Below, piece by piece: positions 1 through 64,000 of a stretch of DNA of 64,000 nt. The position numbers and the translations under genes were made by a program. Each line of letters opens with the position of its first letter. Position 1 is the first letter of the stretch. Source of the DNA: Methanolobus psychrophilus R15 (GTDB lineage: Archaea > Halobacteriota > Methanosarcinia > Methanosarcinales > Methanosarcinaceae). Under the pieces are notes generated by a model, which worked only from the letters and a program-made list of their open reading frames with translations, ran no database searches and was not told the DNA's origin. Where the stretch lies: positions 1,054,001-1,118,000 of the forward strand of contig CP003083.1 in the NCBI GenBank assembly GCA_000306725.1, given 5' to 3'.

Positions 1-2
1 AC

Positions 3-1253
3 AACCTGCGGCTCATCAACACCCTCAGGCACCTGAGGGATATCGGCAACACCGTACTTGTGGTGGAACACGATGAGGAAACTATCTGCAGCGCGGACCA
101 CGTAGTTGATATGGGCCCGGGAGCCGGAATCCATGGAGGAGAAATAGTTGCAGAAGGCAGCCTCGAAGAGATAATGGATAATGAAGACTCCAACACTGGA
201 AAATACCTGAGTGGCAAACTGAAGATAGATATCCCGGAGAAGAGGCGTAAGTCTAAGAACATGCTTATGCTGTATGGAGCCGGCGAGAATAATCTCAAAG
301 ATGTGGACGTCTCTTTCCCATTGGGCATACTTATCTGCGTTACCGGGGTATCCGGTTCTGGCAAGAGCACGTTAATCAATGAGACCCTGAACAAGGTGCT
401 TGCGAAAAGACTTAACAGGGCCAGGGAAATACCAGGAAAGTTCAGGGAAATAGAGGGCCTTGAGCACGTGGATAAGGTCATAACCATCGACCAGTCACCT
501 ATCGGAAGGACTCCAAGATCAAATCCCGCTACCTATACTAATCTCTTTACACCCATAAGGGAGCTTTTTGCGCAGACAAAGACCTCCCGTGCAAGAGGAT
601 ACCAGGCAGGCCGTTTCAGTTTTAATGTACGCGGCGGCAGGTGCGAGGCATGTTCCGGCGATGGAATAATCACTATCGAGATGCATTTTCTGCCGGATGT
701 GTACGTACCCTGTGAAGTGTGCCACGGAAAGCGCTACAACCGCGAGACCCTGGAGGTCACTTACAAGGACAAGAACATAGCCGAGGTGCTGGACATGACC
801 GTTGAGGAGGCCCTTGGATTCCTTGAGAACATACCGGCCATTAACCGTAAGCTTCGGACACTTTACGATGTGGGCCTGGGATACATAAAACTTGGCCAGT
901 CATCCACGACCCTGTCAGGCGGCGAGGCCCAGAGGGTTAAACTGGCGACCGAGCTTAGCAAGCGCTCCACCGGCAAGACCGTCTACATCCTTGACGAGCC
1001 TACCACAGGACTGCATTTCGATGACGTGAAGAAACTCCTTGAAGTGCTCCAGAGACTTGTGGAAGCAGGCAATACCGTAATAGTCATCGAGCATAACCTC
1101 GATGTGATAAAGACTGCAGACTGGATCATTGACATGGGACCCGAAGGCGGTGCCAGAGGCGGGGAGGTTATTGCAGAAGGGACACCCGAGGAGATTGCAA
1201 AGAGCGAAGTATCCCATACGGGGCAGTTCCTGAGGAAAGTGCTGGCGAAGTGA
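3..1253 (+). CDS. uvrA: UvrA excinuclease subunit, C-terminal part
   Basis: The frame is open from base 3, so the 5' part of the gene lies outside the window. UvrA is the ATP-dependent damage-recognition subunit of the UvrABC nucleotide excision repair nuclease and loads UvrB. Visible here are the end of the first ABC module and a complete second module: Walker [10 protein letters not shown] near base 345, a zinc finger built from CEACSGDG and CEVCHGKR near 645-735, the ABC signature [12 protein letters not shown] near 915, and Walker [13 protein letters not shown] near 980. The C-terminus at 1253 looks natural for the family. No partner uvr gene is visible downstream. Confidence 0.96.
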
Positions 1254-1408
1254 GAATTCCCACATTGCAGGCCCGTGAAGTTGGTTACACCTACAACTTA
1301 CATATTTTAGAAAATTAAAGATGCACTGCCATATACTTATATACGGCAATATGCCTCTATTTCGTTAGGGATGATTAAAATCATCTTAATTTGAAATGGG
1401 GTAAGAGT

Positions 1409-1759
1409 ATGGAAAGAAAAGAGTGCAACCTATCGTTAGATGAGCTTCTGAAATTTGAAGGCGTAATGGCAGCCGGTATCTTCAGCCCGGAAGGAAAACT
1501 TGTGGATTATAAGGCCAAGATTGAGATGCCAAAAGAAATGGCCCAGACGACCGCCAAGTTCTGCGGAGCAGTGAATATGATGTTCGATGCTCTGGCAAGC
1601 GCTTATACAGAACTTTACAAGATGAACTGGGTACCCCAGCATAACTGGATGTACAGCGGCGGGGACTGGACCATTATAATTTCAGGTACAAGGGGTGTTT
1701 TCGTCGAGAGTGCCAAGGCTGATCTCAAGCAACTCCTGAGGGCTCTGGAAGTTTGTTAA
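1409..1759 (+). CDS. DUF2173 family protein (roadblock-like)
   Basis: A 116-residue protein that matches my recollection of DUF2173, a small archaeal and bacterial family of unknown role with a roadblock/profilin-like look. The GVMAAGIFSPEGKLVDYK start and the SGGDWTIIISGTRGVFVE end are typical. I choose the ATG at 1409 because a GGGGTAAG ribosome site lies just upstream; a TTG at 1391 has no such site. A TATA-like CTTATATAC stands near 1336. It appears to be a single-gene unit closed by a hairpin at 1780. No enzymatic motif is visible, so the function is unknown. Confidence 0.75.
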   Translation: MERKECNLSLDELLKFEGVMAAGIFSPEGKLVDYKAKIEMPKEMAQTTAKFCGAVNMMFDALASAYTELYKMNWVPQHNWMYSGGDWTIIISGTRGVFVESAKADLKQLLRALEVC

Positions 1760-1779
1760 GGTTAATTTGAATAAAGATA

Positions 1780-1798
1780 GCTAACCATCCCGGTTAGC
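1780..1798 (+). terminator. Hairpin terminator after the DUF2173 gene
   Basis: Perfect 7-bp inverted repeat GCTAACC / GGTTAGC with a 5-base loop, followed by a T-rich stretch (AATTTCATTTT). It lies 21 bases after the stop codon. Placement and shape suggest a transcription terminator. Confidence 0.5.
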
Positions 1799-2034
1799 AA
1801 TTTCATTTTAAGTCATTTTCAGACATGCTGGTGTTGTAGTGATGCTTCTTTTTTGCCGCTGATCCTCTGAAAGTCTGCTTACTTCCTATAATTCTATGAG
1901 CACTCCGCAATATTCCACAAGCTCTGCCTTACCAGTTACTTTGATAGTTAAATGTCAGATACTTTGGACGCTAAAATAATATATGAGATGATAAATAGGG
2001 TAAAAGAACATTAAAAATCAAAAGGGGAGTATAC

Positions 2035-2526
2035 ATGAGCTCAAAAGATAACCTTAAAGCGGCATTTACCGGCGAGTCGATGGCAAACAGAACCTACCTG
2101 GCCTTTGCAAAGAAAGCAGACCAGGAAGGGTATCCTCAGATAGCTAAACTATTCAGGGCTGCTGCTGCGGCAGAAACGGTCCATGCCCACAACCATCTTC
2201 AGCGCATGGGTGGCATCGGGACCACAATGGACAACCTGAAAGAGGCCATAAACGGGGAAACATACGAATTTGAGGATATGTACCCTAAGTTCATCGAGGA
2301 AGCAAAGAACGAAGGGGACAACAGGGCTCTCTGGAGTTTTGAGGTTGCCAACAAAGTGGAAAGGATCCACGCCAGCCTATATGAGAAAGCACTGGCCGAG
2401 ATAGGGAACAATAAGGAAACCGACTACTACGTATGCAGTGTCTGCGGGCATACCCATGAAGGTGAACCTGAAGGGAACTGTCCGATCTGCGGAGCGCCTC
2501 CGTCCAAATACGAGAAGATTGACTAG
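2035..2526 (+). CDS. Rubrerythrin
   Basis: 163 residues. Rubrerythrins are non-haem di-iron peroxidases that remove hydrogen peroxide in anaerobes using electrons from rubredoxin or similar carriers. The N-terminal four-helix ferritin-like domain (about residues 1-130) carries the iron-binding glutamates (GESMANRTY, AAAAAETVHAHNH, EVANKVERIHA). The C-terminal rubredoxin-like domain has CSVCGH and CPICGAPPSKY (about 137-160). A strong ribosome site AAAGGGGAG sits 8 bases before the ATG. The upstream AT-rich TAAAATAATATATGAG near 1973 may be the promoter. It and the bacterioferritin gene at 3520 form an oxidative-stress/iron pair separated by an inserted IS element. Confidence 0.96.
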   Translation: MSSKDNLKAAFTGESMANRTYLAFAKKADQEGYPQIAKLFRAAAAAETVHAHNHLQRMGGIGTTMDNLKEAINGETYEFEDMYPKFIEEAKNEGDNRALWSFEVANKVERIHASLYEKALAEIGNNKETDYYVCSVCGHTHEGEPEGNCPICGAPPSKYEKID

Positions 2527-2706
2527 GACTGCGACCTTTCTGATATTCAGAAAGTATGACCTCGATCCATCCACCAATGATGCGTTTGAAAAGTGGCAGC
2601 ATTGGTGAAATATCCTTTTTCACGGCTCACTATACGAATATCAAGTTAATATCAAAATAACCGAGAATGAGCCGATTTTTCCTGGCCCAGGTTGCTTTTA
2701 AAAATT

Positions 2707-3447
2707 GGCATTGTTAATTAAGTATAGTTAGTTCATTATTTCTATACTTCATCAAAAGAAGAACAGAGTATTTTAGCATTTCAAGACTCTTAGTATAACA
2801 TTTTGTTTTTCTTCGTAATCTTGCCAGAAAGTGCCTGAATATGCTGTTATATCCTTCCACTGTATAGGTTTCTGCTTTTGATCGTGTATGAACCTCATCT
2901 GGAAGAAACTCTGCATATGCTTTCCAGTTATCGGTCATCACTTTCCCTATCTCTTTCTTCTCTAGTTTCTCCCAGAGCTTTTGTCCTGTTTTGGTTCCCC
3001 TGCTACCAAAAGAGCAGTTGATGAATTTTTTCCCAGCTCTATCAACAGCAATCCAGATCCAACAATATTTTTTTTGTTTCCAATATAAGTATGCATTTCG
3101 TCTAATTCAACGATCTCTATCTCGTTTTCGCTTTTTAGATCCTCTAATTCCTGTCCGAATGTCTTTATCCAATTTTGAACCGAAACATGACTTACTCCTA
3201 AAAAACGTCCTATTGAACGAAATCCCAATCCTTCAAGGTATAGCTGTAAAGCTTGTCTTTTAACGGAGGGAGGAGAGGCAGTAGACTTAAGTTCTACTGT
3301 ATAATTGTATCTACATTCATGGCATTGATAGCGTTGGAGTCCATTGATTTTACCGTTCTTTTTGTTATTAAAGCTATTGCACTTGGGACAATTCACGCTT
3401 TATGTGTAGGCTATCATAATATATAACTATATATACTTACCAATGCC
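2707..3447 (-). mobile_element. IS1-family insertion sequence, complete, 741 bp
   Basis: The two ends are imperfect inverted repeats (GGCATTGTTAATTAAGTATAG inward from 2707; GGCATTGGTAAGTATATATAG inward from 3447). They are flanked by a perfect 8-bp direct repeat TAAAAATT at 2699-2706 and 3448-3455, the target duplication expected of IS1-type elements. One transposase gene fills the inside. The element lies between rubrerythrin and bacterioferritin, with its right end about 70 bases upstream of the bacterioferritin start. A damaged second copy lies at 18018-18693. Confidence 0.93.
2714..3396 (-). CDS. IS1-family transposase (needs a -1 frameshift)
   Basis: The N-terminal frame (3396 down to about 3075) starts MNCPKCNSFNNKKNGK with a CxxC...CxxC zinc ribbon and a helix-turn-helix around FRSIGRFLGVSHVSVQ, as in InsA. 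The catalytic InsB-like part lies in the -1 frame and ends at 2714 (ELTILN). The frames meet at a run of eight A on the coding strand (3068-3075): reading IGNKKN then slipping -1 gives YCWIWIAVDRAGKKF, a natural DDE-domain sequence. A -1 shift gives an exact 227-residue product, the usual size for the family. IS1 is known to use -1 frameshifting at an A-rich slippery site, so this is probably programmed, not damage. Confidence 0.85.
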
Positions 3448-3519
3448 TAAAAATTATTTATGAAATTGTAGATATGGTTATAAACTGTGGAAACCATACT
3501 TTTAGAGGGGAGGTTCATA

Positions 3520-3993
3520 ATGAAGGGGAATGAAAAGATCATTGAGCATCTGAACGCTCGTTTAGCCGAGGAATTGACCGCTATCAACCAGTATTTTGTC
3601 CATGCTGAAATGTGCGAGGACTGGAATTACAAGAGACTTCATAATGAGATCGAGAAGCGATCCATCCAAGAGATGAAGCACGCAGAGAAGCTGATAGCAC
3701 GCATCCTTTTCCTTGAAGGAAGGCCCATAGTCAGCAATCTGAATGAGATCCGTATCGGAGATGCAGTAGCGAAGATGCATGATCACGACCACTGGTCTGA
3801 GGAAGGGGCAATCAAGGGCTATAACGAAAGCATCCGTGTGGCAGCGGAGCTGGGAGATAACAATACCAAACTACTTCTGGAGTCGATCCTGAAGGATGAA
3901 GAAGACCACATCGACTGGATCGAAGCCCAACTGGATGAGATACAACAGATGGGTATCGAGAATTATCTTGCGCAGCAGATATACGAAAAATAA
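3520..3993 (+). CDS. bfr: Bacterioferritin
   Basis: 157 residues from the ATG at 3520, preceded by AGGGGAGGT; an upstream start at 3487 has no ribosome site. Bacterioferritin forms a 24-subunit iron-storage shell with a di-iron ferroxidase site. The helix starts LNARLAEELTAINQYF and the EMKHAEKLIARILFLEG stretch match the family. The methionine in EMKHAE lies where the haem-ligand Met of bacterioferritins sits, so haem binding is likely. The C-terminal DEEDHIDWIEAQL supplies ferroxidase ligands. A TATA-like GGTTATAAAC at about 3477 lies between the IS1 right end and the gene, so the insertion may have left the basal promoter in place. Confidence 0.94.
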   Translation: MKGNEKIIEHLNARLAEELTAINQYFVHAEMCEDWNYKRLHNEIEKRSIQEMKHAEKLIARILFLEGRPIVSNLNEIRIGDAVAKMHDHDHWSEEGAIKGYNESIRVAAELGDNNTKLLLESILKDEEDHIDWIEAQLDEIQQMGIENYLAQQIYEK

Positions 3994-4044
3994 TGATGAT
4001 GCAACGGCATTATTAAAAAAACTGAGAGTTGATAACGAAGAGGA

Positions 4045-5382
4045 TCATTTCCTCTTCAGTTTTTCAACAACTGCTTCAACCTGTTCCACGGCGGTGCCTA
4101 TGTACCTGTCTGGGTCCACCAGGTTGATGATATCATTTTCATTCAGGTACTTTGCAACATCCGGGTTAGCCAGCAGGACATCCTTGAAGTGCTTGCCAGA
4201 TTCGTGAGATTCCATGGCACTGGAGCGCACAAGCTCATGGGCTTCCTGGCGGCCGACGCCGCGCTTTGCAAGCTCTATCATGACGGCCTCTCCCATGTTC
4301 AGACCCCTGAGCAGATCCAGGTTGCGGCGGATATTCTCGGGGTAGAACCTGAGGTTCTCAATAACGCCGATACCAAGCTTAATGATATGATCGGTCAGGA
4401 TGCAGGCTTCCGGGAAAACCACGCGCTCGCAAGAGGAATTGGTCAGGTCGCGCTCGTCCCAGAGAGTGTTGTTCAGCAGTTCCGGCTCCACCATGGCGCG
4501 CACTATCCTCGCAAGCCCGCATATCTGCTCGGACTTGATGGGGTTGCGCTTGTGGGGCATTGTGGACGAACCTACCTGTTTCTTCCTGAAGCTCTCTTCC
4601 ACCTCGGCGATCTCACTTCTCTGCAGGGAACGGATCTCAGTACCAATCTTGTCCAGTGTGGTCACTGTGTTGGCCATCCACATCACGAACTCTGCATGAC
4701 GGTCTCTCTGGATGATCTGGTTGGACACATCCACGGAGCCGATGCCCAGGTATTCCATGGAGCGTTTCTGGATCTCGATACCATCCTTGCCAAAAGCCGC
4801 CTGTGTTCCCACGGCGCCGGTCATCTGTCCCACAAGGAGGCGGGGTTTGAGCTGCTCCAGGCGCTCGATGTGACGTCCGACCTCAGATGCCCAGATGGCA
4901 AAGCGCAGTCCGTAGGTCGTGGGTACGCCTATCTGCCCGTGGGTCCTGCCTGCACATACCAGATGCTTGTGATCGTCAGCTTGTAACAGCAGCACTTCCA
5001 GCAGCCTGTGCATCTTCTCTTCCAGAATTGCCACGGCTTCCTTGAACTGCAATGCAGTTGCAGTGTCCAGCATGTCGTTGGAGGTTGCACCGAAGTGTAC
5101 CCATTTACCGGCATCCCCTGCACATTTCTCAGAGATAGCGATCACAACGGCCATCATATCGTGGTGGATCTCGTCCTCTATCTCATTTACTCTTTCAAGC
5201 TCCACGGCACTGATGCTCTTTTCAATGATTTCCGCAGCTTCCTGGGGAATAAGACCTATATCTGCCTCAGCCCTGGCAAGTGCTACCTCGACCTTCATGA
5301 CCTTCTCAAGGCGGTTCGCCTCACTCCAGACATGTTTCATCTCGTCTGTACCATAGCGATATTCTATTGGGTGGATTGCCAT
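4045..5382 (-). CDS. purB: Adenylosuccinate lyase
   Basis: 445 residues, full length. PurB cleaves SAICAR and adenylosuccinate, releasing fumarate, in purine nucleotide synthesis. The fumarase/aspartase superfamily signature SSTMPHKRNPIKSEQ is present at about residues 275-289 and holds the catalytic serine loop. The N-terminal HPIEYRYGTDEMKHVWSE and TSNDMLDTATALQ are also typical. It converges with bacterioferritin. A second purine gene, purD, lies at 23216. Confidence 0.96.
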   Translation of the reverse strand: MAIHPIEYRYGTDEMKHVWSEANRLEKVMKVEVALARAEADIGLIPQEAAEIIEKSISAVELERVNEIEDEIHHDMMAVVIAISEKCAGDAGKWVHFGATSNDMLDTATALQFKEAVAILEEKMHRLLEVLLLQADDHKHLVCAGRTHGQIGVPTTYGLRFAIWASEVGRHIERLEQLKPRLLVGQMTGAVGTQAAFGKDGIEIQKRSMEYLGIGSVDVSNQIIQRDRHAEFVMWMANTVTTLDKIGTEIRSLQRSEIAEVEESFRKKQVGSSTMPHKRNPIKSEQICGLARIVRAMVEPELLNNTLWDERDLTNSSCERVVFPEACILTDHIIKLGIGVIENLRFYPENIRRNLDLLRGLNMGEAVMIELAKRGVGRQEAHELVRSSAMESHESGKHFKDVLLANPDVAKYLNENDIINLVDPDRYIGTAVEQVEAVVEKLKRK

Positions 5383-5897
5383 TCTTTAGTCTCCGTAAGT
5401 ATGTATGATCAAAATGAACTGTATGGGAGTGGTATAACCCATATAGAAATAAATAGCCTTTGAATATAGATAAAAAGCAAGGGCACAGGATAAAAAGAAA
5501 AAAAGGCAGTATGCCCTGAATTAGAAAAGATGTTCATCAGGAATCTGCGGACTCAAATGTCTTGGGGAAGTCCCCCTTGAAATTCAGGTTTCCATCATCA
5601 ACTTCCAGGCTTTCTATATTCAGCCCGGGCATCTTTGATAGATGGGAATTGATAAGATTCTCAAGCTCCTGCTCTCCCTGCTTGGCACTGCCTGAAGGAA
5701 GCGGTAAAAGCCCTACCTTTGCGCCTGAGATATCCAGACTTATCGAGCTGTCACTTGCCTTCTGGAAGGTGCCTTCTGCATATACCGGTCCTTTGAAATT
5801 ATAGCCGAACTCGTTCAAATCTATATAGCCGGACATCTCGGCCTGGTTTCCGCTTCCGAGACGGACCTGTATGTCCTTCAGTGGGCCCTCATTATTA

Positions 5898-6994
5898 TAG
5901 TCTCTAACTCAACAAATCACACTTTTTATTTGTGCATTAAATGTTTCTATCCATTTTTTTGCAAACGATAATGAGCTCTCTATCCTCATAAATTCCATTT
6001 TGATAATATTCCTCAAATGTTCTTTTGATTTGACAAATTTGACTGACACTTCTCTTTTGATTGTTTTCCAGACAAATTCTACTGGATTTAGATCAGGTGA
6101 ATAAGGTGGTAGGAACACAAGTGTTATTTTTAAATCTCTCGCTTTACTTATCGTTTTCTTTGCATGATGCGATCTTGCATTATCGAGAACAAGAATTATT
6201 CTTTTCCCTGGGTTTTGCTCTACAATTTTTTCCAGGAATTCACACACATCTTCTGTTTTTGAGCTTTTCATAAAATCAATGATACTGTTCCCGTTGATCG
6301 AATAAAACGCAAATGCATTTGCTTTAACGTAATCCGTATTTTTTATTATCAACGGTTTTTTAAATGACCATAATCTTTGCGTGTTTGCTTTTGTTTGTGG
6401 TGAAGATTCATCCAGAAAACCTATGATATACTGCTCATCTTGACCAATATTTTTTGGAATTGCTTCGGTTAGTTTTTTTTAAGATCTCTTCAGCGTTTTT
6501 AGGTCTTCTGTAGTCAAGGGGATATGGCTTTGAGTGATACATGTTAAAACTGTGAAGTATAACTCCTACTTGTTTCTCTGAATATTCTACGCCATATTTT
6601 TCCTTTATTAACTTCCAGACTTCTCTTGTAGTCCAGTAATCCTTATTTTCCAACAAAGCTCTTAATTCCTTTTTTTGTTCATCAGTAAGTTTGGATTTCC
6701 TACCTCCGCCAAAATTTGGCATTAAGGCGGTATAGCCGCCTTTATTCCAACTTTCTTGCCAGCAATATCCTGTTTTCTTAGTCACTCCTACTTTAGTAGC
6801 AGCTTCTTCTACAGAATCCCCTAAATATCTAAATTTAACAAAATAGAGCCTTTTCAACACTCTTGAATTGTTCTCGTGTGTGATCAAATCGTTAATCTCG
6901 TCGAGAATTACCTTTCGGTCAATCAGAATTTGTTCTTTCCCCGCCATAAGATAAGATAAACATTAATACGTGTAGTAAGTTGCGTTGAACACTA
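5898..6994 (-). mobile_element. IS630-family insertion sequence, copy 1 (1097 bp)
   Basis: The ends are TAGTCTCTAACTCAAC and, inward from the right, TAGTGTTCAACGCAAC. The element is flanked by a TA duplication (5896-5897 and 6995-6996), the hallmark of IS630/Tc1-mariner elements. A second copy of the same length and, as far as the translations show, the same sequence lies at 19964-21060 in the same orientation. It interrupts the membrane-protein gene at 5537-7343. Confidence 0.93.
5909..6947 (-). CDS. IS630-family transposase (two frames, A8 slip site)
   Basis: The first frame (6947-6435) encodes a helix-turn-helix protein: SVEEAATKVGVTKKTGYCWQ, then a winged part with YWTTREVWKLIKEKYG. The DDE domain continues in the +1 frame down to 5909: IIGFLDESSPQT, IILVLDNARSHHAKK and FLPPYSPDLNPVEFVWKTIK supply the D, D and E residues. 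The frame change falls at a run of eight A on the coding strand (6473-6480). The -1 frame meets a TAA just after the run, so a +1 shift or transcriptional slippage is needed. Because both copies share this arrangement and still moved, it may be programmed. Confidence 0.85.
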
Positions 6995-7539
6995 TAGTTG
7001 CCTGCAGATACGAGCTTAATTGTGCACTTGAAAAGCTGATATCCATAGGTGAAGTATCGGAGTAGACGATATTGCTGGTGAGTGTATACGCGGACATCGG
7101 ATCTGCAAGTGTTATGCCCTGTTCCCGGACCAGTTCATCGAACAATACCGGGTCGGCCTCAACACCCAGGTCAACAGGTTTGTCTGTGCCCAGTATTTCG
7201 GTCAAAAGCGGAATGTAGATCATGCCTGAAGCCGCAACAAGTGTCAATATCGCAAAAACAAAGATAGCAGCAGCCCCGATGGCCATGTGAGCGCCGGACA
7301 GATTGCCAATCTTTAATTTAGAACCGTTATTATCAGAGACCATGATTAAAAACTCCAACTATTATACATAATATAATAAAATCATACATATATAAATATA
7401 GTGTTTTCGCCGAAAATACATGCATTGAATCTGATAATTGTGAATTTCGGGAGCCGCAGAATTTTACTGAGCATACATACCACTCTGTCCTGAGATTGAA
7501 GATAGCGAACGTAATCAACAGACAAATACAAATCACAAA

Positions 7540-7582
7540 AAGATTTAAATATTATAAGCTAGGAAGTAGGAACATTATTTCA
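7540..7582 (+). promoter_or_regulatory. amtB-glnK promoter with possible NrpR operator
   Basis: An AT-rich TATA-like stretch (ATTTAAATATTATA, about 7542-7555) lies about 130 bases upstream of amtB. GGAACATTATTTCA at 7569-7582 fits GGAA-N6-TTCC, the operator of the methanogen nitrogen repressor NrpR, with one mismatch at the last base. It would overlap the expected transcription start. The match is inference. Confidence 0.4.
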
Positions 7583-7614
7583 ATCACACGCTAGCAAAAA
7601 TATTGGTGGAGCTT

Positions 7615-7680
7615 ATGGAAAAAACAACCATGGACAGAGCTTTCAGAAAAGCGGTATCGATGTTAAAAAGGGGGATTTAA
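7615..7680 (+). CDS. 21-codon leader ORF directly before amtB
   Basis: ATG at 7615 preceded by GGTGGAGCTT; encodes a basic 21-residue peptide ([20 protein letters not shown] then I) and stops one base before the amtB ATG. The amtB ribosome site (AAAGGGGGA) lies inside its last codons, so translation of this ORF would pass over it. It may be a coupling or leader ORF, or chance. No known domain. Confidence 0.4.
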
Positions 7681-7681
7681 A

Positions 7682-9221
<1,540 letters not shown>

Positions 9222-9226
9222 ATGCA

Positions 9227-9254
9227 GAGGGGAAACCCTCATCCTTCTTTTTTG
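9227..9254 (+). terminator. Terminator of the amtB-glnK operon
   Basis: GAGGG / CCCTC stem with a GAAA tetraloop (9227-9240), followed by ATCCTTCTTTTTT. It lies six bases after the glnK stop. Confidence 0.65.
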
Positions 9255-9349
9255 TATTTATTACCTAATATTTTTATCTAAAATGGTTTATATAGATAAA
9301 GGTTAATAATTTTGCTTGTTAATTTATCATACTTTACGAAGGTGTAAAA

Positions 9350-10201
9350 ATAGATATTATTGTAGACTTACACTCGCACACAACCTTTTCAGACGGAGAC
9401 ATGGATCCTGCAACGGTTGTGAAACTGGCACATGAGTCAGGACTGCGGGCACTGAGCGTCACAGACCATGATACGGTCGAGGGGCTTGACATCGTAGAAA
9501 AGGAATGTGCCAGAAGGAATCTTACCTTTATACCCGGCATTGAATTCACGAGCAGACTCGACCTTCCCGAAATCGAGCTCCATATTCTTGGCTATGGTTT
9601 TGACAGGAAGGAAGAAGCGTTTCTCATAATGCTGGATGAGGCAAAGCGCAATGCAGACGAATACTGTGAAAAGGTCTGCTTGATGCTTGAATCCCACGAA
9701 TGGATCATAGACAGGCAGGCCCTTGAGAAGGTCAGCGGAATCCCAACCCGGCACGACATTGCGCAGTCTGTTTTGAACAAAGGCATGAACAACTACGATT
9801 TCCATAACAAGTGGCTTGCAGAAACCTCGCCGCATTCCATAGAGATGAAGAAATTCCCCGCGGATGAAACCATAAAGGCTATCCACAAGGCAGGAGGCAT
9901 AGCTGTATGCGCGCACCTTCTCAGGACGCTGGAAATGTATGATGAGATGAAACTACTGCCCTTTGTCGCAGGGTCACTGATAGATTACGGAGTGGATGGT
10001 TTTGAGGTATTCTATGGGAACAGTTCAAAAGAGCAGGTCGAAACAATGTCCAACATATCAAGATCAAACGATCTTTTAATGACAGGCGGTTCTGATTTCC
10101 ATGGGCCGGGAAGGACCGGTCGCTGTCTGCTTGGCAGGTATAACGTATACGGGCAGGGATTTGACCAGAGAGACCTGATACGGCTCCTTGAAAAGAGATG
10201 A
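9350..10201 (+). CDS. PHP-domain phosphoesterase, start codon non-canonical
   Basis: About 283 residues. PHP proteins are metal-dependent phosphoesterases. The metal site begins with DLHSHTTFSDGD, followed by VTDHDTVEG, GIEFTSR and GSDFHGPGR. The HSH motif lies upstream of the first in-frame ATG (9401), so the true start must be earlier. Between the in-frame stop at 9320 and the motif there is no ATG, GTG or TTG. A ribosome site GAAGGTG (9338-9344) points to the ATA at 9350, giving a natural MDIIVDLHSHT start. A TATA-like TTTATATAG lies near 9287. The start is either ATA, a mutated ATG or a sequencing error. Confidence 0.8.
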   Translation: MDIIVDLHSHTTFSDGDMDPATVVKLAHESGLRALSVTDHDTVEGLDIVEKECARRNLTFIPGIEFTSRLDLPEIELHILGYGFDRKEEAFLIMLDEAKRNADEYCEKVCLMLESHEWIIDRQALEKVSGIPTRHDIAQSVLNKGMNNYDFHNKWLAETSPHSIEMKKFPADETIKAIHKAGGIAVCAHLLRTLEMYDEMKLLPFVAGSLIDYGVDGFEVFYGNSSKEQVETMSNISRSNDLLMTGGSDFHGPGRTGRCLLGRYNVYGQGFDQRDLIRLLEKR

Positions 10202-10265
10202 TACATCTTTAAATATGTAAGTTACTTTTAAGAAACAGATTTTCAGGAACCTGACAAAAGGATGT

Positions 10266-10748
10266 TCAGGGGACATACCATTCCAGTGGAACTGTAATTT
10301 CTTCACCTTTCATCTTTCCGGCAAGTGTAGGGACTTCCGAGGCAACATCCTCCAGCAACTCGATAAGCAGCCCGCACTTTTCACCTTTGGGAATGCACTG
10401 GATGACCCTGCCCTTCAGGTATACATGCATCCCGTCCTTCAACAACGGAGGTATACGGATAACGATCACATCACCAATGTTTGAAGGCAAACGGTCCTTG
10501 AATTTCAATATTTTCCCCATATCCAGCTCAAAACCGGTTCCTTTAAGATTGTTTTCCACTTCCCGGACCTCCAGGTCAAGAGCCAGAGCTATATCTCCTT
10601 TTGAATAGCCAAGCCCGTGCAGGAATCCTGTGGAGCCTTTTTTCAGATGGTCCAGATCAGAATAGATGACAGGGCGCTTGCGGCATAATTCCATAGCCTC
10701 TCGAACTGAGGGTATATCTGCACCCATATCCCCTTCATGGAACATCAC
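10266..10748 (-). CDS. Conserved hypothetical protein, coupled to amidotransferase
   Basis: 160 residues, no recognised domain. The middle half (DVIVIRIPPLLKDGMHVYLKG) looks like the beta-rich core of a small barrel, loosely PilZ-like, but I do not assign it. Its ATG overlaps the stop codon of the glutamine amidotransferase gene (ATGA at 10745-10748), so the two are probably translationally coupled and act in a shared process. It is convergent with the PHP gene. Confidence 0.7.
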   Translation of the reverse strand: MMFHEGDMGADIPSVREAMELCRKRPVIYSDLDHLKKGSTGFLHGLGYSKGDIALALDLEVREVENNLKGTGFELDMGKILKFKDRLPSNIGDVIVIRIPPLLKDGMHVYLKGRVIQCIPKGEKCGLLIELLEDVASEVPTLAGKMKGEEITVPLEWYVP

Positions 10749-11479
10749 ACCAGGCCCCCTTTGACCCTGGCAGCGGTGTCCCTGTGCAGGTATTCAAACC
10801 TGTCAAGGATAGAGAACATTATCCCGGCAGAGCTTTCCACCATTTCCGGCCGGTTACGGATACCTGCTTCTTCCTGTACATACGGGCCTCCATCCTTCAG
10901 GTCAGCACCGCAGTTTGTTATCAGATTTGATATACATTGTTCATCCACCTCAGGATGGAACTGTACAGCAAGCACATTATCCCTGTAGACAAAACCCTGC
11001 TCCCTACAGGCTTCTGATGAGAAGAGCCTCCTTGCACCGGCCGGAAGGGTGTAAGTGTCGCCATGCCACTGGAAAACGGTAAAACTCCGGGGCAGGCCCT
11101 CCTGGAAAGGCTCATTCCCGGGAAGAGATGTCAGTTCTACACCGTGCCATCCTATCTCCCTGAAATTGTTCCTGCTAACAGTTCCACCCAGGACATCTGA
11201 GATCATCTGGGCACCAAAACAGATACCGAGAACAGCTTTACCGGCCTCGATAACACGTTTGACAAAGTCTTTTTCCTTTTTAAGCCAGAGATACTCACTT
11301 TCCTGATATACGCTCATAAGGCCACCCATAATGACCAGCAGGTCAAAAGAATCGATGTCCGGGAATTCTGCTTCTATGTACGGAAGACTCTTTGAAAGCA
11401 CATGCCCCTTGCTTTGCACCCATCCCGGAATATTGCCCAGTGTCTCAAATTCAAGGTGCTGCAAACAGTGAATCCTCAT
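10745..11479 (-). CDS. Class I glutamine amidotransferase
   Basis: About 244 residues from the ATG at 11479 (MRIHCLQHLEFE); starts at 11491 and 11512 are in frame but have no better ribosome site. Class I amidotransferase domains take ammonia from glutamine with a Cys-His-Glu triad. GICFGAQMISD carries the nucleophile cysteine and VQFHPEVDE carries His and Glu; VIMGGLMSVY is the usual oxyanion strand. It is a stand-alone domain of the GMP-synthase-like group with no synthetase part, so the acceptor substrate is unknown. It is followed by a coupled hypothetical gene. Confidence 0.85.
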   Translation of the reverse strand: MRIHCLQHLEFETLGNIPGWVQSKGHVLSKSLPYIEAEFPDIDSFDLLVIMGGLMSVYQESEYLWLKKEKDFVKRVIEAGKAVLGICFGAQMISDVLGGTVSRNNFREIGWHGVELTSLPGNEPFQEGLPRSFTVFQWHGDTYTLPAGARRLFSSEACREQGFVYRDNVLAVQFHPEVDEQCISNLITNCGADLKDGGPYVQEEAGIRNRPEMVESSAGIMFSILDRFEYLHRDTAARVKGGLV

Positions 11480-11535
11480 GGCGGTTTCCATGCCATACCC
11501 TAAGGCATGCAACAGATTAAATCTTTTTCGCGAGG

Positions 11536-11754
11536 CTATTGACAGAAATATTCGCCTTCGAATCTGAACTTTCTGTGAATCTCACACCCGGCACATAAGC
11601 ATCCTGCTTTTTCCTGTACGTTGGAACTCCTGCCTTTGGCACAGAACATGAATGTGCCATTTCCAGGATAGGAAGGGCACCGGGGACAATTACAGCCTTT
11701 GGAATGGTGATAGGATGTGCATACACCAAAGTATTTTGCGCGAATTTCAGACAT
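11536..11754 (-). CDS. DUF2769 cysteine-rich protein
   Basis: 72 residues from the ATG at 11754. The cysteine pattern GVCTSYHHSKGCNCPRCPSY, FCAKG, GCLCAGCEIHRKF and EYFC matches DUF2769, a small archaeal family common in methanogens and probably metal-binding. An earlier in-frame start at 11814 would add residues that do not fit the family. The gene sits alone between the amidotransferase and the GTPase. Role unknown. Confidence 0.7.
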   Translation of the reverse strand: MSEIRAKYFGVCTSYHHSKGCNCPRCPSYPGNGTFMFCAKGRSSNVQEKAGCLCAGCEIHRKFRFEGEYFCQ

Positions 11755-11834
11755 AGGATATCTCACCCCAGATTGGCGTACTGGCCTAAAACATTTACGT
11801 ATAAACCGTATCAAGGGAAAGCCGGCATATTCGG

Positions 11835-12608
11835 TCAGGCTACAAGCAGCCCTTTTTGCCAGTCATCGATTACCTTCCGGGCCACACGCATCTCATCTAT
11901 CTCACCCTTTTTCTTCAGGAAATTGCTCTTTTGCCCTATGAGTTCGACAATTCCATAGGTGTCCTGTCCTTCGATAGTTATGTTGTATAAGGATTCAAGG
12001 GCAGCTTTGTTTTCAGCGCATAGTATCTCGATCATCCTGAGGGCTACACCAAGGGTGTCCTTCAGGTGTGTTGCATCCTTTATCCCCAGAAGGCCCTGCA
12101 TGCATTCATCGTGTTCATCAAAAGGTATCACTCCGGGGGTGTCAATGAATTTGATGTTTGAGCCTGCGTTCACAAGCTGGACTCCTTTTGTATAGCCGGA
12201 TATGGACGATGTGCCGGCCCTGTGCCTCCCGGTCACACCGTTAATGACAGATGATTTGCCGACATTGGGGTAGCCAAGACAGCCTACCAGGATATCCCCG
12301 TCCTTGAGATTGTTTATTCCGGCGATCTCCATTATCTTATGCCTCAGGATAGTCGTGCCGGACCTGTCCTTGCCCGATACGAAGACTGTTGGCGCAATGG
12401 ATGAGAGTGCGGATTTGGAATCGTCAAGGCTTTTCTTTGACACAAGGTCGCATTTGTTAAGGACTATTATGAAAGGCTTGCCCGTGCGGATTATATCGTT
12501 CTCCACATGACTGTTCCTTGTCTCCTGTGGAAAACGCGCATCCACTATCTCAAGAAGGATGTCTGCTTTCTTAATTACATCGTTTACGAGCATTTTGTAA
12601 CTTGCCAT
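11835..12608 (-). CDS. Circularly permuted GTPase (YlqF/RbgA family)
   Basis: 257 residues. The G motifs occur in permuted order: G4 LNKCDLV (about residue 52), then G1 GYPNVGKSS (about 113), then G3 DTPGV (about 157). This order defines the YlqF/YawG group, whose members assist large-subunit ribosome assembly. The C-terminal helical part ends KVIDDWQKGLLVA. It is divergent from the ferredoxin-nitroreductase gene with about 100 bases between them. Confidence 0.9.
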   Translation of the reverse strand: MASYKMLVNDVIKKADILLEIVDARFPQETRNSHVENDIIRTGKPFIIVLNKCDLVSKKSLDDSKSALSSIAPTVFVSGKDRSGTTILRHKIMEIAGINNLKDGDILVGCLGYPNVGKSSVINGVTGRHRAGTSSISGYTKGVQLVNAGSNIKFIDTPGVIPFDEHDECMQGLLGIKDATHLKDTLGVALRMIEILCAENKAALESLYNITIEGQDTYGIVELIGQKSNFLKKKGEIDEMRVARKVIDDWQKGLLVA

Positions 12609-12716
12609 GCTATTGCTACAGCATTTGAGAATATAGACATATTGTGCAAGCTGTCAGAATCAGGGGTGCAAATGTTTATTAGTCTCTCTTGCCAGTAATT
12701 AGTGGAGTTCTACACC

Positions 12717-13538
12717 ATGATGACAATTTCTATTGACCCGGACACCTGCTCGAAATGTGGCACGTGCATCGAGATCTGCGCTCTTGGCCTGATAATGAAA
12801 GGTAAAGGCAATATGCCGTTCATGCCTGATGAGGTCGGAGCCTTCTGCACGAAATGCGGTAATTGCGAAGCCTTCTGTCCCGAAGGAGCCATTTTGCCTG
12901 AATATGATACCCGGTACCCGACACTTTCTGAAGAGGCGACGCAGGATATCACTGCCGGAAGCCTTGGACTGTACATGCGCCAGCGCAGGTCTGTACGTAA
13001 CTACCAGGATAAGATAGTAGACAGGGAAACCATAGAGGACATAATAGATATCGTGCGCTATTCGCCTTCCGGGATGAACAACCAGCCCGTACACTGGCTC
13101 ATTGTCCATGACCCGGCACAGGTACGTAAACTCGCGCACATTACCATCGACTGGATGCGCAGTATCATGGACAGCGGTATAGAGCACCCCCTGAAGCCAA
13201 TCATTCCAGCGCTCATTGCTGCATATGATAGCGGAAAGGACCCCATCTGCCGTGGTGCCCCGCATGTTGCCATCGCATATGCGGCTGCTGCAAACCCCAT
13301 GGCTTATACTGACAGCCTCATCGCCCTCTCATGGTTTGAGCTTGCCGCTCCGGCATTCGGACTGGGTGCCTGCTGGGCAGGGTTCCTCAAGATAGCCGCA
13401 TCCTACTGCCAGGAAATGAAAGACGAGCTTGGCCTGCCGGAAGGACAAGAAGTGCAGTATGCCATGATGTTCGGATATCCGAAGTACAAGGTATATGGTA
13501 TCCCCGGACGCGAGCCCGCAAGGATCACCTGGAAGTGA
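12717..13538 (+). CDS. Ferredoxin-nitroreductase fusion protein
   Basis: 273 residues from the ATG at 12717, preceded by GTGGAG at 12702; the GTG at 12702 is part of that ribosome site. The N-terminal domain has two 4Fe-4S motifs, CSKCGTCIEIC and CTKCGNCEAFCP (about residues 10-60). The rest is an FMN-binding nitroreductase fold (RQRRSVRNYQDK, YSPSGMNNQPVHW, FGLGACWAGF). Such fusions are common in methanogens and probably move electrons from ferredoxin to an FMN-reduced substrate; the substrate is unknown. Confidence 0.92.
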   Translation: MMTISIDPDTCSKCGTCIEICALGLIMKGKGNMPFMPDEVGAFCTKCGNCEAFCPEGAILPEYDTRYPTLSEEATQDITAGSLGLYMRQRRSVRNYQDKIVDRETIEDIIDIVRYSPSGMNNQPVHWLIVHDPAQVRKLAHITIDWMRSIMDSGIEHPLKPIIPALIAAYDSGKDPICRGAPHVAIAYAAAANPMAYTDSLIALSWFELAAPAFGLGACWAGFLKIAASYCQEMKDELGLPEGQEVQYAMMFGYPKYKVYGIPGREPARITWK

Positions 13539-13548
13539 GATTTCACGA

Positions 13549-13656
13549 CAGGGTTAGAAACCCTGTATTCCAGTCATAACCACAGAGAACACGGAGTGCC
13601 CAGAGGACCGCATGTATTTTCTCCCGGTGTTTTCACACCCTGTGTTTTCTGTGAGC
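13549..13656. terminator. Hairpins between convergent genes
   Basis: A perfect hairpin CAGGGTT-AGA-AACCCTG (13549-13565) lies 11 bases after the nitroreductase stop. It is followed by an imperfect inverted pair (CACAGAGAACACGG near 13580 and CCCTGTGTTTTCTGTG near 13639). Together they probably act as a bidirectional terminator or are a decayed repeat. No gene is seen in 13539-13719. Confidence 0.4.
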
Positions 13657-13719
13657 TCTTGTGCCTAATCAAGGTACAGGTTTTCTACCCCGCAATTTCC
13701 CATTTACCAGATTCCCGCA

Positions 13720-14298
13720 TTATTCGGAATGAATCTTCTTCAGCAGCCATGCCATGTTCGAAGCCAGATCCCTCATGGTCTGCATACCCTCCGCATCATC
13801 AATCACATCCCCCGGATTGAGCCCCACCCCCAGGTTCCAGTAAGAAGAGCCCACGGTGAACATATTCGATATCCCGAAGAGATGGTTGATGGAATCGTAA
13901 GCATGCACCGCCCCGGCCCTGCGCACAGCCACCACAGCAGCCCCCACCTTTCTCGCAAGGAAGCCCCCGTTTGCCATAGATACAAATCCCGCGCGGTCGA
14001 TGAGCGCCTTCACCTCGGTTGACACATCAGCAAAGTAAGTCGGCGACCCGATAACAATCCCGTCCGCCTCCCTCATCTTTGAGATGCACCCGTTAATCGG
14101 GTCATCATCGAACACGCATTGCCCGTTCTTCATCTCAAAGCACTTCATACAGGCAGTGCATCCGTGAACCTTCTTCCCGCCTATGTGTATAAGCTCTGTC
14201 TCCCCGCCCTCGCCCTCAAGCCCCGAAAGAAGCTCTTTCAGGAGGGCGGCTGTGTTGCCCTCTTTCCGGGGGCTGCCATTAATTGCGATTACTTTCAT
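13720..14298 (-). CDS. Iron-sulfur flavoprotein (NADPH-dependent FMN reductase fold)
   Basis: 192 residues. The flavodoxin-like start MKVIAINGSPRKEGNTA binds FMN phosphate. A compact cysteine motif GCTACMKCFEMKNGQC (about residues 46-61) fits the CX2CX2CX7C cluster site of the methanogen iron-sulfur flavoprotein (Isf) family. GSPTYFADVST is the second FMN loop. Isf proteins are dimeric or tetrameric electron-transfer flavoproteins linked to oxygen or peroxide defence in methanogens. It marks the left edge of the accessory region that follows. Confidence 0.88.
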   Translation of the reverse strand: MKVIAINGSPRKEGNTAALLKELLSGLEGEGGETELIHIGGKKVHGCTACMKCFEMKNGQCVFDDDPINGCISKMREADGIVIGSPTYFADVSTEVKALIDRAGFVSMANGGFLARKVGAAVVAVRRAGAVHAYDSINHLFGISNMFTVGSSYWNLGVGLNPGDVIDDAEGMQTMRDLASNMAWLLKKIHSE

Positions 14299-14501
14299 GA
14301 TGTTGGTCCCTCTTTTTGTGATTAGGATTGTAAATTAAATCGAAGTAGAGTATGAAGATGAGAGTATAAAATATTAGGGCAGATATGAATTTGTAATATA
14401 TTCAAGGGTTTAATCATTTAGAAGGATTATGAAAATAAAGTAGAAAACAAGGTCTACAGAGCCTGGAAAGTAAATTTCAAGGGACGGATTAATCAGACAA
14501 G

Positions 14502-14744
14502 TTATTTCAAATTGAGCATACTTTTTACCTTATCAATCTTCTCTTGATGTTCAGGACTTCTTGTAATGACGATGTTATCGTTTTTTCTATTTTTAAGAGA
14601 CGGAGAAGTATTTTCAGTTTGCTTGTCAAATGGTTGGTTTGATGGCACCTCATTTATGCGAGTTTCAGTCGGATTCATGTTTTGATGTTTCATCGATTGT
14701 TTGCTTCTTTCCTTTTGATCAAGTATTAATCTATCAATCCCCAT
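14502..14744 (-). CDS. Small hydrophilic hypothetical protein
   Basis: 80 residues, start ATG at 14744 with TAGGAGAG six bases upstream. Very polar, rich in Asn, Lys, Glu and Ser, and probably disordered (QTENTSPSLKNRKND) with a short C-terminal helix (HQEKIDKVKSMLNLK). No known domain. It lies immediately downstream of the frameshifted small zinc-protein gene at 14808-14989 on the same strand. Confidence 0.5.
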   Translation of the reverse strand: MGIDRLILDQKERSKQSMKHQNMNPTETRINEVPSNQPFDKQTENTSPSLKNRKNDNIVITRSPEHQEKIDKVKSMLNLK

Positions 14745-14807
14745 GCCATTCTCTCCTAAAATCTCATATTTAGCTGCAACTTGAAGGAATTATATTCAAC
14801 ACTGCCG

Positions 14808-14989
14808 CTATTTCATAATCTCAATAATCTGCGAATCTTGCTTTTTATTTTGGAGTATAAGCTTGAATTCCGCTTTTTCACAGATTGGACATAACTTCGT
14901 TGCACGAAATCTTCGATATTCGTATCCCTTTTATAGTTAATATTGCCCCTAGAATCTCTTTTTGTATAATCCCTGTCAGCCAGCCCCAT
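14808..14989 (-). pseudogene. Frameshifted small zinc-ribbon paralogue
   Basis: ATG at 14989 with a perfect GGAGG seven bases upstream. The first frame reads MGLADRDYTKRDSRGNINYK and stops after 37 codons. Shifting frame at the run of four A after INY gives KGYEYRRFRATKLCPICEKAEF and ends at 14808, with a CPIC metal-binding pair. The N-terminus is clearly related to MALDGRDYTKRDKNGNIDY of the gene at 16165-17860. One lost base in the A run explains the break, either true decay or a read error. Confidence 0.6.
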
Positions 14990-15057
14990 TGTAAACCTCC
15001 GTCAATGTCGTTATCATTTTTTCAATTCTACTAAAGTTACTTGAATGCGTTGGAAAA

Positions 15058-15651
15058 CTACAACTTCCAATACATATCTACTTCTTTGACAACACCCATA
15101 CTTTCAAAAAAGCCTCTGAGGCGTACATTATCTTTACGTAGTTCATAAAATTCGTATTCAGGAGTATTAGTGTAATATATTGAAACAATACCGTACTCTT
15201 TTCCTTTTTTAATGTAAGCAATTTTATCAAAGCTATCTAACTCCTGCAATCTGATATCAGAACCAGTGCAGTCTACATAAGTTAAACCTTTATCAGTAGT
15301 TTCAAATGCGTTCAAAGCATGTCCGTCTGTCTGGCCATAAAAATCCACTACCACATAAGCTGCACGAATTCCTGCTCTTTCAGCATTGTTATGAAGTCTT
15401 TCTGCAAAATCAGAGCACACAAAACTTCCTTCTTGATAAAGTATTCTATCAGTGTCATCTGCTTTTAAAAATGCCATTAACTCTTCCCAAGTTGGATCAG
15501 TTGCAGATTCATTATTTATTAAGATTACAGGCTCACCAGAAGCTTTGACGAAAACTGTATTGGCTAAAGAACCAATAGAATTTTCATTAGAGTCAGTTGA
15601 TAGAATGGTGTCACCATAGAGCCATATTATTGACACAGCGAAGATAAGCAC
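15058..15651 (-). CDS. Membrane-anchored transglutaminase-like protein
   Basis: 197 residues from a GTG at 15651. After a membrane helix, the outer domain has the papain/transglutaminase-like order Cys-His-Asp: SFVCSDFAERLHNNAE (Cys about 78), TDGHALNAFETTD (His about 109) and GLTYVDCTGSD (Asp about 126). Such domains cleave or cross-link peptides, or are inactive binding forms. The helix really begins upstream of the GTG: the same frame reads back KYEIKEKSSIPYSKIIALL with no start codon, which joins the zinc-ribbon gene above if one base is restored near 15700. I think the two are one broken gene. Confidence 0.6.
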   Translation of the reverse strand: MLIFAVSIIWLYGDTILSTDSNENSIGSLANTVFVKASGEPVILINNESATDPTWEELMAFLKADDTDRILYQEGSFVCSDFAERLHNNAERAGIRAAYVVVDFYGQTDGHALNAFETTDKGLTYVDCTGSDIRLQELDSFDKIAYIKKGKEYGIVSIYYTNTPEYEFYELRKDNVRLRGFFESMGVVKEVDMYWKL

Positions 15652-15662
15652 AAGAAGGGCAA

Positions 15663-16154
15663 TTATTTTACTATAGGGTATAGAGGATTTTTCCTTGATT
15701 TCGTACTTTCACGCTTTGTACCAAAAGCATTTTGTGCTGAAAACCTTTCTTTTTTGGACTGAGCATTTTGTTTTTCCGCCAATGTTTTCTTGTATTCACG
15801 TAAACAAGAACTGCATAAGTAAAGATCTTCGTGGCTATACTTATCCCTTTGATAAGTCAAACAGCTATTACAGAAATCTTCATCGCAATTTGAACATGCT
15901 GAAGTCGTGTTTACAATGCCTTTTCGCGACCTTTTGCTAACTACACCGTTAGTAATACCTGTTTTCATTACACTTTCAATTTTCTGACCCTTTTTTATTT
16001 CATCACCACAGTTTTTACAATACTTCTGGTGAGAGTTATGATTGATAGGAGTTGAACTTTCAAATGTCTGGTTATTATGACCACAATAAATACAGGTCTC
16101 TTCATATGTCTTGCAATTTGTACTGTATTCCTTCAGTCCCCTGTTTTCATACAC
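15663..16154 (-). CDS. Multi-zinc-ribbon protein (probably N-part of the next ORF)
   Basis: About 163 residues from a GTG at 16154; the start is uncertain because the frame is open farther up into IS256 sequence. Cysteine pairs occur as CIYCGH, KYCKNCGDE, CSNCDEDFCNSC and LCSSCL, giving at least two zinc ribbons. It aligns by eye with the gene at 16165-17860 (KYC..CG, NGVVS, FC..C, LC..C). The last 15 residues (ESTKSRKNPLYPIVK) run in a frame that looks wrong; restoring one A near 15700 continues into the membrane helix of the transglutaminase-like ORF. Confidence 0.55.
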   Translation of the reverse strand: MYENRGLKEYSTNCKTYEETCIYCGHNNQTFESSTPINHNSHQKYCKNCGDEIKKGQKIESVMKTGITNGVVSKRSRKGIVNTTSACSNCDEDFCNSCLTYQRDKYSHEDLYLCSSCLREYKKTLAEKQNAQSKKERFSAQNAFGTKRESTKSRKNPLYPIVK

Positions 16155-16232
16155 ATGGTTGCATTCATATCTTGACCTTAAGTTGATCCAAACTTTCTTG
16201 TTTACATTCCTCACGGCAGTGTAGCAAATTTG

Positions 16233-17449
16233 CTGTAAATTCCCTGTACCTCTATTTGTTCTTATTCTTCCATAGATAAATATCTGTTTCCAGTAATCCA
16301 TTCTTCATTGATGTCTATTAATATTGAGACTGCAAGTCTCAATAGCGACTCGTCATTGGGGAATGCCCCAATGACCTTGCTTCTCCTTTTGAGTTCCTTG
16401 TTGATTCTTTCTAAGATATTCGTATTCCTTATCTTCCTCCAATGCTCTTTTGGAAATGCTTGGTAATTATGAGTATCAAAGTAGAATCTTTCCATTGTTT
16501 CAATGGCTTTGTTAAACCTCCTTTCCTCAAGAAATTTAATTATTTCCGTTACCTGTGCTGGATTTTCCATAGACTTTTTGATCTTCTCTGCTACTTCTTT
16601 CTGATGTTTTTTAGGTATGGTTTTCAATACAGCTCTGATCAAATGAACCTGGCACATCTGCCAGCTTGATCCTGGGAATGAAGATGTTACTGCTTTCTGG
16701 ATGCCTTTATGTCCATCTGAGATGATTAGCTCAATTCCTCTTAGGCCTCTTTTCTTAAGATCACTAAAGAGATCTTCCCAGAACATTGCATCTTCCCCAT
16801 CTGCAATCCTTGCTCCCAGGATCTCCCGATGTCCATTTTTCCTCACACCAGCAACAATAAACAGAGCTTTGTTCCTGTACTGGGTACTATCTCTTATCTT
16901 GAAATAAGTAGCATCAACGAACAGGTACTTGATTTCCTCTTCAATGGGTCTGCATAGGAATTCCATTACCTTTTCATCCAGTTCCTGGGATATCCTGGAT
17001 ACCTTTGATGCAGAAACATTTTCAACTCCAAGTTGAGAGATAATATGCTTTACCTTTCGTGTCGATACTCCCTGAAGATATGATTCTACGATTGCATTCT
17101 CTAATGCTTTCTCTGTTCGAGAATATCTTTCAAAGACTTGTGTCGTAAACGGAACATCACGCAACTGAGGTTTCAGCAATTCCAGCTTTCCATGCCTGGT
17201 TGTAAAGAATCTCTTTTTATAACCATTACGCTGGGTTTTTCGGTTCTCGTTACGTTCATATTTTCCTGCACCTGATTGCTGTAAGGCCTCAACTTCCATA
17301 ACCTGGTTCAAGAACCAGGTTATAAGAGTTCTTACAGCATCTTCTCTATCGACAAAATAATCTTCTAGCAGGTCATATAAATTCATGGTTCTGTACCTTC
17401 TTAGTTTGTCCAATTATTCTAAGAGGTACAGGACTATTGTATTTTACAG
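16233..17449 (-). mobile_element. IS256-family insertion sequence, about 1217 bp
   Basis: The ends share CTGTAAA at the tips and CCTGTACCTCT further in (inward from 16233 and from 17449), with different spacing between. The flanking 8-mers CAAATTTG (16225-16232) and AAAATTAG (17450-17457) agree at 6 of 8 positions, so the target duplication has diverged or the tips are off by a base. One complete transposase gene lies inside. Confidence 0.8.
16262..17386 (-). CDS. IS256-family (mutator-type) transposase
   Basis: 374 residues from the ATG at 17386, preceded by AAGAAGGT eight bases upstream; a TTG at 17413 is weaker. Catalytic D, D and E lie in YLFVDATYFK, IELIISDGHKGIQ and RNTNILERINKELKRR, the family signature including the mutator motif. 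The reading frame is intact, so the element may be active. It interrupts the zinc-ribbon gene at 16165-17860. Confidence 0.92.
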   Translation of the reverse strand: MNLYDLLEDYFVDREDAVRTLITWFLNQVMEVEALQQSGAGKYERNENRKTQRNGYKKRFFTTRHGKLELLKPQLRDVPFTTQVFERYSRTEKALENAIVESYLQGVSTRKVKHIISQLGVENVSASKVSRISQELDEKVMEFLCRPIEEEIKYLFVDATYFKIRDSTQYRNKALFIVAGVRKNGHREILGARIADGEDAMFWEDLFSDLKKRGLRGIELIISDGHKGIQKAVTSSFPGSSWQMCQVHLIRAVLKTIPKKHQKEVAEKIKKSMENPAQVTEIIKFLEERRFNKAIETMERFYFDTHNYQAFPKEHWRKIRNTNILERINKELKRRSKVIGAFPNDESLLRLAVSILIDINEEWITGNRYLSMEE

Positions 17450-18017
17450 AAAATTAGTTACGCTGCCTTCCTCACTATATGTTTTTGAACAATCCGGACA
17501 TAATCTGTTTAGTGCAGCATCGTAATTGGTTTCACGAACCAAATCCATACACTCATGGCAAAACTCTTTTCCACACCTTGAACATTGTTCTGATTTGTAT
17601 TTCATTACTACTTCATTTACAAAATAACTAGAAACAACTCCATTTTCAATCCTGGTCCTCATGACTTTTTCTTTTTCATAAGATGTTTCAAGTTTTTTCC
17701 CACAATATTCACAGTATTTTGCATTGGATTCTTCATCATTCAACGCAGCTTTATAGGATTCGTTTACAAATTCATCTAAGTCTTTAGAATGTACGTTTTT
17801 CGAGTAGTCAATATTTCCATTTTTATCTCTTTTTGTATAATCCCTTCCATCTAAAGCCATTATTTATCTCCGGCAGTAATGTTCAGTAGGACAGTTTCTG
17901 TTTAAAGTTATAGATTATAAAAAGTTTCCTATTTAGTGGTTCTGTTAAGGTGAGGAGTATGGACAAATGAAAATAATTTATATAGGGGATAGTCAGTCTT
18001 GAAGAAGAATAAAATAT

Positions 18018-18693
18018 GGCATTGTTAATTAAGTATAGTTACGCTCAAGGGCAGCGGCGGCGCGGGAAGTGCTGCCCGTGCCGGAGAAGTAGGCGATAGG
18101 CGGATTTTGGTGATGGGGGCATGATTATTGGTACTTGTGAGCTGGAAGGGGATTATTCCACTCATAGAGAAGATTTCATGAATGGAAAAAGATTTCACAA
18201 GATGAAGTTTGACCATCTATTTTAGTATCTAAGTATTTCTCTTAGTTTTAATGAGGATTTTTCCGGCTTTGTGTAGAAAGTCTGATTATTGCCCGACTTT
18301 CTACACCGCCAATATTATACTCCCTAACGGTAACCATGTTAACATCGGTCTCTTCAACTTTTCATCCATAACCGACACTTTCTTACCAACAACTTGTTTC
18401 TCAAAGTTACATATAAAAGCATTTCAACTGAGGAAATCTGCTGTACCGTACATCCGCCTTGGCCGTACAGCAGATCCTTCAAGGTATAGCTGTAAAGCTT
18501 GTCTTTTAACGGAGGGAGGAGAGGCAGTAGACTTAAGTTCTACTGTATAATTGTATCTACATTCATGGCATTGATAGCGTTGGAGTCCATTGATTTTACC
18601 GTTCTTTTTGTTATTAAAGCTATTGCACTTGGGACAATTCACGCTTTATGTGTAGGCTATCATAATATATAACTATATATACTTACCAATGCC
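18018..18693 (-). mobile_element. IS1 remnant with its centre replaced by foreign sequence
   Basis: The left 23 bases (18018-18040) and the right 217 (18477-18693) match the IS1 at 2707-3447. The right part still encodes the first 56 residues of the zinc-ribbon transposase half. In between, about 435 bases are unrelated. They hold a perfect 12-bp inverted repeat GTGTAGAAAGTC / GACTTTCTACAC (18271-18306) and an 11-bp inverted repeat ATCTGCTGTAC / GTACAGCAGAT (18436-18475) that abuts the IS junction. No 8-bp target duplication flanks this copy. It looks like a deletion with capture of other repeat ends. Confidence 0.7.
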
Positions 18694-18720
18694 ATATTTT
18701 CAATTACGAGTACATGTTTA

Positions 18721-19449
18721 GTGGCAACTGCGGGCAACGCGCTTGCTCAACATGAAATCATAAATTATGTAACCGCTCAAGTAAATCAAGCAGATGATAT
18801 TGAATCTTTAACGGTTGAAGAAATAGTGCATTATGTACAACAAACATATGCAGCAATTCGGAGAAGGCAAATCGAGTATGAATTTTTAAAACCGCGTGGT
18901 ATCGACAGTTTCGAGATGTTTTTCAATTTGCATCAAACGTTGAGGCCAGATGTTGTAGACGATATACATGATCAAATAAATTCTTATGATTTGGGCGTGG
19001 AACTTTTAATTGGTGGAGTTGATAGTATAGGGGCGCATCTATACATTGTTGGCAACCCCGGTGTTTTTGCATCTTTTAATCCCTTGGGATATGCAGCGAT
19101 TGGATCAGGCAGGCCGCACGCATTGACAACATTCATGGCCGATGAATATGATACAAACTGTTCCATAGCTAAAGCACTGCTAACCACATACAAAGCTAAA
19201 AAAGTATCCGAAAAAACACCTGGAGTGGGGTTTAAACACACTGACATGATAGTTATTACAGACACTCAGCATAATATATTAGACGAGAATTTGCTTAATT
19301 TCCTAGACGAGCAATACAATAAAATGGTATCTATTGTCAAAGCATTTGAGGATGAATATGAAAAGACATATGGCAATGAAAATTATGCACTAGATGAGGA
19401 TGCTAATACCGAAGAATATGAGGATATGCAAAAAGGCGAGGAAGAATAA
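18721..19449 (+). pseudogene. Ntn-hydrolase / proteasome-like protein, N-terminus missing
   Basis: 242 codons with no proper start; the frame begins right after the IS1 remnant. The remaining part resembles the C-terminal two thirds of proteasome-type Ntn hydrolases: VELLIGGVDSIGAHLYIVGN, FASFNPLGYAAIGSG, LLTTYKAKKVSEKTPGVGFK. The N-terminal catalytic Thr/Ser strand is absent, so it cannot be a working peptidase. The tail is acidic (ALDEDANTEEYEDMQKGEEE). The likely cause is the IS1 insertion and deletion next to it. Confidence 0.55.
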
Positions 19450-19479
19450 AACTCTTATCCTCCAAATCCTCAAATTTTG

Positions 19480-19622
19480 TTAACCCTTAACCTCGTCCAA
19501 CTTCTCTTTTATCTTGTTCTCCCATTCTTCATATTCTAATATACCCTTTCTTCAAGTAGCTCCATGAGGACAGTTATCATTTTATCCAAATGGTAAATTT
19601 CCCCTTCTATATCTCTTTTCAT
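19480..19622 (-). pseudogene. Small coiled-coil protein remnant with frameshift
   Basis: From an ATG at 19622 the frame reads MKRDIEGEIYHLDKMITVLM then ELLEE, and stops early. Shifting one frame after LLEE continues GILEYEEWENKIKEKLDEV to a stop at 19480. The joined product would be a short helical protein of about 47 residues. Apart from this and a tiny ORF at 19752-19832, I see nothing in 19450-19963 except a GCATATGC-type inverted repeat near 19894-19915. Confidence 0.35.
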
Positions 19623-19751
19623 GATTTCACTACCTTCAAAACAAGACTGTTGTTATCTACTGTCCACATCAATTTGTCACCTTTATTGATATCAAGGATT
19701 TATAAAAAAAAGCATATACAGATTAGGTATATTTTTAGAATACTTACATTA

Positions 19752-19832
19752 CATGAAGAAGAATGCTAAGGTTGATAAACCATTTACACTTAATGCTCAT
19801 GCAAGGGAACAGCTAGAAATGTGGAAGGAATA
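19752..19832 (+). CDS. 26-residue ORF, uncertain
   Basis: ATG at 19752 to TAG at 19832; encodes a short polar peptide (MKKNAKVDKPFTLNAHAREQ, then LEMWKE). A TATA-like AGGTATATTTTT lies about 40 bases upstream. No ribosome site is obvious. It may be a remnant of a larger gene. Confidence 0.2.
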
Positions 19833-19963
19833 GAAATAATGAATAAGGCTATACCTAACGTCAATTTTTCAGCCTTTTGAAGAAAAAGAATTTGCATATG
19901 CCAGTTAGCATATGCTATCTTATGAGTTTGTTTAAAGATGTCGTTTAAGAAGCATTACAACTA

Positions 19964-21060
19964 TAGTCTCTAACTCAACAAATCACACTTTTTATTTGTG
20001 CATTAAATGTTTCTATCCATTTTTTTGCAAACGATAATGAGCTCTCTATCCTCATAAATTCCATTTTGATAATATTCCTCAAATGTTCTTTTGATTTGAC
20101 AAATTTGACTGACACTTCTCTTTTGATTGTTTTCCAGACAAATTCTACTGGATTTAGATCAGGTGAATAAGGTGGTAGGAACACAAGTGTTATTTTTAAA
20201 TCTCTCGCTTTACTTATCGTTTTCTTTGCATGATGCGATCTTGCATTATCGAGAACAAGAATTATTCTTTTCCCTGGGTTTTGCTCTACAATTTTTTCCA
20301 GGAATTCACACACATCTTCTGTTTTTGAGCTTTTCATAAAATCAATGATACTGTTCCCGTTGATCGAATAAAACGCAAATGCATTTGCTTTAACGTAATC
20401 CGTATTTTTTATTATCAACGGTTTTTTAAATGACCATAATCTTTGCGTGTTTGCTTTTGTTTGTGGTGAAGATTCATCCAGAAAACCTATGATATACTGC
20501 TCATCTTGACCAATATTTTTTGGAATTGCTTCGGTTAGTTTTTTTTAAGATCTCTTCAGCGTTTTTAGGTCTTCTGTAGTCAAGGGGATATGGCTTTGAG
20601 TGATACATGTTAAAACTGTGAAGTATAACTCCTACTTGTTTCTCTGAATATTCTACGCCATATTTTTCCTTTATTAACTTCCAGACTTCTCTTGTAGTCC
20701 AGTAATCCTTATTTTCCAACAAAGCTCTTAATTCCTTTTTTTGTTCATCAGTAAGTTTGGATTTCCTACCTCCGCCAAAATTTGGCATTAAGGCGGTATA
20801 GCCGCCTTTATTCCAACTTTCTTGCCAGCAATATCCTGTTTTCTTAGTCACTCCTACTTTAGTAGCAGCTTCTTCTACAGAATCCCCTAAATATCTAAAT
20901 TTAACAAAATAGAGCCTTTTCAACACTCTTGAATTGTTCTCGTGTGTGATCAAATCGTTAATCTCGTCGAGAATTACCTTTCGGTCAATCAGAATTTGTT
21001 CTTTCCCCGCCATAAGATAAGATAAACATTAATACGTGTAGTAAGTTGCGTTGAACACTA
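19964..21060 (-). mobile_element. IS630-family insertion sequence, copy 2 (1097 bp)
   Basis: Same ends, length and orientation as the copy at 5898-6994, again between TA duplications (19962-19963 and 21061-21062). It is inserted in the 3' end of a secreted-protein gene. Two such direct copies 13 kb apart could recombine and delete the region between them, including amtB-glnK. Confidence 0.93.
19975..21013 (-). CDS. IS630-family transposase, copy 2 (two frames)
   Basis: Both reading frames translate identically to copy 1: a helix-turn-helix frame (21013-20501) and a DDE frame ending at 19975. They join across the same run of eight A on the coding strand (20539-20546). The identical break in two separate insertions argues that it was present in the moving copy. 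Confidence 0.85.
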
Positions 21061-22132
21061 TAAAAGCGCAACACAAGAAAGACTCAATGTAAAGCTAGGG
21101 GCTTTATTTACCGCTTCAAACTCTTGAACTCTATCCATCATAGATTCATAATACCATTGTGCATCACTACTTATGTCATTCTCCATTGATTCCCAGTATG
21201 CAATATTCGATTTTCTTATGTCTTTGCTATATTTTAAGGTCGTAATATCGTTATTTCTGTATGTATTCCATTCCTCCTTGGAAATACCGTAAAGATAAGT
21301 ACTTTTCAAAATATTGTCATATATTAAAGGGGTTTTTACAATAGCATCATCTAAAGAAGTTAAAAGCTGTTTTTCTGCATAATATGACGATTCCTCTGCT
21401 TCCAAGATATCTTTTGCATTTTGTACTGTCCTTCCAGATTTAACTTTGTTTTTGACTTCAATTATCCTTTCTGTTGCATTAAGCAAATTCTCATATTTCA
21501 GCATTATACTTTGAGAAATATCAGCCGCATTCTGTGCATTTTGTTTTTGTTCTGCTGTGCTAGCAAGATCACGTATTGAAATCCAAAATTCATAATCGCT
21601 TTTATAGGTGTTAGCATTTTGGCGATAAACATCAGCATTATCTATGTCTAATTGGTAACTTCCTTCATCATACAAGTAATAAAGAGCTAAATTATGTTTT
21701 ATTATATATTTTGCTGTATTTTCATTTGTTACAACATCACCTGTTCCCGCATCAATTACTATTTGGGTTTTTAATGCATTATTTTGCAAAATAGAGCAAA
21801 CATAATAGTAATTATGATTGTATTCATAAGGGCCATAAGCTTCACAAAATTCATTTTCATAAGTATAAAGTGTAGCGATCTTTGTAGCTTCATATTTACT
21901 CAATTGTTCAGCGGCTACAACACAAGAAGTTGACACTATAATAAGCATGGCTACTATTATTAGTTTTTTGAGATTCATGATATGCTCCTAACAGTCTATA
22001 AAATTAGAATGCATGCGACATATATAAATAATTCTATATTGCTTAAAAAGGTAAAACTTCAACAAAATTCGTAAATTAAAATCAAGAGTTCTGTTTTTTC
22101 TTGTAAACCATATCCCAAAAAAGAATTCCTGG

Positions 22133-22217
22133 TGCGGGAGATGCGATTCGAACGCACGAACTCCTACGAGACTAGACTCTGAATCTAGCGCCTTTGACCT
22201 GGCTGGGCGACTCCCGC
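22133..22217 (-). tRNA. tRNA-Leu (anticodon CAG)
   Basis: 85-nt cloverleaf read on the minus strand. Acceptor GCGGGAG pairs with CTCCCGC; anticodon stem CTAGA/TCTAG encloses loop TTCAGAG, giving anticodon CAG. There is a long variable arm as in tRNA-Leu, and the T arm contains GTTCGAATC. The sequence after the discriminator A is CCA (22130-22132), so the tail is encoded. It marks the return from the accessory region to core genes. Confidence 0.93.
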
Positions 22218-22289
22218 ATTGTGAATGATGCTTAGTAGCGCTTTTTCTAGTTAAACTTTGTGTTTGGGTGAGAATATAGGGGATGGCCC

Positions 22290-23195
22290 TCAGGCCATCA
22301 TTCTCAGCAGGAGGGCTTTCTGTGAGTGCAGACGGTTCTCGGCCTGGTCGAAGACTACGGAGTGAGGGCCGTCCATGACCTCAGCGGAGATCTCCTCGCC
22401 GCGGTGTGCGGGGAGGCAGTGCATCACGATGGCATCTTGTCTTGCAAGATTGACAAGCTGCGTGTTTATCTGGTAGGGGGCGAGGTCACTGAGGCGCTTC
22501 TCGCGCTCGTCCTCATCTCCCATGGACACCCATACGTCGGTATAGAGGACATCGGCATCCTTTGCAGCCTTTGCGGGGTCGTTGGTGACCGTCACTTTGC
22601 CACCAAGCCGTCTGGCCTGTTTCACTATCTCCGGGTCGGGTTCATATCCGGGCGGGCAGGCAACCGCGATTTCTATTCCCACCAGCGTACATCCAAGGAT
22701 GGCGGAATTGCACACATTGTTACCGTCGCCGACCCAGGCATATTTCAAGCCCTTGAGCCGGTTCTTGTACTCGCGGATGGTCATCAGGTCTGCGATTATC
22801 TGGCAGGGATGCTCCCGGTCAGAGAGTGCGTTGATGACGGGCACATCGGAGTGTGCCGCAAGCTCACTAACAGTATCGTGGCTGTACACCCTTGCGACAA
22901 TACAGTAGAGATAGCGCGAGAGCACTTTGGCGGTATCGCCCACAGTCTCTCCGCGGCCAAGCTGCATATCCCTCGGGTTCAGGTAGAGCGCATGGCCCCC
23001 GAGGTCGTTCATGGCAACCTCGAAAGACACCCTGGTGCGCGTGGATGACTTCTCGAAGATCATCCCGATACTCTTGTTCTTCAGAAGGTCAGTGACCTTG
23101 CCCTTCACACGCTTTTCCTTCAGGTCTGTTGCCACATCAAGGATTTCGATGATCTCTTCCTGCGAGAGGTCAGCCATTGAGATAAGATGTTTCAT
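22290..23195 (-). CDS. argF: Ornithine carbamoyltransferase
   Basis: 301 residues, full length. It joins carbamoyl phosphate and ornithine to citrulline in arginine synthesis. The carbamoyl-phosphate site STRTR is at residues 51-55, HPCQ is in the DREHPCQII stretch, and the ornithine-site HCLPAHRG is near residue 261. It lies 20 bases downstream of purD on the same strand, so the two may be co-transcribed. Starts at the ATG preceded by CCAAGGGAATG. Confidence 0.96.
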
Positions 23196-23215
23196 GCTAT
23201 CATTCCCTTGGTCAG

Positions 23216-24523
23216 TTACTGCATATTGCGTATCGTCCTCATGTGATCGATACGCCTCTGTATGAGCCCTGCAGTGCCTATATCCCGTCTGGAATGCAGG
23301 TCCCCTTTAAGATTGTCCAGCGCATGCTGTGCGATCTTCTCAGCCTCAGCAATAGTATCCGCAACACCCACCACTGCCACAGCCCTTGATCCTGTCGTAT
23401 AGACCTTGCCATCACTCTCATAGACGCTTGAATAGAAGAGCAGGGCATCACCGATATTTCCCACAGTGACTTTCCTGTCACTCGTCGGCGCGTCTGGATA
23501 GCCTGCAGGAACAGCGTATTTGCACACAGTCGCTTTTCTGCTGAACTTCACGTCAAGCTTGTCAAGCGTACCCGTAACAATAGCTGACAGCACATCCGTA
23601 TAGTCGGTCTCCAGAAGGGACAGCACATTCATAGCTTCAGGGTCTCCAAAGCGCGCATTGAATTCTATCACTTTGGGCCCGGCTCTGGTGATCATGAACT
23701 GGCCGTACAGGGCTCCCCTGTAACCGACGCCTGTGACGCTGCGCAGGGCCCTGATAGTATCCAGCATAATCTTCTTTGCCTGGCTTACGTCTTCCTCCAC
23801 AAGGAATGGCAGGATCTCTCCCGCATCATTGTAAGAGCCCATACCTCCGGTGTTGGGTCCAAGGTCGCCCTCAAAGGCACGCTTGTGATCCTGCACCGTC
23901 GGCATGAAAGCCAGGTGCTCGCCATCCACGAAAGCCTGCAGGGTGAATTCCTCGCCCTTAAGATTCTCCTCCACGACCACGCTGCCGGTTGCAAGCAGGC
24001 TTGCTGCATATTCCTTAGCAGCATCCAGGTCAGGCAACTGGTCGCCCATTACTTTTACGCCTTTGCCACCTGTAAGGCCGGCAGGCTTGACAGCAACATC
24101 GCCAAGCTCGCCAATGAAAGAATCCATGGGCCCTCTCTCCGTGAACACTTCAAATCTCGGGCAGCCTGCTATTCCATTATCCTTCATGAAATTGCGAGCC
24201 CAGCCCTTATTGAACTCTATTTGTGCCACTGCTTTTTTAGGGGCGGCAACACTGATACCGGCGTCCTCCAGGGCATCGGCAAGGCCTACGGAAAGCGGAG
24301 CCTCGGGCCCTATGACTGCTATTTCGATATTCTTCCTGACTGCGAACTCGACTACCTTCTCAACATCTGTTTCCTTGGCAAGAAGGAAATCCTCACATAG
24401 TTCTGCGATTCCCGGATTCTTCTTTGACATTACCGCAAATAGAGAAGGGTCTTTCCTGCTCCTCGCCAGTGCTGCCGTGATAGCGTGCTCCCTTCCGCCA
24501 CCACCTACTACTAGAATGTTCAT
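23216..24523 (-). CDS. purD: Phosphoribosylamine--glycine ligase
   Basis: 435 residues. PurD is the ATP-grasp enzyme that couples phosphoribosylamine and glycine in purine synthesis. The start [15 protein letters not shown] is the family N-terminus; [10 protein letters not shown] and [13 protein letters not shown] are ATP-grasp motifs; [10 protein letters not shown] holds the metal-binding residues. It probably heads a purD-argF transcript. Purine gene purB is elsewhere in the window, so the pathway genes are dispersed. Confidence 0.96.
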
Positions 24524-24709
24524 GACTTAAAACCTCGTTATTGAAACAATTATGACTACGACCTGTTGCTCGATAGGGATTTGTTTGTTAGGGCATGATT
24601 CAGGCCCGTAATCGGACCGTTGATTCATCAGAAACTGGAATAGCATAAAGTGCTAGTTATTGTAATAAATAATTTACTATTTCATTTTCCTGTGAAAACT
24701 CCGCAAGGA

Positions 24710-25246
24710 TCAGACCAGATCGCTCGCCCTCACAAGCGGTATAAGTTTCACACCGACGGAAGCGAGATTCTCCGTAGCTCCCGATTCACGGTCTACCACA
24801 GTAATAACATTTTGAACTTCACCACATTGTGCGCGTATCGCTTCAATGGCATCCTTCACAGAACCACCGCTTGTGGTCACATCCTCCAGAAGCAGTACTT
24901 TTGAGCCTGCTCGGAGTTCACCCACAAAACGCCCGCCTGTGCCATAGCTTTTGTCATCTTTGCGTATAAGCAAGAGTGGCAGTCCGGATTCCAGGGACAC
25001 GGCAGTAGCCAGGGGGACGCTGCCAAGCACCACGCCGCCAACCGCATCTACCTGCATGCCCGCTATAACCTTTGTAGCTTCCTGCGCAATGATCCTGAGG
25101 GTCGCAGGGTCAGTGCTTGCTTTCTTGATGTCGATGTAGTAAGTGCTCTTTTTTCCGGAGGCAAGTGTGAAATCCCCGAACCTGACAGCTCCGCAGGCTT
25201 TCAGTGCATCGGTAAGTAACTGTTTGCTTTTCTCTGATCCTGGCAT
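24710..25246 (-). CDS. pyrE: Orotate phosphoribosyltransferase
   Basis: 178 residues from the ATG at 25246, preceded by CAGGTGAT. It converts orotate and PRPP to orotidine 5'-phosphate. The PRPP-binding loop is VLLLEDVTTSGGSVKDAI, and the orotate side has TLASGKKSTYYIDIKKAST. GGVVLGSVPLA is also typical. It lies downstream of carS on the same strand. Confidence 0.95.
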   Translation of the reverse strand: MPGSEKSKQLLTDALKACGAVRFGDFTLASGKKSTYYIDIKKASTDPATLRIIAQEATKVIAGMQVDAVGGVVLGSVPLATAVSLESGLPLLLIRKDDKSYGTGGRFVGELRAGSKVLLLEDVTTSGGSVKDAIEAIRAQCGEVQNVITVVDRESGATENLASVGVKLIPLVRASDLV

Positions 25247-25326
25247 AATGATCACCTGATTGGATTAATGAAAACATATCCCCATCTACTGTAAAATCAT
25301 AAATAAAAGCATATAACACCCGGGCT

Positions 25327-25893
25327 TTACCAGGGCTCTTTCTTTACCCCTATAAGGTATCCGACAATGTTTGTAGAAAAATGCAACAGAGGAGTGACAA
25401 GAATTACTGCAAGTGCTACGTAGAATGTAAAATTGGCTGTGAACCACGATGGTGCGACAATATATGTCAGTACCCATGCCCCAAGCACAAAATCAAGCTG
25501 GTCAACACCCGGAAGTGGAGCACCTCTTTTAAGTCCCAGCCTGCGTTTAAAGAAACTCATGGAAAGATCCCCAAGCAGTGCCCCAAAAGCCAGCGCGAAT
25601 ATTACCACAAGGGCGCCCGGCATCTCGCCAAAGGATGGAAGTTCTATTCCAAAGATAGTGGTCTGCCGTGACATATAATATATCTGCAGCAGGCCAAGCA
25701 GCACTCCGCACACAGTACCTGCAATGAGCCCACGGAATGTCTTTCCGTCACCCAGTATGCGGCGCCCATCCTTAAGCGTTTTTCCACCATCAAGGGGCCT
25801 GCCGCCACCAAATACGGCAGCAGTTGAATTTGGGATATATGCAGGAAGCATCAGCCAGAGAGCAGTAAGCAGTATCTCTATCATTATGTCCAT
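25327..25893 (-). CDS. carS: CDP-archaeol synthase
   Basis: About 188 residues with four to five membrane helices, start likely at 25893 (MDIMIEILLT) or 25884. CarS activates digeranylgeranylglyceryl phosphate with CTP to make CDP-archaeol, the branch point of archaeal phospholipid synthesis. The conserved cytoplasmic loop LGDGKTFRGL, the PNSTAAVFGGGRPLDGGK region and FGALLGDLSMSFFKRR are typical. The window also carries a cis-prenyltransferase (56614), another isoprenoid-lipid gene. Confidence 0.94.
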   Translation of the reverse strand: MDIMIEILLTALWLMLPAYIPNSTAAVFGGGRPLDGGKTLKDGRRILGDGKTFRGLIAGTVCGVLLGLLQIYYMSRQTTIFGIELPSFGEMPGALVVIFALAFGALLGDLSMSFFKRRLGLKRGAPLPGVDQLDFVLGAWVLTYIVAPSWFTANFTFYVALAVILVTPLLHFSTNIVGYLIGVKKEPW

Positions 25894-26005
25894 CCGTTTT
25901 AGCACGTTTGTATGCACATGATTGCACAGCATCTATTTAAATTATGATGCATGCAAGAGAAAACTCTATATTACATACATATTGTAAGATTAAGGCTGAC
26001 AACAG

Positions 26006-26962
26006 ATGAAAAATACAAGGCCCCTACTGACACCTAAAAATACAATGCTTGCTGCTGTTGTTGTCTTTTTACTCCTGGCAACAATAATATTGATGGGCAT
26101 GCTTACGCCGCTTATTGCAAAGCTGACCACAGGAGCGGAGATACGTCTTGAACCCAGTTATTTCAACTACCGGACAGCTTTGCCCACGGCAGGGCTTGTA
26201 ATACTGCTGAGCGTGTGCATGCTCGCAGGCTATCTGGGACAGAAGAACACTGCAGTGATAGTAGCAGGCTATACGGCACTTGCAGCTTTCTTTGCACTTA
26301 TATCGCCTTTTGGGAACCTGGCCATAGATGTTTCCATTCCCATAATTGCGCTTGCCGTATTTGCAACCATATACAAGATCGGAAAAACATTCACAAGGAG
26401 TTCCTTCGTCGCAACAGCCAGGGGTGCAAGCGCACACATCATCCACTTGGGAATACTGTTCATCCTGCTCGGAATAGTGCTTAGTGCCAATATGAAAGTT
26501 GAAGGGTCAAATGTGATCAGTTCTGGTAATATAGGGCAGTTCCCTGGGCAGGACTATGCAATAAGGGTCAGCAATATGAGTTCATACTACTCAGGCGAGC
26601 CATACCAGACGTATCCCGGATCCGCTTACACAACTGAGGTGGATTTTGACATATACAGGAATGGAGCTTACTTCCGGGAAGGGCAGGTAAAGTACATTAC
26701 TGATTTCAAGTGGGGCCAGAGTTATACGACTACCTATATACACCGCGGGCTTACCGAAGAGCTCTTCATCGCTCCCAGGGCCATCAGCCTGCAAAAAGGA
26801 GAGGTCGACCTGTACATGAGAACCGTACCCTACATAAACTTCCTCTGGGGCGGTTTCTATCTGATGGTCATAGGTATCACTGCACTCATCGCAATAGATT
26901 ACGGAAGCGATAGAAGATCCCGGGTTAAGAAACTGGATAAGAACATAAGAGGCAAAGCATGA
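26006..26962 (+). CDS. CcmF C-terminal-type cytochrome c assembly protein
   Basis: 318 residues with six or so membrane helices and a large loop between about residues 170 and 280. It resembles the C-terminal half of CcmF, the haem lyase subunit of system I cytochrome c maturation: LGASAHIIHLG-type helix (GASAHIIHLGILFILLG) and the LMRTVPYINFLWGGFYLMV end. It overlaps the next gene by ATGA (26959-26962). CcmF is normally one protein with the WWD domain first; here the halves are separate genes and the C-part is encoded first. They probably work as one complex. Confidence 0.8.
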   Translation: MKNTRPLLTPKNTMLAAVVVFLLLATIILMGMLTPLIAKLTTGAEIRLEPSYFNYRTALPTAGLVILLSVCMLAGYLGQKNTAVIVAGYTALAAFFALISPFGNLAIDVSIPIIALAVFATIYKIGKTFTRSSFVATARGASAHIIHLGILFILLGIVLSANMKVEGSNVISSGNIGQFPGQDYAIRVSNMSSYYSGEPYQTYPGSAYTTEVDFDIYRNGAYFREGQVKYITDFKWGQSYTTTYIHRGLTEELFIAPRAISLQKGEVDLYMRTVPYINFLWGGFYLMVIGITALIAIDYGSDRRSRVKKLDKNIRGKA

Positions 26963-28026
26963 ATTTTGGGATGATCCTTATCTGGGTAGCCTTCCTCACA
27001 GGACTGGGAGCCACAGTATTTTCACTTGCCTATCACTTGAAAGGACGGCACACCCACAGCAACCGCTCCAAAAATATGGAGATGGCGTGTGCGATATCGG
27101 CCACACTATCCATAGTGCTGCTCATTGCACACCTTTTGAGAGTCAATGCATCCTACTATTATGTTTACAGCCACTCCAGCATGGACCTTGCATGGTATTA
27201 CAGGGTCTCGGCTCTCTGGGCAGGCCAGGAAGGCTCGCTACTGCTCTGGGCATGGGCAATACTTGCAATACTACTACTTGTGCAGTACACCGGACAGAGT
27301 AAAGAACTCGCAGATACGAAACTGATGAACATCACCCGAATGGTGTCTCTTGCCATCGCATCGGTCTTCCTGCTGATACTGGTCATCAAGAACCCCTTTG
27401 CCACCTACACCATTGCAGGCACAGGCATCGGAATCAATTACTGGGACCCTTTTGCAACTCTGGTAGAAGTACCCTACGGGCAGGGCATGAACCCTCTGCT
27501 GCGCAACCCCTGGATGGCCATACACCCGCCGGTGCTGTTCCTGGGATACGCGGCTTTCACGATACCCTTTGCATCAGCCGTTGCCAACCTCCTTACAAAA
27601 GATGGCAGATGGACAAACATCGCAAGGGACTGGATGCGTATAGCATGGCTCTTCCTTACCCTTGGCATCGGACTCGGAGGTTTCTGGGCGTACGAAGTGC
27701 TTGGATGGGGAGCTTGGTACTGGTCATGGGACCCGGTGGAAACATCATCACTCATCCCATGGATAACAGCCACTGCGTTCCTGCACGCCAGGACACGCAC
27801 ATCCCACGGAGAATATGGTTTCCTTGCGCCCCTGCTTGCGATGGCATCATTCATACTTGTGGTATTTGCCACCTTTGTGACCCGCAGCGGCATGTGGGCC
27901 TCGGTCCATTCATGGCAGGATTTCAGTACAGAAGGAATGGTAATAGCAATATTCCTCTTGATCCTGCTGGGAAGCAGCACGTTATTGCTGGCAAGGCGTT
28001 ACTTTGAGGATGAGAATAAGGCTTAA
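26959..28026 (+). CDS. ccmF: CcmF N-terminal-type protein with WWD motif
   Basis: 355 residues with about nine membrane helices. The tryptophan-rich haem-handling motif WGWGAWYWSWDPVE (about residues 250-263) is the CcmF/CcmC signature. Conserved histidines occur in MAIHPPVLFLGY and in SVHSWQDF. The role is haem attachment to apocytochromes c on the outside of the membrane. Translationally coupled to the preceding half-CcmF. The pair suggests the organism makes multihaem cytochromes c, as many Methanosarcinales do. Confidence 0.9.
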   Translation: MNFGMILIWVAFLTGLGATVFSLAYHLKGRHTHSNRSKNMEMACAISATLSIVLLIAHLLRVNASYYYVYSHSSMDLAWYYRVSALWAGQEGSLLLWAWAILAILLLVQYTGQSKELADTKLMNITRMVSLAIASVFLLILVIKNPFATYTIAGTGIGINYWDPFATLVEVPYGQGMNPLLRNPWMAIHPPVLFLGYAAFTIPFASAVANLLTKDGRWTNIARDWMRIAWLFLTLGIGLGGFWAYEVLGWGAWYWSWDPVETSSLIPWITATAFLHARTRTSHGEYGFLAPLLAMASFILVVFATFVTRSGMWASVHSWQDFSTEGMVIAIFLLILLGSSTLLLARRYFEDENKA

Positions 28027-28064
28027 GCCCACTATTTTTAATCCAGGGAAGCGCCTGACACCCG

Positions 28065-28397
28065 CTATTCTTCCATGAAGCTCACGGTCTTCAGGTTTCC
28101 ATTCTCTTCAATGAGCAACTCTATCTTCCTTTCTGCTTTTGATAGTTTCCTGTTGCATATGCGGGCAAGTTTCATGCCTCTTTCAAACAGTTCCAGGCTT
28201 TCGTCCAGAAGCAGCTGGCCTCTTTCGAGCCTGTCCACCAGGGCTTCAAGCTCATCCAGGGATTCCTCGAAGCTTGTTTCATCTTCGCAGGCTTCATTAT
28301 CCATATTAGCAGCTTGCTTTCTCTTATCAGCATCAACCACGTTTTGATTCCCCGCAACTTTCTTCTTCCCGGCACTCTCGCCAATACCTTTACTCAT
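28065..28397 (-). CDS. xseB: Exodeoxyribonuclease VII small subunit
   Basis: 110 residues from the ATG at 28397 with GGAGGG eight bases upstream. The core SFEESLDELEALVDRLERGQ and LELFERGMKLARICNRKL is the XseB helical hairpin. The first 40 residues are a lysine- and asparagine-rich extension not typical of bacterial XseB. It follows xseA by 31 bases; the two subunits form exonuclease VII, which degrades single-stranded DNA. Confidence 0.92.
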   Translation of the reverse strand: MSKGIGESAGKKKVAGNQNVVDADKRKQAANMDNEACEDETSFEESLDELEALVDRLERGQLLLDESLELFERGMKLARICNRKLSKAERKIELLIEENGNLKTVSFMEE

Positions 28398-28428
28398 GAT
28401 CATTTCCCTCCGTCCTATGTTCTCTCTA

Positions 28429-29631
28429 TTAAGTACTACCCTTTGACACATCGTTCACACTACACAGGATAGTACCATCCTTTACCTTCAGGCTGAGATC
28501 GTCTCCCGTATTGACATCGTCCACACCACGAACGGGCCTGCTCCCGTCAGCCATCATCACAATGCAGTACCCGCGTTCCAGAGTGCTCAGGGGACTTACC
28601 GCATTCAACCGGCCTGCCAGGCCACTCAAGGAAGTGCGCTTGGATTCCATTACCCTTCCCGCATGGCGCTCCAGCCTGATGTTCAGCTCATCCACCCTCT
28701 GATAGTTCTGGCGCAGGAATTCATTGAGCTTTTCAGGACCAATCCTGCCGGAGAAGTGATCAAGCCTGTCAGAAAGTTCAGACATGTAATGTATTGCAGC
28801 CTTCCCCATACGTACCGACAGGGAGCCGACATGCCTTTTCAGGTCCGAACTGTCCGGGACTGCCAGCTCAGCCGCGGCTGATGGCGTGGGAGCCCTCAGA
28901 TCTGCCGTAAAATCAGCTATTGTATAATCGGTCTCATGCCCCACAGCCGATATTACAGGAACCCTTGATTCGAATATTGCCCTTGCAACAATTTCTTCAT
29001 TGAATGACCAGAGGTCCTCCAGTGAGCCGCCGCCCCTGCCTACGATGATGACATCGACATCCGCCCTGTTGAGGTGCTCAAGGGCTTTTACAATGCTTGG
29101 GGCGGACATCTCCCCCTGCACGATAGCAGGGGCCAGCAGTACATCCACAGGATACCTGCGCCCGAGCACATGCAGGATATCATGGATCGCTGCACCTGTG
29201 GGAGAAGTGGCAACACCTATCCTTTGCGGAAATCTCGGAATTGGCCTCTTGCGTGACCTGTCGAACAGCCCTTCAGCCTCCAGCTTTGCCCTCAATTGCT
29301 CGTAGGCCTTGTACAATTCGCCTATACCGTCCGGCCTCATATCAAGTATATGGAGCTGATACTGTCCGCGAATCGTGTAAACGTCCAGCGAGCCAAATAT
29401 GAGGACCTTCATGGAGGATTCCGGTTCGAACTTGAGCGACCTGTTGGTCGACCTGAAGCTGACACAGCTTATCTGGCTGCCTTTATCCTTCAGGGTGAAA
29501 TAGTAATGGCCGGAACTATGTTTTGTGAGGTTTGATATCTCCCCGCGCACCCAGACCTGGTTGAGCAGGGGATCCTGACACAGTAACTGTTTGATATGGT
29601 CGTTCAGTTGTGAAACAGTATAGATTCCCAT
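28429..29631 (-). CDS. xseA: Exodeoxyribonuclease VII large subunit
   Basis: 400 residues. N-terminal OB-fold (VWVRGEISNLTKHSSGHYYF, about residues 26-45), then the catalytic domain with the GVATSPTGAAIHDI, VDVIIVGRGGGSLEDLW and VISAVGHETDYTIADF motifs. Processively degrades single-stranded DNA with XseB. Exonuclease VII is mainly bacterial, and its presence in methanogens is usually read as acquisition from bacteria. Confidence 0.95.
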   Translation of the reverse strand: MGIYTVSQLNDHIKQLLCQDPLLNQVWVRGEISNLTKHSSGHYYFTLKDKGSQISCVSFRSTNRSLKFEPESSMKVLIFGSLDVYTIRGQYQLHILDMRPDGIGELYKAYEQLRAKLEAEGLFDRSRKRPIPRFPQRIGVATSPTGAAIHDILHVLGRRYPVDVLLAPAIVQGEMSAPSIVKALEHLNRADVDVIIVGRGGGSLEDLWSFNEEIVARAIFESRVPVISAVGHETDYTIADFTADLRAPTPSAAAELAVPDSSDLKRHVGSLSVRMGKAAIHYMSELSDRLDHFSGRIGPEKLNEFLRQNYQRVDELNIRLERHAGRVMESKRTSLSGLAGRLNAVSPLSTLERGYCIVMMADGSRPVRGVDDVNTGDDLSLKVKDGTILCSVNDVSKGST

Positions 29632-29843
29632 AGTTATCTCCCGGCCTTTATGAGAACGCTTTGCTGGTATTATATCATAAAGGAAGTCGTGTGAAAGTAT
29701 TATGCCAACTTTTATATTACTATTCCCGGCACGATTACTTTTAAAATATTAGTACACTAAGAAAATTTATCTGCAGATTGATTTCGAAATGTTTTAATAG
29801 TTAGTCAAATTCCTTTGTGAAATATCCAAAAAGGAGAGACGAT

Positions 29844-31337
29844 TTGACCAAAACGGAAGCAAGACCGGATATTTACCTTGGGGAAGAACAAGGTCCGCAT
29901 GATATCAGAGCAATCAATGCAGAAGAGTTACAAAATGAGGAAAATATAGAAAACAGCACCCTTGTGGAAATACACACAGATGCACTCAAAAGCGAGTTCA
30001 TCTGCAAGGTAAAGGCTACAAGTACATGGTGTTCGCTCTTGATGGACAATATCATATCAGGGATATCCCTCCTGAATAGGAACAGTGAGAACGAAGAGAC
30101 GCTCTGTCCCTACAAACTGAGGTCCTCGAAAAAACACGGGATAATAACCGTGAACTGCAAAGAGTGTTCCCATGGATCCACATTCCAGAGCCCTGTCTGC
30201 AGAAAGAATGTCTTCAACATACTCCTCAGAGAACCCGCAATTGACAGGCTTGTTCTCTCAAACCTATATGAGAGGGACTATGAAGGAAAAAATCTTGCAA
30301 TTATCTACATGATGGCACATCTCCACGACCGCCTGAGCTCCTATTCCACTGCAAGGTTAACACATGAGAACTGCACCTACAAGGAATGCAGGAAATGTGC
30401 ATCCACCCGCCAGCAATTGATAGAGGACATCATTACAACAGCCGGACAGGACCCTTTGAAGGCCTGTTCTGTAATCAACCTGTACTGCGATCCGTACAGT
30501 TTTAGAGACATGAGAGCAGGAGAATACGAGAAATGCGAAAAATGTATTCAGGATTTCATGAGCATTCTTCAGGAGATGTCAACCTACTCTCTCGACATAA
30601 AAAGATCCTTGCACACTAAAGTTACGGGGCCTTGCGATGGCGTTGAAGATACAGATTACGAAGTATACCTGAGATCGTACGTCAGACCGCCCTTTTCCAC
30701 TTCACGGATATACATCGAGCCTCCGGACAATACGGTCTTCCTTGAGTGCTACGACATTGATCACATGAACGAAAGGTCACTTCCCGTATCTATCTACCAG
30801 CTGACTGACCGGCCGGAGAAGATGTATGTTATAAATCCTGCGGAGTATTGCCTTGAAGCTGATGAGATTGAGATTATTGAAACCGTGAGGAAGAAGATGA
30901 TAAGGCATCGCCCCAAAGACTTGCAGTTCGCAAACCCCTCCAGCTCAAGGAACTATTTCAAGCTGCTGGGAAAACGCCTGTTACTGGAGGAGGCCGAACT
31001 TCGGAGAATGACACTGGAGCCTTCGAAAGTTAAACTCTACACAGACATCCTTGCCAAGTACACAACCGGCCTTGGCATACTTGAGGACCTGCTCTCTGAT
31101 GAAAGGATCACGGACGTGTATGTCAATGCACCGGCTGACAGGAACCCTGTACATGTTGTGCTGGACGGGGAAGAGTGCGTCACCAATATTTTCCTGTCCC
31201 AGGATGACATGGACTCGATGGTATCCAGGCTTCGGTCTATAAGCGGCCGTCCCTTTGGAGAAGCCACCCCTGTGCTTGAGATGTTCCTGAAGGAATATAA
31301 ATGTTATTGGGCATGTTCCTATAATTCATCTAATTAA
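29844..31337 (+). CDS. Secretion/pilus ATPase, N-terminal part, cut by integration
   Basis: This is the first part of a type II/IV secretion ATPase of the GspE/TadA/FlaI kind that powers pilus or archaellum-like assembly. I choose the TTG at 29844 because GGAG lies seven bases upstream; the GTG at 29817 has no ribosome site. Residues 60-260 hold a cysteine-rich region (CPYKLRS, CKECSHG, CTYKECRKCAS), common in methanogen homologues. The end (TTGLGILEDLLSDERITDVYVNAP, SGRPFGEATPVLEMFLKEY) is the N-terminal ATPase subdomain. After FLKEY the frame enters the element and ends with 11 foreign codons. The Walker motifs are in the distant other half (50988). Confidence 0.88.
   Translation: MTKTEARPDIYLGEEQGPHDIRAINAEELQNEENIENSTLVEIHTDALKSEFICKVKATSTWCSLLMDNIISGISLLNRNSENEETLCPYKLRSSKKHGIITVNCKECSHGSTFQSPVCRKNVFNILLREPAIDRLVLSNLYERDYEGKNLAIIYMMAHLHDRLSSYSTARLTHENCTYKECRKCASTRQQLIEDIITTAGQDPLKACSVINLYCDPYSFRDMRAGEYEKCEKCIQDFMSILQEMSTYSLDIKRSLHTKVTGPCDGVEDTDYEVYLRSYVRPPFSTSRIYIEPPDNTVFLECYDIDHMNERSLPVSIYQLTDRPEKMYVINPAEYCLEADEIEIIETVRKKMIRHRPKDLQFANPSSSRNYFKLLGKRLLLEEAELRRMTLEPSKVKLYTDILAKYTTGLGILEDLLSDERITDVYVNAPADRNPVHVVLDGEECVTNIFLSQDDMDSMVSRLRSISGRPFGEATPVLEMFLKEYKCYWACSYNSSN
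31284..31297 (+). repeat. attL core (left attachment site)
   Basis: TTCCTGAAGGAATA, identical to 50970-50983. The first 12 bases are a 5-bp inverted repeat TTCCT/AGGAA around GA, a shape expected of a tyrosine recombinase crossover site. In the ATPase it encodes FLKEY. Confidence 0.88.
31315..31323 (+). repeat. Arm-type site next to attL
   Basis: GTTCCTATA, whose reverse complement TATAGGAAC lies at 50942-50950 beside attR. Each is separated from its core palindrome by exactly 19 bases, so in the excised circle they would flank the core symmetrically. Candidate integrase binding sites. Confidence 0.6.
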
Positions 31338-31367
31338 ATATAACGACAATATCTAAATACCAATACT

Positions 31368-31403
31368 CACCATATTTAGATTATAATGTTATACCATATG
31401 GTG
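31368..31403 (+). promoter_or_regulatory. Inverted operator upstream of the AbrB-like gene
   Basis: CACCATAT (31368-31375) and ATATGGTG (31396-31403) form an inverted pair around an AT-rich TATA-like stretch; the second arm is itself part of the palindrome ACCATATGGT. It lies directly before the AbrB-like start, which suggests autoregulation. Confidence 0.4.
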
Positions 31404-31408
31404 ATAAA

Positions 31409-31567
31409 ATGCCGAAATTACAGCACAACAATAACCAGTATTTCTTGACTATACCTAAAGACATAGTTGAACTTGAGGGCTGGACCAAGGGACAGGAAAT
31501 TAAGTTGCGCCGCATATCTGCAAAAGGTGAAGAGTACATTGCATTGATACCCGTTGAGCAGCTTTAG
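31409..31567 (+). CDS. SpoVT-AbrB-like DNA-binding protein
   Basis: 52 residues, too short for many gene callers. The swapped-hairpin pattern is clear: NNQYFLTIPKDIVELEGWTK-GQEIKLRRI, then EEYIALIPVEQL. Members are dimeric DNA-binding transition regulators or antitoxins. Start ATG at 31409 with GGTG six bases upstream. It is the first gene inside the left end of the element and faces inward; no toxin partner is adjacent, so a regulator role is more likely. Confidence 0.75.
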   Translation: MPKLQHNNNQYFLTIPKDIVELEGWTKGQEIKLRRISAKGEEYIALIPVEQL

Positions 31568-31591
31568 CCCTTGAACCTGTTCACTGAGGGC

Positions 31592-31608
31592 GCAGGCAGG
31601 GCTGTGGA
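31592..31608 (-). repeat. Dispersed motif CCACAG-CCTGCCTGC, copy 1
   Basis: First of eleven copies of an approximately 18-bp motif (minus-strand form TCCACAGCCCTGCCTGC). The other copies are at 33564, 36004, 36052, 37300, 43361, 44073, 45967, 46266, 48341 and 48557, all within the element and on both strands. It sits 25 bases after the AbrB-like stop; the rest of 31568-31736 shows no gene. Confidence 0.55.
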
Positions 31609-31736
31609 AGGGCTTTCTTGATATGGTTGATAAGTTTGTATCTCTCTGCTTTTGAGCCCTATGCAGACGATTGTAGGCCGAATCGATTAGGGTAGAATAT
31701 TTACTCTTGCATTAAAAAATTAATTGAGGAATATAT

Positions 31737-32582
31737 TCATTTTTTACTTCTAGGTTTACGTATTGAAAATACAAGGTAAGAACACATTATTGAAACAAAT
31801 AACAGTAAACTCAGAGATGAACCAGAATTGCCTAGTAACCTAGTTTCAGAATTATCATCTGCTTCACTCGCAGGAACAGGAACATTATCATACATTATCT
31901 GCGATGGGGTATCATCAGATTCTGTTCTATAGATTAAAATGAATTTTTCGTTGTTCCTTGTTACATCAATAACACGATTAACAGGTATCAAACCATATGC
32001 AGCTTCTCCTTCTACTTCTATATTGCCTTTTGGAACTTCACCACCCCACTCACCATATTGCCGTGAATCCACGGATGGTACATATATAGAATATGAACTA
32101 CCAAGAGGTGTTCCTGTAGTGTCAACTGCTATTATATTAATTACGATTCGCTCAGGAGCATTGGGACCAGTTGAAGGTACCCCTTTAAAAAATACGGTAC
32201 TTTCATCGAAGTGGTCATAATATGTTCCACTTGCACGAACATCAAAGTAACTAGCTACAATATAAGGGAAGGCGTGTCCATAAACAGTGAATTCTACTAT
32301 CCTTGACTGGCCAGAGTTTAAATATATAGTTTCTGATTGTGGAAAAATAGAAAGATATTCATTATATTGACCCTTTAAAAACGGTTTAACAGTTACGGGT
32401 CCACTTCCTTGGTCTGCTTTCACAGTTACACTGAGTGTGGCAGTACCTCCCTGATGAATATCAGATGACATCTGTGAATCTATTATTTTTGGTATAACAT
32501 TGTTTTCTTCTATGACAAGAGTGCCTGTTGATATAATGGCAATCACAATCAAGCAGATGATAATCATTTTTTTTCTGTACAT
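31737..32582 (-). CDS. Secreted, membrane-anchored hypothetical protein
   Basis: 281 residues. N-terminal signal or anchor (MIIICLIVIAIISTGTLVI), an extracytoplasmic beta-rich domain with immunoglobulin-like strand patterns (GGTATLSVTVKADQGSGPV, SRIVEFTVYGHAFPYIVA), and a C-terminal membrane helix (SSLSLLLFVSIMCSYLVF) followed by RKPRSKK. It is thus a surface protein held at the C-terminus. No known family. It is the first of several envelope proteins carried by the element. Confidence 0.7.
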   Translation of the reverse strand: MYRKKMIIICLIVIAIISTGTLVIEENNVIPKIIDSQMSSDIHQGGTATLSVTVKADQGSGPVTVKPFLKGQYNEYLSIFPQSETIYLNSGQSRIVEFTVYGHAFPYIVASYFDVRASGTYYDHFDESTVFFKGVPSTGPNAPERIVINIIAVDTTGTPLGSSYSIYVPSVDSRQYGEWGGEVPKGNIEVEGEAAYGLIPVNRVIDVTRNNEKFILIYRTESDDTPSQIMYDNVPVPASEADDNSETRLLGNSGSSLSLLLFVSIMCSYLVFSIRKPRSKK

Positions 32583-32724
32583 AATCTCACCACAATTTAA
32601 TCGTATTACAATAAAGATATCAAAACCTTATTTTAAAAAGGGCTTCATAAGTATAAACTTAACTAGAGAGTTATTATCTTGTGGTACTGAAATTGCCCAT
32701 AAGTCACTTTTTAATTGATATTTT

Positions 32725-33019
32725 GTAACTATTCAGCCTGACAAAATTGTTATCATTGGCCAGCTTAGTAAAAAGTTGATGCGTTAAATCGTTTTAACAA
32801 ATTTATTTTAACTGTAGCAATTATAGTTAATAACTGATTGTTTGAAACTTATGGCATTAGCATAACTGCCAATATGCAATGGTTTTAGAACTAATAAGTT
32901 ACAAACCAAGGGTGTTTAACTATAATTGCTTTTTTGGGTTTCCGAAATTTCAGGTCAAAATGCCTCTATTCTAATAGAATCAGCATCATTGGGCTGATTG
33001 TAGTAGGCTGAATAGTTAC
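32725..33019. mobile_element. 295-bp MITE with perfect 15-bp ends and 8-bp duplication
   Basis: Ends GTAACTATTCAGCCT (32725-32739) and AGGCTGAATAGTTAC (33005-33019) are perfect inverted repeats. They are flanked by GATATTTT on both sides (32717-32724 and 33020-33027), an 8-bp target duplication. Two further inverted pairs are nested on nearly the same centre (32873): AGCAATTATAGTTAA (32816) with its complement at 32916, and GTTTGAAACTTA (32840) with a near-complement at 32895. No ORF. Ends starting GTAA with 8-bp duplications are typical of the IS66 family, which could mobilise it in trans. Confidence 0.85.
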
Positions 33020-33180
33020 GATATTTTTATTATAACTAGACTACGAATATTGATTTGAATAGGTATCTACAGAGCCAAGATATGATAAGTAAAGATTAGT
33101 TAACCCTAATTTCACTTTCACTTCACTCGGCTTATCCACTTTAACTTGGGAGTCAGACCATCTATCAAAGGTGTGATTTT

Positions 33181-33438
33181 ATGGACTCTAGGCTGCAAGA
33201 ACAGGACTTGTATGGACTGCTCGATATGTATAGAGCAGAACTCAAAACTTCCGCATTGACCACCTTCGATATCCCGAAGTTCATTGACAAAAATCAACCA
33301 TGTGAGCCTATTAAGGTCTTGAAATATATCGTTCTTGGAAATGCATGTTCTTGGAGGTCTTATGAGGTTGCATGTAGGCATTATGAGAAGTATCAGCATT
33401 TTATTGACAATCTGATTGAAGGGATTATTCAAGTTTAG
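33181..33438 (+). CDS. Small hypothetical protein
   Basis: 85 residues, ATG at 33181 with AAAGGTG seven bases upstream. Soluble and probably helical (LQEQDLYGLLDMYRAEL; HYEKYQHFIDNLIEGIIQV). No recognised domain. A frame on the opposite strand covers the same bases but lacks a ribosome site. The region from here to 33646 has only a 40-bp direct repeat. Confidence 0.5.
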   Translation: MDSRLQEQDLYGLLDMYRAELKTSALTTFDIPKFIDKNQPCEPIKVLKYIVLGNACSWRSYEVACRHYEKYQHFIDNLIEGIIQV

Positions 33439-33540
33439 CAAGAGAATCAAATGACTTTATTGCGCTCTACAATCAGCTACATAGGGACTTTTTGAGCGAG
33501 TTCAGGTATTTGTATGACCTGAAAAATGGTTGCATCTAAA

Positions 33541-33580
33541 GCGATTGTGGTGAGTATCAGACAGGGCAGGGGATGTGGAG
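33541..33580 (+). repeat. 40-bp direct repeat, copy A
   Basis: Matches 37277-37316 at 39 of 40 positions (begins GCGATTGTGGTGAGTATCAG). The copies flank a 3.7-kb block holding four membrane/secreted protein genes, so the block may have entered or duplicated as a unit. The 3' end of the repeat contains a copy of the dispersed CCACA...CCTGCC motif. Confidence 0.75.
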
Positions 33581-33646
33581 GATACCTGGAGAAAGAACAA
33601 GCTCTAAGCATTGTGAATATTTCATCAGGCAGTAAATATTTGTCAT

Positions 33647-34183
33647 ATGCTACACTTCAATAAGTCTATATATTCCGGGATAATTGATTCATCAATGATT
33701 GGAATGGACACACTGTATAATGCTGAGGGGACGGTGGCTTATGCTCTGGTGTTCATACTGGCAGCTGTTCCGTGGATAGAGTTGCTTGTGGTCATCCCTC
33801 CGGGGATTGCCCTTGGCCTGGACCCTCTTGCTGTTGCCTTGTTGGCATTTTCAGGGAATCTGGCCACAGTATATCTTCTCGTATATGCACATCATTCATT
33901 GAATTCCGTCTGGAAAAGGTTCAGGATGGGTGAGGAGGACCGGCCATCTTCAGGTAAAAAGAAGAAGGTTATGAGCATATGGGACAGATACGGCCTGCCT
34001 GGGTTGGCTTTGATATCACCTATCATCACAGGCACACATCTTGCTGCTCTCATTGCCCTAGGTCTGGGTTCAAAGAAGTACTCTATTGTGCTGTGGATGA
34101 GCCTGAGCATTCTGATATGGACTATTGTGGTTACCGTAGCTTCCTATTATGGGATAGAGAGCCTGAAACATCTGCTGGAGTAG
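33647..34183 (+). CDS. Small multidrug export-like membrane protein (COG2426)
   Basis: 178 residues with about four membrane helices. The VPWIELLVVIPPGIALGLDPL motif and LPGLALISPIITGTHLAALIALGLG match the small multidrug exporter family (DedA-like topology), whose substrates are not established. The start is uncertain: ATGs at 33647, 33695 and 33704 are in frame and none has a clear ribosome site. Its richer GC content and codon use look like host DNA rather than the rest of the element, so it may be captured cargo. Confidence 0.75.
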   Translation: MLHFNKSIYSGIIDSSMIGMDTLYNAEGTVAYALVFILAAVPWIELLVVIPPGIALGLDPLAVALLAFSGNLATVYLLVYAHHSLNSVWKRFRMGEEDRPSSGKKKKVMSIWDRYGLPGLALISPIITGTHLAALIALGLGSKKYSIVLWMSLSILIWTIVVTVASYYGIESLKHLLE

Positions 34184-34394
34184 TCATCTTCCTATTTATC
34201 TTTCTACTAAATAAATTGATTAAGTACCTATATTTAGAAACATTGTTTCCAATACAATAAATGCTCATAGTCATTTTTTATAAATGTACGTTAGTTCAGA
34301 ATTAGGGACGAGAGATACACGCAATCCATTGCAGTTCTCTTGAGACTCTTTCTGCAACTTATAGTGGTTTGATAAATATAGTGGGGTACAACAT

Positions 34395-35591
34395 ATGAAA
34401 CAATACATAGCAATAGCAATAGCCATACTATTTATGGCAATACCAGTATCAGCATACGACCAAACCTACATTTTCACAAAAGACGACTTCACCCTAGCAG
34501 GTGGAGAAGACATTCCATGCGACTTCACCTTAACTCTATATCCCTCATACGATGGAAGAGACCTATATCACACCTTCCAATCTCCTGAAACATATCTTAG
34601 TGGCTCATACAGAATATCCATAAGCCCTGAACTCAACGTAGAAAATATAATTCACGACACACGCTTTTCCAACAACTTCAACATAACAGACCACATTCCG
34701 GGACATTCCCTCCTATACTACTCTCCATATTTCGAGAACGACCAAACCGTCTATGTTGAAGTCCGCCTATACATAGAACATACCTCAATAGAAAATCATA
34801 CCTCAACTTACGGACATTACCTACTCAAAGAAACATGCACTCTTGGTTCCAACGTTCTCACCGTACCTGACCCACAAGAACCAAACTTCCCAATCGACGG
34901 TTATATAACTCCTTCAGCACCCTCCATTGATTCCTTCACAATCGAACAATACCACACCAACAATCGATACAATGTGCGCCATGCATTCCATTTTTCCTTC
35001 TCTGACCTAAACGGTCATAACGACATATCTTCTATAACCCTTTCAATAACAGACCTAAACTCAACACATCCAGAATATGCAACCGACAATCGCACAATAA
35101 CTCCAACCATAACACCCATAAACATAAGTCATGCAAAATCAAGTTTTGGAGTCTATGAACTATATCCTCCATACACATATTCCATAACCCTAACCTTAAC
35201 TGACTCCACATCTCTATCTTCTAGCGCAACCATCCTCCACACACCCAAAGGTTCCTCAACTCCCGTAATATTACCCATGTTCACCATAAACCCAGTTTAC
35301 TTTTCCGACACACCTGCTGGCTCAACCGCCACAGCATCCTTAACAATAAATAACAACAATGGTCCAGAAGTCAAAGTAAACACCCTATCTTTTGCCGACT
35401 TCAAGATACATTCAAACAGCGGAACTCTTATAGACCAAATAAATGCCATATCCCTAACCTTCTCAATCCCAACAACAACCCTTTCAAGTGGAGAATCCCT
35501 TTGTATTCCCCTTTCCCTATACATACCACCCGGAACTAAAGCCGGCTCAATCCATTCATCCGGCTCCTTAATACTGGAGACTCTAGCATGA
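34395..35591 (+). CDS. Large secreted hypothetical protein (G-poor gene)
   Basis: 398 residues with a signal peptide (KQYIAIAIAILFMAIPVSA). The mature part is beta-rich and Ser/Thr-rich. The C-terminal stretch (AGSTATASLTINNNNGPEVK ... TTTLSSGESLCIPLSLYIPP) resembles repeated immunoglobulin-like surface domains. There is no membrane anchor at the end. Start ATG at 34395; upstream ATAAATATAGTGG gives a TATA-like box and weak ribosome site. The coding strand has strikingly little G and much C and A. The stop overlaps the next start (ATGA), so it is coupled to the anchored partner at 35588. Confidence 0.75.
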   Translation: MKQYIAIAIAILFMAIPVSAYDQTYIFTKDDFTLAGGEDIPCDFTLTLYPSYDGRDLYHTFQSPETYLSGSYRISISPELNVENIIHDTRFSNNFNITDHIPGHSLLYYSPYFENDQTVYVEVRLYIEHTSIENHTSTYGHYLLKETCTLGSNVLTVPDPQEPNFPIDGYITPSAPSIDSFTIEQYHTNNRYNVRHAFHFSFSDLNGHNDISSITLSITDLNSTHPEYATDNRTITPTITPINISHAKSSFGVYELYPPYTYSITLTLTDSTSLSSSATILHTPKGSSTPVILPMFTINPVYFSDTPAGSTATASLTINNNNGPEVKVNTLSFADFKIHSNSGTLIDQINAISLTFSIPTTTLSSGESLCIPLSLYIPPGTKAGSIHSSGSLILETLA

Positions 35592-35995
35592 AAACCATAT
35601 ACACCCTTTTAACCGTCGCTATAATCATAGCGACTTTTTCTTTTTATGCATCAGCAACCACAACCTACGTCCTCAACTTCACATCTGATGGCAACACTAC
35701 AACAACAAACATCACTGAAACAGACACATCAGCACCTCCATCAGCACCTACGACTCCTACGATGAAGTCCTCATATTCTGGCCCTATGGAAGCTCCATCT
35801 CAAGACGAAACATTGAATCAAACTCTTGAATCGAACACAAGCTTTCAGTCTACTGAAGACCCTCAGGTAGACTATCAAGGTGCTATCAACAATACAAGCC
35901 CTACTGAACAAGAACCGACACCTGCTCTTCCCTTGACTTACACAGCACCCTTGGTTCTTCTGTTCCTTCTGTTCATAGCGCGTAAAAAGATTTGA
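35588..35995 (+). CDS. Anchored Ser/Thr-rich surface protein, coupled partner
   Basis: 135 residues. Signal peptide (YTLLTVAIIIATFSFYASA), a Thr/Ser/Pro-rich linker likely to be glycosylated (NTTTTNITETDTSAPPSAP), and a C-terminal hydrophobic segment followed by ARKKI. The layout resembles a sortase-like or simple tail anchor with short proline-containing lead (PTPALPLTYTAPLVLLFLLF). Because the upstream gene product lacks an anchor and the genes overlap by four bases, the two may form a surface complex. Confidence 0.7.
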   Translation: MKTIYTLLTVAIIIATFSFYASATTTYVLNFTSDGNTTTTNITETDTSAPPSAPTTPTMKSSYSGPMEAPSQDETLNQTLESNTSFQSTEDPQVDYQGAINNTSPTEQEPTPALPLTYTAPLVLLFLLFIARKKI

Positions 35996-36003
35996 ACCAG
36001 AAG

Positions 36004-36067
36004 CCCACAGGCCCTGCCACGGTATTCAGGTGCTTTACCTAACACCTTGTAGGCAGGGTTCTGTGGG
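36004..36067 (+). terminator. Three-tier stem-loop after the surface-protein pair
   Basis: CCCACAG/CTGTGGG, CCTGCC/GGCAGG and AGGTG/CACCT pair in nested order (36004-36067), giving one long interrupted hairpin about 9 bases after the stop of the preceding gene. The outer arms are two copies of the dispersed motif in inverted orientation. A terminator or RNA-stability element is likely. Nothing else is visible up to 36260. Confidence 0.5.
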
Positions 36068-36260
36068 TGCAATTTGTTGAAAGTAAGTAGATTTCATTTT
36101 ATTATGCTCTACAATCGCTCAGTTAGGGCTTTATTTGTTGTTTTGATGGTATCGTATGTCTGATGTTTTATGTGCTTGTAGGGCTTCTAAGGGGCTGGAA
36201 GTGGTGGAAAGTGGGATTTGAATTTAATACTCTAGCATAAGGAGATTAACTTGCAGGATA

Positions 36261-36938
36261 CTATTTAAGCGGGAAACTAGTAAATAAAGATATTCCGCCA
36301 AACACTATATACATTAAAAATAAAAAATATATAAGAAGCACTACAATTTTTAAAAGGTCATACGCATTTGAAAAATTAAACACTTTTTCATTCTCATCTA
36401 CTGTGTTTAAATCTTTTATTTCGAGATTTTTGATGTCTTTTATGTGTGCAGATATTATATTAAGTTTTGGACTTTTTCCAATGCATGTAAAACGTATTTT
36501 GAAATAATCTTTTTGATTCAACAAATCAAATGAATATTTAAGAGTTCCTTCTCTACTACTATTGTGGAGAACAATTACTTCAATTTCCTTCGGATTTTTT
36601 TCTATAACTTCATCTGATATTAAATTTGCATTATCGCTAAACTCAAAAGTTAATGGGATAGAAATGTCCTGTTGCGTTATGGGAATATCGCCATTATTTA
36701 CTATTTTAACTTCTAGCATTGAAAGATTATTTACTATCTCTCCTTTGTAATGTATTTCTATATAATCTCTTATTTGTGGTTTTATGTCAATGAGTGATAA
36801 ATTCGGATATATAACACATTGTAATCGTTTTCTTTTGATGTTTAACTTATAAATAAATACAGGAATTACAATAGCAGCTATAATTGCAATAACAGTTAAT
36901 ATTACTTGTACATCTACCACTATGAATACTCCAACCAA
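36261..36938 (-). CDS. Membrane hypothetical protein
   Basis: 225 residues. An N-terminal helix (VILTVIAIIAAIVIPVFIY), a soluble middle domain of about 140 residues and a C-terminal helix (LLKIVVLLIYFLFLMYIVF). The soluble part (KIVNNGDIPITQQDISIPL, VIVLHNSSREGTLKYSFDLL) has the pattern of a beta-sandwich often seen in bacterial membrane proteins near defence loci, but I do not assign a family. It converges with the surface pair. Confidence 0.65.
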   Translation of the reverse strand: MVGVFIVVDVQVILTVIAIIAAIVIPVFIYKLNIKRKRLQCVIYPNLSLIDIKPQIRDYIEIHYKGEIVNNLSMLEVKIVNNGDIPITQQDISIPLTFEFSDNANLISDEVIEKNPKEIEVIVLHNSSREGTLKYSFDLLNQKDYFKIRFTCIGKSPKLNIISAHIKDIKNLEIKDLNTVDENEKVFNFSNAYDLLKIVVLLIYFLFLMYIVFGGISLFTSFPLK

Positions 36939-37276
36939 CTTATAATGTTAGTATACTAATAATTACATATTAAACTTATGTATTTTGTAATACTTATCCA
37001 CATACATGAAAGCCTGCAAAACAATCAGTATACTTTTTAAGTGAAAGAGAATACTTTTTAAAAAGTTCCTTTTTTTCTTGCCATGTAAAAAAAGTAATAT
37101 TTCTATACATAAGTTCTTTTTCCTTGTTACCTAGAACTTCTCATACTGGTGCGACTTATACAATTTGAACTGCGTTTAAGCTCATTAGCACCTCTCAGGG
37201 TCACGCAGACCGCACAGAGAGGGTTTTGTTTGATGGTTTGATGTAATTGTGCTACCTGCGAAGTGACCCTGTTAGG

Positions 37277-37316
37277 GCGATTGTGGTGAGTATCAGACAG
37301 GGCAGGGAATGTGGAG
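37277..37316 (+). repeat. 40-bp direct repeat, copy B
   Basis: 39 of 40 identical to 33541-33580. It lies between the membrane-protein gene and hsdM. The rest of 36939-37350 is AT-rich with no gene I can support. Confidence 0.75.
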
Positions 37317-37350
37317 AGAAGCTAAGTCACTTCAATTGTTTAATTCCAAG

Positions 37351-38856
37351 TTACGTGCTTCCTCCATTTCCATTGAGCGTTATCACAATCTCCCTAAAAC
37401 TCTCTAAACCCGCTTCGATATTCTCGATAATCTCATTTGCAAGGATATCAGGGTCAGGAAGATTATCAAGGTCTGCTAAGCTCTTGTCCTTAAGCCAGAA
37501 TATATCTAGGCTGGTCTTGTCCCTTGCTATAATCTCTTCGTAGGCGAACCTGCGGAAGCGGCCCTCTGGGTTATCTTCACTCCATGTTTCACTGCGCTTG
37601 TGTCGGTCATCAGGGTTATAGCAACTTATGAAGTCTTCGAGGTCAGCGTATTTCAGGGGATTCTTTTTCAGTGTGTGATGCACGTTAGTCCTGTAATCGT
37701 ATATCCACACCTCTTTTGTCCATGGGTTTTTAGCCGCAGCTTTTGCCTCAAAAAATAGCACGTTCGCCTTAACTCCATTAGCATAAAATATGCCTGTAGG
37801 CAATCTCAATATGGTATGCAGGTCAGTGGTTTCCATGAGTTTCCTGCGAACGGTTTCACCGGCTCCACCCTCGAAGAGAACGTTGTCGGGTAATACCACA
37901 GCTGCATGACCGCCTGCTTTTAGGATAGTGTGTATGTGCTGCACGAAGTTGAGTTGTTTGTTGCTGGTAGTGACCCAGAAGTCCTGGCGGTTATACGTGA
38001 GGTCTTCTTTTTCCTGCTCGCCTTCATTATTAGTGAAGGTCATGCTGCTCTTCTTTCCGAAGGGAGGATTGGTGAGCACGTAGTCATACCGAATTCCGGG
38101 GTCGGCTATGAGAGCATCAGAGTTGGATATCATAGGCTCGCCGTCTATTTCCCCAATGTTGTGCAGGAAGAGGTTCATCAGCGCCAGCCTGCGGGTTCCT
38201 GGGACTATTTCATTGCCTCCGAAGGTCCTGTCTTTCAAAAAACGACTCTGTTCCTTGTCAAGCTGATTATGTGATTGCTTTGATGTGAGGAAGTCATAGG
38301 CAGCAAGGAAGAACCCACCAGTACCGCAGCAAGGGTCACCTATGGTCTTCATTGGCTGTGGACGCAGGCACTCAACCATGACCTTGATAAGCGGCCTGGG
38401 TGTGAAGTATTGACCTGCCCCGCTCTTTGTGTCCTCTGCATTTTTCTGTAGCAGGCCTTCATATATCTCGCCCTTGGTGTCAACACCCATCATGACCCAG
38501 CTTTCTTTGTCAATCATATCGATGACCTTATAGAGCATTGCAGGGTCGCTTATTTTATTCTGGGCCTTGAGGAATATCTGTCCAAGCATCCCCGGCTTTT
38601 TTGCAAGCTCATCCAGCAAGTTCCTGTAATGAGTGTCAAGCTCAGCTCCTCTCTTTTGCTTAAGCACATCCCATCTATACTCCTCTGGGATGCCAATATC
38701 TCTGTTATATGGCGGTTTCCTGTACTCGTCTGCCATTTTGAGGAATATGAGAAAGGTCAGCTGCTCCAGATAATCTCCATAGCTCACGCCGCCATCACGC
38801 AATACATTGCAGAAGCTCCACACTTTTGATACAACAGATGAATTATTTTCAGACAT
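37351..38856 (-). CDS. hsdM: Type I restriction-modification, methyltransferase subunit HsdM
   Basis: 501 residues. Adenine-N6 methyltransferase of the HsdM kind: N-terminal helical domain, SAM-binding motif GDPCCGTGGFF (about residues 173-183), catalytic NPPF (263-266). With HsdS it methylates host sites; with HsdR it cuts unmodified DNA. It is the last gene of hsdR-hsdS-hsdM, 35 bases after hsdS. The length is normal and no break is seen. Confidence 0.96.
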   Translation of the reverse strand: MSENNSSVVSKVWSFCNVLRDGGVSYGDYLEQLTFLIFLKMADEYRKPPYNRDIGIPEEYRWDVLKQKRGAELDTHYRNLLDELAKKPGMLGQIFLKAQNKISDPAMLYKVIDMIDKESWVMMGVDTKGEIYEGLLQKNAEDTKSGAGQYFTPRPLIKVMVECLRPQPMKTIGDPCCGTGGFFLAAYDFLTSKQSHNQLDKEQSRFLKDRTFGGNEIVPGTRRLALMNLFLHNIGEIDGEPMISNSDALIADPGIRYDYVLTNPPFGKKSSMTFTNNEGEQEKEDLTYNRQDFWVTTSNKQLNFVQHIHTILKAGGHAAVVLPDNVLFEGGAGETVRRKLMETTDLHTILRLPTGIFYANGVKANVLFFEAKAAAKNPWTKEVWIYDYRTNVHHTLKKNPLKYADLEDFISCYNPDDRHKRSETWSEDNPEGRFRRFAYEEIIARDKTSLDIFWLKDKSLADLDNLPDPDILANEIIENIEAGLESFREIVITLNGNGGST

Positions 38857-38891
38857 ATTATAAACCTTTGATAATAGACAATATAATGATA

Positions 38892-40262
38892 TTATTTTGC
38901 GGTAGCTTTCTCAGCCTTGATTCTTTCCAACAGCTTCTCAGCCGGCTCCCAGTCAGGTGCACTTCTCACTTCTTCGAGTTCCCTTTCATTGAGCAGCTTA
39001 CCTTCGAACGCTTTTTTCAGAATACTCTGCCGCAGCGCCTCAGCCTTCTCCAGATTCTCCACAATGTCCTGCTCCAGTTTATCACAGACTGAAAGGCGCG
39101 TTTCAATTTGCTGGACGATGGCTTGTTGTTCGGGAAAGGAACAGAGTGGAAAATTAATGGAATATAAAATGGTTTGATTAAGGAATAACCTTGTAGAACC
39201 TTTGCACAATTCTTTTACTTGTTCTCTTACATTGCCACCTTGGAAAAGATAAACAAAGTACTTTGTGGAAATAAGACTACTATTTAGTCGTATTCTCATT
39301 AGATTTGTTGAAATTATCCCCTCTTTTATCTTTTCAGGTATAGCACAAATCTCTCCAACGGTTCCTGACCTTGAAATAATAATATCATTTGGTTGGACTT
39401 TAAATGCTTCCAATTCATGGAATTTTCTTTCAGTGATGAATATCTTATTTGGCATTCTAAAAACGCCTTCGCCAATGTTTTCTATTCCATAAACTGGAAT
39501 TCCACTCGCTTGATGTTCGTGTTTTTTTAAAGATGTTCCAAAAGGTCCAGTTTTCATTCCATTCTTTGAATCTTCTAAAATAGAATCAATTTTAACCCAG
39601 CGCCAATCATCCGGCAGATTGACCTGCTGCTCCCGCCATTTCCTTGTAAGCTCGCCCTCAAAAGCTTTCTTTAACACTGCCTGCCGGTAAACTTTGAGCT
39701 GCCCCTGTGCCAGTCTGAGATTGATGATGCCGTTGTCAAGGTCGCTGAAGAGTTGCTCGAGTTTGGAGACTATAGCGCGCTGTTCGGGGAAGGGCGGGAG
39801 ATTAAAATTTATATTTTCGATATCAGTTTTTCGAACTGATGGAACAGTAGTTGCTCTTGAATAATCTTCAAGTTTTAATCTAACTAGAAAATAGTATAAA
39901 AATAAATCTAGACAAAGCACCTCGTTGGCTTTTATTCCAATAGCATTATTGTCTACGATAGCTGGTTCTTTAGTAATTGCTCTTCTATTAAGCTTAAGTG
40001 CCTCCCCAATCTTAGCAAAGACAATTGTATTAATAGGATACGGTTTTGCCTTTAACTGTTTTAGCTCCAAGTCGTCAATGTAATTTACACACTCATTTAA
40101 GTATCTATTTCCAGCTTGAACGTTTTTTGATATGTCCCCAACTTTGAAAAATGGATATTTGCCATTTGATTTTCCTTGAAGATTTTTTGGAAAACCATAA
40201 CCGGAATAAATATCAGTAATATCACTCAGTGAACATTCTAACCATCGGTTTCTTTCTTCCAT
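38892..40262 (-). CDS. hsdS: Type I restriction-modification, specificity subunit HsdS
   Basis: 456 residues. Two target-recognition domains, each followed by a conserved helix: LPPFPEQRAIVSKLEQLFSD near residue 155 and FPEQQAIVQQIETRLSV near 380. Repeated VLKKAFEGELTRKWREQ and ILKKAFEGKLLNERE mark the half-repeat structure. It sets the bipartite DNA site. It starts two bases after the hsdR stop, so expression is coupled. Confidence 0.95.
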   Translation of the reverse strand: MEERNRWLECSLSDITDIYSGYGFPKNLQGKSNGKYPFFKVGDISKNVQAGNRYLNECVNYIDDLELKQLKAKPYPINTIVFAKIGEALKLNRRAITKEPAIVDNNAIGIKANEVLCLDLFLYYFLVRLKLEDYSRATTVPSVRKTDIENINFNLPPFPEQRAIVSKLEQLFSDLDNGIINLRLAQGQLKVYRQAVLKKAFEGELTRKWREQQVNLPDDWRWVKIDSILEDSKNGMKTGPFGTSLKKHEHQASGIPVYGIENIGEGVFRMPNKIFITERKFHELEAFKVQPNDIIISRSGTVGEICAIPEKIKEGIISTNLMRIRLNSSLISTKYFVYLFQGGNVREQVKELCKGSTRLFLNQTILYSINFPLCSFPEQQAIVQQIETRLSVCDKLEQDIVENLEKAEALRQSILKKAFEGKLLNERELEEVRSAPDWEPAEKLLERIKAEKATAK

Positions 40263-40264
40263 TT

Positions 40265-43027
40265 TTAAGCCGCCAGTGCCTCATTCAATTCACTAATAAT
40301 CCCGTTCATCTCGTCACCAAAGAGCTGATACATCCTGCCCCGTCCCCCTAAGGTGTCGAAGGGTTGATAATCCAAGTCCTCGAGCTCCAGATGGAAACTG
40401 TTGGTAACATGGTCCTTTATCATGCGCAACCAGTTCATCTGCTCCTCATTGAACTTCAAGGTTCCGGCTTGCTTGCTAAAAACCCATTCCTGGAAGTTAC
40501 GGTTCACAGTCAGGTCGTAAGCGGTCAATACAGAGTCTATCTCAGTAACCCTGCGAATAAGTGATACAAGGGCCGTAAGCTCGCTTCTGGGGGAATTACC
40601 ATTGACCTTCTCAAGCTGCTCATAAGCCTGCCACACCCGCGTCGGTGCTAACTGAGGCTTGTCCATTTTCAGTCGCTTCAACACCTCCTTAATCATTTCA
40701 AAGGTCACTTCCCTGCGCTTGTAGGGCTGATTATAAAATATTTTCAGCGCGGTAATCTCATCCTTGTGTGATTCCAAGTATGCCTTAAAATCGATGATAA
40801 TCTCATCTGCCCTCAACACAGCGTCCCTGTCCCATTCGGCCCTAGTTACAGTATCAATATTCACTGTATCAATAATCTGTTCATGAACTCTGCGCACATT
40901 TTCAATATACTCGTTCAGCTCGCCTGAGAAAGTCGACCTTGCAACATCAATAAGTTCCTGTTGTGCTTTTGCCTTAGCCTCACCCCCTTGAATCTCCGGT
41001 TGTCTCAACTGTATTTCAAAAGCCTTAGAATCAATAACATCAGGATTATACGCACTAAGCAAATCGTTCACAGCTTGACTAAATGTTTTTCCACCGGCCT
41101 TTGTAGCAAAGGCTTCCTTCTCTTCCTCAGTGAGTTGCCTGCCAAGTCTGGCCAGCCGGTTAGCAAGCGACACATAAAGGTCCTCGTCCTTTGCACCCAT
41201 CGTCACAGCCGCAAGCAGGTCTTTCAGAGCCACCCCTTTCTTGCGCTCCAGAGGTCTGCTATCGGTCTTCATGGACTTAGTCACACCCACAGCATCCACA
41301 ACCACAAAATGCGTCTTTGCAGAAGCAACCGAAGGAGTCACCTTCTTGAGGTCATCGAATCCCATGATTCTCGTGCCACGCCCCTTCATCTGCTCGAAGT
41401 AATTACGGCTCTTCACATCCCTCATGAAAAGCAGACATTCTAGTGGTTTCACGTCGGTGCCTGTTGCTATCATATCTACTGTTACAGCTATCCTGGGATT
41501 GTAATCATTGCGGAAAGCCGAAAGCACAGACTTTGGGTCATCGCCTTCCTCAGGTTTATAGGTCACCTTCTTGCAAAAAGCATTGCCTTCCCCGAACTCT
41601 TCCCTCACAATCTGTATAATATCATCAGCATGACTGTCGGTCTTCGCGAATATCAGGGTTTTTGGAACTTCTTGCCTGCCCGGAAAAATCTCAGGCAACT
41701 TGTCCTTAAAGGTTCTAATCACATTCCGCATCTGACTGGGATTAACAACATCCTTGTCAAGCTTACTCGATGTGTATATGTAGTCATCGTCCAGTTGCTC
41801 CCAGCGTTTCCTTCGGCTGAGTTTTTCCCGCTTGTCCACAAATTCCTTCGCTTTTATCTGTGCCCCGTTCTTGGTTATCTCGGTTTCGATAGTGTACACA
41901 TCATAGCCTACATTAACACCATCAGCAACCGCGTTCTCATGACTGTATTCACTGACAACATTCTCATTGAAGAAACCGAATGTTCTCTTATCCGGCGTCG
42001 CTGTCAGCCCTATCAGGAAAGCATCAAAATAATCCAGCACCTGCTGCCACAGGTTGTATATCGAACGATGACACTCGTCGATAACCACAAAATCGAATGT
42101 CTCGATTGGTATCTTCTCATTATAAACTACAGGTAGTGGTTCCTTAGGCTGCCATCCCTTCTCAGCAGGATTCTCCTTTTCCATATCCTCATCCAGCTCT
42201 TCATCCTTTAGTATCGAATAAAGACGCTGTATGGTCGAGATGCACACCTGGCTGTCCGATGATATGTAACTCGAACGCAGCCTCTGGACATTATATAATT
42301 CAGTGAACTTACGATTATCATCGTTTGGTACATAGGCCATAAACTCCTGTTCAGCCTGCTCCCCAAGGTTCCTGGTATCAACAAGGAACAATATCTTCTT
42401 CGCATCTGCATATTTCAGCAGCCGATAAATGAATGTGATAGCAGTATAGGTCTTCCCGGAACCCGTTGCCATCTGTATCAGTGCCCTCGGGCGATTGTCT
42501 TTAAATGATTCCTCGAGCTTGACAATTGCCCTCACCTGACAATCCCGCATTCCCCTTGTCCCAAGCCCCGGAATGTCATGAAGTCTTGTCCTCAGTGATT
42601 TATCCTTCCCCAGCCATCCCCTAAAGGTCTCAGGTCTATGAAAAGAAAAAACTGGCCTAGACCTAGGCTTAGGGTCACGGTAGTCGGTAAACCTTGTCAA
42701 TTCCCCATTGCTCTCATAAACGAAAGGTAACGGCCCATTATCTAAATACTTTAGCTTGCTTGACGCATACCCCAAAGACTGTTCCTCAACAGCTGTCAGT
42801 TTGTGTCCTTCCTCAGCCTTCTTAGCCTCAATAATCCCAACAGGCGACCTATCAATAAAGAGGACATAATCAGCAGGTCCTACATCTGTCAGATATTCCT
42901 TAATCGCAATCCCCTGCGATACTTTCCAGTCTATTCTGTCTTTCTCTTGCACTACCCAGCCAGAATTAATTAGTTTTCCATCAATAGTATCTCTGGCTTT
43001 TTGTTCAGGGCTCTGGTTTTGAATCAT
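40265..43027 (-). CDS. hsdR: Type I restriction-modification, endonuclease/translocase HsdR
   Basis: 920 residues. N-terminal PD-(D/E)xK nuclease region (DVGPADYVLFIDR, GIIEAKKA; about residues 48-72), then a superfamily 2 motor: Walker A ATGSGKT (near 188), DECH box (317-320), SLTATP-like LTATPDKRTFGFF, and RGTRIMG (motif VI). It translocates DNA and cuts when complexes collide. First gene of the operon; its promoter must lie in 43028-43100. HTH-like C-terminal part ends near SELNEALAA. Confidence 0.96.
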   Translation of the reverse strand: MIQNQSPEQKARDTIDGKLINSGWVVQEKDRIDWKVSQGIAIKEYLTDVGPADYVLFIDRSPVGIIEAKKAEEGHKLTAVEEQSLGYASSKLKYLDNGPLPFVYESNGELTRFTDYRDPKPRSRPVFSFHRPETFRGWLGKDKSLRTRLHDIPGLGTRGMRDCQVRAIVKLEESFKDNRPRALIQMATGSGKTYTAITFIYRLLKYADAKKILFLVDTRNLGEQAEQEFMAYVPNDDNRKFTELYNVQRLRSSYISSDSQVCISTIQRLYSILKDEELDEDMEKENPAEKGWQPKEPLPVVYNEKIPIETFDFVVIDECHRSIYNLWQQVLDYFDAFLIGLTATPDKRTFGFFNENVVSEYSHENAVADGVNVGYDVYTIETEITKNGAQIKAKEFVDKREKLSRRKRWEQLDDDYIYTSSKLDKDVVNPSQMRNVIRTFKDKLPEIFPGRQEVPKTLIFAKTDSHADDIIQIVREEFGEGNAFCKKVTYKPEEGDDPKSVLSAFRNDYNPRIAVTVDMIATGTDVKPLECLLFMRDVKSRNYFEQMKGRGTRIMGFDDLKKVTPSVASAKTHFVVVDAVGVTKSMKTDSRPLERKKGVALKDLLAAVTMGAKDEDLYVSLANRLARLGRQLTEEEKEAFATKAGGKTFSQAVNDLLSAYNPDVIDSKAFEIQLRQPEIQGGEAKAKAQQELIDVARSTFSGELNEYIENVRRVHEQIIDTVNIDTVTRAEWDRDAVLRADEIIIDFKAYLESHKDEITALKIFYNQPYKRREVTFEMIKEVLKRLKMDKPQLAPTRVWQAYEQLEKVNGNSPRSELTALVSLIRRVTEIDSVLTAYDLTVNRNFQEWVFSKQAGTLKFNEEQMNWLRMIKDHVTNSFHLELEDLDYQPFDTLGGRGRMYQLFGDEMNGIISELNEALAA

Positions 43028-43686
43028 ACCTTTTTCGTCCGCAAGTTTTCAAGATAGACATTCAGAATGGCAGATTATAAGTAACTGGATAAAGAATATC
43101 ATTCCCATTCCATATAAATATTTATACTAACTCTCAAGTAGCCTCTTTTTATCTCACACTTGAATAAAGTAAATGGAGATAAAGAACCTAAAAGATGGAT
43201 AATACCCCCTATAAACTCCATTAGTTTATACTTATTACATATGCGGGGGTACGTCGATATGTCCCTCAAAAAAATGCAACTCCCCGCCGCCCCCGAACCC
43301 CACGCACACAGCCTACGCGCTGTTGCGTGCACTCAAGCACACCGACGTAAGAGGACGAAAACCCACACGCCCTGCCTTTTTGGTGCTGGGCTTACAGATT
43401 AGAGTTATATGTCGAACTTTTAACGAGCAGCAACCTCTGCACCCGAATCGATTCTTTTTCAGATACCCTGCAATGCGGTCAACCAGTACCTGACACTAGC
43501 ACATCAACCTCTCGGTAAAAGCCCCGCTTCGACCCTCACAGGGCTTTTAAACACGTATGAATAGTACAAGAATAACCCCATTTTGAACACACCAAGAGAC
43601 AGTTTTTAGTGCCCGCTAAAAAACTATCTTGAACTTGTGAATTAACATAGTTTTATTAAGTTTAGAAACAATTTTCCAATATAATT
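43028..43686. other. Intergenic region upstream of hsdR
   Basis: 659 bases with no gene I can support; an 80-codon frame at 43160 lacks a ribosome site and has a composition unlike protein. It holds a hairpin CACGCACACAGC / GCTGTTGCGTG (43300-43328) in an unusually C-rich stretch, a copy of the dispersed motif (43361-43376), and an AT-rich terminator-like hairpin AGTTTTTAG / CTAAAAAACT (43601-43625). Confidence 0.5.
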
Positions 43687-44031
43687 ATGTCCGACAATTT
43701 TCTTTCAGATGCTGGAATTACTCTAGGTGAAGGATTTACTGGTGGAATTGCTTTTTTAATTGGACTTAAATTTGGAGTTCCAATAGATGAAGGTGGACTT
43801 GGGCTTTTTGTTGCTGAGGAAATGCTCGAAGCATCTAAACAAGTGGCTCCAACTGCAAATTATTCTTCAGCAGAGTCACTCCTAATGTTTGTAAGTTTCT
43901 TTATATTTGTTATTTCAATAATAGCGTTATTTGTAAGTATTACACGAATTGGTGACTGGAAAATAGGTGCATTACTATATGGTATTGGTTTTATCTTTGG
44001 AGCAATAATTATTCTGTCTGCCCTCCCATAA
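43687..44031 (+). CDS. Small three-helix membrane protein
   Basis: 114 residues. A short Gly-rich start (GITLGEGFTGGIAFLIGLKF), then two clear membrane helices (LLMFVSFFIFVISIIALFV; IGALLYGIGFIFGAIIILS). No known family. Start ATG at 43687 with no strong ribosome site but an AT-rich promoter-like stretch upstream, so a leaderless transcript is possible. Confidence 0.55.
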   Translation: MSDNFLSDAGITLGEGFTGGIAFLIGLKFGVPIDEGGLGLFVAEEMLEASKQVAPTANYSSAESLLMFVSFFIFVISIIALFVSITRIGDWKIGALLYGIGFIFGAIIILSALP

Positions 44032-44479
44032 ATCCAAATCAATTATATAATCAACACTGAATACATATTTCACCCACATGCCCTGCCTGTGTAATATACG
44101 ATTCCACAAATATTTAATCGATATCTGGCATTACAGTCACTAAAAAAAGAATAACTATCGGAAATAATACAGAAAGTATATATTCATTCAAAGCATATTG
44201 GTATATATGGCTCAGCGGCTATGCATGACATCCAAATGTTTCAGACCTAACTGATTTGTATATTTCTGCCGTTATACTCCTTTAAAGCCGCCTGAGCCTT
44301 TTTTCTGCTTATGACTTGCAAAGGCTAATTGCAGAATCACTTCCCACACACTGAATTAAAAAACATATTGATTAACCCTTGTTTTCTTTACGCCGAATCC
44401 ATCTTAAAAGTATAAATACCATCTCTTATGTTGTGCTAAAAAGGGGTTAGGGAAGCTGTGAAATAGGCTCGTATTCAAA
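44032..44479. other. Intergenic region without a supported gene
   Basis: 448 AT-rich bases. Only a copy of the dispersed motif (CCCACATGCCCTGCCTG at 44073-44089) stands out. No ORF with a ribosome site and no convincing RNA gene is seen. Confidence 0.4.
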
Positions 44480-45094
44480 TCAAACCGGCACTTCTCGTTC
44501 TTCATATTTAGTGACTGTTCTATATTTAGTAACTGTTCTATACTTAGTAACTGGTTTTGTAATGGTTTTTGTACCCGGTGTTACATAATAATTTATATTA
44601 TAATTTTCACCAGCACTAATATCAAATTCCTCTCTGAATGTTACTGATTCACCCGGGACAATATACTTTGAAGTAGATTTTGACTCATCAGGGTTATTCA
44701 ATGTTGAAATTGTTTGTGCTACGCTAAAAATTCCACTTTCAGAATCTACATTTCTAACAGTAACTTCTCCATATGCCCATACATCAAAACCTTTATAAAA
44801 ATTACTTTTAGTGGCACTTACGACTTCATATTTCAGATTTATTATCTCATCTTCATATGCAGTATATGGTTCTTCTTCGGTATAGGATTCTTGCACTTCA
44901 TAGGGCACTTTAATAATTTTTGTTCTTTGAATTGGCTCACTTGTTTCTTCTACAAAATAGGTAGAAGATGACGACCCATCGTCAGAAGATGACGACTCAT
45001 CGTCAGAAGATGACGACCCATCATCAGAAGTACATCCTGAAACAAATACAGTTAGAATTATTAACAGAATCATATATTTAAATTTAGCATCCAA
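44480..45094 (-). CDS. Lipoprotein with DDGSSSS repeats
   Basis: 204 residues. A lipoprotein signal with lipobox (LIILTVFVSGCTSD) ends in a Cys for lipid attachment. Next comes a linker of three seven-residue repeats (SDDGSSS-type; three 21-bp DNA units at 44963-45025), then a beta-rich domain and a C-terminal repeat KYRTVTKYRTVTKYEE (18-bp units). The folded middle (KYEVVSATKSNFYKGFDVWAYGE...) looks like a small FxLYD/DUF4352-like immunoglobulin fold. A surface-exposed cargo protein of the element; role unknown. Confidence 0.7.
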   Translation of the reverse strand: MDAKFKYMILLIILTVFVSGCTSDDGSSSSDDESSSSDDGSSSSTYFVEETSEPIQRTKIIKVPYEVQESYTEEEPYTAYEDEIINLKYEVVSATKSNFYKGFDVWAYGEVTVRNVDSESGIFSVAQTISTLNNPDESKSTSKYIVPGESVTFREEFDISAGENYNINYYVTPGTKTITKPVTKYRTVTKYRTVTKYEEREVPV

Positions 45095-45601
45095 TGTTAT
45101 CCTACCCCTATAAAATTTTATAACTGGAATATATACAATATTTAACTATTATGATAAAACGATAGTGTTAAGTATGTATATATACTTTATGGAAAAAATT
45201 ACGCACGTTTCTACTTGGGGTTCTCTAGTAGTAACCTTATTCCTGCACATTAACTCTACCTTAAAGATATCTATATTATACAGATATTATAAAAATGGGA
45301 TTGGAATTTCGAAACCTTTCTTGTAAACAACGGAAGTTTATTAAATCGCATTCTTTCTATGATAATCGGTTGCAGATGGGATTTAGAAGGCTAGAAAGTA
45401 AATACGAACAATTTAATATGGTATTCAATGGATTGTTGGATGTTGCAGGATGTGCTTGAAAAAGACATGAGGGCCGTTTTGGAACAGGTTCACCCTATTC
45501 GACATTTTCACAAATCGCGTACAAAGGGCTTCATGACTAACCTATACAAGACATCAACCTAACTCTCAAGTCCCTGCCTCGGCCCTCAGAAGGGCATCTT
45601 G
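45095..45601. other. Intergenic region with a weak ORF
   Basis: A 44-codon frame (45428-45562, plus strand; MDCWMLQDVLEKDMRAVLEQ start) has no ribosome site and is uncertain; it may be a gene remnant. A small hairpin GCCCT-CAGA-AGGGC at 45582-45595 lies just past the 3' end of the next gene and may terminate it. Nothing else is visible. Confidence 0.35.
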
Positions 45602-45883
45602 TCACTTTTTAACGTAAATGCGCTGATGCAAGTAATTCTCTTTAAGAAATTCATTAAATTGTATCAGTTCACCCTCACTTAAGGGCATCCCATACGTTCG
45701 ACTTCTGTCAGCGACCCATTCATCCAATTTTATCTGTAATTGCTCATCATTCTTATTTTGTTTTATAAACGCCAAACAATCCCTTATAAAAAATCGTTGT
45801 TCTTTTTTTGGGAATGTCTTCGGTGATGGGTTAATATAGCCCAGCTTGTAAGAGTTATCAAATTCGTGTAATCGACTTTGCAT
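45602..45883 (-). CDS. Small hypothetical protein
   Basis: 93 residues, soluble, with a basic centre (KTFPKKEQRFFIRDCLAFIK) and an acidic helix (DEQLQIKLDEWVADRSR). No family recognised. Only weak ribosome-binding sequence (GAGCTGAG) precedes the ATG. A DNA-binding or regulatory role is possible given its position beside the iterons, but the sequence does not show it. Confidence 0.5.
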   Translation of the reverse strand: MQSRLHEFDNSYKLGYINPSPKTFPKKEQRFFIRDCLAFIKQNKNDEQLQIKLDEWVADRSRTYGMPLSEGELIQFNEFLKENYLHQRIYVKK

Positions 45884-46015
45884 AGTCTCAGCTCCTCGAA
45901 TATTATTAAAAACAATCCGCAGCGCAGCTATTTATAATTTTGCGGCTCTTGATATCGTTATTTCCGCCCACAGGGGGCCTGCCTGTGAGTTTAGTTGGGG
46001 GCTTTAGGGATGGAA

Positions 46016-46119
46016 GAAACAATGGCCGCACAAAAGCGAGGAGGCTCCGCGTAGCGGAACCGAGCTAATGCGGCGACGAGCGCAGCGAGGCGGAGCATTG
46101 AATTTGCGGCTATTGTTTC
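46016..46119. ncRNA. GC-rich structured block, candidate RNA
   Basis: GAAACAATGGCCGCA (46016-46030) pairs with TGCGGCTATTGTTTC (46105-46119) at 14 of 15 positions. Inside, GCTCCGC (46044-46050) pairs with GCGGAGC (46090-46096), and TGCG/CGCA (46069/46081) close an inner loop. The block is far more GC-rich than its AT-rich surroundings, with no ORF. It could be a structured RNA (for example copy control) or a DNA cruciform of the replication region. Confidence 0.4.
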
Positions 46120-46313
46120 GTAATATGAGAACACAGCACTCAAAGCCCTATCCTTGCCCTTCCTTGCCCTCGCAAGTGATGGTTAAGGTGTAAGTATGGT
46201 CTGAAACAGAAGGGCTTTAAAAGGGCTACTGGTAATGTTATGTAAAATTTTCGACAGCATGCAGCGCAGGCAGGGCCTGTGGAGGCATTCATTCTAAAAG
46301 TTATTTCATGTTT

Positions 46314-46812
46314 GAGATTTTGGTAGTGGAAGACGTTGTGAAGGGAGATTTTGGTAGTGGAAAATTTTGTGAAATATAGCAGTTCTTTAAACAATTTACT
46401 GTCTTTTAACTCTGCCTATAGCAAAATCCCCTCCTTGTAGTGTCTATAGATAGCGTTGTCTCTTTTTACAATCCCAAAATCTCAGGGTTGGGGATTTTGG
46501 TATAGGCAATGAATATTCAATAATATAATCAATATCAGTAGTAATAATTAATTATATTATATTCCTATACTAAAATCCCCAAAATCCCCTAAAATTAGAG
46601 ATAGGTGCGTTCAATATAAAATAGGTATTTTGATGAAGGTCTGAACCTACCTTAACCTCTCTCAAAAAAGGGGATTTTGGGGATTTTAGTAGTGGCAGTG
46701 AAGATTTTCACACACTTTGAAAAATGAATGGGGATTTTGGTATAGGCAAAGAATGCTTGATGTCAAAATCGACATCGGTAAAAAATAGGTTGAGGGGATT
46801 TTGGTGGCGGCA
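46314..46812 (+). repeat. Iteron array, candidate replication origin
   Basis: Eight copies of a 17-19-bp repeat, consensus GGGGATTTTGGTATAGGCA. Six are direct (46314, 46343, 46490, 46679, 46730, 46794) and two inverted (46413-46431, 46564-46580). A very AT-rich stretch (about 46510-46563) lies between copies and would serve as the unwinding region. The array ends eight bases before the stop of the AAA+ ATPase gene. Iterons with an AT-rich core next to a replication gene are the standard plasmid origin design. Confidence 0.8.
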
Positions 46813-46819
46813 ATACCGA

Positions 46820-48592
46820 TTAGGTAATTTTCGGTATTGTCATAGGTGCCATTATGTTTGGTTTAGGTACTGGCTTGTTGATAAGTTCATCATCTCCTGG
46901 ATTATATTGTTTCTCGTTCACTTTTTTAGCTTCATCGAGCTTAGCTTTTACCAATTTGTATATGGGATTGCTCGCAACGAAGTAATAAGTTCTCGATGTG
47001 GTCTTCCCTTCGCTGGTCTCTTGGACCTTCTCGGACAAGAAGCCCGGAACTTTGCTTCTAAGCCCAGAGTCCGATTCCCTTCCTTTGCCGTTAATTGCCT
47101 TATTAACTTGGTTATCTGTCATACCCAGCTCACTTATTATGTCGTTCAGGTTGACATATCCCCTTTTCATAACGACCTGAAGGACTTTCTCTTCGTTGTC
47201 GGTGCGTTTTGTTGCTATGAGCGATTCTCTTGGTGACAATATTTCCATCGCATCGTTATAGTCCTCAATTGTGGCTATAAGGTTGCCTTTAGAGTCCCTA
47301 TGTCTCTGGTGGTGGCGCAGAATTGCGAAGGACTTGACCATGTCTGCAAGCATTTCGCGAAGCCTCTTATTTTTTTTATCAGGTCTTGCTCTGAACATGT
47401 CTCCGACCTCTTTAGAGAACTTTACGCGATACGTAGACTTCCTTATATCACGCATGATTTCGCGACAGATAAGGACATCTTCGGTTATGTCGTCTTCGGA
47501 CCTACAATTCTCTTGCATGTCTATCCAAGAATCGTCTATGGTGCGGTCTCTGTCTTCGGATGGCTTGACCTCATTGCTGAAAAAGCGACTTCTCAATTGC
47601 TCTCCACCGTCCAGCAAGACGCTCGACAGTATAAAGGCAAGACGCTTTGCAGTTGTAAGAGTCAACGATTTATCCTCACCTTTAATTCCCATGTCTACTG
47701 TCGTATATTTGCATGGGTGTTGGAAGTTGGTCGTTGCTTCTTTAATGATGTCTGTGGCATTTTGAGATAGGTTCACCTCATCTATATAAATGAGAAATCC
47801 GTCCGGGAACTTCTTATAAAAAAGGGACTTATCTGAGAATTTCTCCATGCTGTATAGCTCAGATGGCATTATGAAGAGCATATACTTGATTCCGTATGAT
47901 TTACCCTCACCAGAAGGTCCAGACATAGCTTGATGGAGCCCTTTTGTATTGAGTCCGGCACAGCAGCAGAATTGAAGCAGTACAAAGCTTCCAGTGATGA
48001 ACTCCCCGATGATGACCTTGTTGTAGGTATTAAGTATGAACCTGTAAGGGTCACCATATTGAGCTATCTTGAGGGCTTTGTCTTTGATGGTCGCTCTGTC
48101 GAAACCCTTAAATTCTTCTTTAAGTTGCGCTTCCTGTTTCGTCTCTTCGTAGTTATAGACTTTCTCCATTAGTTTCTTTTCCAGAGCTTCTTTTTCCATA
48201 GGTGATACTTTATACTTTGCGAAGTTGTCGATGAAATCCGATATCATTTTCGCAACAAACTCCCTGCCTGCATCCCTAATTATAAAATGCTCGACCATCG
48301 CTTCTCCTATAGCCTGAACCATGCTCTCATCAGTTGGAAGGCAGGCAGGCGCTGTGGAGGAAACAGGTTTAGTGTGTTCTTTCCAAGCGTTCTCAAGGAA
48401 ATTCATCACATCATATTCCGGTGCTTTTACATCCAACATCCAGTGTCCCCGGAATTTGTTAGAAATTGTATCCCAGTCACATCCCTGGGATATCATTTTG
48501 AGCCCTGTCTCTTTTATAAGCTCCAGTGAGCCTTTACAACCACGACCAGTCTCATCGCAGGCAGGCGCTGTGGAGTTAATTTCGTTGCTCAT
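46820..48592 (-). CDS. AAA+ ATPase, probable replication initiator/helicase
   Basis: 590 residues. Walker A GPSGEGKS (225-232), Walker B GFLIYIDEVN (D271, E272), a sensor-like AFILSSVLL and an arginine-finger-like GGEQLRSRFF near 330. The C-terminal part (about 460-540) looks like a winged helix (VVMKRGYVNLNDIISELGMT). This order fits archaeal plasmid and virus helicases distantly related to MCM-type ATPases; a close family is not assigned. Two copies of the sequence STAPAC (7-12, 79-84) are encoded by the dispersed DNA motif. Its ATG overlaps the stop of the upstream small gene (ATGA). Confidence 0.7.
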   Translation of the reverse strand: MSNEINSTAPACDETGRGCKGSLELIKETGLKMISQGCDWDTISNKFRGHWMLDVKAPEYDVMNFLENAWKEHTKPVSSTAPACLPTDESMVQAIGEAMVEHFIIRDAGREFVAKMISDFIDNFAKYKVSPMEKEALEKKLMEKVYNYEETKQEAQLKEEFKGFDRATIKDKALKIAQYGDPYRFILNTYNKVIIGEFITGSFVLLQFCCCAGLNTKGLHQAMSGPSGEGKSYGIKYMLFIMPSELYSMEKFSDKSLFYKKFPDGFLIYIDEVNLSQNATDIIKEATTNFQHPCKYTTVDMGIKGEDKSLTLTTAKRLAFILSSVLLDGGEQLRSRFFSNEVKPSEDRDRTIDDSWIDMQENCRSEDDITEDVLICREIMRDIRKSTYRVKFSKEVGDMFRARPDKKNKRLREMLADMVKSFAILRHHQRHRDSKGNLIATIEDYNDAMEILSPRESLIATKRTDNEEKVLQVVMKRGYVNLNDIISELGMTDNQVNKAINGKGRESDSGLRSKVPGFLSEKVQETSEGKTTSRTYYFVASNPIYKLVKAKLDEAKKVNEKQYNPGDDELINKPVPKPNIMAPMTIPKIT

Positions 48593-48855
48593 GAAAGCAC
48601 CCCAGGAAGTCTCATAGAATTCTTTATAAACCCTGAGGAGCTAATCGATGTGCGAAGGAAGGATGAAACTTTCTCCTCGTAATATACACCGCCCTGCCCG
48701 GCATTTCTGGATGCTGTGGGGCGGGTGGTGTTCCCTTTCTTCCTATTGCCGCTGGATAAGGTTGTGGGCGATGCTGTCGACTTCGCCCATTGTTGGACTG
48801 TTTCGGGGTTTTCTATGTGGACTCTCAGAGCCCACGCTAATAATGGTTTTATCAT
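48589..48855 (-). CDS. Small protein coupled to the AAA+ ATPase
   Basis: 88 residues, ATG at 48855 with AGAAGGAG seven bases upstream, and a stop overlapping the ATPase start by four bases. Basic and Ser/Thr-rich (SPTTLSSGNRKKGNTTRPTA), with a helical N-terminus (LLAWALRVHIENPETVQQWA). No family recognised. Position and coupling suggest a replication accessory or regulator. Confidence 0.6.
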   Translation of the reverse strand: MIKPLLAWALRVHIENPETVQQWAKSTASPTTLSSGNRKKGNTTRPTASRNAGQGGVYYEEKVSSFLRTSISSSGFIKNSMRLPGVLS

Positions 48856-48891
48856 AGTGTACTCCTTCTATGGGAGTCACACAAAAACAAA

Positions 48892-48900
48892 GTTTATATA
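48892..48900 (-). promoter_or_regulatory. TATA box of the replication operon
   Basis: TATATAAAC on the minus strand, about 40 bases upstream of the 48855 start. Distance and sequence fit an archaeal promoter for the two-gene replication operon. Confidence 0.5.
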
Positions 48901-49003
48901 CCTCGACAGCGTAGAAACTATTGCTGAAGTTGTTTTCATGCGCAGGCGAGTTTCTTTGCTTTGCGTGTGACTCTTATTTTTTATTTCATATGTGGGTTTG
49001 TGG

Positions 49004-49129
49004 TTATATATGGAAACCTCTTTGCCGCGCAATCTCACGTGGTGGTTTCCCAGTTAGTTGTGCTTCGTTGATTATCTCCTTGTAAATTCGTTGTGCTTCA
49101 TTTTCTATATATTTTTCAAGTTCATTCAT
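49004..49129 (-). CDS. 41-residue hypothetical protein
   Basis: ATG at 49129 with TGGAGGAC just upstream, a strong ribosome site. Helical, polar (MNELEKYIENEAQRIYKEII) ending in a basic stretch (PPREIARQRGFHI). Too short for most gene callers. No family; it may be a transcription-related small regulator next to the RHH gene. Confidence 0.5.
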   Translation of the reverse strand: MNELEKYIENEAQRIYKEIINEAQLTGKPPREIARQRGFHI

Positions 49130-49167
49130 AGTCCTCCATGAGTCTTAGAGGGCTGTCTATGGAGGGC

Positions 49168-49305
49168 TTATCTGTTCAGGGGAATTTTCTTCATCTGCTC
49201 GCGAAGCAACCTGCTTATGAATTGAGAGCGGTTGTGTCTTCCACGAGCATTTTCAAGCCATTCAAACACGTCGGGTTCAAATGCAATCGAACGCGCTAAT
49301 CTCAC
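49168..49305 (-). CDS. Ribbon-helix-helix DNA-binding protein
   Basis: 45 residues from a GTG at 49305 with GAGGTGAG upstream. A beta strand (VRLARSIAFEP), helix (DVFEWLENARG) and second helix (RSQFISRLLREQMKK) match the CopG/Arc-type ribbon-helix-helix fold. Such proteins control plasmid copy number or int/rep expression. A TATA-like ATATATATA lies at about 49352-49360, upstream on the same strand. Confidence 0.7.
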   Translation of the reverse strand: MRLARSIAFEPDVFEWLENARGRHNRSQFISRLLREQMKKIPLNR

Positions 49306-49647
49306 TTTTGTTCTCACCTCGCTTTTTTAGTATCATAACTACTTAACACCTAATGGTATATATATCCTTTGAGCAAAAACACTAGCATAAGAAGTCTTTC
49401 AAATTTATTTTTGTTTCATTTTGGCCATACACCATATTTGTACAGGTAGTGAAGATTAAATTATCTCTTTTTAGTAAAACCGCATCAAGAGAGGTGCTAT
49501 CGTGTATATATTTTTTGACTAATATATGAATGTATTTAAGATAACGTTAACAATTTTCCAGCAAGCTTCATGCGGTTCAAAAAATAAAAGTGAATGAAAG
49601 GTTTTCAGTGTACCCAAACATGAAGCAATCCAAAAAATGAAATAAGA
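49306..49647. other. Intergenic region between RHH and integrase genes
   Basis: 342 AT-rich bases. It holds the likely RHH promoter (TATA near 49355) and the 3' end of the integrase transcript. No other gene or repeat is evident. Confidence 0.4.
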
Positions 49648-50922
49648 TTATTTTTTACTGTCAATAAGTTCTTTGAGACGCTCGGTGACAGCATCGTTGA
49701 TTAATTTTTCCATGTTGCTGATTTTGGATTTTATTTCAGCGTTCTCATTGCGGAGGTCTGATAGCTCTGAGCGCTCAACGATGTGACGAGCAGTCTCGGC
49801 TTGCAATATGCTATTTTCTTTCTTGACGGCTTGGTATTCAGGGGATTCGGAGACGTCCAATTCCTTGCGAATGGTGATATAAGGGATGAACTTTTTATAT
49901 ATTTCTTTGAGCTTCTCCGGGTCACCCTCAAAATAGGTTGCTTTTGCACCGTCGAGGGTGTGACCCATGAAGTACTCGACGAGGTCGCCATCACAGCCAG
50001 CATTTTTAAGGCTACTGTTAAAGAACTTTCGCATGTTGTGTGAGCGTACGACATTATAGACACCTTTTTGACCGCCCATGCTCGCAGCCTTATTCAAGCG
50101 ATTGTAAACCCTTATAATAGTATCGGGTTTGCATTTTCTTATTTTCTCATCATGAGTTTCAAGGTATTGTGGGGGCGCTTTGCTTGCAACGAAAAGATAG
50201 CTGTCGGGTGTCGTTCTGCGCTTCTCATATTCTGTTACATCGCGCTTATTTAGAGGTCTGGCAGGCGGTCTATCACGCCATTCAAGATATTTTAAAATGG
50301 CTGCTGATGCTTCGGGAGAAATGAATGTGATGAAGTCCGTTCCGACTTTTTGTCTTCTCATGTCAAATGTAGTTATTCCAGTTTTTGGGTCGTAGCCATC
50401 TTTAAAGGCTTTTAGCGTGAGGCTTGCTATTTCTGCTGCTCCCATGCCTGAACTTATTCCACATAGCATAATGGCCCTATCCCGCACGTCTGCAAACTCA
50501 TGTGCTTTGTGTATGTCATCTTTTGTGGCCTTGCGCATGTTTTCTTTCAGAGGCTTGACCTTCTGTTTAGAGCGAGGCTGCTTTGGCACGTCTATATGAA
50601 AATATTTATAAAAAGAACAGACAGTGTTCACATATTTGTTCAGAGTTCCGGGGGCATGCTGTTTTCCTGCTTGGGGTGTAGTCAGAGTTTCCAAGTATTG
50701 TCTAAACGCAGGTATTCTCTTGAAGACGTGCCTCTCTGTCATCAGTTTTCCCGCTTTTAGGTCTGCATTTGCCTCCTCTATCAATTGCGTGGGAGTCATA
50801 TCAGTAAATTTTGTGTAGTGCACCAATGCAGACAGATAGTTCTGTTTTGTCATATCGGCTGGACTTATAAGAGCAAAAAGTTCTTTCAATTTTGGTTCGT
50901 TTTCTAGTTCTATTCTATTCAT
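49648..50922 (-). CDS. int: Tyrosine recombinase (integrase)
   Basis: 424 residues from the ATG at 50922, with AAGGAG upstream. N-terminal SAM-like DNA-binding domain (TKQNYLSALVHYTKF, LNKYVNTVCSFYKYFHID), then the catalytic domain. Numbered from this ATG, catalytic residues are K192 (MRRQKVG), H295 and R298 (RSHNMRKFF), H321 (YFMGHTLDG) and the tyrosine Y330 (KATYF). The first catalytic arginine is not where expected: SGMGAAEIASL has Gly in the place of Arg in LRxSEL. A coiled-coil tail of about 60 residues follows. It begins 20 bases from the arm site at the right end. Confidence 0.9.
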   Translation of the reverse strand: MNRIELENEPKLKELFALISPADMTKQNYLSALVHYTKFTDMTPTQLIEEANADLKAGKLMTERHVFKRIPAFRQYLETLTTPQAGKQHAPGTLNKYVNTVCSFYKYFHIDVPKQPRSKQKVKPLKENMRKATKDDIHKAHEFADVRDRAIMLCGISSGMGAAEIASLTLKAFKDGYDPKTGITTFDMRRQKVGTDFITFISPEASAAILKYLEWRDRPPARPLNKRDVTEYEKRRTTPDSYLFVASKAPPQYLETHDEKIRKCKPDTIIRVYNRLNKAASMGGQKGVYNVVRSHNMRKFFNSSLKNAGCDGDLVEYFMGHTLDGAKATYFEGDPEKLKEIYKKFIPYITIRKELDVSESPEYQAVKKENSILQAETARHIVERSELSDLRNENAEIKSKISNMEKLINDAVTERLKELIDSKK

Positions 50923-50941
50923 CTTTCTCAACTCCTTCTAA

Positions 50942-50950
50942 TATAGGAAC
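50942..50950 (+). repeat. Arm-type site next to attR
   Basis: TATAGGAAC, the reverse complement of GTTCCTATA at 31315-31323, 19 bases from the right core. It lies between the integrase start and the int TATA box, so integrase binding here could repress its own gene. Confidence 0.6.
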
Positions 50951-50953
50951 ATT

Positions 50954-50964
50954 CTTTATATAAC
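50954..50964. promoter_or_regulatory. TATA-like element facing both ways at the right end
   Basis: CTTTATATAAC reads as a TATA box on both strands: leftward for int (GGTTATATAAAG, about 35 bases upstream of its ATG) and rightward for the catalytic half of the ATPase (start 50988). Confidence 0.45.
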
Positions 50965-50969
50965 CTTTA

Positions 50970-50983
50970 TTCCTGAAGGAATA
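50970..50983 (+). repeat. attR core (right attachment site)
   Basis: TTCCTGAAGGAATA, identical to 31284-31297. Its GAAGGA (50975-50980) lies seven bases before the GTG at 50988 and can act as a ribosome site for the truncated ATPase. Confidence 0.88.
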
Positions 50984-50987
50984 CGGT

Positions 50988-52109
50988 GTGCGCGTGTCGG
51001 TCATCGGGGATCCCCTTAGTGCAAAAGGAATAGCCTATGCGTTCAGGAAGCACGCAAAGGATCCCTGGACGCTTCCAAAACTCATCAACACCGGCTCCAT
51101 ATCCCCGCTGGCTGCGGGGCTGCTGAGCTTTATCATGGATGGGCAGGCCTCCGTACTTGTTGCGGGTGGCGTAGGAGCCGGCAAGACATCCCTGCTGAGC
51201 GCCATGCTGCTGGAGATACCCCAGAAGTACAGGATACTCACCATTGAGGATACACCGGAAATACCAATCGAGCAGCTTCAGGAGATGGGGTGGAAGGTGC
51301 AGGGACTTAACTCACAATCGGCCATCATAAAATATGGCATCGAAATAGAGCCTTCAATGGCGCTTAGGGCTTCTCTGAGGCTTGGGAGTTCATCCCTTGT
51401 AATGGGAGAGGTAAGGGGTCCCGAGGTTTCGGTCCTTTACGAAGCCATGCAGGTTGGCGCCGCCGGTAATTCGGTCATAGGTACTATCCACGGCTCATCA
51501 ACGCGTTCGGTCTACGAGCGTATAGTGCACACACTTGGCGTCCCGACTGCATCTTTCAAGTCAACGGACGCAGTTATAGTTTGTAGCAATACCAGGATCG
51601 AGGGAAGCATGGTTTCAAAGCGCAGGGTTATCCAGATAGCCGAGGTCAACGAGAATTGGGACCCCCGGGACACCGACACTGTGTTCTCTGATGTACTGAA
51701 ATATAACGCATCTCTTGATTCCCTGGTACCGGCTGATATAATGGACAGGGGACAGTCGGTGCTCATCAGCAAGATAGCAGACAAATGGGGTATGAGCATC
51801 GGCCAGGCCTCTCAGAATATACGCCTGAGAGCAAAGATCAAGGAGAAAATGGCGGATTACGGCAGGAAGGATGCATTCTTTGTGGAATCATTCACTGTCA
51901 GCACAGCAAACAATATGTTCTGGCTGCTCACAGAAGAAGAGAAAAACTCTCAGGGAGGATCTGATCCGGAGAGGATCTACAGGAGATGGTCGGAGTGGTT
52001 TGAGGATTTCGCATCAAAACACTCACCCCAATTTGCGCAGCATACGGATGAATTTCCTGGCACGGACGAAAACGCCCTGATAGCAGCAGGTGGTTTCTCT
52101 GAGCAATGA
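50988..52109 (+). CDS. Secretion/pilus ATPase, catalytic C-terminal half
   Basis: 373 residues as a stand-alone frame from a GTG. It holds the full motor: Walker A AGGVGAGKTSLLS, Asp box ILTIEDTPEIP, Walker B VMGEVRGPEVSVL and His box GNSVIGTIHGSS, the order of GspE/TadA/FlaI ATPases. It is continuous in frame with 29844-31283 once the element is removed (joint FLKEY-GVRVSVIGDP). Alone it lacks the N-terminal domain that helps build the hexamer, so function is doubtful. Followed directly by its membrane partner gene. Confidence 0.92.
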   Translation: MRVSVIGDPLSAKGIAYAFRKHAKDPWTLPKLINTGSISPLAAGLLSFIMDGQASVLVAGGVGAGKTSLLSAMLLEIPQKYRILTIEDTPEIPIEQLQEMGWKVQGLNSQSAIIKYGIEIEPSMALRASLRLGSSSLVMGEVRGPEVSVLYEAMQVGAAGNSVIGTIHGSSTRSVYERIVHTLGVPTASFKSTDAVIVCSNTRIEGSMVSKRRVIQIAEVNENWDPRDTDTVFSDVLKYNASLDSLVPADIMDRGQSVLISKIADKWGMSIGQASQNIRLRAKIKEKMADYGRKDAFFVESFTVSTANNMFWLLTEEEKNSQGGSDPERIYRRWSEWFEDFASKHSPQFAQHTDEFPGTDENALIAAGGFSEQ

Positions 52110-54039
52110 AGAGAACTGGTATTACCACGGCTGCAAGTTCACATTCAGGAACTTTAGCTGGCTCCTGTGGAACCCTGCTTCCTTTAGAAAGAAAGCAGAT
52201 AAGGCTGTGAGCGAAGAATACAGGGATTCGCTTGTATATACGGGACTTGATCTGGAACCCTATGAAACTGCATTCTTCGCGTATACGGTATCAGGTTTTA
52301 TGTTCCTTTGCTTCCTCATTGCTGATTTCATCATATTCAGGCTCACCAGCTTCGAGGCTGCCACGCTCAAAATAACCGTGGCTATAAGCCTTATTCTTCC
52401 ACTTCTCACATTAATATACCTCAGCGAGTACCTCAAAATATACTCCCGGTGGATGAAGGTCCGCTCCCTGGGAGATATGCCCGAGATTCTGAGTTATATA
52501 GTAATGTCAATGAAGCTCGTCCCTAACATGGAAATAGCTATCCGGTTTGCTGGCGAGAGCTCGGACAGGCCCCTGGCAAAGGATCTGAGAAAGATGCTAT
52601 GGAACCTTCATGTCAGGGAATACAGGGGAATGGATGATGCCACACTGGAATTTGCTAACATATGGGGCAAGAACAGTGAGTATTTCAAACGGGCCCTGCA
52701 TCTTATCAAGAGCTCGACCAGTGAGCCGGACGAAGCCCAGAGGGTGATAACCCTGAACAGGGCCCTTGACATCGTTCTGGAGAACACAAAGAGACTTATG
52801 GAGAACTTTGCATCGAAGCTGAAAAGCCCTACATACATCCTGTACCCCATATTCATCCTTATCCCTCTTGCACTGGTCGCCCTCATGCCTGCGATAACCG
52901 TGGTAGGCATCCGCTTTGGCATAGGCACCCTTGTTGCATTGTATAACATAATACTGCCGCTGGCGACATTTGCCTATGCGGAATATATCCTCATGCAGAG
53001 GCCTGCCACTTTTGTTCCACAGAATATCCCCGACAGTCACCCGCAACTGACGGGCATAAAGAAAAAAAAGGCGGCTGCTGCAATGATATCGACTGTTCTG
53101 GGCATGGGAATAATCTTCCTTGGCTACTTATGGATGGTCCTGGGAAATCCCGGCAACATTATATCAACCGCAACGCTTGAGGGTGTCCTGCCTCCTGGAC
53201 TGCTTATCCTGTGGGGGCTGGTCTTTGCAATTGCATTCTACCTGAACATGAGTTATACACCCTACAAGAAGATACGTGACGAGATAAAGAGGATGGAAAT
53301 AGAATTCTCAGACGCCCTTTTCGTACTTGGCAGAAGAATATCCGAGGGCAGGGCCACCGAGGAGGCGTTCATGCATACGGCATCGACCATGCAGGGATCA
53401 CAGATAGCCGGAGCATTTGAGAGGATATCCCTGAACCTGCTGAGCATCAGGGCGGACATCATGACAGCCATCTTTGACGATGAGTTTGGAGCATTCAAGG
53501 ATATTTACTCTGACAGGATACGGACCACCATGAAGCTCTTTGTAGAGAGCGCACACAAAAGCCATGAGGCGGCAGGTGTGGCCATTGTCAAGCTTGCAGA
53601 CCACCTCAAGGAACTGCAGGATGTCGAGCAGAACATTAAGAGGTCGCTATATGACATGACATCCACAATGCGCTCAACAGCAGCCATCTTCGCACCCCTG
53701 ATAGCAGGAGTCACCATGGCCCTGTCAGAAGTCATTGCAAAGATACTTCAGAACATATCTCACAGCATGGCGAACCTTCCGGCAAATATGATACCTGGGC
53801 CAGGACAGATATCCCCGGCAGACCTTGAGCAGTCTATTCCCTCTGACCTGTTTATGCTCTCCATAGGCGTATACCTTATCCTGATCACAATAATACTCAC
53901 CCGTTTTTCAGGTACCATTGAATACGGAGGCGACAGGGCTCAGCTGATGTACGACCTGGGACAGGTGCTTCCTTTATCCATAATTATATTCACTCTTTCA
54001 ACAGTTGTGTCAAGGGTCATCTTCAGGGGGCTTGTGTAA
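52090..54039 (+). CDS. GspF/FlaJ/TadC-type membrane protein
   Basis: 649 residues, starting at a GTG that overlaps the ATPase end by 20 bases. Two T2SSF-type cytoplasmic domains (about 90-250 and 420-560) and nine or so membrane helices, as in the large archaeal FlaJ/TadC platform proteins. It anchors the secretion ATPase and the growing pilus. With the ATPase it forms a minimal type IV pilus-like assembly machine. No pilin gene is seen nearby. Confidence 0.9.
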   Translation: MVSLSNEENWYYHGCKFTFRNFSWLLWNPASFRKKADKAVSEEYRDSLVYTGLDLEPYETAFFAYTVSGFMFLCFLIADFIIFRLTSFEAATLKITVAISLILPLLTLIYLSEYLKIYSRWMKVRSLGDMPEILSYIVMSMKLVPNMEIAIRFAGESSDRPLAKDLRKMLWNLHVREYRGMDDATLEFANIWGKNSEYFKRALHLIKSSTSEPDEAQRVITLNRALDIVLENTKRLMENFASKLKSPTYILYPIFILIPLALVALMPAITVVGIRFGIGTLVALYNIILPLATFAYAEYILMQRPATFVPQNIPDSHPQLTGIKKKKAAAAMISTVLGMGIIFLGYLWMVLGNPGNIISTATLEGVLPPGLLILWGLVFAIAFYLNMSYTPYKKIRDEIKRMEIEFSDALFVLGRRISEGRATEEAFMHTASTMQGSQIAGAFERISLNLLSIRADIMTAIFDDEFGAFKDIYSDRIRTTMKLFVESAHKSHEAAGVAIVKLADHLKELQDVEQNIKRSLYDMTSTMRSTAAIFAPLIAGVTMALSEVIAKILQNISHSMANLPANMIPGPGQISPADLEQSIPSDLFMLSIGVYLILITIILTRFSGTIEYGGDRAQLMYDLGQVLPLSIIIFTLSTVVSRVIFRGLV

Positions 54040-54040
54040 T

Positions 54041-54127
54041 ATGGCAGAAAGTTCCGTAAAGTTCAATATCCATCGTTCAAATATAGCTCAGAGAGTTGAT
54101 ATCGATGAAAAGATCCATAGGAGCTAA
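54041..54127 (+). CDS. 28-residue ORF, uncertain
   Basis: ATG one base after the FlaJ-type stop; encodes MAESSVKFNIHRSNIAQRVD then IDEKIHRS. It overlaps the flavin reductase start in another frame. Possibly a real small protein of the pilus operon, possibly the remnant of a longer gene. Confidence 0.25.
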   Translation: MAESSVKFNIHRSNIAQRVDIDEKIHRS

Positions 54128-54674
54128 ACCATTTGTTTATCCTGCACCTGCATGGGTGATCGGTACATATGATGCGTTCGGCACCCCGAATGCAGCGACC
54201 ATTGCATGGGGAGGAATTTCCTGCTCAAGCCCTCCCTGTGTTAGCATATCTCTTCGGAAAGCGACCTACAGCTACACCAATATTATGGAAAAAGAGGCGT
54301 TCACTGTAAACATACCTTCAGAAGAATATGTGAAACACACGGACTATTGCGGGATGGCAAGCGGAAAGGATGAGAATAAGTTTGAGACTACCGGCCTCAC
54401 ACCCGTGAAAAGTGACCTGGTATATGCGCCTTATATCCAGGAATTCCCAATTGTACTTGAATGCAAGCTGGTACACAGTTTTGAGATTGGGCTCCATACG
54501 CAGTTCATCGGGGAAATCATGGACATCCGGGCAGAGGAATCCGTGCTGGATGAGAGAGGTGTGCCTGATATAGAAAAGGTGAGACCTGTCATATTCGGGC
54601 CGGAAATCCGGAATTATTATGGGGTTGGTAAAGTACTGGGCAAGGCTTTCTCCATCGGCAAGGAGATGAAATAA
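54105..54674 (+). CDS. Flavin reductase-like FMN-binding protein
   Basis: 189 residues from the ATG at 54105. The family of FMN-binding split-barrel proteins (flavoredoxin-like) in anaerobes carries electrons between ferredoxin-type donors and flavins. FVYPAPAWVIGTYDAFGTPN, WGGISCSSPPCVSISLRK and FTVNIPSEEYVKHTDYCG are typical. Methanogens often have several copies. It lies next to a ferredoxin gene, a plausible electron partner. Confidence 0.88.
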   Translation: MKRSIGAKPFVYPAPAWVIGTYDAFGTPNAATIAWGGISCSSPPCVSISLRKATYSYTNIMEKEAFTVNIPSEEYVKHTDYCGMASGKDENKFETTGLTPVKSDLVYAPYIQEFPIVLECKLVHSFEIGLHTQFIGEIMDIRAEESVLDERGVPDIEKVRPVIFGPEIRNYYGVGKVLGKAFSIGKEMK

Positions 54675-54685
54675 AGAGTGCAGCT

Positions 54686-54871
54686 TTAATCGATATGGAT
54701 CAATGCCTTGTTAGGGCATACTTTAATGCATGCCATGCAGAGAGTGCATTTACTATAATCAACCCTTGTAAAGCCCTCGACTCTGTAAAGAGCTCCGTAA
54801 GGACAGGAATTGTCGCATCTCGAACATTTCCTGCACCCTATGACTGCTATGTGTCCCTCCTTTCCTTGCAT
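54686..54871 (-). CDS. 2[4Fe-4S] ferredoxin-like protein
   Basis: 61 residues. Two cluster motifs, CRKCSRCDNSCP and CTLCMACIKVCP, so two 4Fe-4S clusters. The ATG at 54871 has no ribosome site and may be leaderless; a GGAGGG lies inside, four bases before an ATA (54850) that would give MAVIGCRKC. It faces the flavin reductase and is divergent from the radical-SAM gene, with about 90 bases between them. Confidence 0.82.
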   Translation of the reverse strand: MQGKEGHIAVIGCRKCSRCDNSCPYGALYRVEGFTRVDYSKCTLCMACIKVCPNKALIHID

Positions 54872-54960
54872 GCGGGAACATATCAGAAGGATGATACATT
54901 AAAGTATTGAACCATGTATGATAACTAAGTCTTATATATGACCAGAGTATAGAGTCCGAA

Positions 54961-56025
54961 ATGAGTAACTTGAACCAGACTGAATCAGGATCATTCCATA
55001 CGTACCTGTCCGAGGGCTGCAAGCTGTGCCAGCAGGGAGCCAAGATGGTTCTGTTTATAACAGGATTATGCCCAAGGGACTGCTTCTATTGCCCGGTTTC
55101 TGTTGAGAGAAAAAAAGATGCTACTTATGCGAATGAAAGGTCTGTCAGTTGCGATCAGGATGTACTGGAAGAGGCAAGGCTAATGGATGCCCTGGGAACA
55201 GGCATTACCGGTGGAGAGCCCCTGCTAATGCTTGAAAAGGTGCTTCATTACATAAGGATCCTCAAATCCGAATTTGGCAAGGGGCACCATATACATCTGT
55301 ATACCTCGCTTGCACCTGATGAAGACACCGTGTCCAGGCTTGCAGAAGCAGGACTTGATGAGATAAGATTCCACCCCCCGGTTGCCACGTGGAACGTACT
55401 GGACACCAGCCCCTATGCCAAGTCCATAAGTTTCGCCAGAAAGTGTAATATCACGGCCGGAATAGAAATACCTGCTATTGAAGGTATAGACAAGGTCGCG
55501 TTTTTTGCCAGAGAGATGGATTGTTTTCTCAATATGAACGAACTGGAATTTTCGGACTCAAATGCAAAGGATATGAAACTCAAAGGTTTTGTACTTGAAG
55601 GTGATATATCTAACGCCGTTGCAGGCTCAATGGAACTTACAAGACACTTATTCAGCGAGGATAGTACAATAGGCAAAATGCATTTCTGTTCATCAACATA
55701 CAAGGATGCTGTGCAGCTCAGGGAACGCCTGTTGCGTGTTGCCCGCAACACATCAAGAGCATTTGATGATACAACCGAGGAGGGCACTGTTGTTTACGGG
55801 CAGATCATATGCAAGGACGCAATGACTGCACAGAAAGTGACAGAACTACTTATTAAACAGGGAATCCCTCCGGAAATGGTAGAAACAAAGGAACTATCTG
55901 TCGAAACTGCCTGGTGGATACTAGAAGATACTGCAGAGATGGTGAGAGAAATTACGAATAATCTGTCCATTGTTGAGAGGTATCCTTTCGAAAATGGATT
56001 GGTCGTTGAAAGGATACCTGTTTAG
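54961..56025 (+). CDS. Radical SAM protein
   Basis: 354 residues. The radical-SAM cysteines are in GLCPRDCFYCPVS (CX3CX2C, about residues 36-46), preceded by GCKLCQQGAKMVLF with another pair that may bind an extra cluster or zinc. GITGGEPLLM is the SAM-binding GGE motif. The family resembles pyruvate-formate-lyase-activating-type methanogen proteins; the substrate is unknown. A TATA-like CTTATATATG lies about 15-20 bases before the ATG, so the transcript is probably nearly leaderless. The divergent ferredoxin could donate electrons. Confidence 0.9.
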   Translation: MSNLNQTESGSFHTYLSEGCKLCQQGAKMVLFITGLCPRDCFYCPVSVERKKDATYANERSVSCDQDVLEEARLMDALGTGITGGEPLLMLEKVLHYIRILKSEFGKGHHIHLYTSLAPDEDTVSRLAEAGLDEIRFHPPVATWNVLDTSPYAKSISFARKCNITAGIEIPAIEGIDKVAFFAREMDCFLNMNELEFSDSNAKDMKLKGFVLEGDISNAVAGSMELTRHLFSEDSTIGKMHFCSSTYKDAVQLRERLLRVARNTSRAFDDTTEEGTVVYGQIICKDAMTAQKVTELLIKQGIPPEMVETKELSVETAWWILEDTAEMVREITNNLSIVERYPFENGLVVERIPV

Positions 56026-56151
56026 AGCCAACTTATATATCTTAGAATGGTATAAGTAGTACGATTTTCATTACGCGCGCAGGTTTTGCGTGCTCACAGG
56101 TACAATAGTTTTATAAGATAAAATAACATATTGAAAAAAGAGGTGTTTGTA

Positions 56152-56454
56152 CTGGAAACGATAGAAGAGCGAGTAAGGGATAGGTTAATAAAATATCTCA
56201 GTCGCGATGATACGGGTATACGTAAAGTAGTATTGAAATTATTCCTGAGTGGTGGTAAATTCACTACAGGTGACGTGTACGAACATCTTAACAATGCGGA
56301 TTTTGATGTGAGCTACAGAGGAGTTTCTGCGATGGTCGGCCTTATGAACACAAGACTTGGAATCCTTAGCATTGATGTGACCGGCGATCATAATATATAT
56401 CTGCTGAAGGAAGACTATAAGAATATAGTCAAGTCTGTCCTGGAGAATTATTAA
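56152..56454 (+). CDS. DUF2551 protein
   Basis: About 100 residues. TIEERVRDRLIKYLSRDDTG, LKLFLSGGKFTTGDVYEHL and YRGVSAMVGLMNTRLGILSI match DUF2551, a winged-helix-like archaeal family, probably a DNA-binding regulator. The start is unclear: a ribosome site GAGGTG (56140-56145) points to the CTG at 56152, while TTG 56131 and GTG 56143 lie at or before that site. I give the CTG as best guess. Confidence 0.75.
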   Translation: METIEERVRDRLIKYLSRDDTGIRKVVLKLFLSGGKFTTGDVYEHLNNADFDVSYRGVSAMVGLMNTRLGILSIDVTGDHNIYLLKEDYKNIVKSVLENY

Positions 56455-56613
56455 TTATTGGATTTTTGTGCTTGCTTTCATCGTTGTTATCCAACTACGA
56501 CCATCAATCATTATTATCCCAATACCCTTATCTGCCTATTTATTTTTAATGGAAAAGCAAAACGCCATACATAGTTGAGTGAGATATTCGATTGATATTG
56601 AATGGTGTTCCGT

Positions 56614-57495
56614 ATGCTAAAGCACATACCCCCGTGGATCTATAAGGGATACGAACATCTCCTTACACAGGAGGTTAAAAATGCCCCTATTCCAAGACAT
56701 GTCGCCATAATAATGGATGGTAACCGCAGGTATGCACGTAAGCTGGGACAGATGGCTTCTTTTGGCCATATTAAAGGAGCCAATATCACTGAGAAGGTTA
56801 TTGAGTGGTCCTGCGAACTGGGAATAGAGCACCTGACAATCTATGCATTCTCTTCAGAGAACTTCAGCCGCTCAAGTGATGAGAAGAACAAACTGTTCGA
56901 GCTGATAGGACTGAAGTTCGACGAAATAGGAGAGGATGAAAGGACCCATGAGAGAAAGATGCGTGTTCATGCCATCGGTGACATCGATAAATTACCGGAT
57001 ATGCTCCGGGAGTCCATAAAGAACGTGGAGCTTGTGACCTCAGGCTACGACCGGTTCAACCTCAATGTTGCAATTGCCTACGGAGGTCGCCAGGAGATCG
57101 TCCAGGCAGTAAGGGAAATAGCCACGATGGTGGAAAATGGGGAAATTGAACTCAACAGCATTAATGAGAACACGATCTCAGATCACCTCTACCCGGCCGG
57201 TGGATCAGCACTTCCCGATGTGGACCTTATAATTCGAACAGGAGGCGATGAACGCGTATCCAATTTCCTGCCGTGGCAGGCAAACGGCAATGAGTGTGCG
57301 TCCTATTTTTGTGCACCTTTCTGGCCGGAGTTCCGTAAGATAGACTTCCTGCGATCAATACGAGTCTATCAGGCCCGTGTTGAAGAGAGGGAGCAGCATG
57401 CAACTGTACGCGCAGCCCACTTCCTTAAGGCTCTTGGGAAGGCAGAAGTAAGTGAAGTCAGGCATGCACCTCTGACAGAAAGTGTGCATCACTGA
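56614..57495 (+). CDS. uppS: Cis-prenyltransferase (undecaprenyl/dolichyl-type diphosphate synthase)
   Basis: 293 residues from the ATG at 56614 (GGTG six bases upstream) or 297 from 56602. It condenses isopentenyl diphosphate in cis to make the long polyprenyl carrier for surface glycans. The IIMDGNRRYARK motif holds the catalytic Asp, FSSENFSRS follows, and DLIIRTGGDERVSNFLPWQ is the C-terminal signature. Convergent with the ribosomal operon tRNAs. S-layer and glycoprotein genes elsewhere in the window would depend on such a carrier. Confidence 0.94.
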   Translation: MLKHIPPWIYKGYEHLLTQEVKNAPIPRHVAIIMDGNRRYARKLGQMASFGHIKGANITEKVIEWSCELGIEHLTIYAFSSENFSRSSDEKNKLFELIGLKFDEIGEDERTHERKMRVHAIGDIDKLPDMLRESIKNVELVTSGYDRFNLNVAIAYGGRQEIVQAVREIATMVENGEIELNSINENTISDHLYPAGGSALPDVDLIIRTGGDERVSNFLPWQANGNECASYFCAPFWPEFRKIDFLRSIRVYQARVEEREQHATVRAAHFLKALGKAEVSEVRHAPLTESVHH

Positions 57496-57572
57496 ATAAT
57501 TGCCTGGTAATGCCAGAGCACCCTTTTTTATTTTCAGGAAGTACAGTGTTAAGAAAAACAGAAAGAGTAGTA

Positions 57573-57657
57573 TGCGGGAGGTGTGATTCGAACACACGAA
57601 CTCCTACGAGACTAGGCCCTCAACCTAGCGCCTTTGGCCTGGCTGGGCAACCCCCGC
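57573..57657 (-). tRNA. tRNA-Leu (anticodon GAG), copy 1
   Basis: 85-nt cloverleaf. Acceptor GCGGGGG/CTCCCGC (one G-U pair), anticodon stem CTAGG/CCTAG with loop TTGAGGG giving GAG, long variable arm. The bases after the discriminator A are TAC, so CCA is not encoded. Identical to copy 2 at 57731-57815. Confidence 0.93.
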
Positions 57658-57730
57658 ATAATGATATATAAAGGATTATTGAACACGTTAAGATGCCTTC
57701 TTCATTGTAAGGAAGTGCTAGAAAATTTGG

Positions 57731-57815
57731 TGCGGGAGGTGTGATTCGAACACACGAACTCCTACGAGACTAGGCCCTCAACCTAGCGCCTTTGGCCTGG
57801 CTGGGCAACCCCCGC
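57731..57815 (-). tRNA. tRNA-Leu (anticodon GAG), copy 2
   Basis: Same sequence as copy 1, 73 bases away. Here CCA is encoded (57728-57730). It lies just downstream of rpoD on the same strand, so it may be processed from the r-protein transcript. Confidence 0.93.
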
Positions 57816-57863
57816 ACGAGTGCAAATGAAATAAATTTGCAGGAGATATATCTCCTGACCGGA

Positions 57864-58661
57864 TCACAGGGACTCTAGGATTTCCCCCATCCGGGTGGCT
57901 TTGTCCTTAATGCTCTTCCCTGCATTTATAATTAACTGTTGGATTGTATAGGAACCATCTGATTCCATAGTGAAAACAAACGCACGTTCATCTTGGGAAA
58001 CGGTAATTGCGTCAATTTCACAAATCCCCTGGCAAAGTTTGCAGAGTATGCATTTCAGAATGTCATCTTCTGAGATTCCTGCACCTTCAGGGCCCATTGT
58101 GATGATCCCTTGAGGACACTCTTTCACACAGGCACCGCAACTGTCGCATTTGTTGAACGTGACCACGGGCATGTTCTTGTATCCACAGGCGACACCTGCC
58201 TGCCATCTGGCATGTTGATTACCATACCCCATGTGAGCTATGGCTTCAAGCACAACCTTTTGACCTTCCTTCAGTTCAATGATGGGGATATTGGCTTCGG
58301 CAGGCTGTACTGTTTCATCGGATGAAACAAAGTCACCTGAATAGACCATCCTCGGACCTTCGGCACTCAGTGTAAGAGAGACCCTGCAAGCAGGGCACTC
58401 CGAGCCACCACATATGCACTCTTCAACAGGTACGAACTCTTCAATGTTTGCGGCTAAAGGAATAAGGGCAAGCCTTAATCCAAGCTGTTCATCAAAGAGG
58501 ACGGAGGTATTGTTGTAGATGTTCACGTAGGTTATTGCAAGTGTAGGTACGTCAGAGAGCGCTGCTCTCCTTATACCGTTTGCAAAAGCTGCGCTCACAT
58601 CGGACAATACGAACTTTGCAGACCTCTCTGACATCTCCAGTATGTCTACTTCCATTGTCAT
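57864..58661 (-). CDS. rpoD: RNA polymerase subunit Rpo3/RpoD (Fe-S type)
   Basis: 265 residues. Archaeal homologue of the bacterial alpha N-terminal domain; it assembles the polymerase with RpoL. Start MEVDILEMSERSAKFVLSDV and ANGIRRAALSDVPTLAI are conserved. The inserted domain carries cysteines in CGGSECPACR, CDSCGACVKECP and CILCKLCQGIC, enough for two 4Fe-4S clusters, as in Methanosarcina RpoD. Last protein gene of rps13-rps4-rps11-rpoD. Confidence 0.96.
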   Translation of the reverse strand: MTMEVDILEMSERSAKFVLSDVSAAFANGIRRAALSDVPTLAITYVNIYNNTSVLFDEQLGLRLALIPLAANIEEFVPVEECICGGSECPACRVSLTLSAEGPRMVYSGDFVSSDETVQPAEANIPIIELKEGQKVVLEAIAHMGYGNQHARWQAGVACGYKNMPVVTFNKCDSCGACVKECPQGIITMGPEGAGISEDDILKCILCKLCQGICEIDAITVSQDERAFVFTMESDGSYTIQQLIINAGKSIKDKATRMGEILESL

Positions 58662-58697
58662 GAGTCCATATCCATTAGATTATATACATATATACAA

Positions 58698-59081
58698 TTA
58701 TACCCTTCTTCCACCTTTTGGACGGGTCCCGTCGTGCGGTACAGGAGTTACATCCTGTATTCTGCCGATCTTGATCCCTGCTCTTGCAAAGGACCTGATA
58801 GCAGCCTGAGCTCCGGGTCCCGGGCTTCTCTGCTTGTTGCCTCCGGGAGCGCGCACCTTAATATGAATACCTTCGATACCCTTGTCCCTGAGCATATCTG
58901 CGAGCTGGCTTGCCATCTGCATAGCAGTGTATGGTGAACTCTCATCACGTGCTGCCTTTACGACCATGCCACCTGAGGACTTAGCCAGTGTTTCAGCGCC
59001 TGTAATATCAGTTACAGTGATGATAGTGTTATTAAATGAACATTTTATGTGAGCTATGCCCCATATTCCGTTTATAGCCAT
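58698..59081 (-). CDS. rps11: Ribosomal protein uS11
   Basis: 127 residues. Small-subunit platform protein: [19 protein letters not shown], the [20 protein letters not shown] loop and the C-terminal [17 protein letters not shown] are signatures. Operon order rps4-rps11-rpoD is typical of archaea. Confidence 0.97.
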
Positions 59082-59096
59082 GTCTTATTCCTCCTT

Positions 59097-59642
59097 TCAT
59101 GCCCCTGCGACATTAGATGCTACCTGGGCCGGCCTCTCCGGATGCATTTCACTGGTCAGCGGGGAGCTGCCATAGTAGTCAATGAGCATCTCTTCATCCT
59201 TGGATATGAGCATACTGGGGATAGTTACTCTCTTGCCATTGATCGCAATATGACCATGAGTGATGAACTGCCTTGCCTGCCGAGGGCTGCGTGCAAGTCC
59301 AAGTCTGTGCACCTGGGTCTGCAACCTGCGCTCAAGGATTGAGTTGGTCTGCAAACCAAGGATATCATCAATATTGGAATCGGTGCTCAACATGGAAAAG
59401 CGTATGAGCCTTGCCAGAATCTGGTCAGCTTCAGTCTTGTTGTGACCTGAAAGTTCACCTTCTGCCAGAAGCCTGCGTGCATCCGCCCTGTATCTCCTGA
59501 GGACACTGTGTGCCTTCCAGAGTTCCTTCTTGTTACGAAGACCGTACTTTTTAACAAGCTCAAGTTCGCTTGCCATCCTGGCTGCCTGCCATGGATGCTT
59601 CGGAGTATCGTAGCTCTTTCTCTTTTTACCTGGATATCCCAT
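59097..59642 (-). CDS. rps4: Ribosomal protein uS4
   Basis: 181 residues. [19 protein letters not shown] and the S4 RNA-binding domain ([38 protein letters not shown]) are clear. S4-family proteins can regulate their operons in bacteria, which is relevant to the structured leader at 60115-60175. Confidence 0.97.
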
Positions 59643-59651
59643 AAAATCACC

Positions 59652-60098
59652 TTACTTCTTCTTGCTCACACCAATGGTGGAACCACGCCTTCCGGTGGAT
59701 TTTGTTCTCTGACCTCTTACCTTGAGACCCCTCTCGTGCCTGAGACCACGATAGGCTCTGACCTTCTTAAGGTTGTTTATGTCTTCTCTGAAGGTAAGGA
59801 GTATGTCCTGTCCAAGCAGATGCTTGTCCTCTCCGCTAAGGGGGTCCAGGCGTCTGTTGAGCATCCAGGTTGGCATCTTCTTCTCAAATTCCCCAACAGC
59901 TGCATCTAACTTTGCAACATCTTCATCAGGGAGGTAACCAATAACGCCTTTAGGGTCAATACCGGTGCCGTCTACGATAATCCTTGCTGTTCTTAATCCT
60001 ATACCACGGATACCGGTCAGCGCATACATTACGGACCGACTTCCTTTAAGGTCAGTATTCATGATACGGACTAAATGTCTTATTTCCTCATCTGCCAT
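59652..60098 (-). CDS. rps13: Ribosomal protein uS13
   Basis: 148 residues. [35 protein letters not shown] and the basic [19 protein letters not shown] tail identify it. First gene of the operon; ribosome site AAGGAGGAAATTAA before the ATG. Confidence 0.97.
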
Positions 60099-60114
60099 TT
60101 AATTTCCTCCTTAA

Positions 60115-60175
60115 GGATGCAATGCATCCCGTAGCCCCGGAGCACAGAAACTCCGGCACACCCGACTTTGCGGGT
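60115..60175 (-). promoter_or_regulatory. Hairpin-rich leader of the ribosomal operon
   Basis: On the transcript strand three perfect hairpins follow one another: ACCCG/CGGGT (60160-60175), CCGGAG/CTCCGG (60137-60156) and GGATGC/GCATCC (60115-60129, loop ATT), then the ribosome site of rps13. A TATA-like TAGTATATAC lies near 60205-60220. The arrangement suggests translational control of the operon by an RNA structure, perhaps by a ribosomal protein. Confidence 0.55.
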
Positions 60176-60334
60176 AATGTTATTCTAAATAATAGAACAT
60201 GACTCGGCTGTATATACTATCTTTTGTATTTAATGCTATTGTGCAACACAAAATAGTAGTTAAAGCGAACTTCACTACAGTATTATTACATAAATACTTT
60301 CCCCAGAACAGCAGGCTACTACTGCAGTAATGGT

Positions 60335-61444
60335 TTAGTCCGCCAAGGAATTACCCACCTGCGGGTTATCAGAGGCCGCCAGGGATGAGCTGTTCCTGAC
60401 CTTGAAGAAGACCATACCCAGCAAAGAGCATACAATCCCGAAAATCAATGTTTCCTTATATCCGAATTGTTGAAGCATTATCCCGCCTGCTATCGACCCC
60501 ACGATACTGGCTGCAGCTATGACCGAGTTAAGAATGCCGGTAGCTGTTGCCTTTTCAGCATTGCGGCTCACGAGAAGTTGGTTACCGCCCACATACAGGA
60601 AAGACCACCCAAATGCCACACAGACCATCCCGGGTATCACATAGATGAAACTGGGAGCAAGCAGATAGCAAGTAAACGCCATCCCGGATGTGATGCATCC
60701 CCACTTGACAAGCCATTCATTATCAAGTCCGTCCATCCTGCGCATAACAATGAACTGCACGAGAGGATTTATAGCGTAAATAACACCTATCGAGAAATTA
60801 GTGGCCCCCAGATGGAGCAAATACAGAGGCAGCATTGTCCAGACTGCAACCGCACCTACATGCCTGACAAATATAGAGAGGTACACGCCAATATTACGGG
60901 AGAATGTGTCAACTGAAAAATAACTGATATTCATAGAAGGTTTTTCAATATCCTTTAGTTTCAAGGCATTCAGGAAAGCTACAAAATAAAATAATGATGA
61001 GAGTATGAACAGGAAATGGACATCCTCGATCACGGCTGCAAGCAGATAGCCTATCATCCATCCCAGTGAGCCAAATGAAGTAAATTTCCCAATGCTGCCC
61101 TTCTGATAATAGATATACACAGTGAGTGCAGCCGGATAGATGCTCATGCAAAAACCTACAAGCGCCCTGGAAAGCGCCAGAGAAAGGGCATCGTATGCGA
61201 ACACCTGCAGGAAGAATGCTGCCCCGGAGACCACCAGGCCGATCAGCACTATAGGGCGCAGACGATTGATGTCCGCAGCCTTCCCGAATATAAACGAAGA
61301 CACAAAAGAAGCCAGGCCGAACAGAGCGCTTATCAGCCCTATTTCAAAGAAGGAAGCACCCAAAGAAGCTGCAAATATCGGGACGAACACATTGGACATT
61401 GTATGCGAGGTATTCGTCAGAAGCTGGATCGTGTTTATTCGCAT
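60335..61444 (-). CDS. MFS transporter
   Basis: 369 residues with 11-12 membrane helices (SALFGLASFVSSFIFGKAADIN, the motif A-like loop, then LRPIVLIGLVVSG). Start ATG at 61444. The family exports drugs or takes up metabolites; there is no substrate clue. Its 5' region faces the PEF-CTERM gene; the two promoters are separate. Confidence 0.88.
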   Translation of the reverse strand: MRINTIQLLTNTSHTMSNVFVPIFAASLGASFFEIGLISALFGLASFVSSFIFGKAADINRLRPIVLIGLVVSGAAFFLQVFAYDALSLALSRALVGFCMSIYPAALTVYIYYQKGSIGKFTSFGSLGWMIGYLLAAVIEDVHFLFILSSLFYFVAFLNALKLKDIEKPSMNISYFSVDTFSRNIGVYLSIFVRHVGAVAVWTMLPLYLLHLGATNFSIGVIYAINPLVQFIVMRRMDGLDNEWLVKWGCITSGMAFTCYLLAPSFIYVIPGMVCVAFGWSFLYVGGNQLLVSRNAEKATATGILNSVIAAASIVGSIAGGIMLQQFGYKETLIFGIVCSLLGMVFFKVRNSSSLAASDNPQVGNSLAD

Positions 61445-61657
61445 CGTATAACCGAACCATAATCGTGTTTGTCTATTTCAACCTGTTTATGCATAATTTC
61501 GAGGGAGTTGGCATAGTTACGGCTAGATGATTTATTAAAAAATCCACCAATTGTAAACAGGCTTTATTAGCCCTTAATCCTTGTATAAAGCCTTCAATAA
61601 GCTTAAATACGTGAATAACCTTTAATAATCCGGGTAAATCCCAATAAAAACGACTAT

Positions 61658-61675
61658 TTCGCAGGAAATTGCGAA
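61658..61675 (+). promoter_or_regulatory. Leader hairpin of the PEF-CTERM gene
   Basis: TTCGCA/TGCGAA with loop GGAAAT, directly before the ribosome site GGGGG of the gene at 61687. A TATA-like CTTAAATAC lies at 61602-61610. The hairpin may protect the transcript or tune translation. Confidence 0.4.
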
Positions 61676-61686
61676 AGGGGGTACAT

Positions 61687-62193
61687 ATGAAGAGATTAGT
61701 AATTGTATTGCTAGCTTTAGCTATGCTAGTTGGAAACGCATCAGCATTCGATGCATCCATATGGAATGCTGCAGGAACTACAGCTGTGACGAACCCTATT
61801 GTAATCCAGCCAGGGCAAACACTGGTACTTAGTTATCACGGTGCAAATTTTGCTTCACCGGGACAGGTAATGCCATACTCGTATAACGTCCAGGCGCTTA
61901 CAGGAACAGGAGCAGACACTTCCGACATGACAGTTAATATCTTGAAGGACAACTTCGAGCCAAGAGAGAATGACCCTTATACCGATGTGGGTGTAATTGA
62001 GCTCACACTCAACGAAAACGCATCTGCAACTGGTAAATGGAGAGTGACTATTACTGCAGGAGAAGACACCAACACCCTTGATGTAGGCTCAGCAGCAAGG
62101 AACTTCGAGATCCCAGAGTTCCCAACAATTGCACTCCCCGTAGCAGCAATCCTTGGCCTTGCATTCTTCATGCAGCGCCGCAAAGAAGAGTAA
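61687..62193 (+). CDS. PEF-CTERM surface protein
   Basis: 168 residues from the ATG at 61687. Signal peptide (KRLVIVLLALAMLVGNASA), a beta-rich mature domain (about 25-140), and the C-terminal sorting signal IPEFPTIALPVAAILGLAFF followed by MQRRKEE. This tripartite PEF, hydrophobic helix, basic end is the PEF-CTERM tag that archaeosortases recognise in methanogens. The protein is therefore probably cut and attached to a lipid at the cell surface. Downstream to 62490 I see no gene. Confidence 0.9.
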   Translation: MKRLVIVLLALAMLVGNASAFDASIWNAAGTTAVTNPIVIQPGQTLVLSYHGANFASPGQVMPYSYNVQALTGTGADTSDMTVNILKDNFEPRENDPYTDVGVIELTLNENASATGKWRVTITAGEDTNTLDVGSAARNFEIPEFPTIALPVAAILGLAFFMQRRKEE

Positions 62194-62491
62194 GTGTAAA
62201 CTTATTCTTTTCTTTTTTTGCTTTAAGCATTCTTAATAAAGATAGCATCTATATTTGTACATAGTGTCTTTGCCCCTACTCAAGAAAATCATGACACCGA
62301 CTGGTTCTTAGGATGCATCAAGCGATTATATTAAAATTTCCAATAAGTAGCAACGTGCTTCTGAAATTGTTTCGCAGTCCATTGTTTGAAAAGCACTCTT
62401 ATAGAAGCCTTCAATGGCTAGCCCAAACTTCATTTAGAATGGATGTGATAATAATATTAATTACCATATAATAATAGTATGTGGCGAAAAT

Positions 62492-64000
62492 ATGAATAAA
62501 AACAAGCGATATAGTAAATCACATCTATCCCTCCTTGCAATCGTGTTGGTGGCCATGGCCCTGACACCTGCATCCGCGCAGGACAGCGTCCGGATAGAGA
62601 TGCCCGATAATGTAGCATCCGGAGAGATGTTCAAAGTAGTCCTTATCATCGATGACCCGCTGGTAAGGGAACTGACACGCACCATAGATATAACGAGGAA
62701 CGGCGGAAGGATCCTGCTAAAGATGGAGGGAGACATAAATAACCCCTCACAGATAGAATACGCCGGACAGGAGAGAATAGTATTCGATGCGGTCAAGTTC
62801 TCAGGTTTCCAGGACGGAGATGAGGAGTCTACCCTGATCTTCCAATTCTTTGGCAACACCGGAGAAATACAGAATAAATATCCTGACTGGAAGCCATCAT
62901 ATCCTGATTACATAGTCAAAATCTCAAAGAAGGTGCATGCATCTCCCGTAAGCTTCTCTGTTGAGACACCAGAGTTCCCTAATACTGAAACCAGCAGGTT
63001 TGAAACGGATTACTGGGACAAGGTTATTTTCACCCCTGTATTCAGGTATGTTGAGAGTGACTACTATGCAAGAACAAGTTTGTACCGAGGAGATTTTAGC
63101 AGGGGGACGAGCTACTTTACGTATGATGGGTATCTGGTTGAAAGATATTTCAGTAAAGAAGATCTGAACAACCCCCCGGAAAATACTAAAGTGTCCAGTT
63201 ATAGTTATGGCACCTTCGGACAGGAAGGAGCATCAATAGGTTATTACTCATTGAAATGGTCGCCAACGAGTAAAGTCACACATAAAGATCCTGCCACTCT
63301 TGAGCTATACGATGTATATGACATCTCCGTAAGCTACACCTATGCAGTGCTGATCAATGATTTTCTCCTATATCACGGCAACATCATACAAAGAATGAAA
63401 GTCAAAGAGTCCGAAATAGAGGATGCTGTGAGTGAATTTGAGGAAGAGTGCCACAGAATAGTCATGAGCCAGAAATATACACCCATAGCAATGGGAAGTG
63501 GTACACATCCACCTATTCTTGAAACGAACCTGCCGGTTTCCGGGAAGAAAAGTGTTTCAATTTACGGCTACGTGGTTGATGCGGATGGAAATCCTATGCC
63601 GTATGCTCAATTGACTGTGAAGGTGAAAGGTGAAACATTCAAAGGGAGTACGGACAAGGACGGAGACTTCAGGATACCGCTCACAATAGAGTTAAACGAT
63701 AAAGAGGATGATGTCAAAGTACAATTATGGGTTGACTTCAATTACGAAAGAGATGGAAAGAATTACTTCAAGGTATACGATCTGAGCGGCAGCACATACG
63801 AGAGTGTGTGGTACCATAAGGAATTCAGGCTCAAAGATCATCAGGATATCGAGGCGAATATAAGGCTCAACGGAGCATGGGATAATAAAGCCGGCAGTAG
63901 CACAGGACAGCTTTCAGACCTCAAAAGTCTTTCTGTGATATATGCCCACATGCACGAGGCAGTGGATTTCTGTCTTGTGGAATTGAAAGCAGACGTGGAC
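62492..64000 (+). CDS. Large secreted protein, 3' end outside window
   Basis: 503 codons without a stop, from the ATG at 62492. Signal peptide (HLSLLAIVLVAMALTPASAQ), a long beta-rich domain, and near residues 350-410 a carboxypeptidase-regulatory-like fold (SVSIYGYVVDADGNPMPYAQ, STDKDGDFRIPL). Such proteins are surface proteins of methanogens, often ending in a PEF- or PGF-type tag or an S-layer anchor, which would lie beyond the window. Function unknown. It is next to the PEF-CTERM gene and on the same strand. Confidence 0.75.
   Translation, partial: MNKNKRYSKSHLSLLAIVLVAMALTPASAQDSVRIEMPDNVASGEMFKVVLIIDDPLVRELTRTIDITRNGGRILLKMEGDINNPSQIEYAGQERIVFDAVKFSGFQDGDEESTLIFQFFGNTGEIQNKYPDWKPSYPDYIVKISKKVHASPVSFSVETPEFPNTETSRFETDYWDKVIFTPVFRYVESDYYARTSLYRGDFSRGTSYFTYDGYLVERYFSKEDLNNPPENTKVSSYSYGTFGQEGASIGYYSLKWSPTSKVTHKDPATLELYDVYDISVSYTYAVLINDFLLYHGNIIQRMKVKESEIEDAVSEFEEECHRIVMSQKYTPIAMGSGTHPPILETNLPVSGKKSVSIYGYVVDADGNPMPYAQLTVKVKGETFKGSTDKDGDFRIPLTIELNDKEDDVKVQLWVDFNYERDGKNYFKVYDLSGSTYESVWYHKEFRLKDHQDIEANIRLNGAWDNKAGSSTGQLSDLKSLSVIYAHMHEAVDFCLVELKADVD

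What the first reader, a model, noticed from the sequence alone, without database searches (positions are those of the whole stretch)
46314..46812. Eight iterons around an AT-rich core beside an AAA+ ATPase
The repeat GGGGATTTTGGTATAGGCA occurs eight times (six direct, two inverted) in 500 bases with an AT-rich interval between, and the array ends at the stop of the replication-type ATPase. This is a ready-made plasmid origin inside an integrated archaeal element, so it may also replicate free.
Basis: partly seen in the sequence, partly recalled or inferred. Interest (0 to 1): 0.75.

Follow-up and report, generated by a model that had tools for sequence, protein, structure and literature searches.

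The report
Replication origin of an archaeal element
A 500-base cluster of short DNA repeats in a methane-making archaeon is very probably the replication start site of a 19.7-kb integrated genetic element, read by the element's own MCM-like helicase, and the same repeat-behind-helicase layout recurs in dozens of other methanogen elements and plasmids.

Summary
Eight copies of GGGGATTTTGGTATAGGCA (six +, two -), plus three weaker or half copies, lie at 46314-46812 around a 78-85% AT core and end 7 bp from the stop of the ATPase gene. They occur nowhere else in the 3.07-Mb genome except one chance match inside a gene. The surrounding element is real: five congeners carry the empty site, placing its ends at a 14-bp direct repeat (31284 and 50970) inside a secretion-ATPase gene. 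The ATPase has an MCM fold (Z 23) with a C-terminal winged helix, but no Pfam or NCBIfam model recognises it. I found its family in 41 of 238 genomes of the class, in viral contigs, in free methanogen plasmids (pMTBMA4, pMTB1) and in a 9-kb plasmid-like dimer contig. In 28 of 37 divergent members a two-orientation array of a different motif sits in the ~800 bp right behind the AAA+/winged-helix domain, coding or not (P=8e-17), with 11-bp phasing. Best reading: an iteron origin next to a self-loading MCM-like initiator helicase. It works like SaPI Rep/ori and SCC Cch2 but is not of their families. Binding and free replication of this element are untested.

The parts
31284..50983 (.). Integrated element; att core to att core, unit length 19,686 bp
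   Evidence: Five congeners join window ..31298/31301 directly to 50970..; GC 40.3% against 46-50% in the flanks
31284..31297 (+). attL core TTCCTGAAGGAATA
   Evidence: Direct repeat with 50970-50983; single copy in empty sites
50970..50983 (+). attR core TTCCTGAAGGAATA
29817..31337 (+). 5' half of the split secretion-type ATPase gene (last codons come from the element)
   Evidence: ORF; continuous in empty-site congeners
50988..52109 (+). 3' half of the split gene, T2SSE domain
   Evidence: Pfam PF00437 E 8.7e-20
46314..46331 (+). iteron 1, degenerate (GAGATTTTGGTAGTGGAA)
46345..46362 (+). iteron 2, degenerate
46413..46431 (-). iteron 3
46490..46508 (+). iteron 4 (perfect)
46509..46561 (.). 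AT-rich core, candidate unwinding element, flanked by inverted iterons
   Evidence: (pair I2)
46562..46580 (-). iteron 5, with overlapping half copy 46571-46589
46670..46697 (+). half copy plus iteron 6, 9 bp apart; mirror image of 46562-46589
46730..46748 (+). iteron 7 (perfect)
46794..46812 (+). iteron 8
46820..48592 (-). MCM-like AAA+ helicase (590 aa) with C-terminal winged helix; proposed initiator
48589..48855 (-). 88-aa ORF overlapping the start of the helicase gene; no family
49648..50931 (-). tyrosine recombinase (integrase) next to attR
   Evidence: Pfam PF00589 E 5.2e-7; PHROG 216 E 8e-17
37351..43027 (-). cargo: type I restriction-modification operon hsdR-hsdS-hsdM

Best explanation
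46314-46812 is the replication origin of a 19.7-kb integrative element. The element's MCM-fold helicase (46820-48592) binds the iterons with its C-terminal winged helix. Copies in two orientations on either side of the AT-rich core (46509-46561) would load helicase rings facing the core, melt it and start replication without the host Orc1/Cdc6. This protein has no primase domain, so priming would come from the host or another element protein. After integrase-mediated excision at the TTCCTGAAGGAATA repeats, the 19.7-kb circle could replicate, and excision would restore the split ATPase gene. Shown: repeats, AT core, element ends, MCM fold (predicted model), family-wide coupling of array to helicase. 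Inferred: binding, melting, excision, free replication.
For: The array is unique to the element. Element ends are fixed by empty sites. The protein fold is MCM: the 50 best PDB entries by VIA-align are all MCM, best 6mii_A with Z 23.2, rmsd 3.2 over 274 residues; predicted model pLDDT 81, with a winged helix at the C-terminus. Three of the first six relatives carry PrimPol domains in front, others too. In 37 relatives below 75% identity that retain the winged helix, the strongest repeat cluster of the locus lies within about 800 bp behind the domain in 23, and a z>=5 cluster in 28; chance is 0.079 per locus, P=8e-17; the motif differs per element, and nearly all arrays have it in both orientations. 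Repeat spacings peak at 11, 22, 31-33, 44 and 55 bp (99 against 9.5 expected at 11), the helical phasing of a protein-binding array. Relatives on free replicons: pMTBMA4 and pMTB1 (family HMM E 4e-50) with GGTGTTTCCCA in both orientations in the same zone, and an 18,044-bp contig that is a head-to-tail double of 9,028 bp with an array. Literature: SaPI Rep recognises iterons directly downstream of its own gene through its C-terminal domain, and SCC Cch2 does likewise (PMC7581432).
Against: No binding or replication data exist here. Nine of 37 relatives with the winged helix have no strong array behind it. In pMTBMA4 and pMTB1 the zone holds an array, but not the strongest repeat cluster of the plasmid. 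The reads needed to see a circle are not available. The 11-bp signal is partly mixed with codon periodicity (9, 12, 21, 30), although 11, 22 and 31 are not multiples of three.
Confidence: 0.8

Rival explanations
1. The array is a partition or copy-number/incompatibility locus rather than the start site itself.
For: Iterons outside a minimal origin often serve copy control; the outer copies (46314, 46345, 46413) are degenerate and lie away from the AT core.
Against: The partner next door is a helicase, not a ParA/ParB-type protein; the array is tied to the helicase across the family; an AT-rich core sits between inverted copies.
Confidence: 0.08
2. The array is a regulatory operator (autoregulation or terminator) at the 3' end of the helicase operon.
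For: It lies between genes, just behind the stop codon.
Against: It lies 3' of the gene, not at its promoter. In many relatives the array is inside the coding region, in both orientations. No Rfam match in the region.
Confidence: 0.06
3. A host-type origin: Orc1/Cdc6 boxes captured by the element.
For: The iterons have a G-run, as archaeal ORBs do (general knowledge).
Against: ORB-like sites beside the host's own orc1 gene read ACCCC..TGTTTCAA.TGGA (L024:6726-6920), unlike GGGGATTTTGGTATAGGCA; none of the three Cdc6_C genes is in the window; no iteron core in the three orc1 regions.
Confidence: 0.03
4. Integrase arm-type sites for excision.
For: The integrase is encoded in the same element.
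Against: The array is 3-4 kb from attR and 15 kb from attL, and is tied to the helicase in relatives at other sites.
Confidence: 0.02

Closest known systems
SaPI Rep/ori (Staphylococcus pathogenicity islands)
   Same: Integrative element; initiator helicase; iterons directly downstream of its gene, recognised by the helicase's C-terminal domain (PMC7581432).
   Different: Archaeal; protein not matched by the DUF927 or D5_N/Primase_Cterm models; 19-bp iterons; in many relatives the array lies inside the gene's 3' coding region.
SCCmec Cch/Cch2 helicases
   Same: Cch2 binds direct repeats downstream of its own gene through its C-terminal domain; Cch is described as MCM-like in a title cited in PMC6563490.
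   Different: No detectable sequence family in common; the present family is found in methanogen elements and is often fused to PrimPol.
Archaeal/eukaryotic MCM helicase
   Same: AAA+ fold (Z 23.2) and C-terminal winged helix.
   Different: No Pfam MCM hit; only a weak profile match to the host MCM around Walker A; paired with its own iterons instead of a loader-dependent origin.
pMTBMA4 / pMTB1 plasmids of Methanothermobacter (pME2001 type, from memory)
   Same: Their large Rep protein belongs to this family (E 4e-50), with an inverted-motif array in the same zone; a pME2001 replicon works in shuttle vectors (PMC8609365).
   Different: Small free plasmids with 800-aa Reps of low identity (25-27% to L089); their origin is not mapped in the papers read.
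PrimPol-helicase replication proteins of archaeal and phage elements
   Same: Several relatives carry Prim-Pol or NrS-1-type domains in front of this helicase.
   Different: The window protein has no primase domain.

Membership tests
SaPI Rep / SCC Cch-type self-loading initiator replicon | Iterons directly downstream of the helicase gene | tested here: met
   46314-46812 behind the stop at 46820; family-wide
SaPI Rep / SCC Cch-type self-loading initiator replicon | AT-rich segment between inverted iterons | tested here: met
   46509-46561
SaPI Rep / SCC Cch-type self-loading initiator replicon | C-terminal domain binds the iterons | not testable with these tools
   Winged helix predicted; binding needs an assay
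SaPI Rep / SCC Cch-type self-loading initiator replicon | Protein belongs to DUF927 or D5_N/Primase_Cterm families | tested here: not met
   No such Pfam or NCBIfam match for P0001 or for the core domains of its relatives
MCM helicase family | MCM AAA+ fold | tested here: met
   Z 23.2 to 6mii_A; the 50 listed entries are all MCM
MCM helicase family | Sequence match to the MCM model (PF00493) | tested here: not met
   No hit in Pfam scans; hhalign to host MCM probability 13.5
MCM helicase family | MCM N-terminal domain (OB fold, zinc finger) | tested here: inconclusive
   N-terminal 130 residues modelled with low confidence as helices
Host Orc1/Cdc6 (ORB) origin | ORB-type boxes next to an orc1/cdc6 gene | tested here: not met
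   Different motif; no orc1 in the window
Rolling-circle replicon (as Methanosarcina pC2A RepA) | HUH endonuclease | tested here: not met
   No HUH/Rep family among the element proteins scanned; pC2A described in PMC9569500
Integrative element | Integrase, att direct repeats and an empty site in relatives | tested here: met

The most novel reading that the evidence does not exclude
A so far unnamed family of MCM-fold initiator helicases drives replication of many methanogen mobile elements, and its origin is built into the 3' end of the helicase gene itself: in about half of the array-bearing members the iterons are written into the protein-coding sequence behind the winged helix, so gene and origin travel as one unit while the motif diverges per element.
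Probability: 0.55. Interest if true: 0.72.

Novelty: new variant of a known kind. Interest (0 to 1): 0.62.

Why it matters
It gives a simple rule (look behind the AAA+/winged-helix domain) that predicts origins of many uncharacterised methanogen elements, including the unmapped origin of the pME2001-type replicon used in Methanothermobacter vectors. It offers compact origin-plus-initiator cassettes for genetic tools, and adds an archaeal MCM-like helicase that seems to carry its own origin recognition, parallel to the staphylococcal SaPI and SCC systems.

Tried and rejected
P0001 alone found no relative in plasmids, phages, viral contigs or genome contigs; relatives appeared only with whole-genome searches and profiles. 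The first structure model (6 sequences, pLDDT 59) was too poor in the AAA+ core to use. My EM motif finder gave noisy motifs and was not used. Idea that members lacking the winged helix also lack arrays: the few such members fit, but after removing similar sequences only two remain (Fisher p=0.07), so it is not claimed. Exact 17-mer iteron hits in viral contigs are five single matches, taken as chance. Terminal repeats showing circularity were not found in six other complete contigs tested. pH6Ac of Methanothrix matched a relative only in the primase part. A possible common TGGTA-type core among the motifs of several members was seen but not tested.

Full report
Observation. The 19-mer GGGGATTTTGGTATAGGCA has six matches with three or fewer mismatches in the window, all in 46413-46812 (0.02 expected). 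Two degenerate copies at 46314 and 46345 bring the count to eight, six direct and two inverted. A weak copy (46466, -) and two half copies offset by 9 bp (46571 -, 46670 +) complete the array. The AT-rich core 46509-46561 lies between the inverted copies 46490(+) and 46562(-). The array is the only such 10-mer cluster in 64 kb and is absent elsewhere in the 3,072,769-bp genome apart from one chance match within a coding gene. Among 26 congeners only one single match with 2 or fewer mismatches exists.

The element. Five congeners align across the site without the insert: window sequence up to 31298/31301 continues directly at 50970. The ends share TTCCTGAAGGAATA (31284-31297 and 50970-50983), so the unit is 19,686 bp. 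It splits a secretion-type ATPase gene whose 3' half carries T2SSE and which is continuous in the congeners. A tyrosine recombinase sits beside attR. A type I restriction-modification operon is the main cargo.

The initiator. The 590-aa ATPase has no Pfam, NCBIfam or PHROG family. Whole-genome searches found six relatives, then 41 of 238 genomes of the class, five viral contigs and named contigs from Methanolobus, Methanosarcina, Methanoperedens and Methanosalsum, plus two bins labelled bacterial. Several relatives have Prim-Pol or NrS-1-type primase domains in front of the helicase. A model of residues about 130-565 (17 sequences, pLDDT 81, pTM 0.76) matches MCM helicases: all 50 listed entries are MCM, best Z 23.2, rmsd 3.2 over 274 residues, 17% identity (Foldseek E 4.5e-9). 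By sequence the link to the host MCM is weak. The C-terminus is a winged helix (three helices and a two-strand wing), and relatives give weak HTH matches there.

The family rule. For each relative I scored 500-bp windows of the locus for repeated 9-mers on both strands against Markov shuffles. In 37 loci below 75% identity that retain the winged helix, the best window of the locus fell within about 800 bp behind the AAA+/winged-helix domain in 23 cases and a z>=5 window in 28; chance is 0.079 per locus, P=8e-17. The motif differs from element to element, and nearly all arrays have it in both orientations. Where the gene stops soon after the domain the array is in the 3' flank (window, L018, L048, L089, L094); where the protein has a C-terminal extension the array lies inside coding sequence (L046, L049, L082, L085, L090, L096, L102, L105, L109). 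Identical 6-mers within these zones recur at 9-12, 20-23, 30-34, 42-46 and 53-57 bp; at 11 bp there are 99 against 9.5 expected. This is the phasing of sites on one face of the helix.

Free replicons. The large Reps of pMTBMA4 (4,440 bp, M. marburgensis) and pMTB1 are family members (E 4e-50) and have GGTGTTTCCCA copies in both orientations in the same zone, although other repeats on these plasmids score higher. A pME2001 replicon works in shuttle vectors (PMC8609365); that pMTBMA4 is pME2001 is from memory. In a genome of the genus that holds named Methanosarcina records, an 18,044-bp contig is a head-to-tail double of 9,028 bp (99.97% identity, three one-base gaps), as an assembled circle would be. 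It carries the helicase, an array and a DnaG-type primase.

Mechanism and comparison. SaPI Rep recognises iterons directly downstream of its gene with its C-terminal domain, and SCC Cch2 does the same biochemically (PMC7581432). The present system works like these, but is not a member: the protein families tested do not match. It is not a host ORB origin: ORB-like sites at the host's own orc1 gene are different and no orc1 lies in the window. It is not a rolling-circle replicon like pC2A (PMC9569500). Binding, melting, excision and free replication of this element remain to be shown.

Limits. Nine of 37 relatives lack a strong array in the zone. The site of initiation within the array, the source of priming and any role in copy control are inference.

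Noticed in passing
31595, 33565, 36005(-), 36052, 37301, 43363(-), 44074(-), 45968(-), 46269, 48344, 48560: A dispersed repeat GGCAGG-N(1-5)-TGTGG: all 11 copies of the window lie inside the element, mostly at gene-module borders (shuffles 0.075). 34 copies (N2-4) in the genome against 3-12 in congeners, with a second cluster at G000:C1:3.0136-3.0317 Mb. Function unknown.
   Followed up: partly
L175 (G000:C1:3012500-3032400): A second, probably decayed relative of the element: 515 bp at 89% identity to window 45675-46189, with a 71% identical paralogue of the 45602 protein, but no helicase family member.
   Followed up: partly
29817-31337 and 50988-52109: The element splits a T2SSE-type secretion ATPase gene that is continuous in five congeners; precise excision would restore it, so the element may act as a reversible gene switch.
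   Followed up: partly
about 14800-22120: Another insertion: homology to congeners breaks at the 3' end of tRNA-Leu(cag) 22130-22217, and genes at 14813-17860 resemble genes beside the helicase relative L018 (39-67% identity).
   Followed up: no
5909-6947 and 19975-21013: Two copies of a split transposase-like ORF pair, 95-100% identical to an intact 345-aa gene at L175:8599-9636; the transposase label is a guess, not a family hit.
   Followed up: no
57572-57658 and 57728-57815: Tandem duplicate tRNA-Leu(gag) genes, 86 bp identical.
   Followed up: no
L019, L099, L106-L108, L114, L115: A subgroup of the helicase family (Prim-Pol domain seen in L019) that stops right after the AAA+ domain, without the winged helix, and mostly without a nearby array.
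   Followed up: partly
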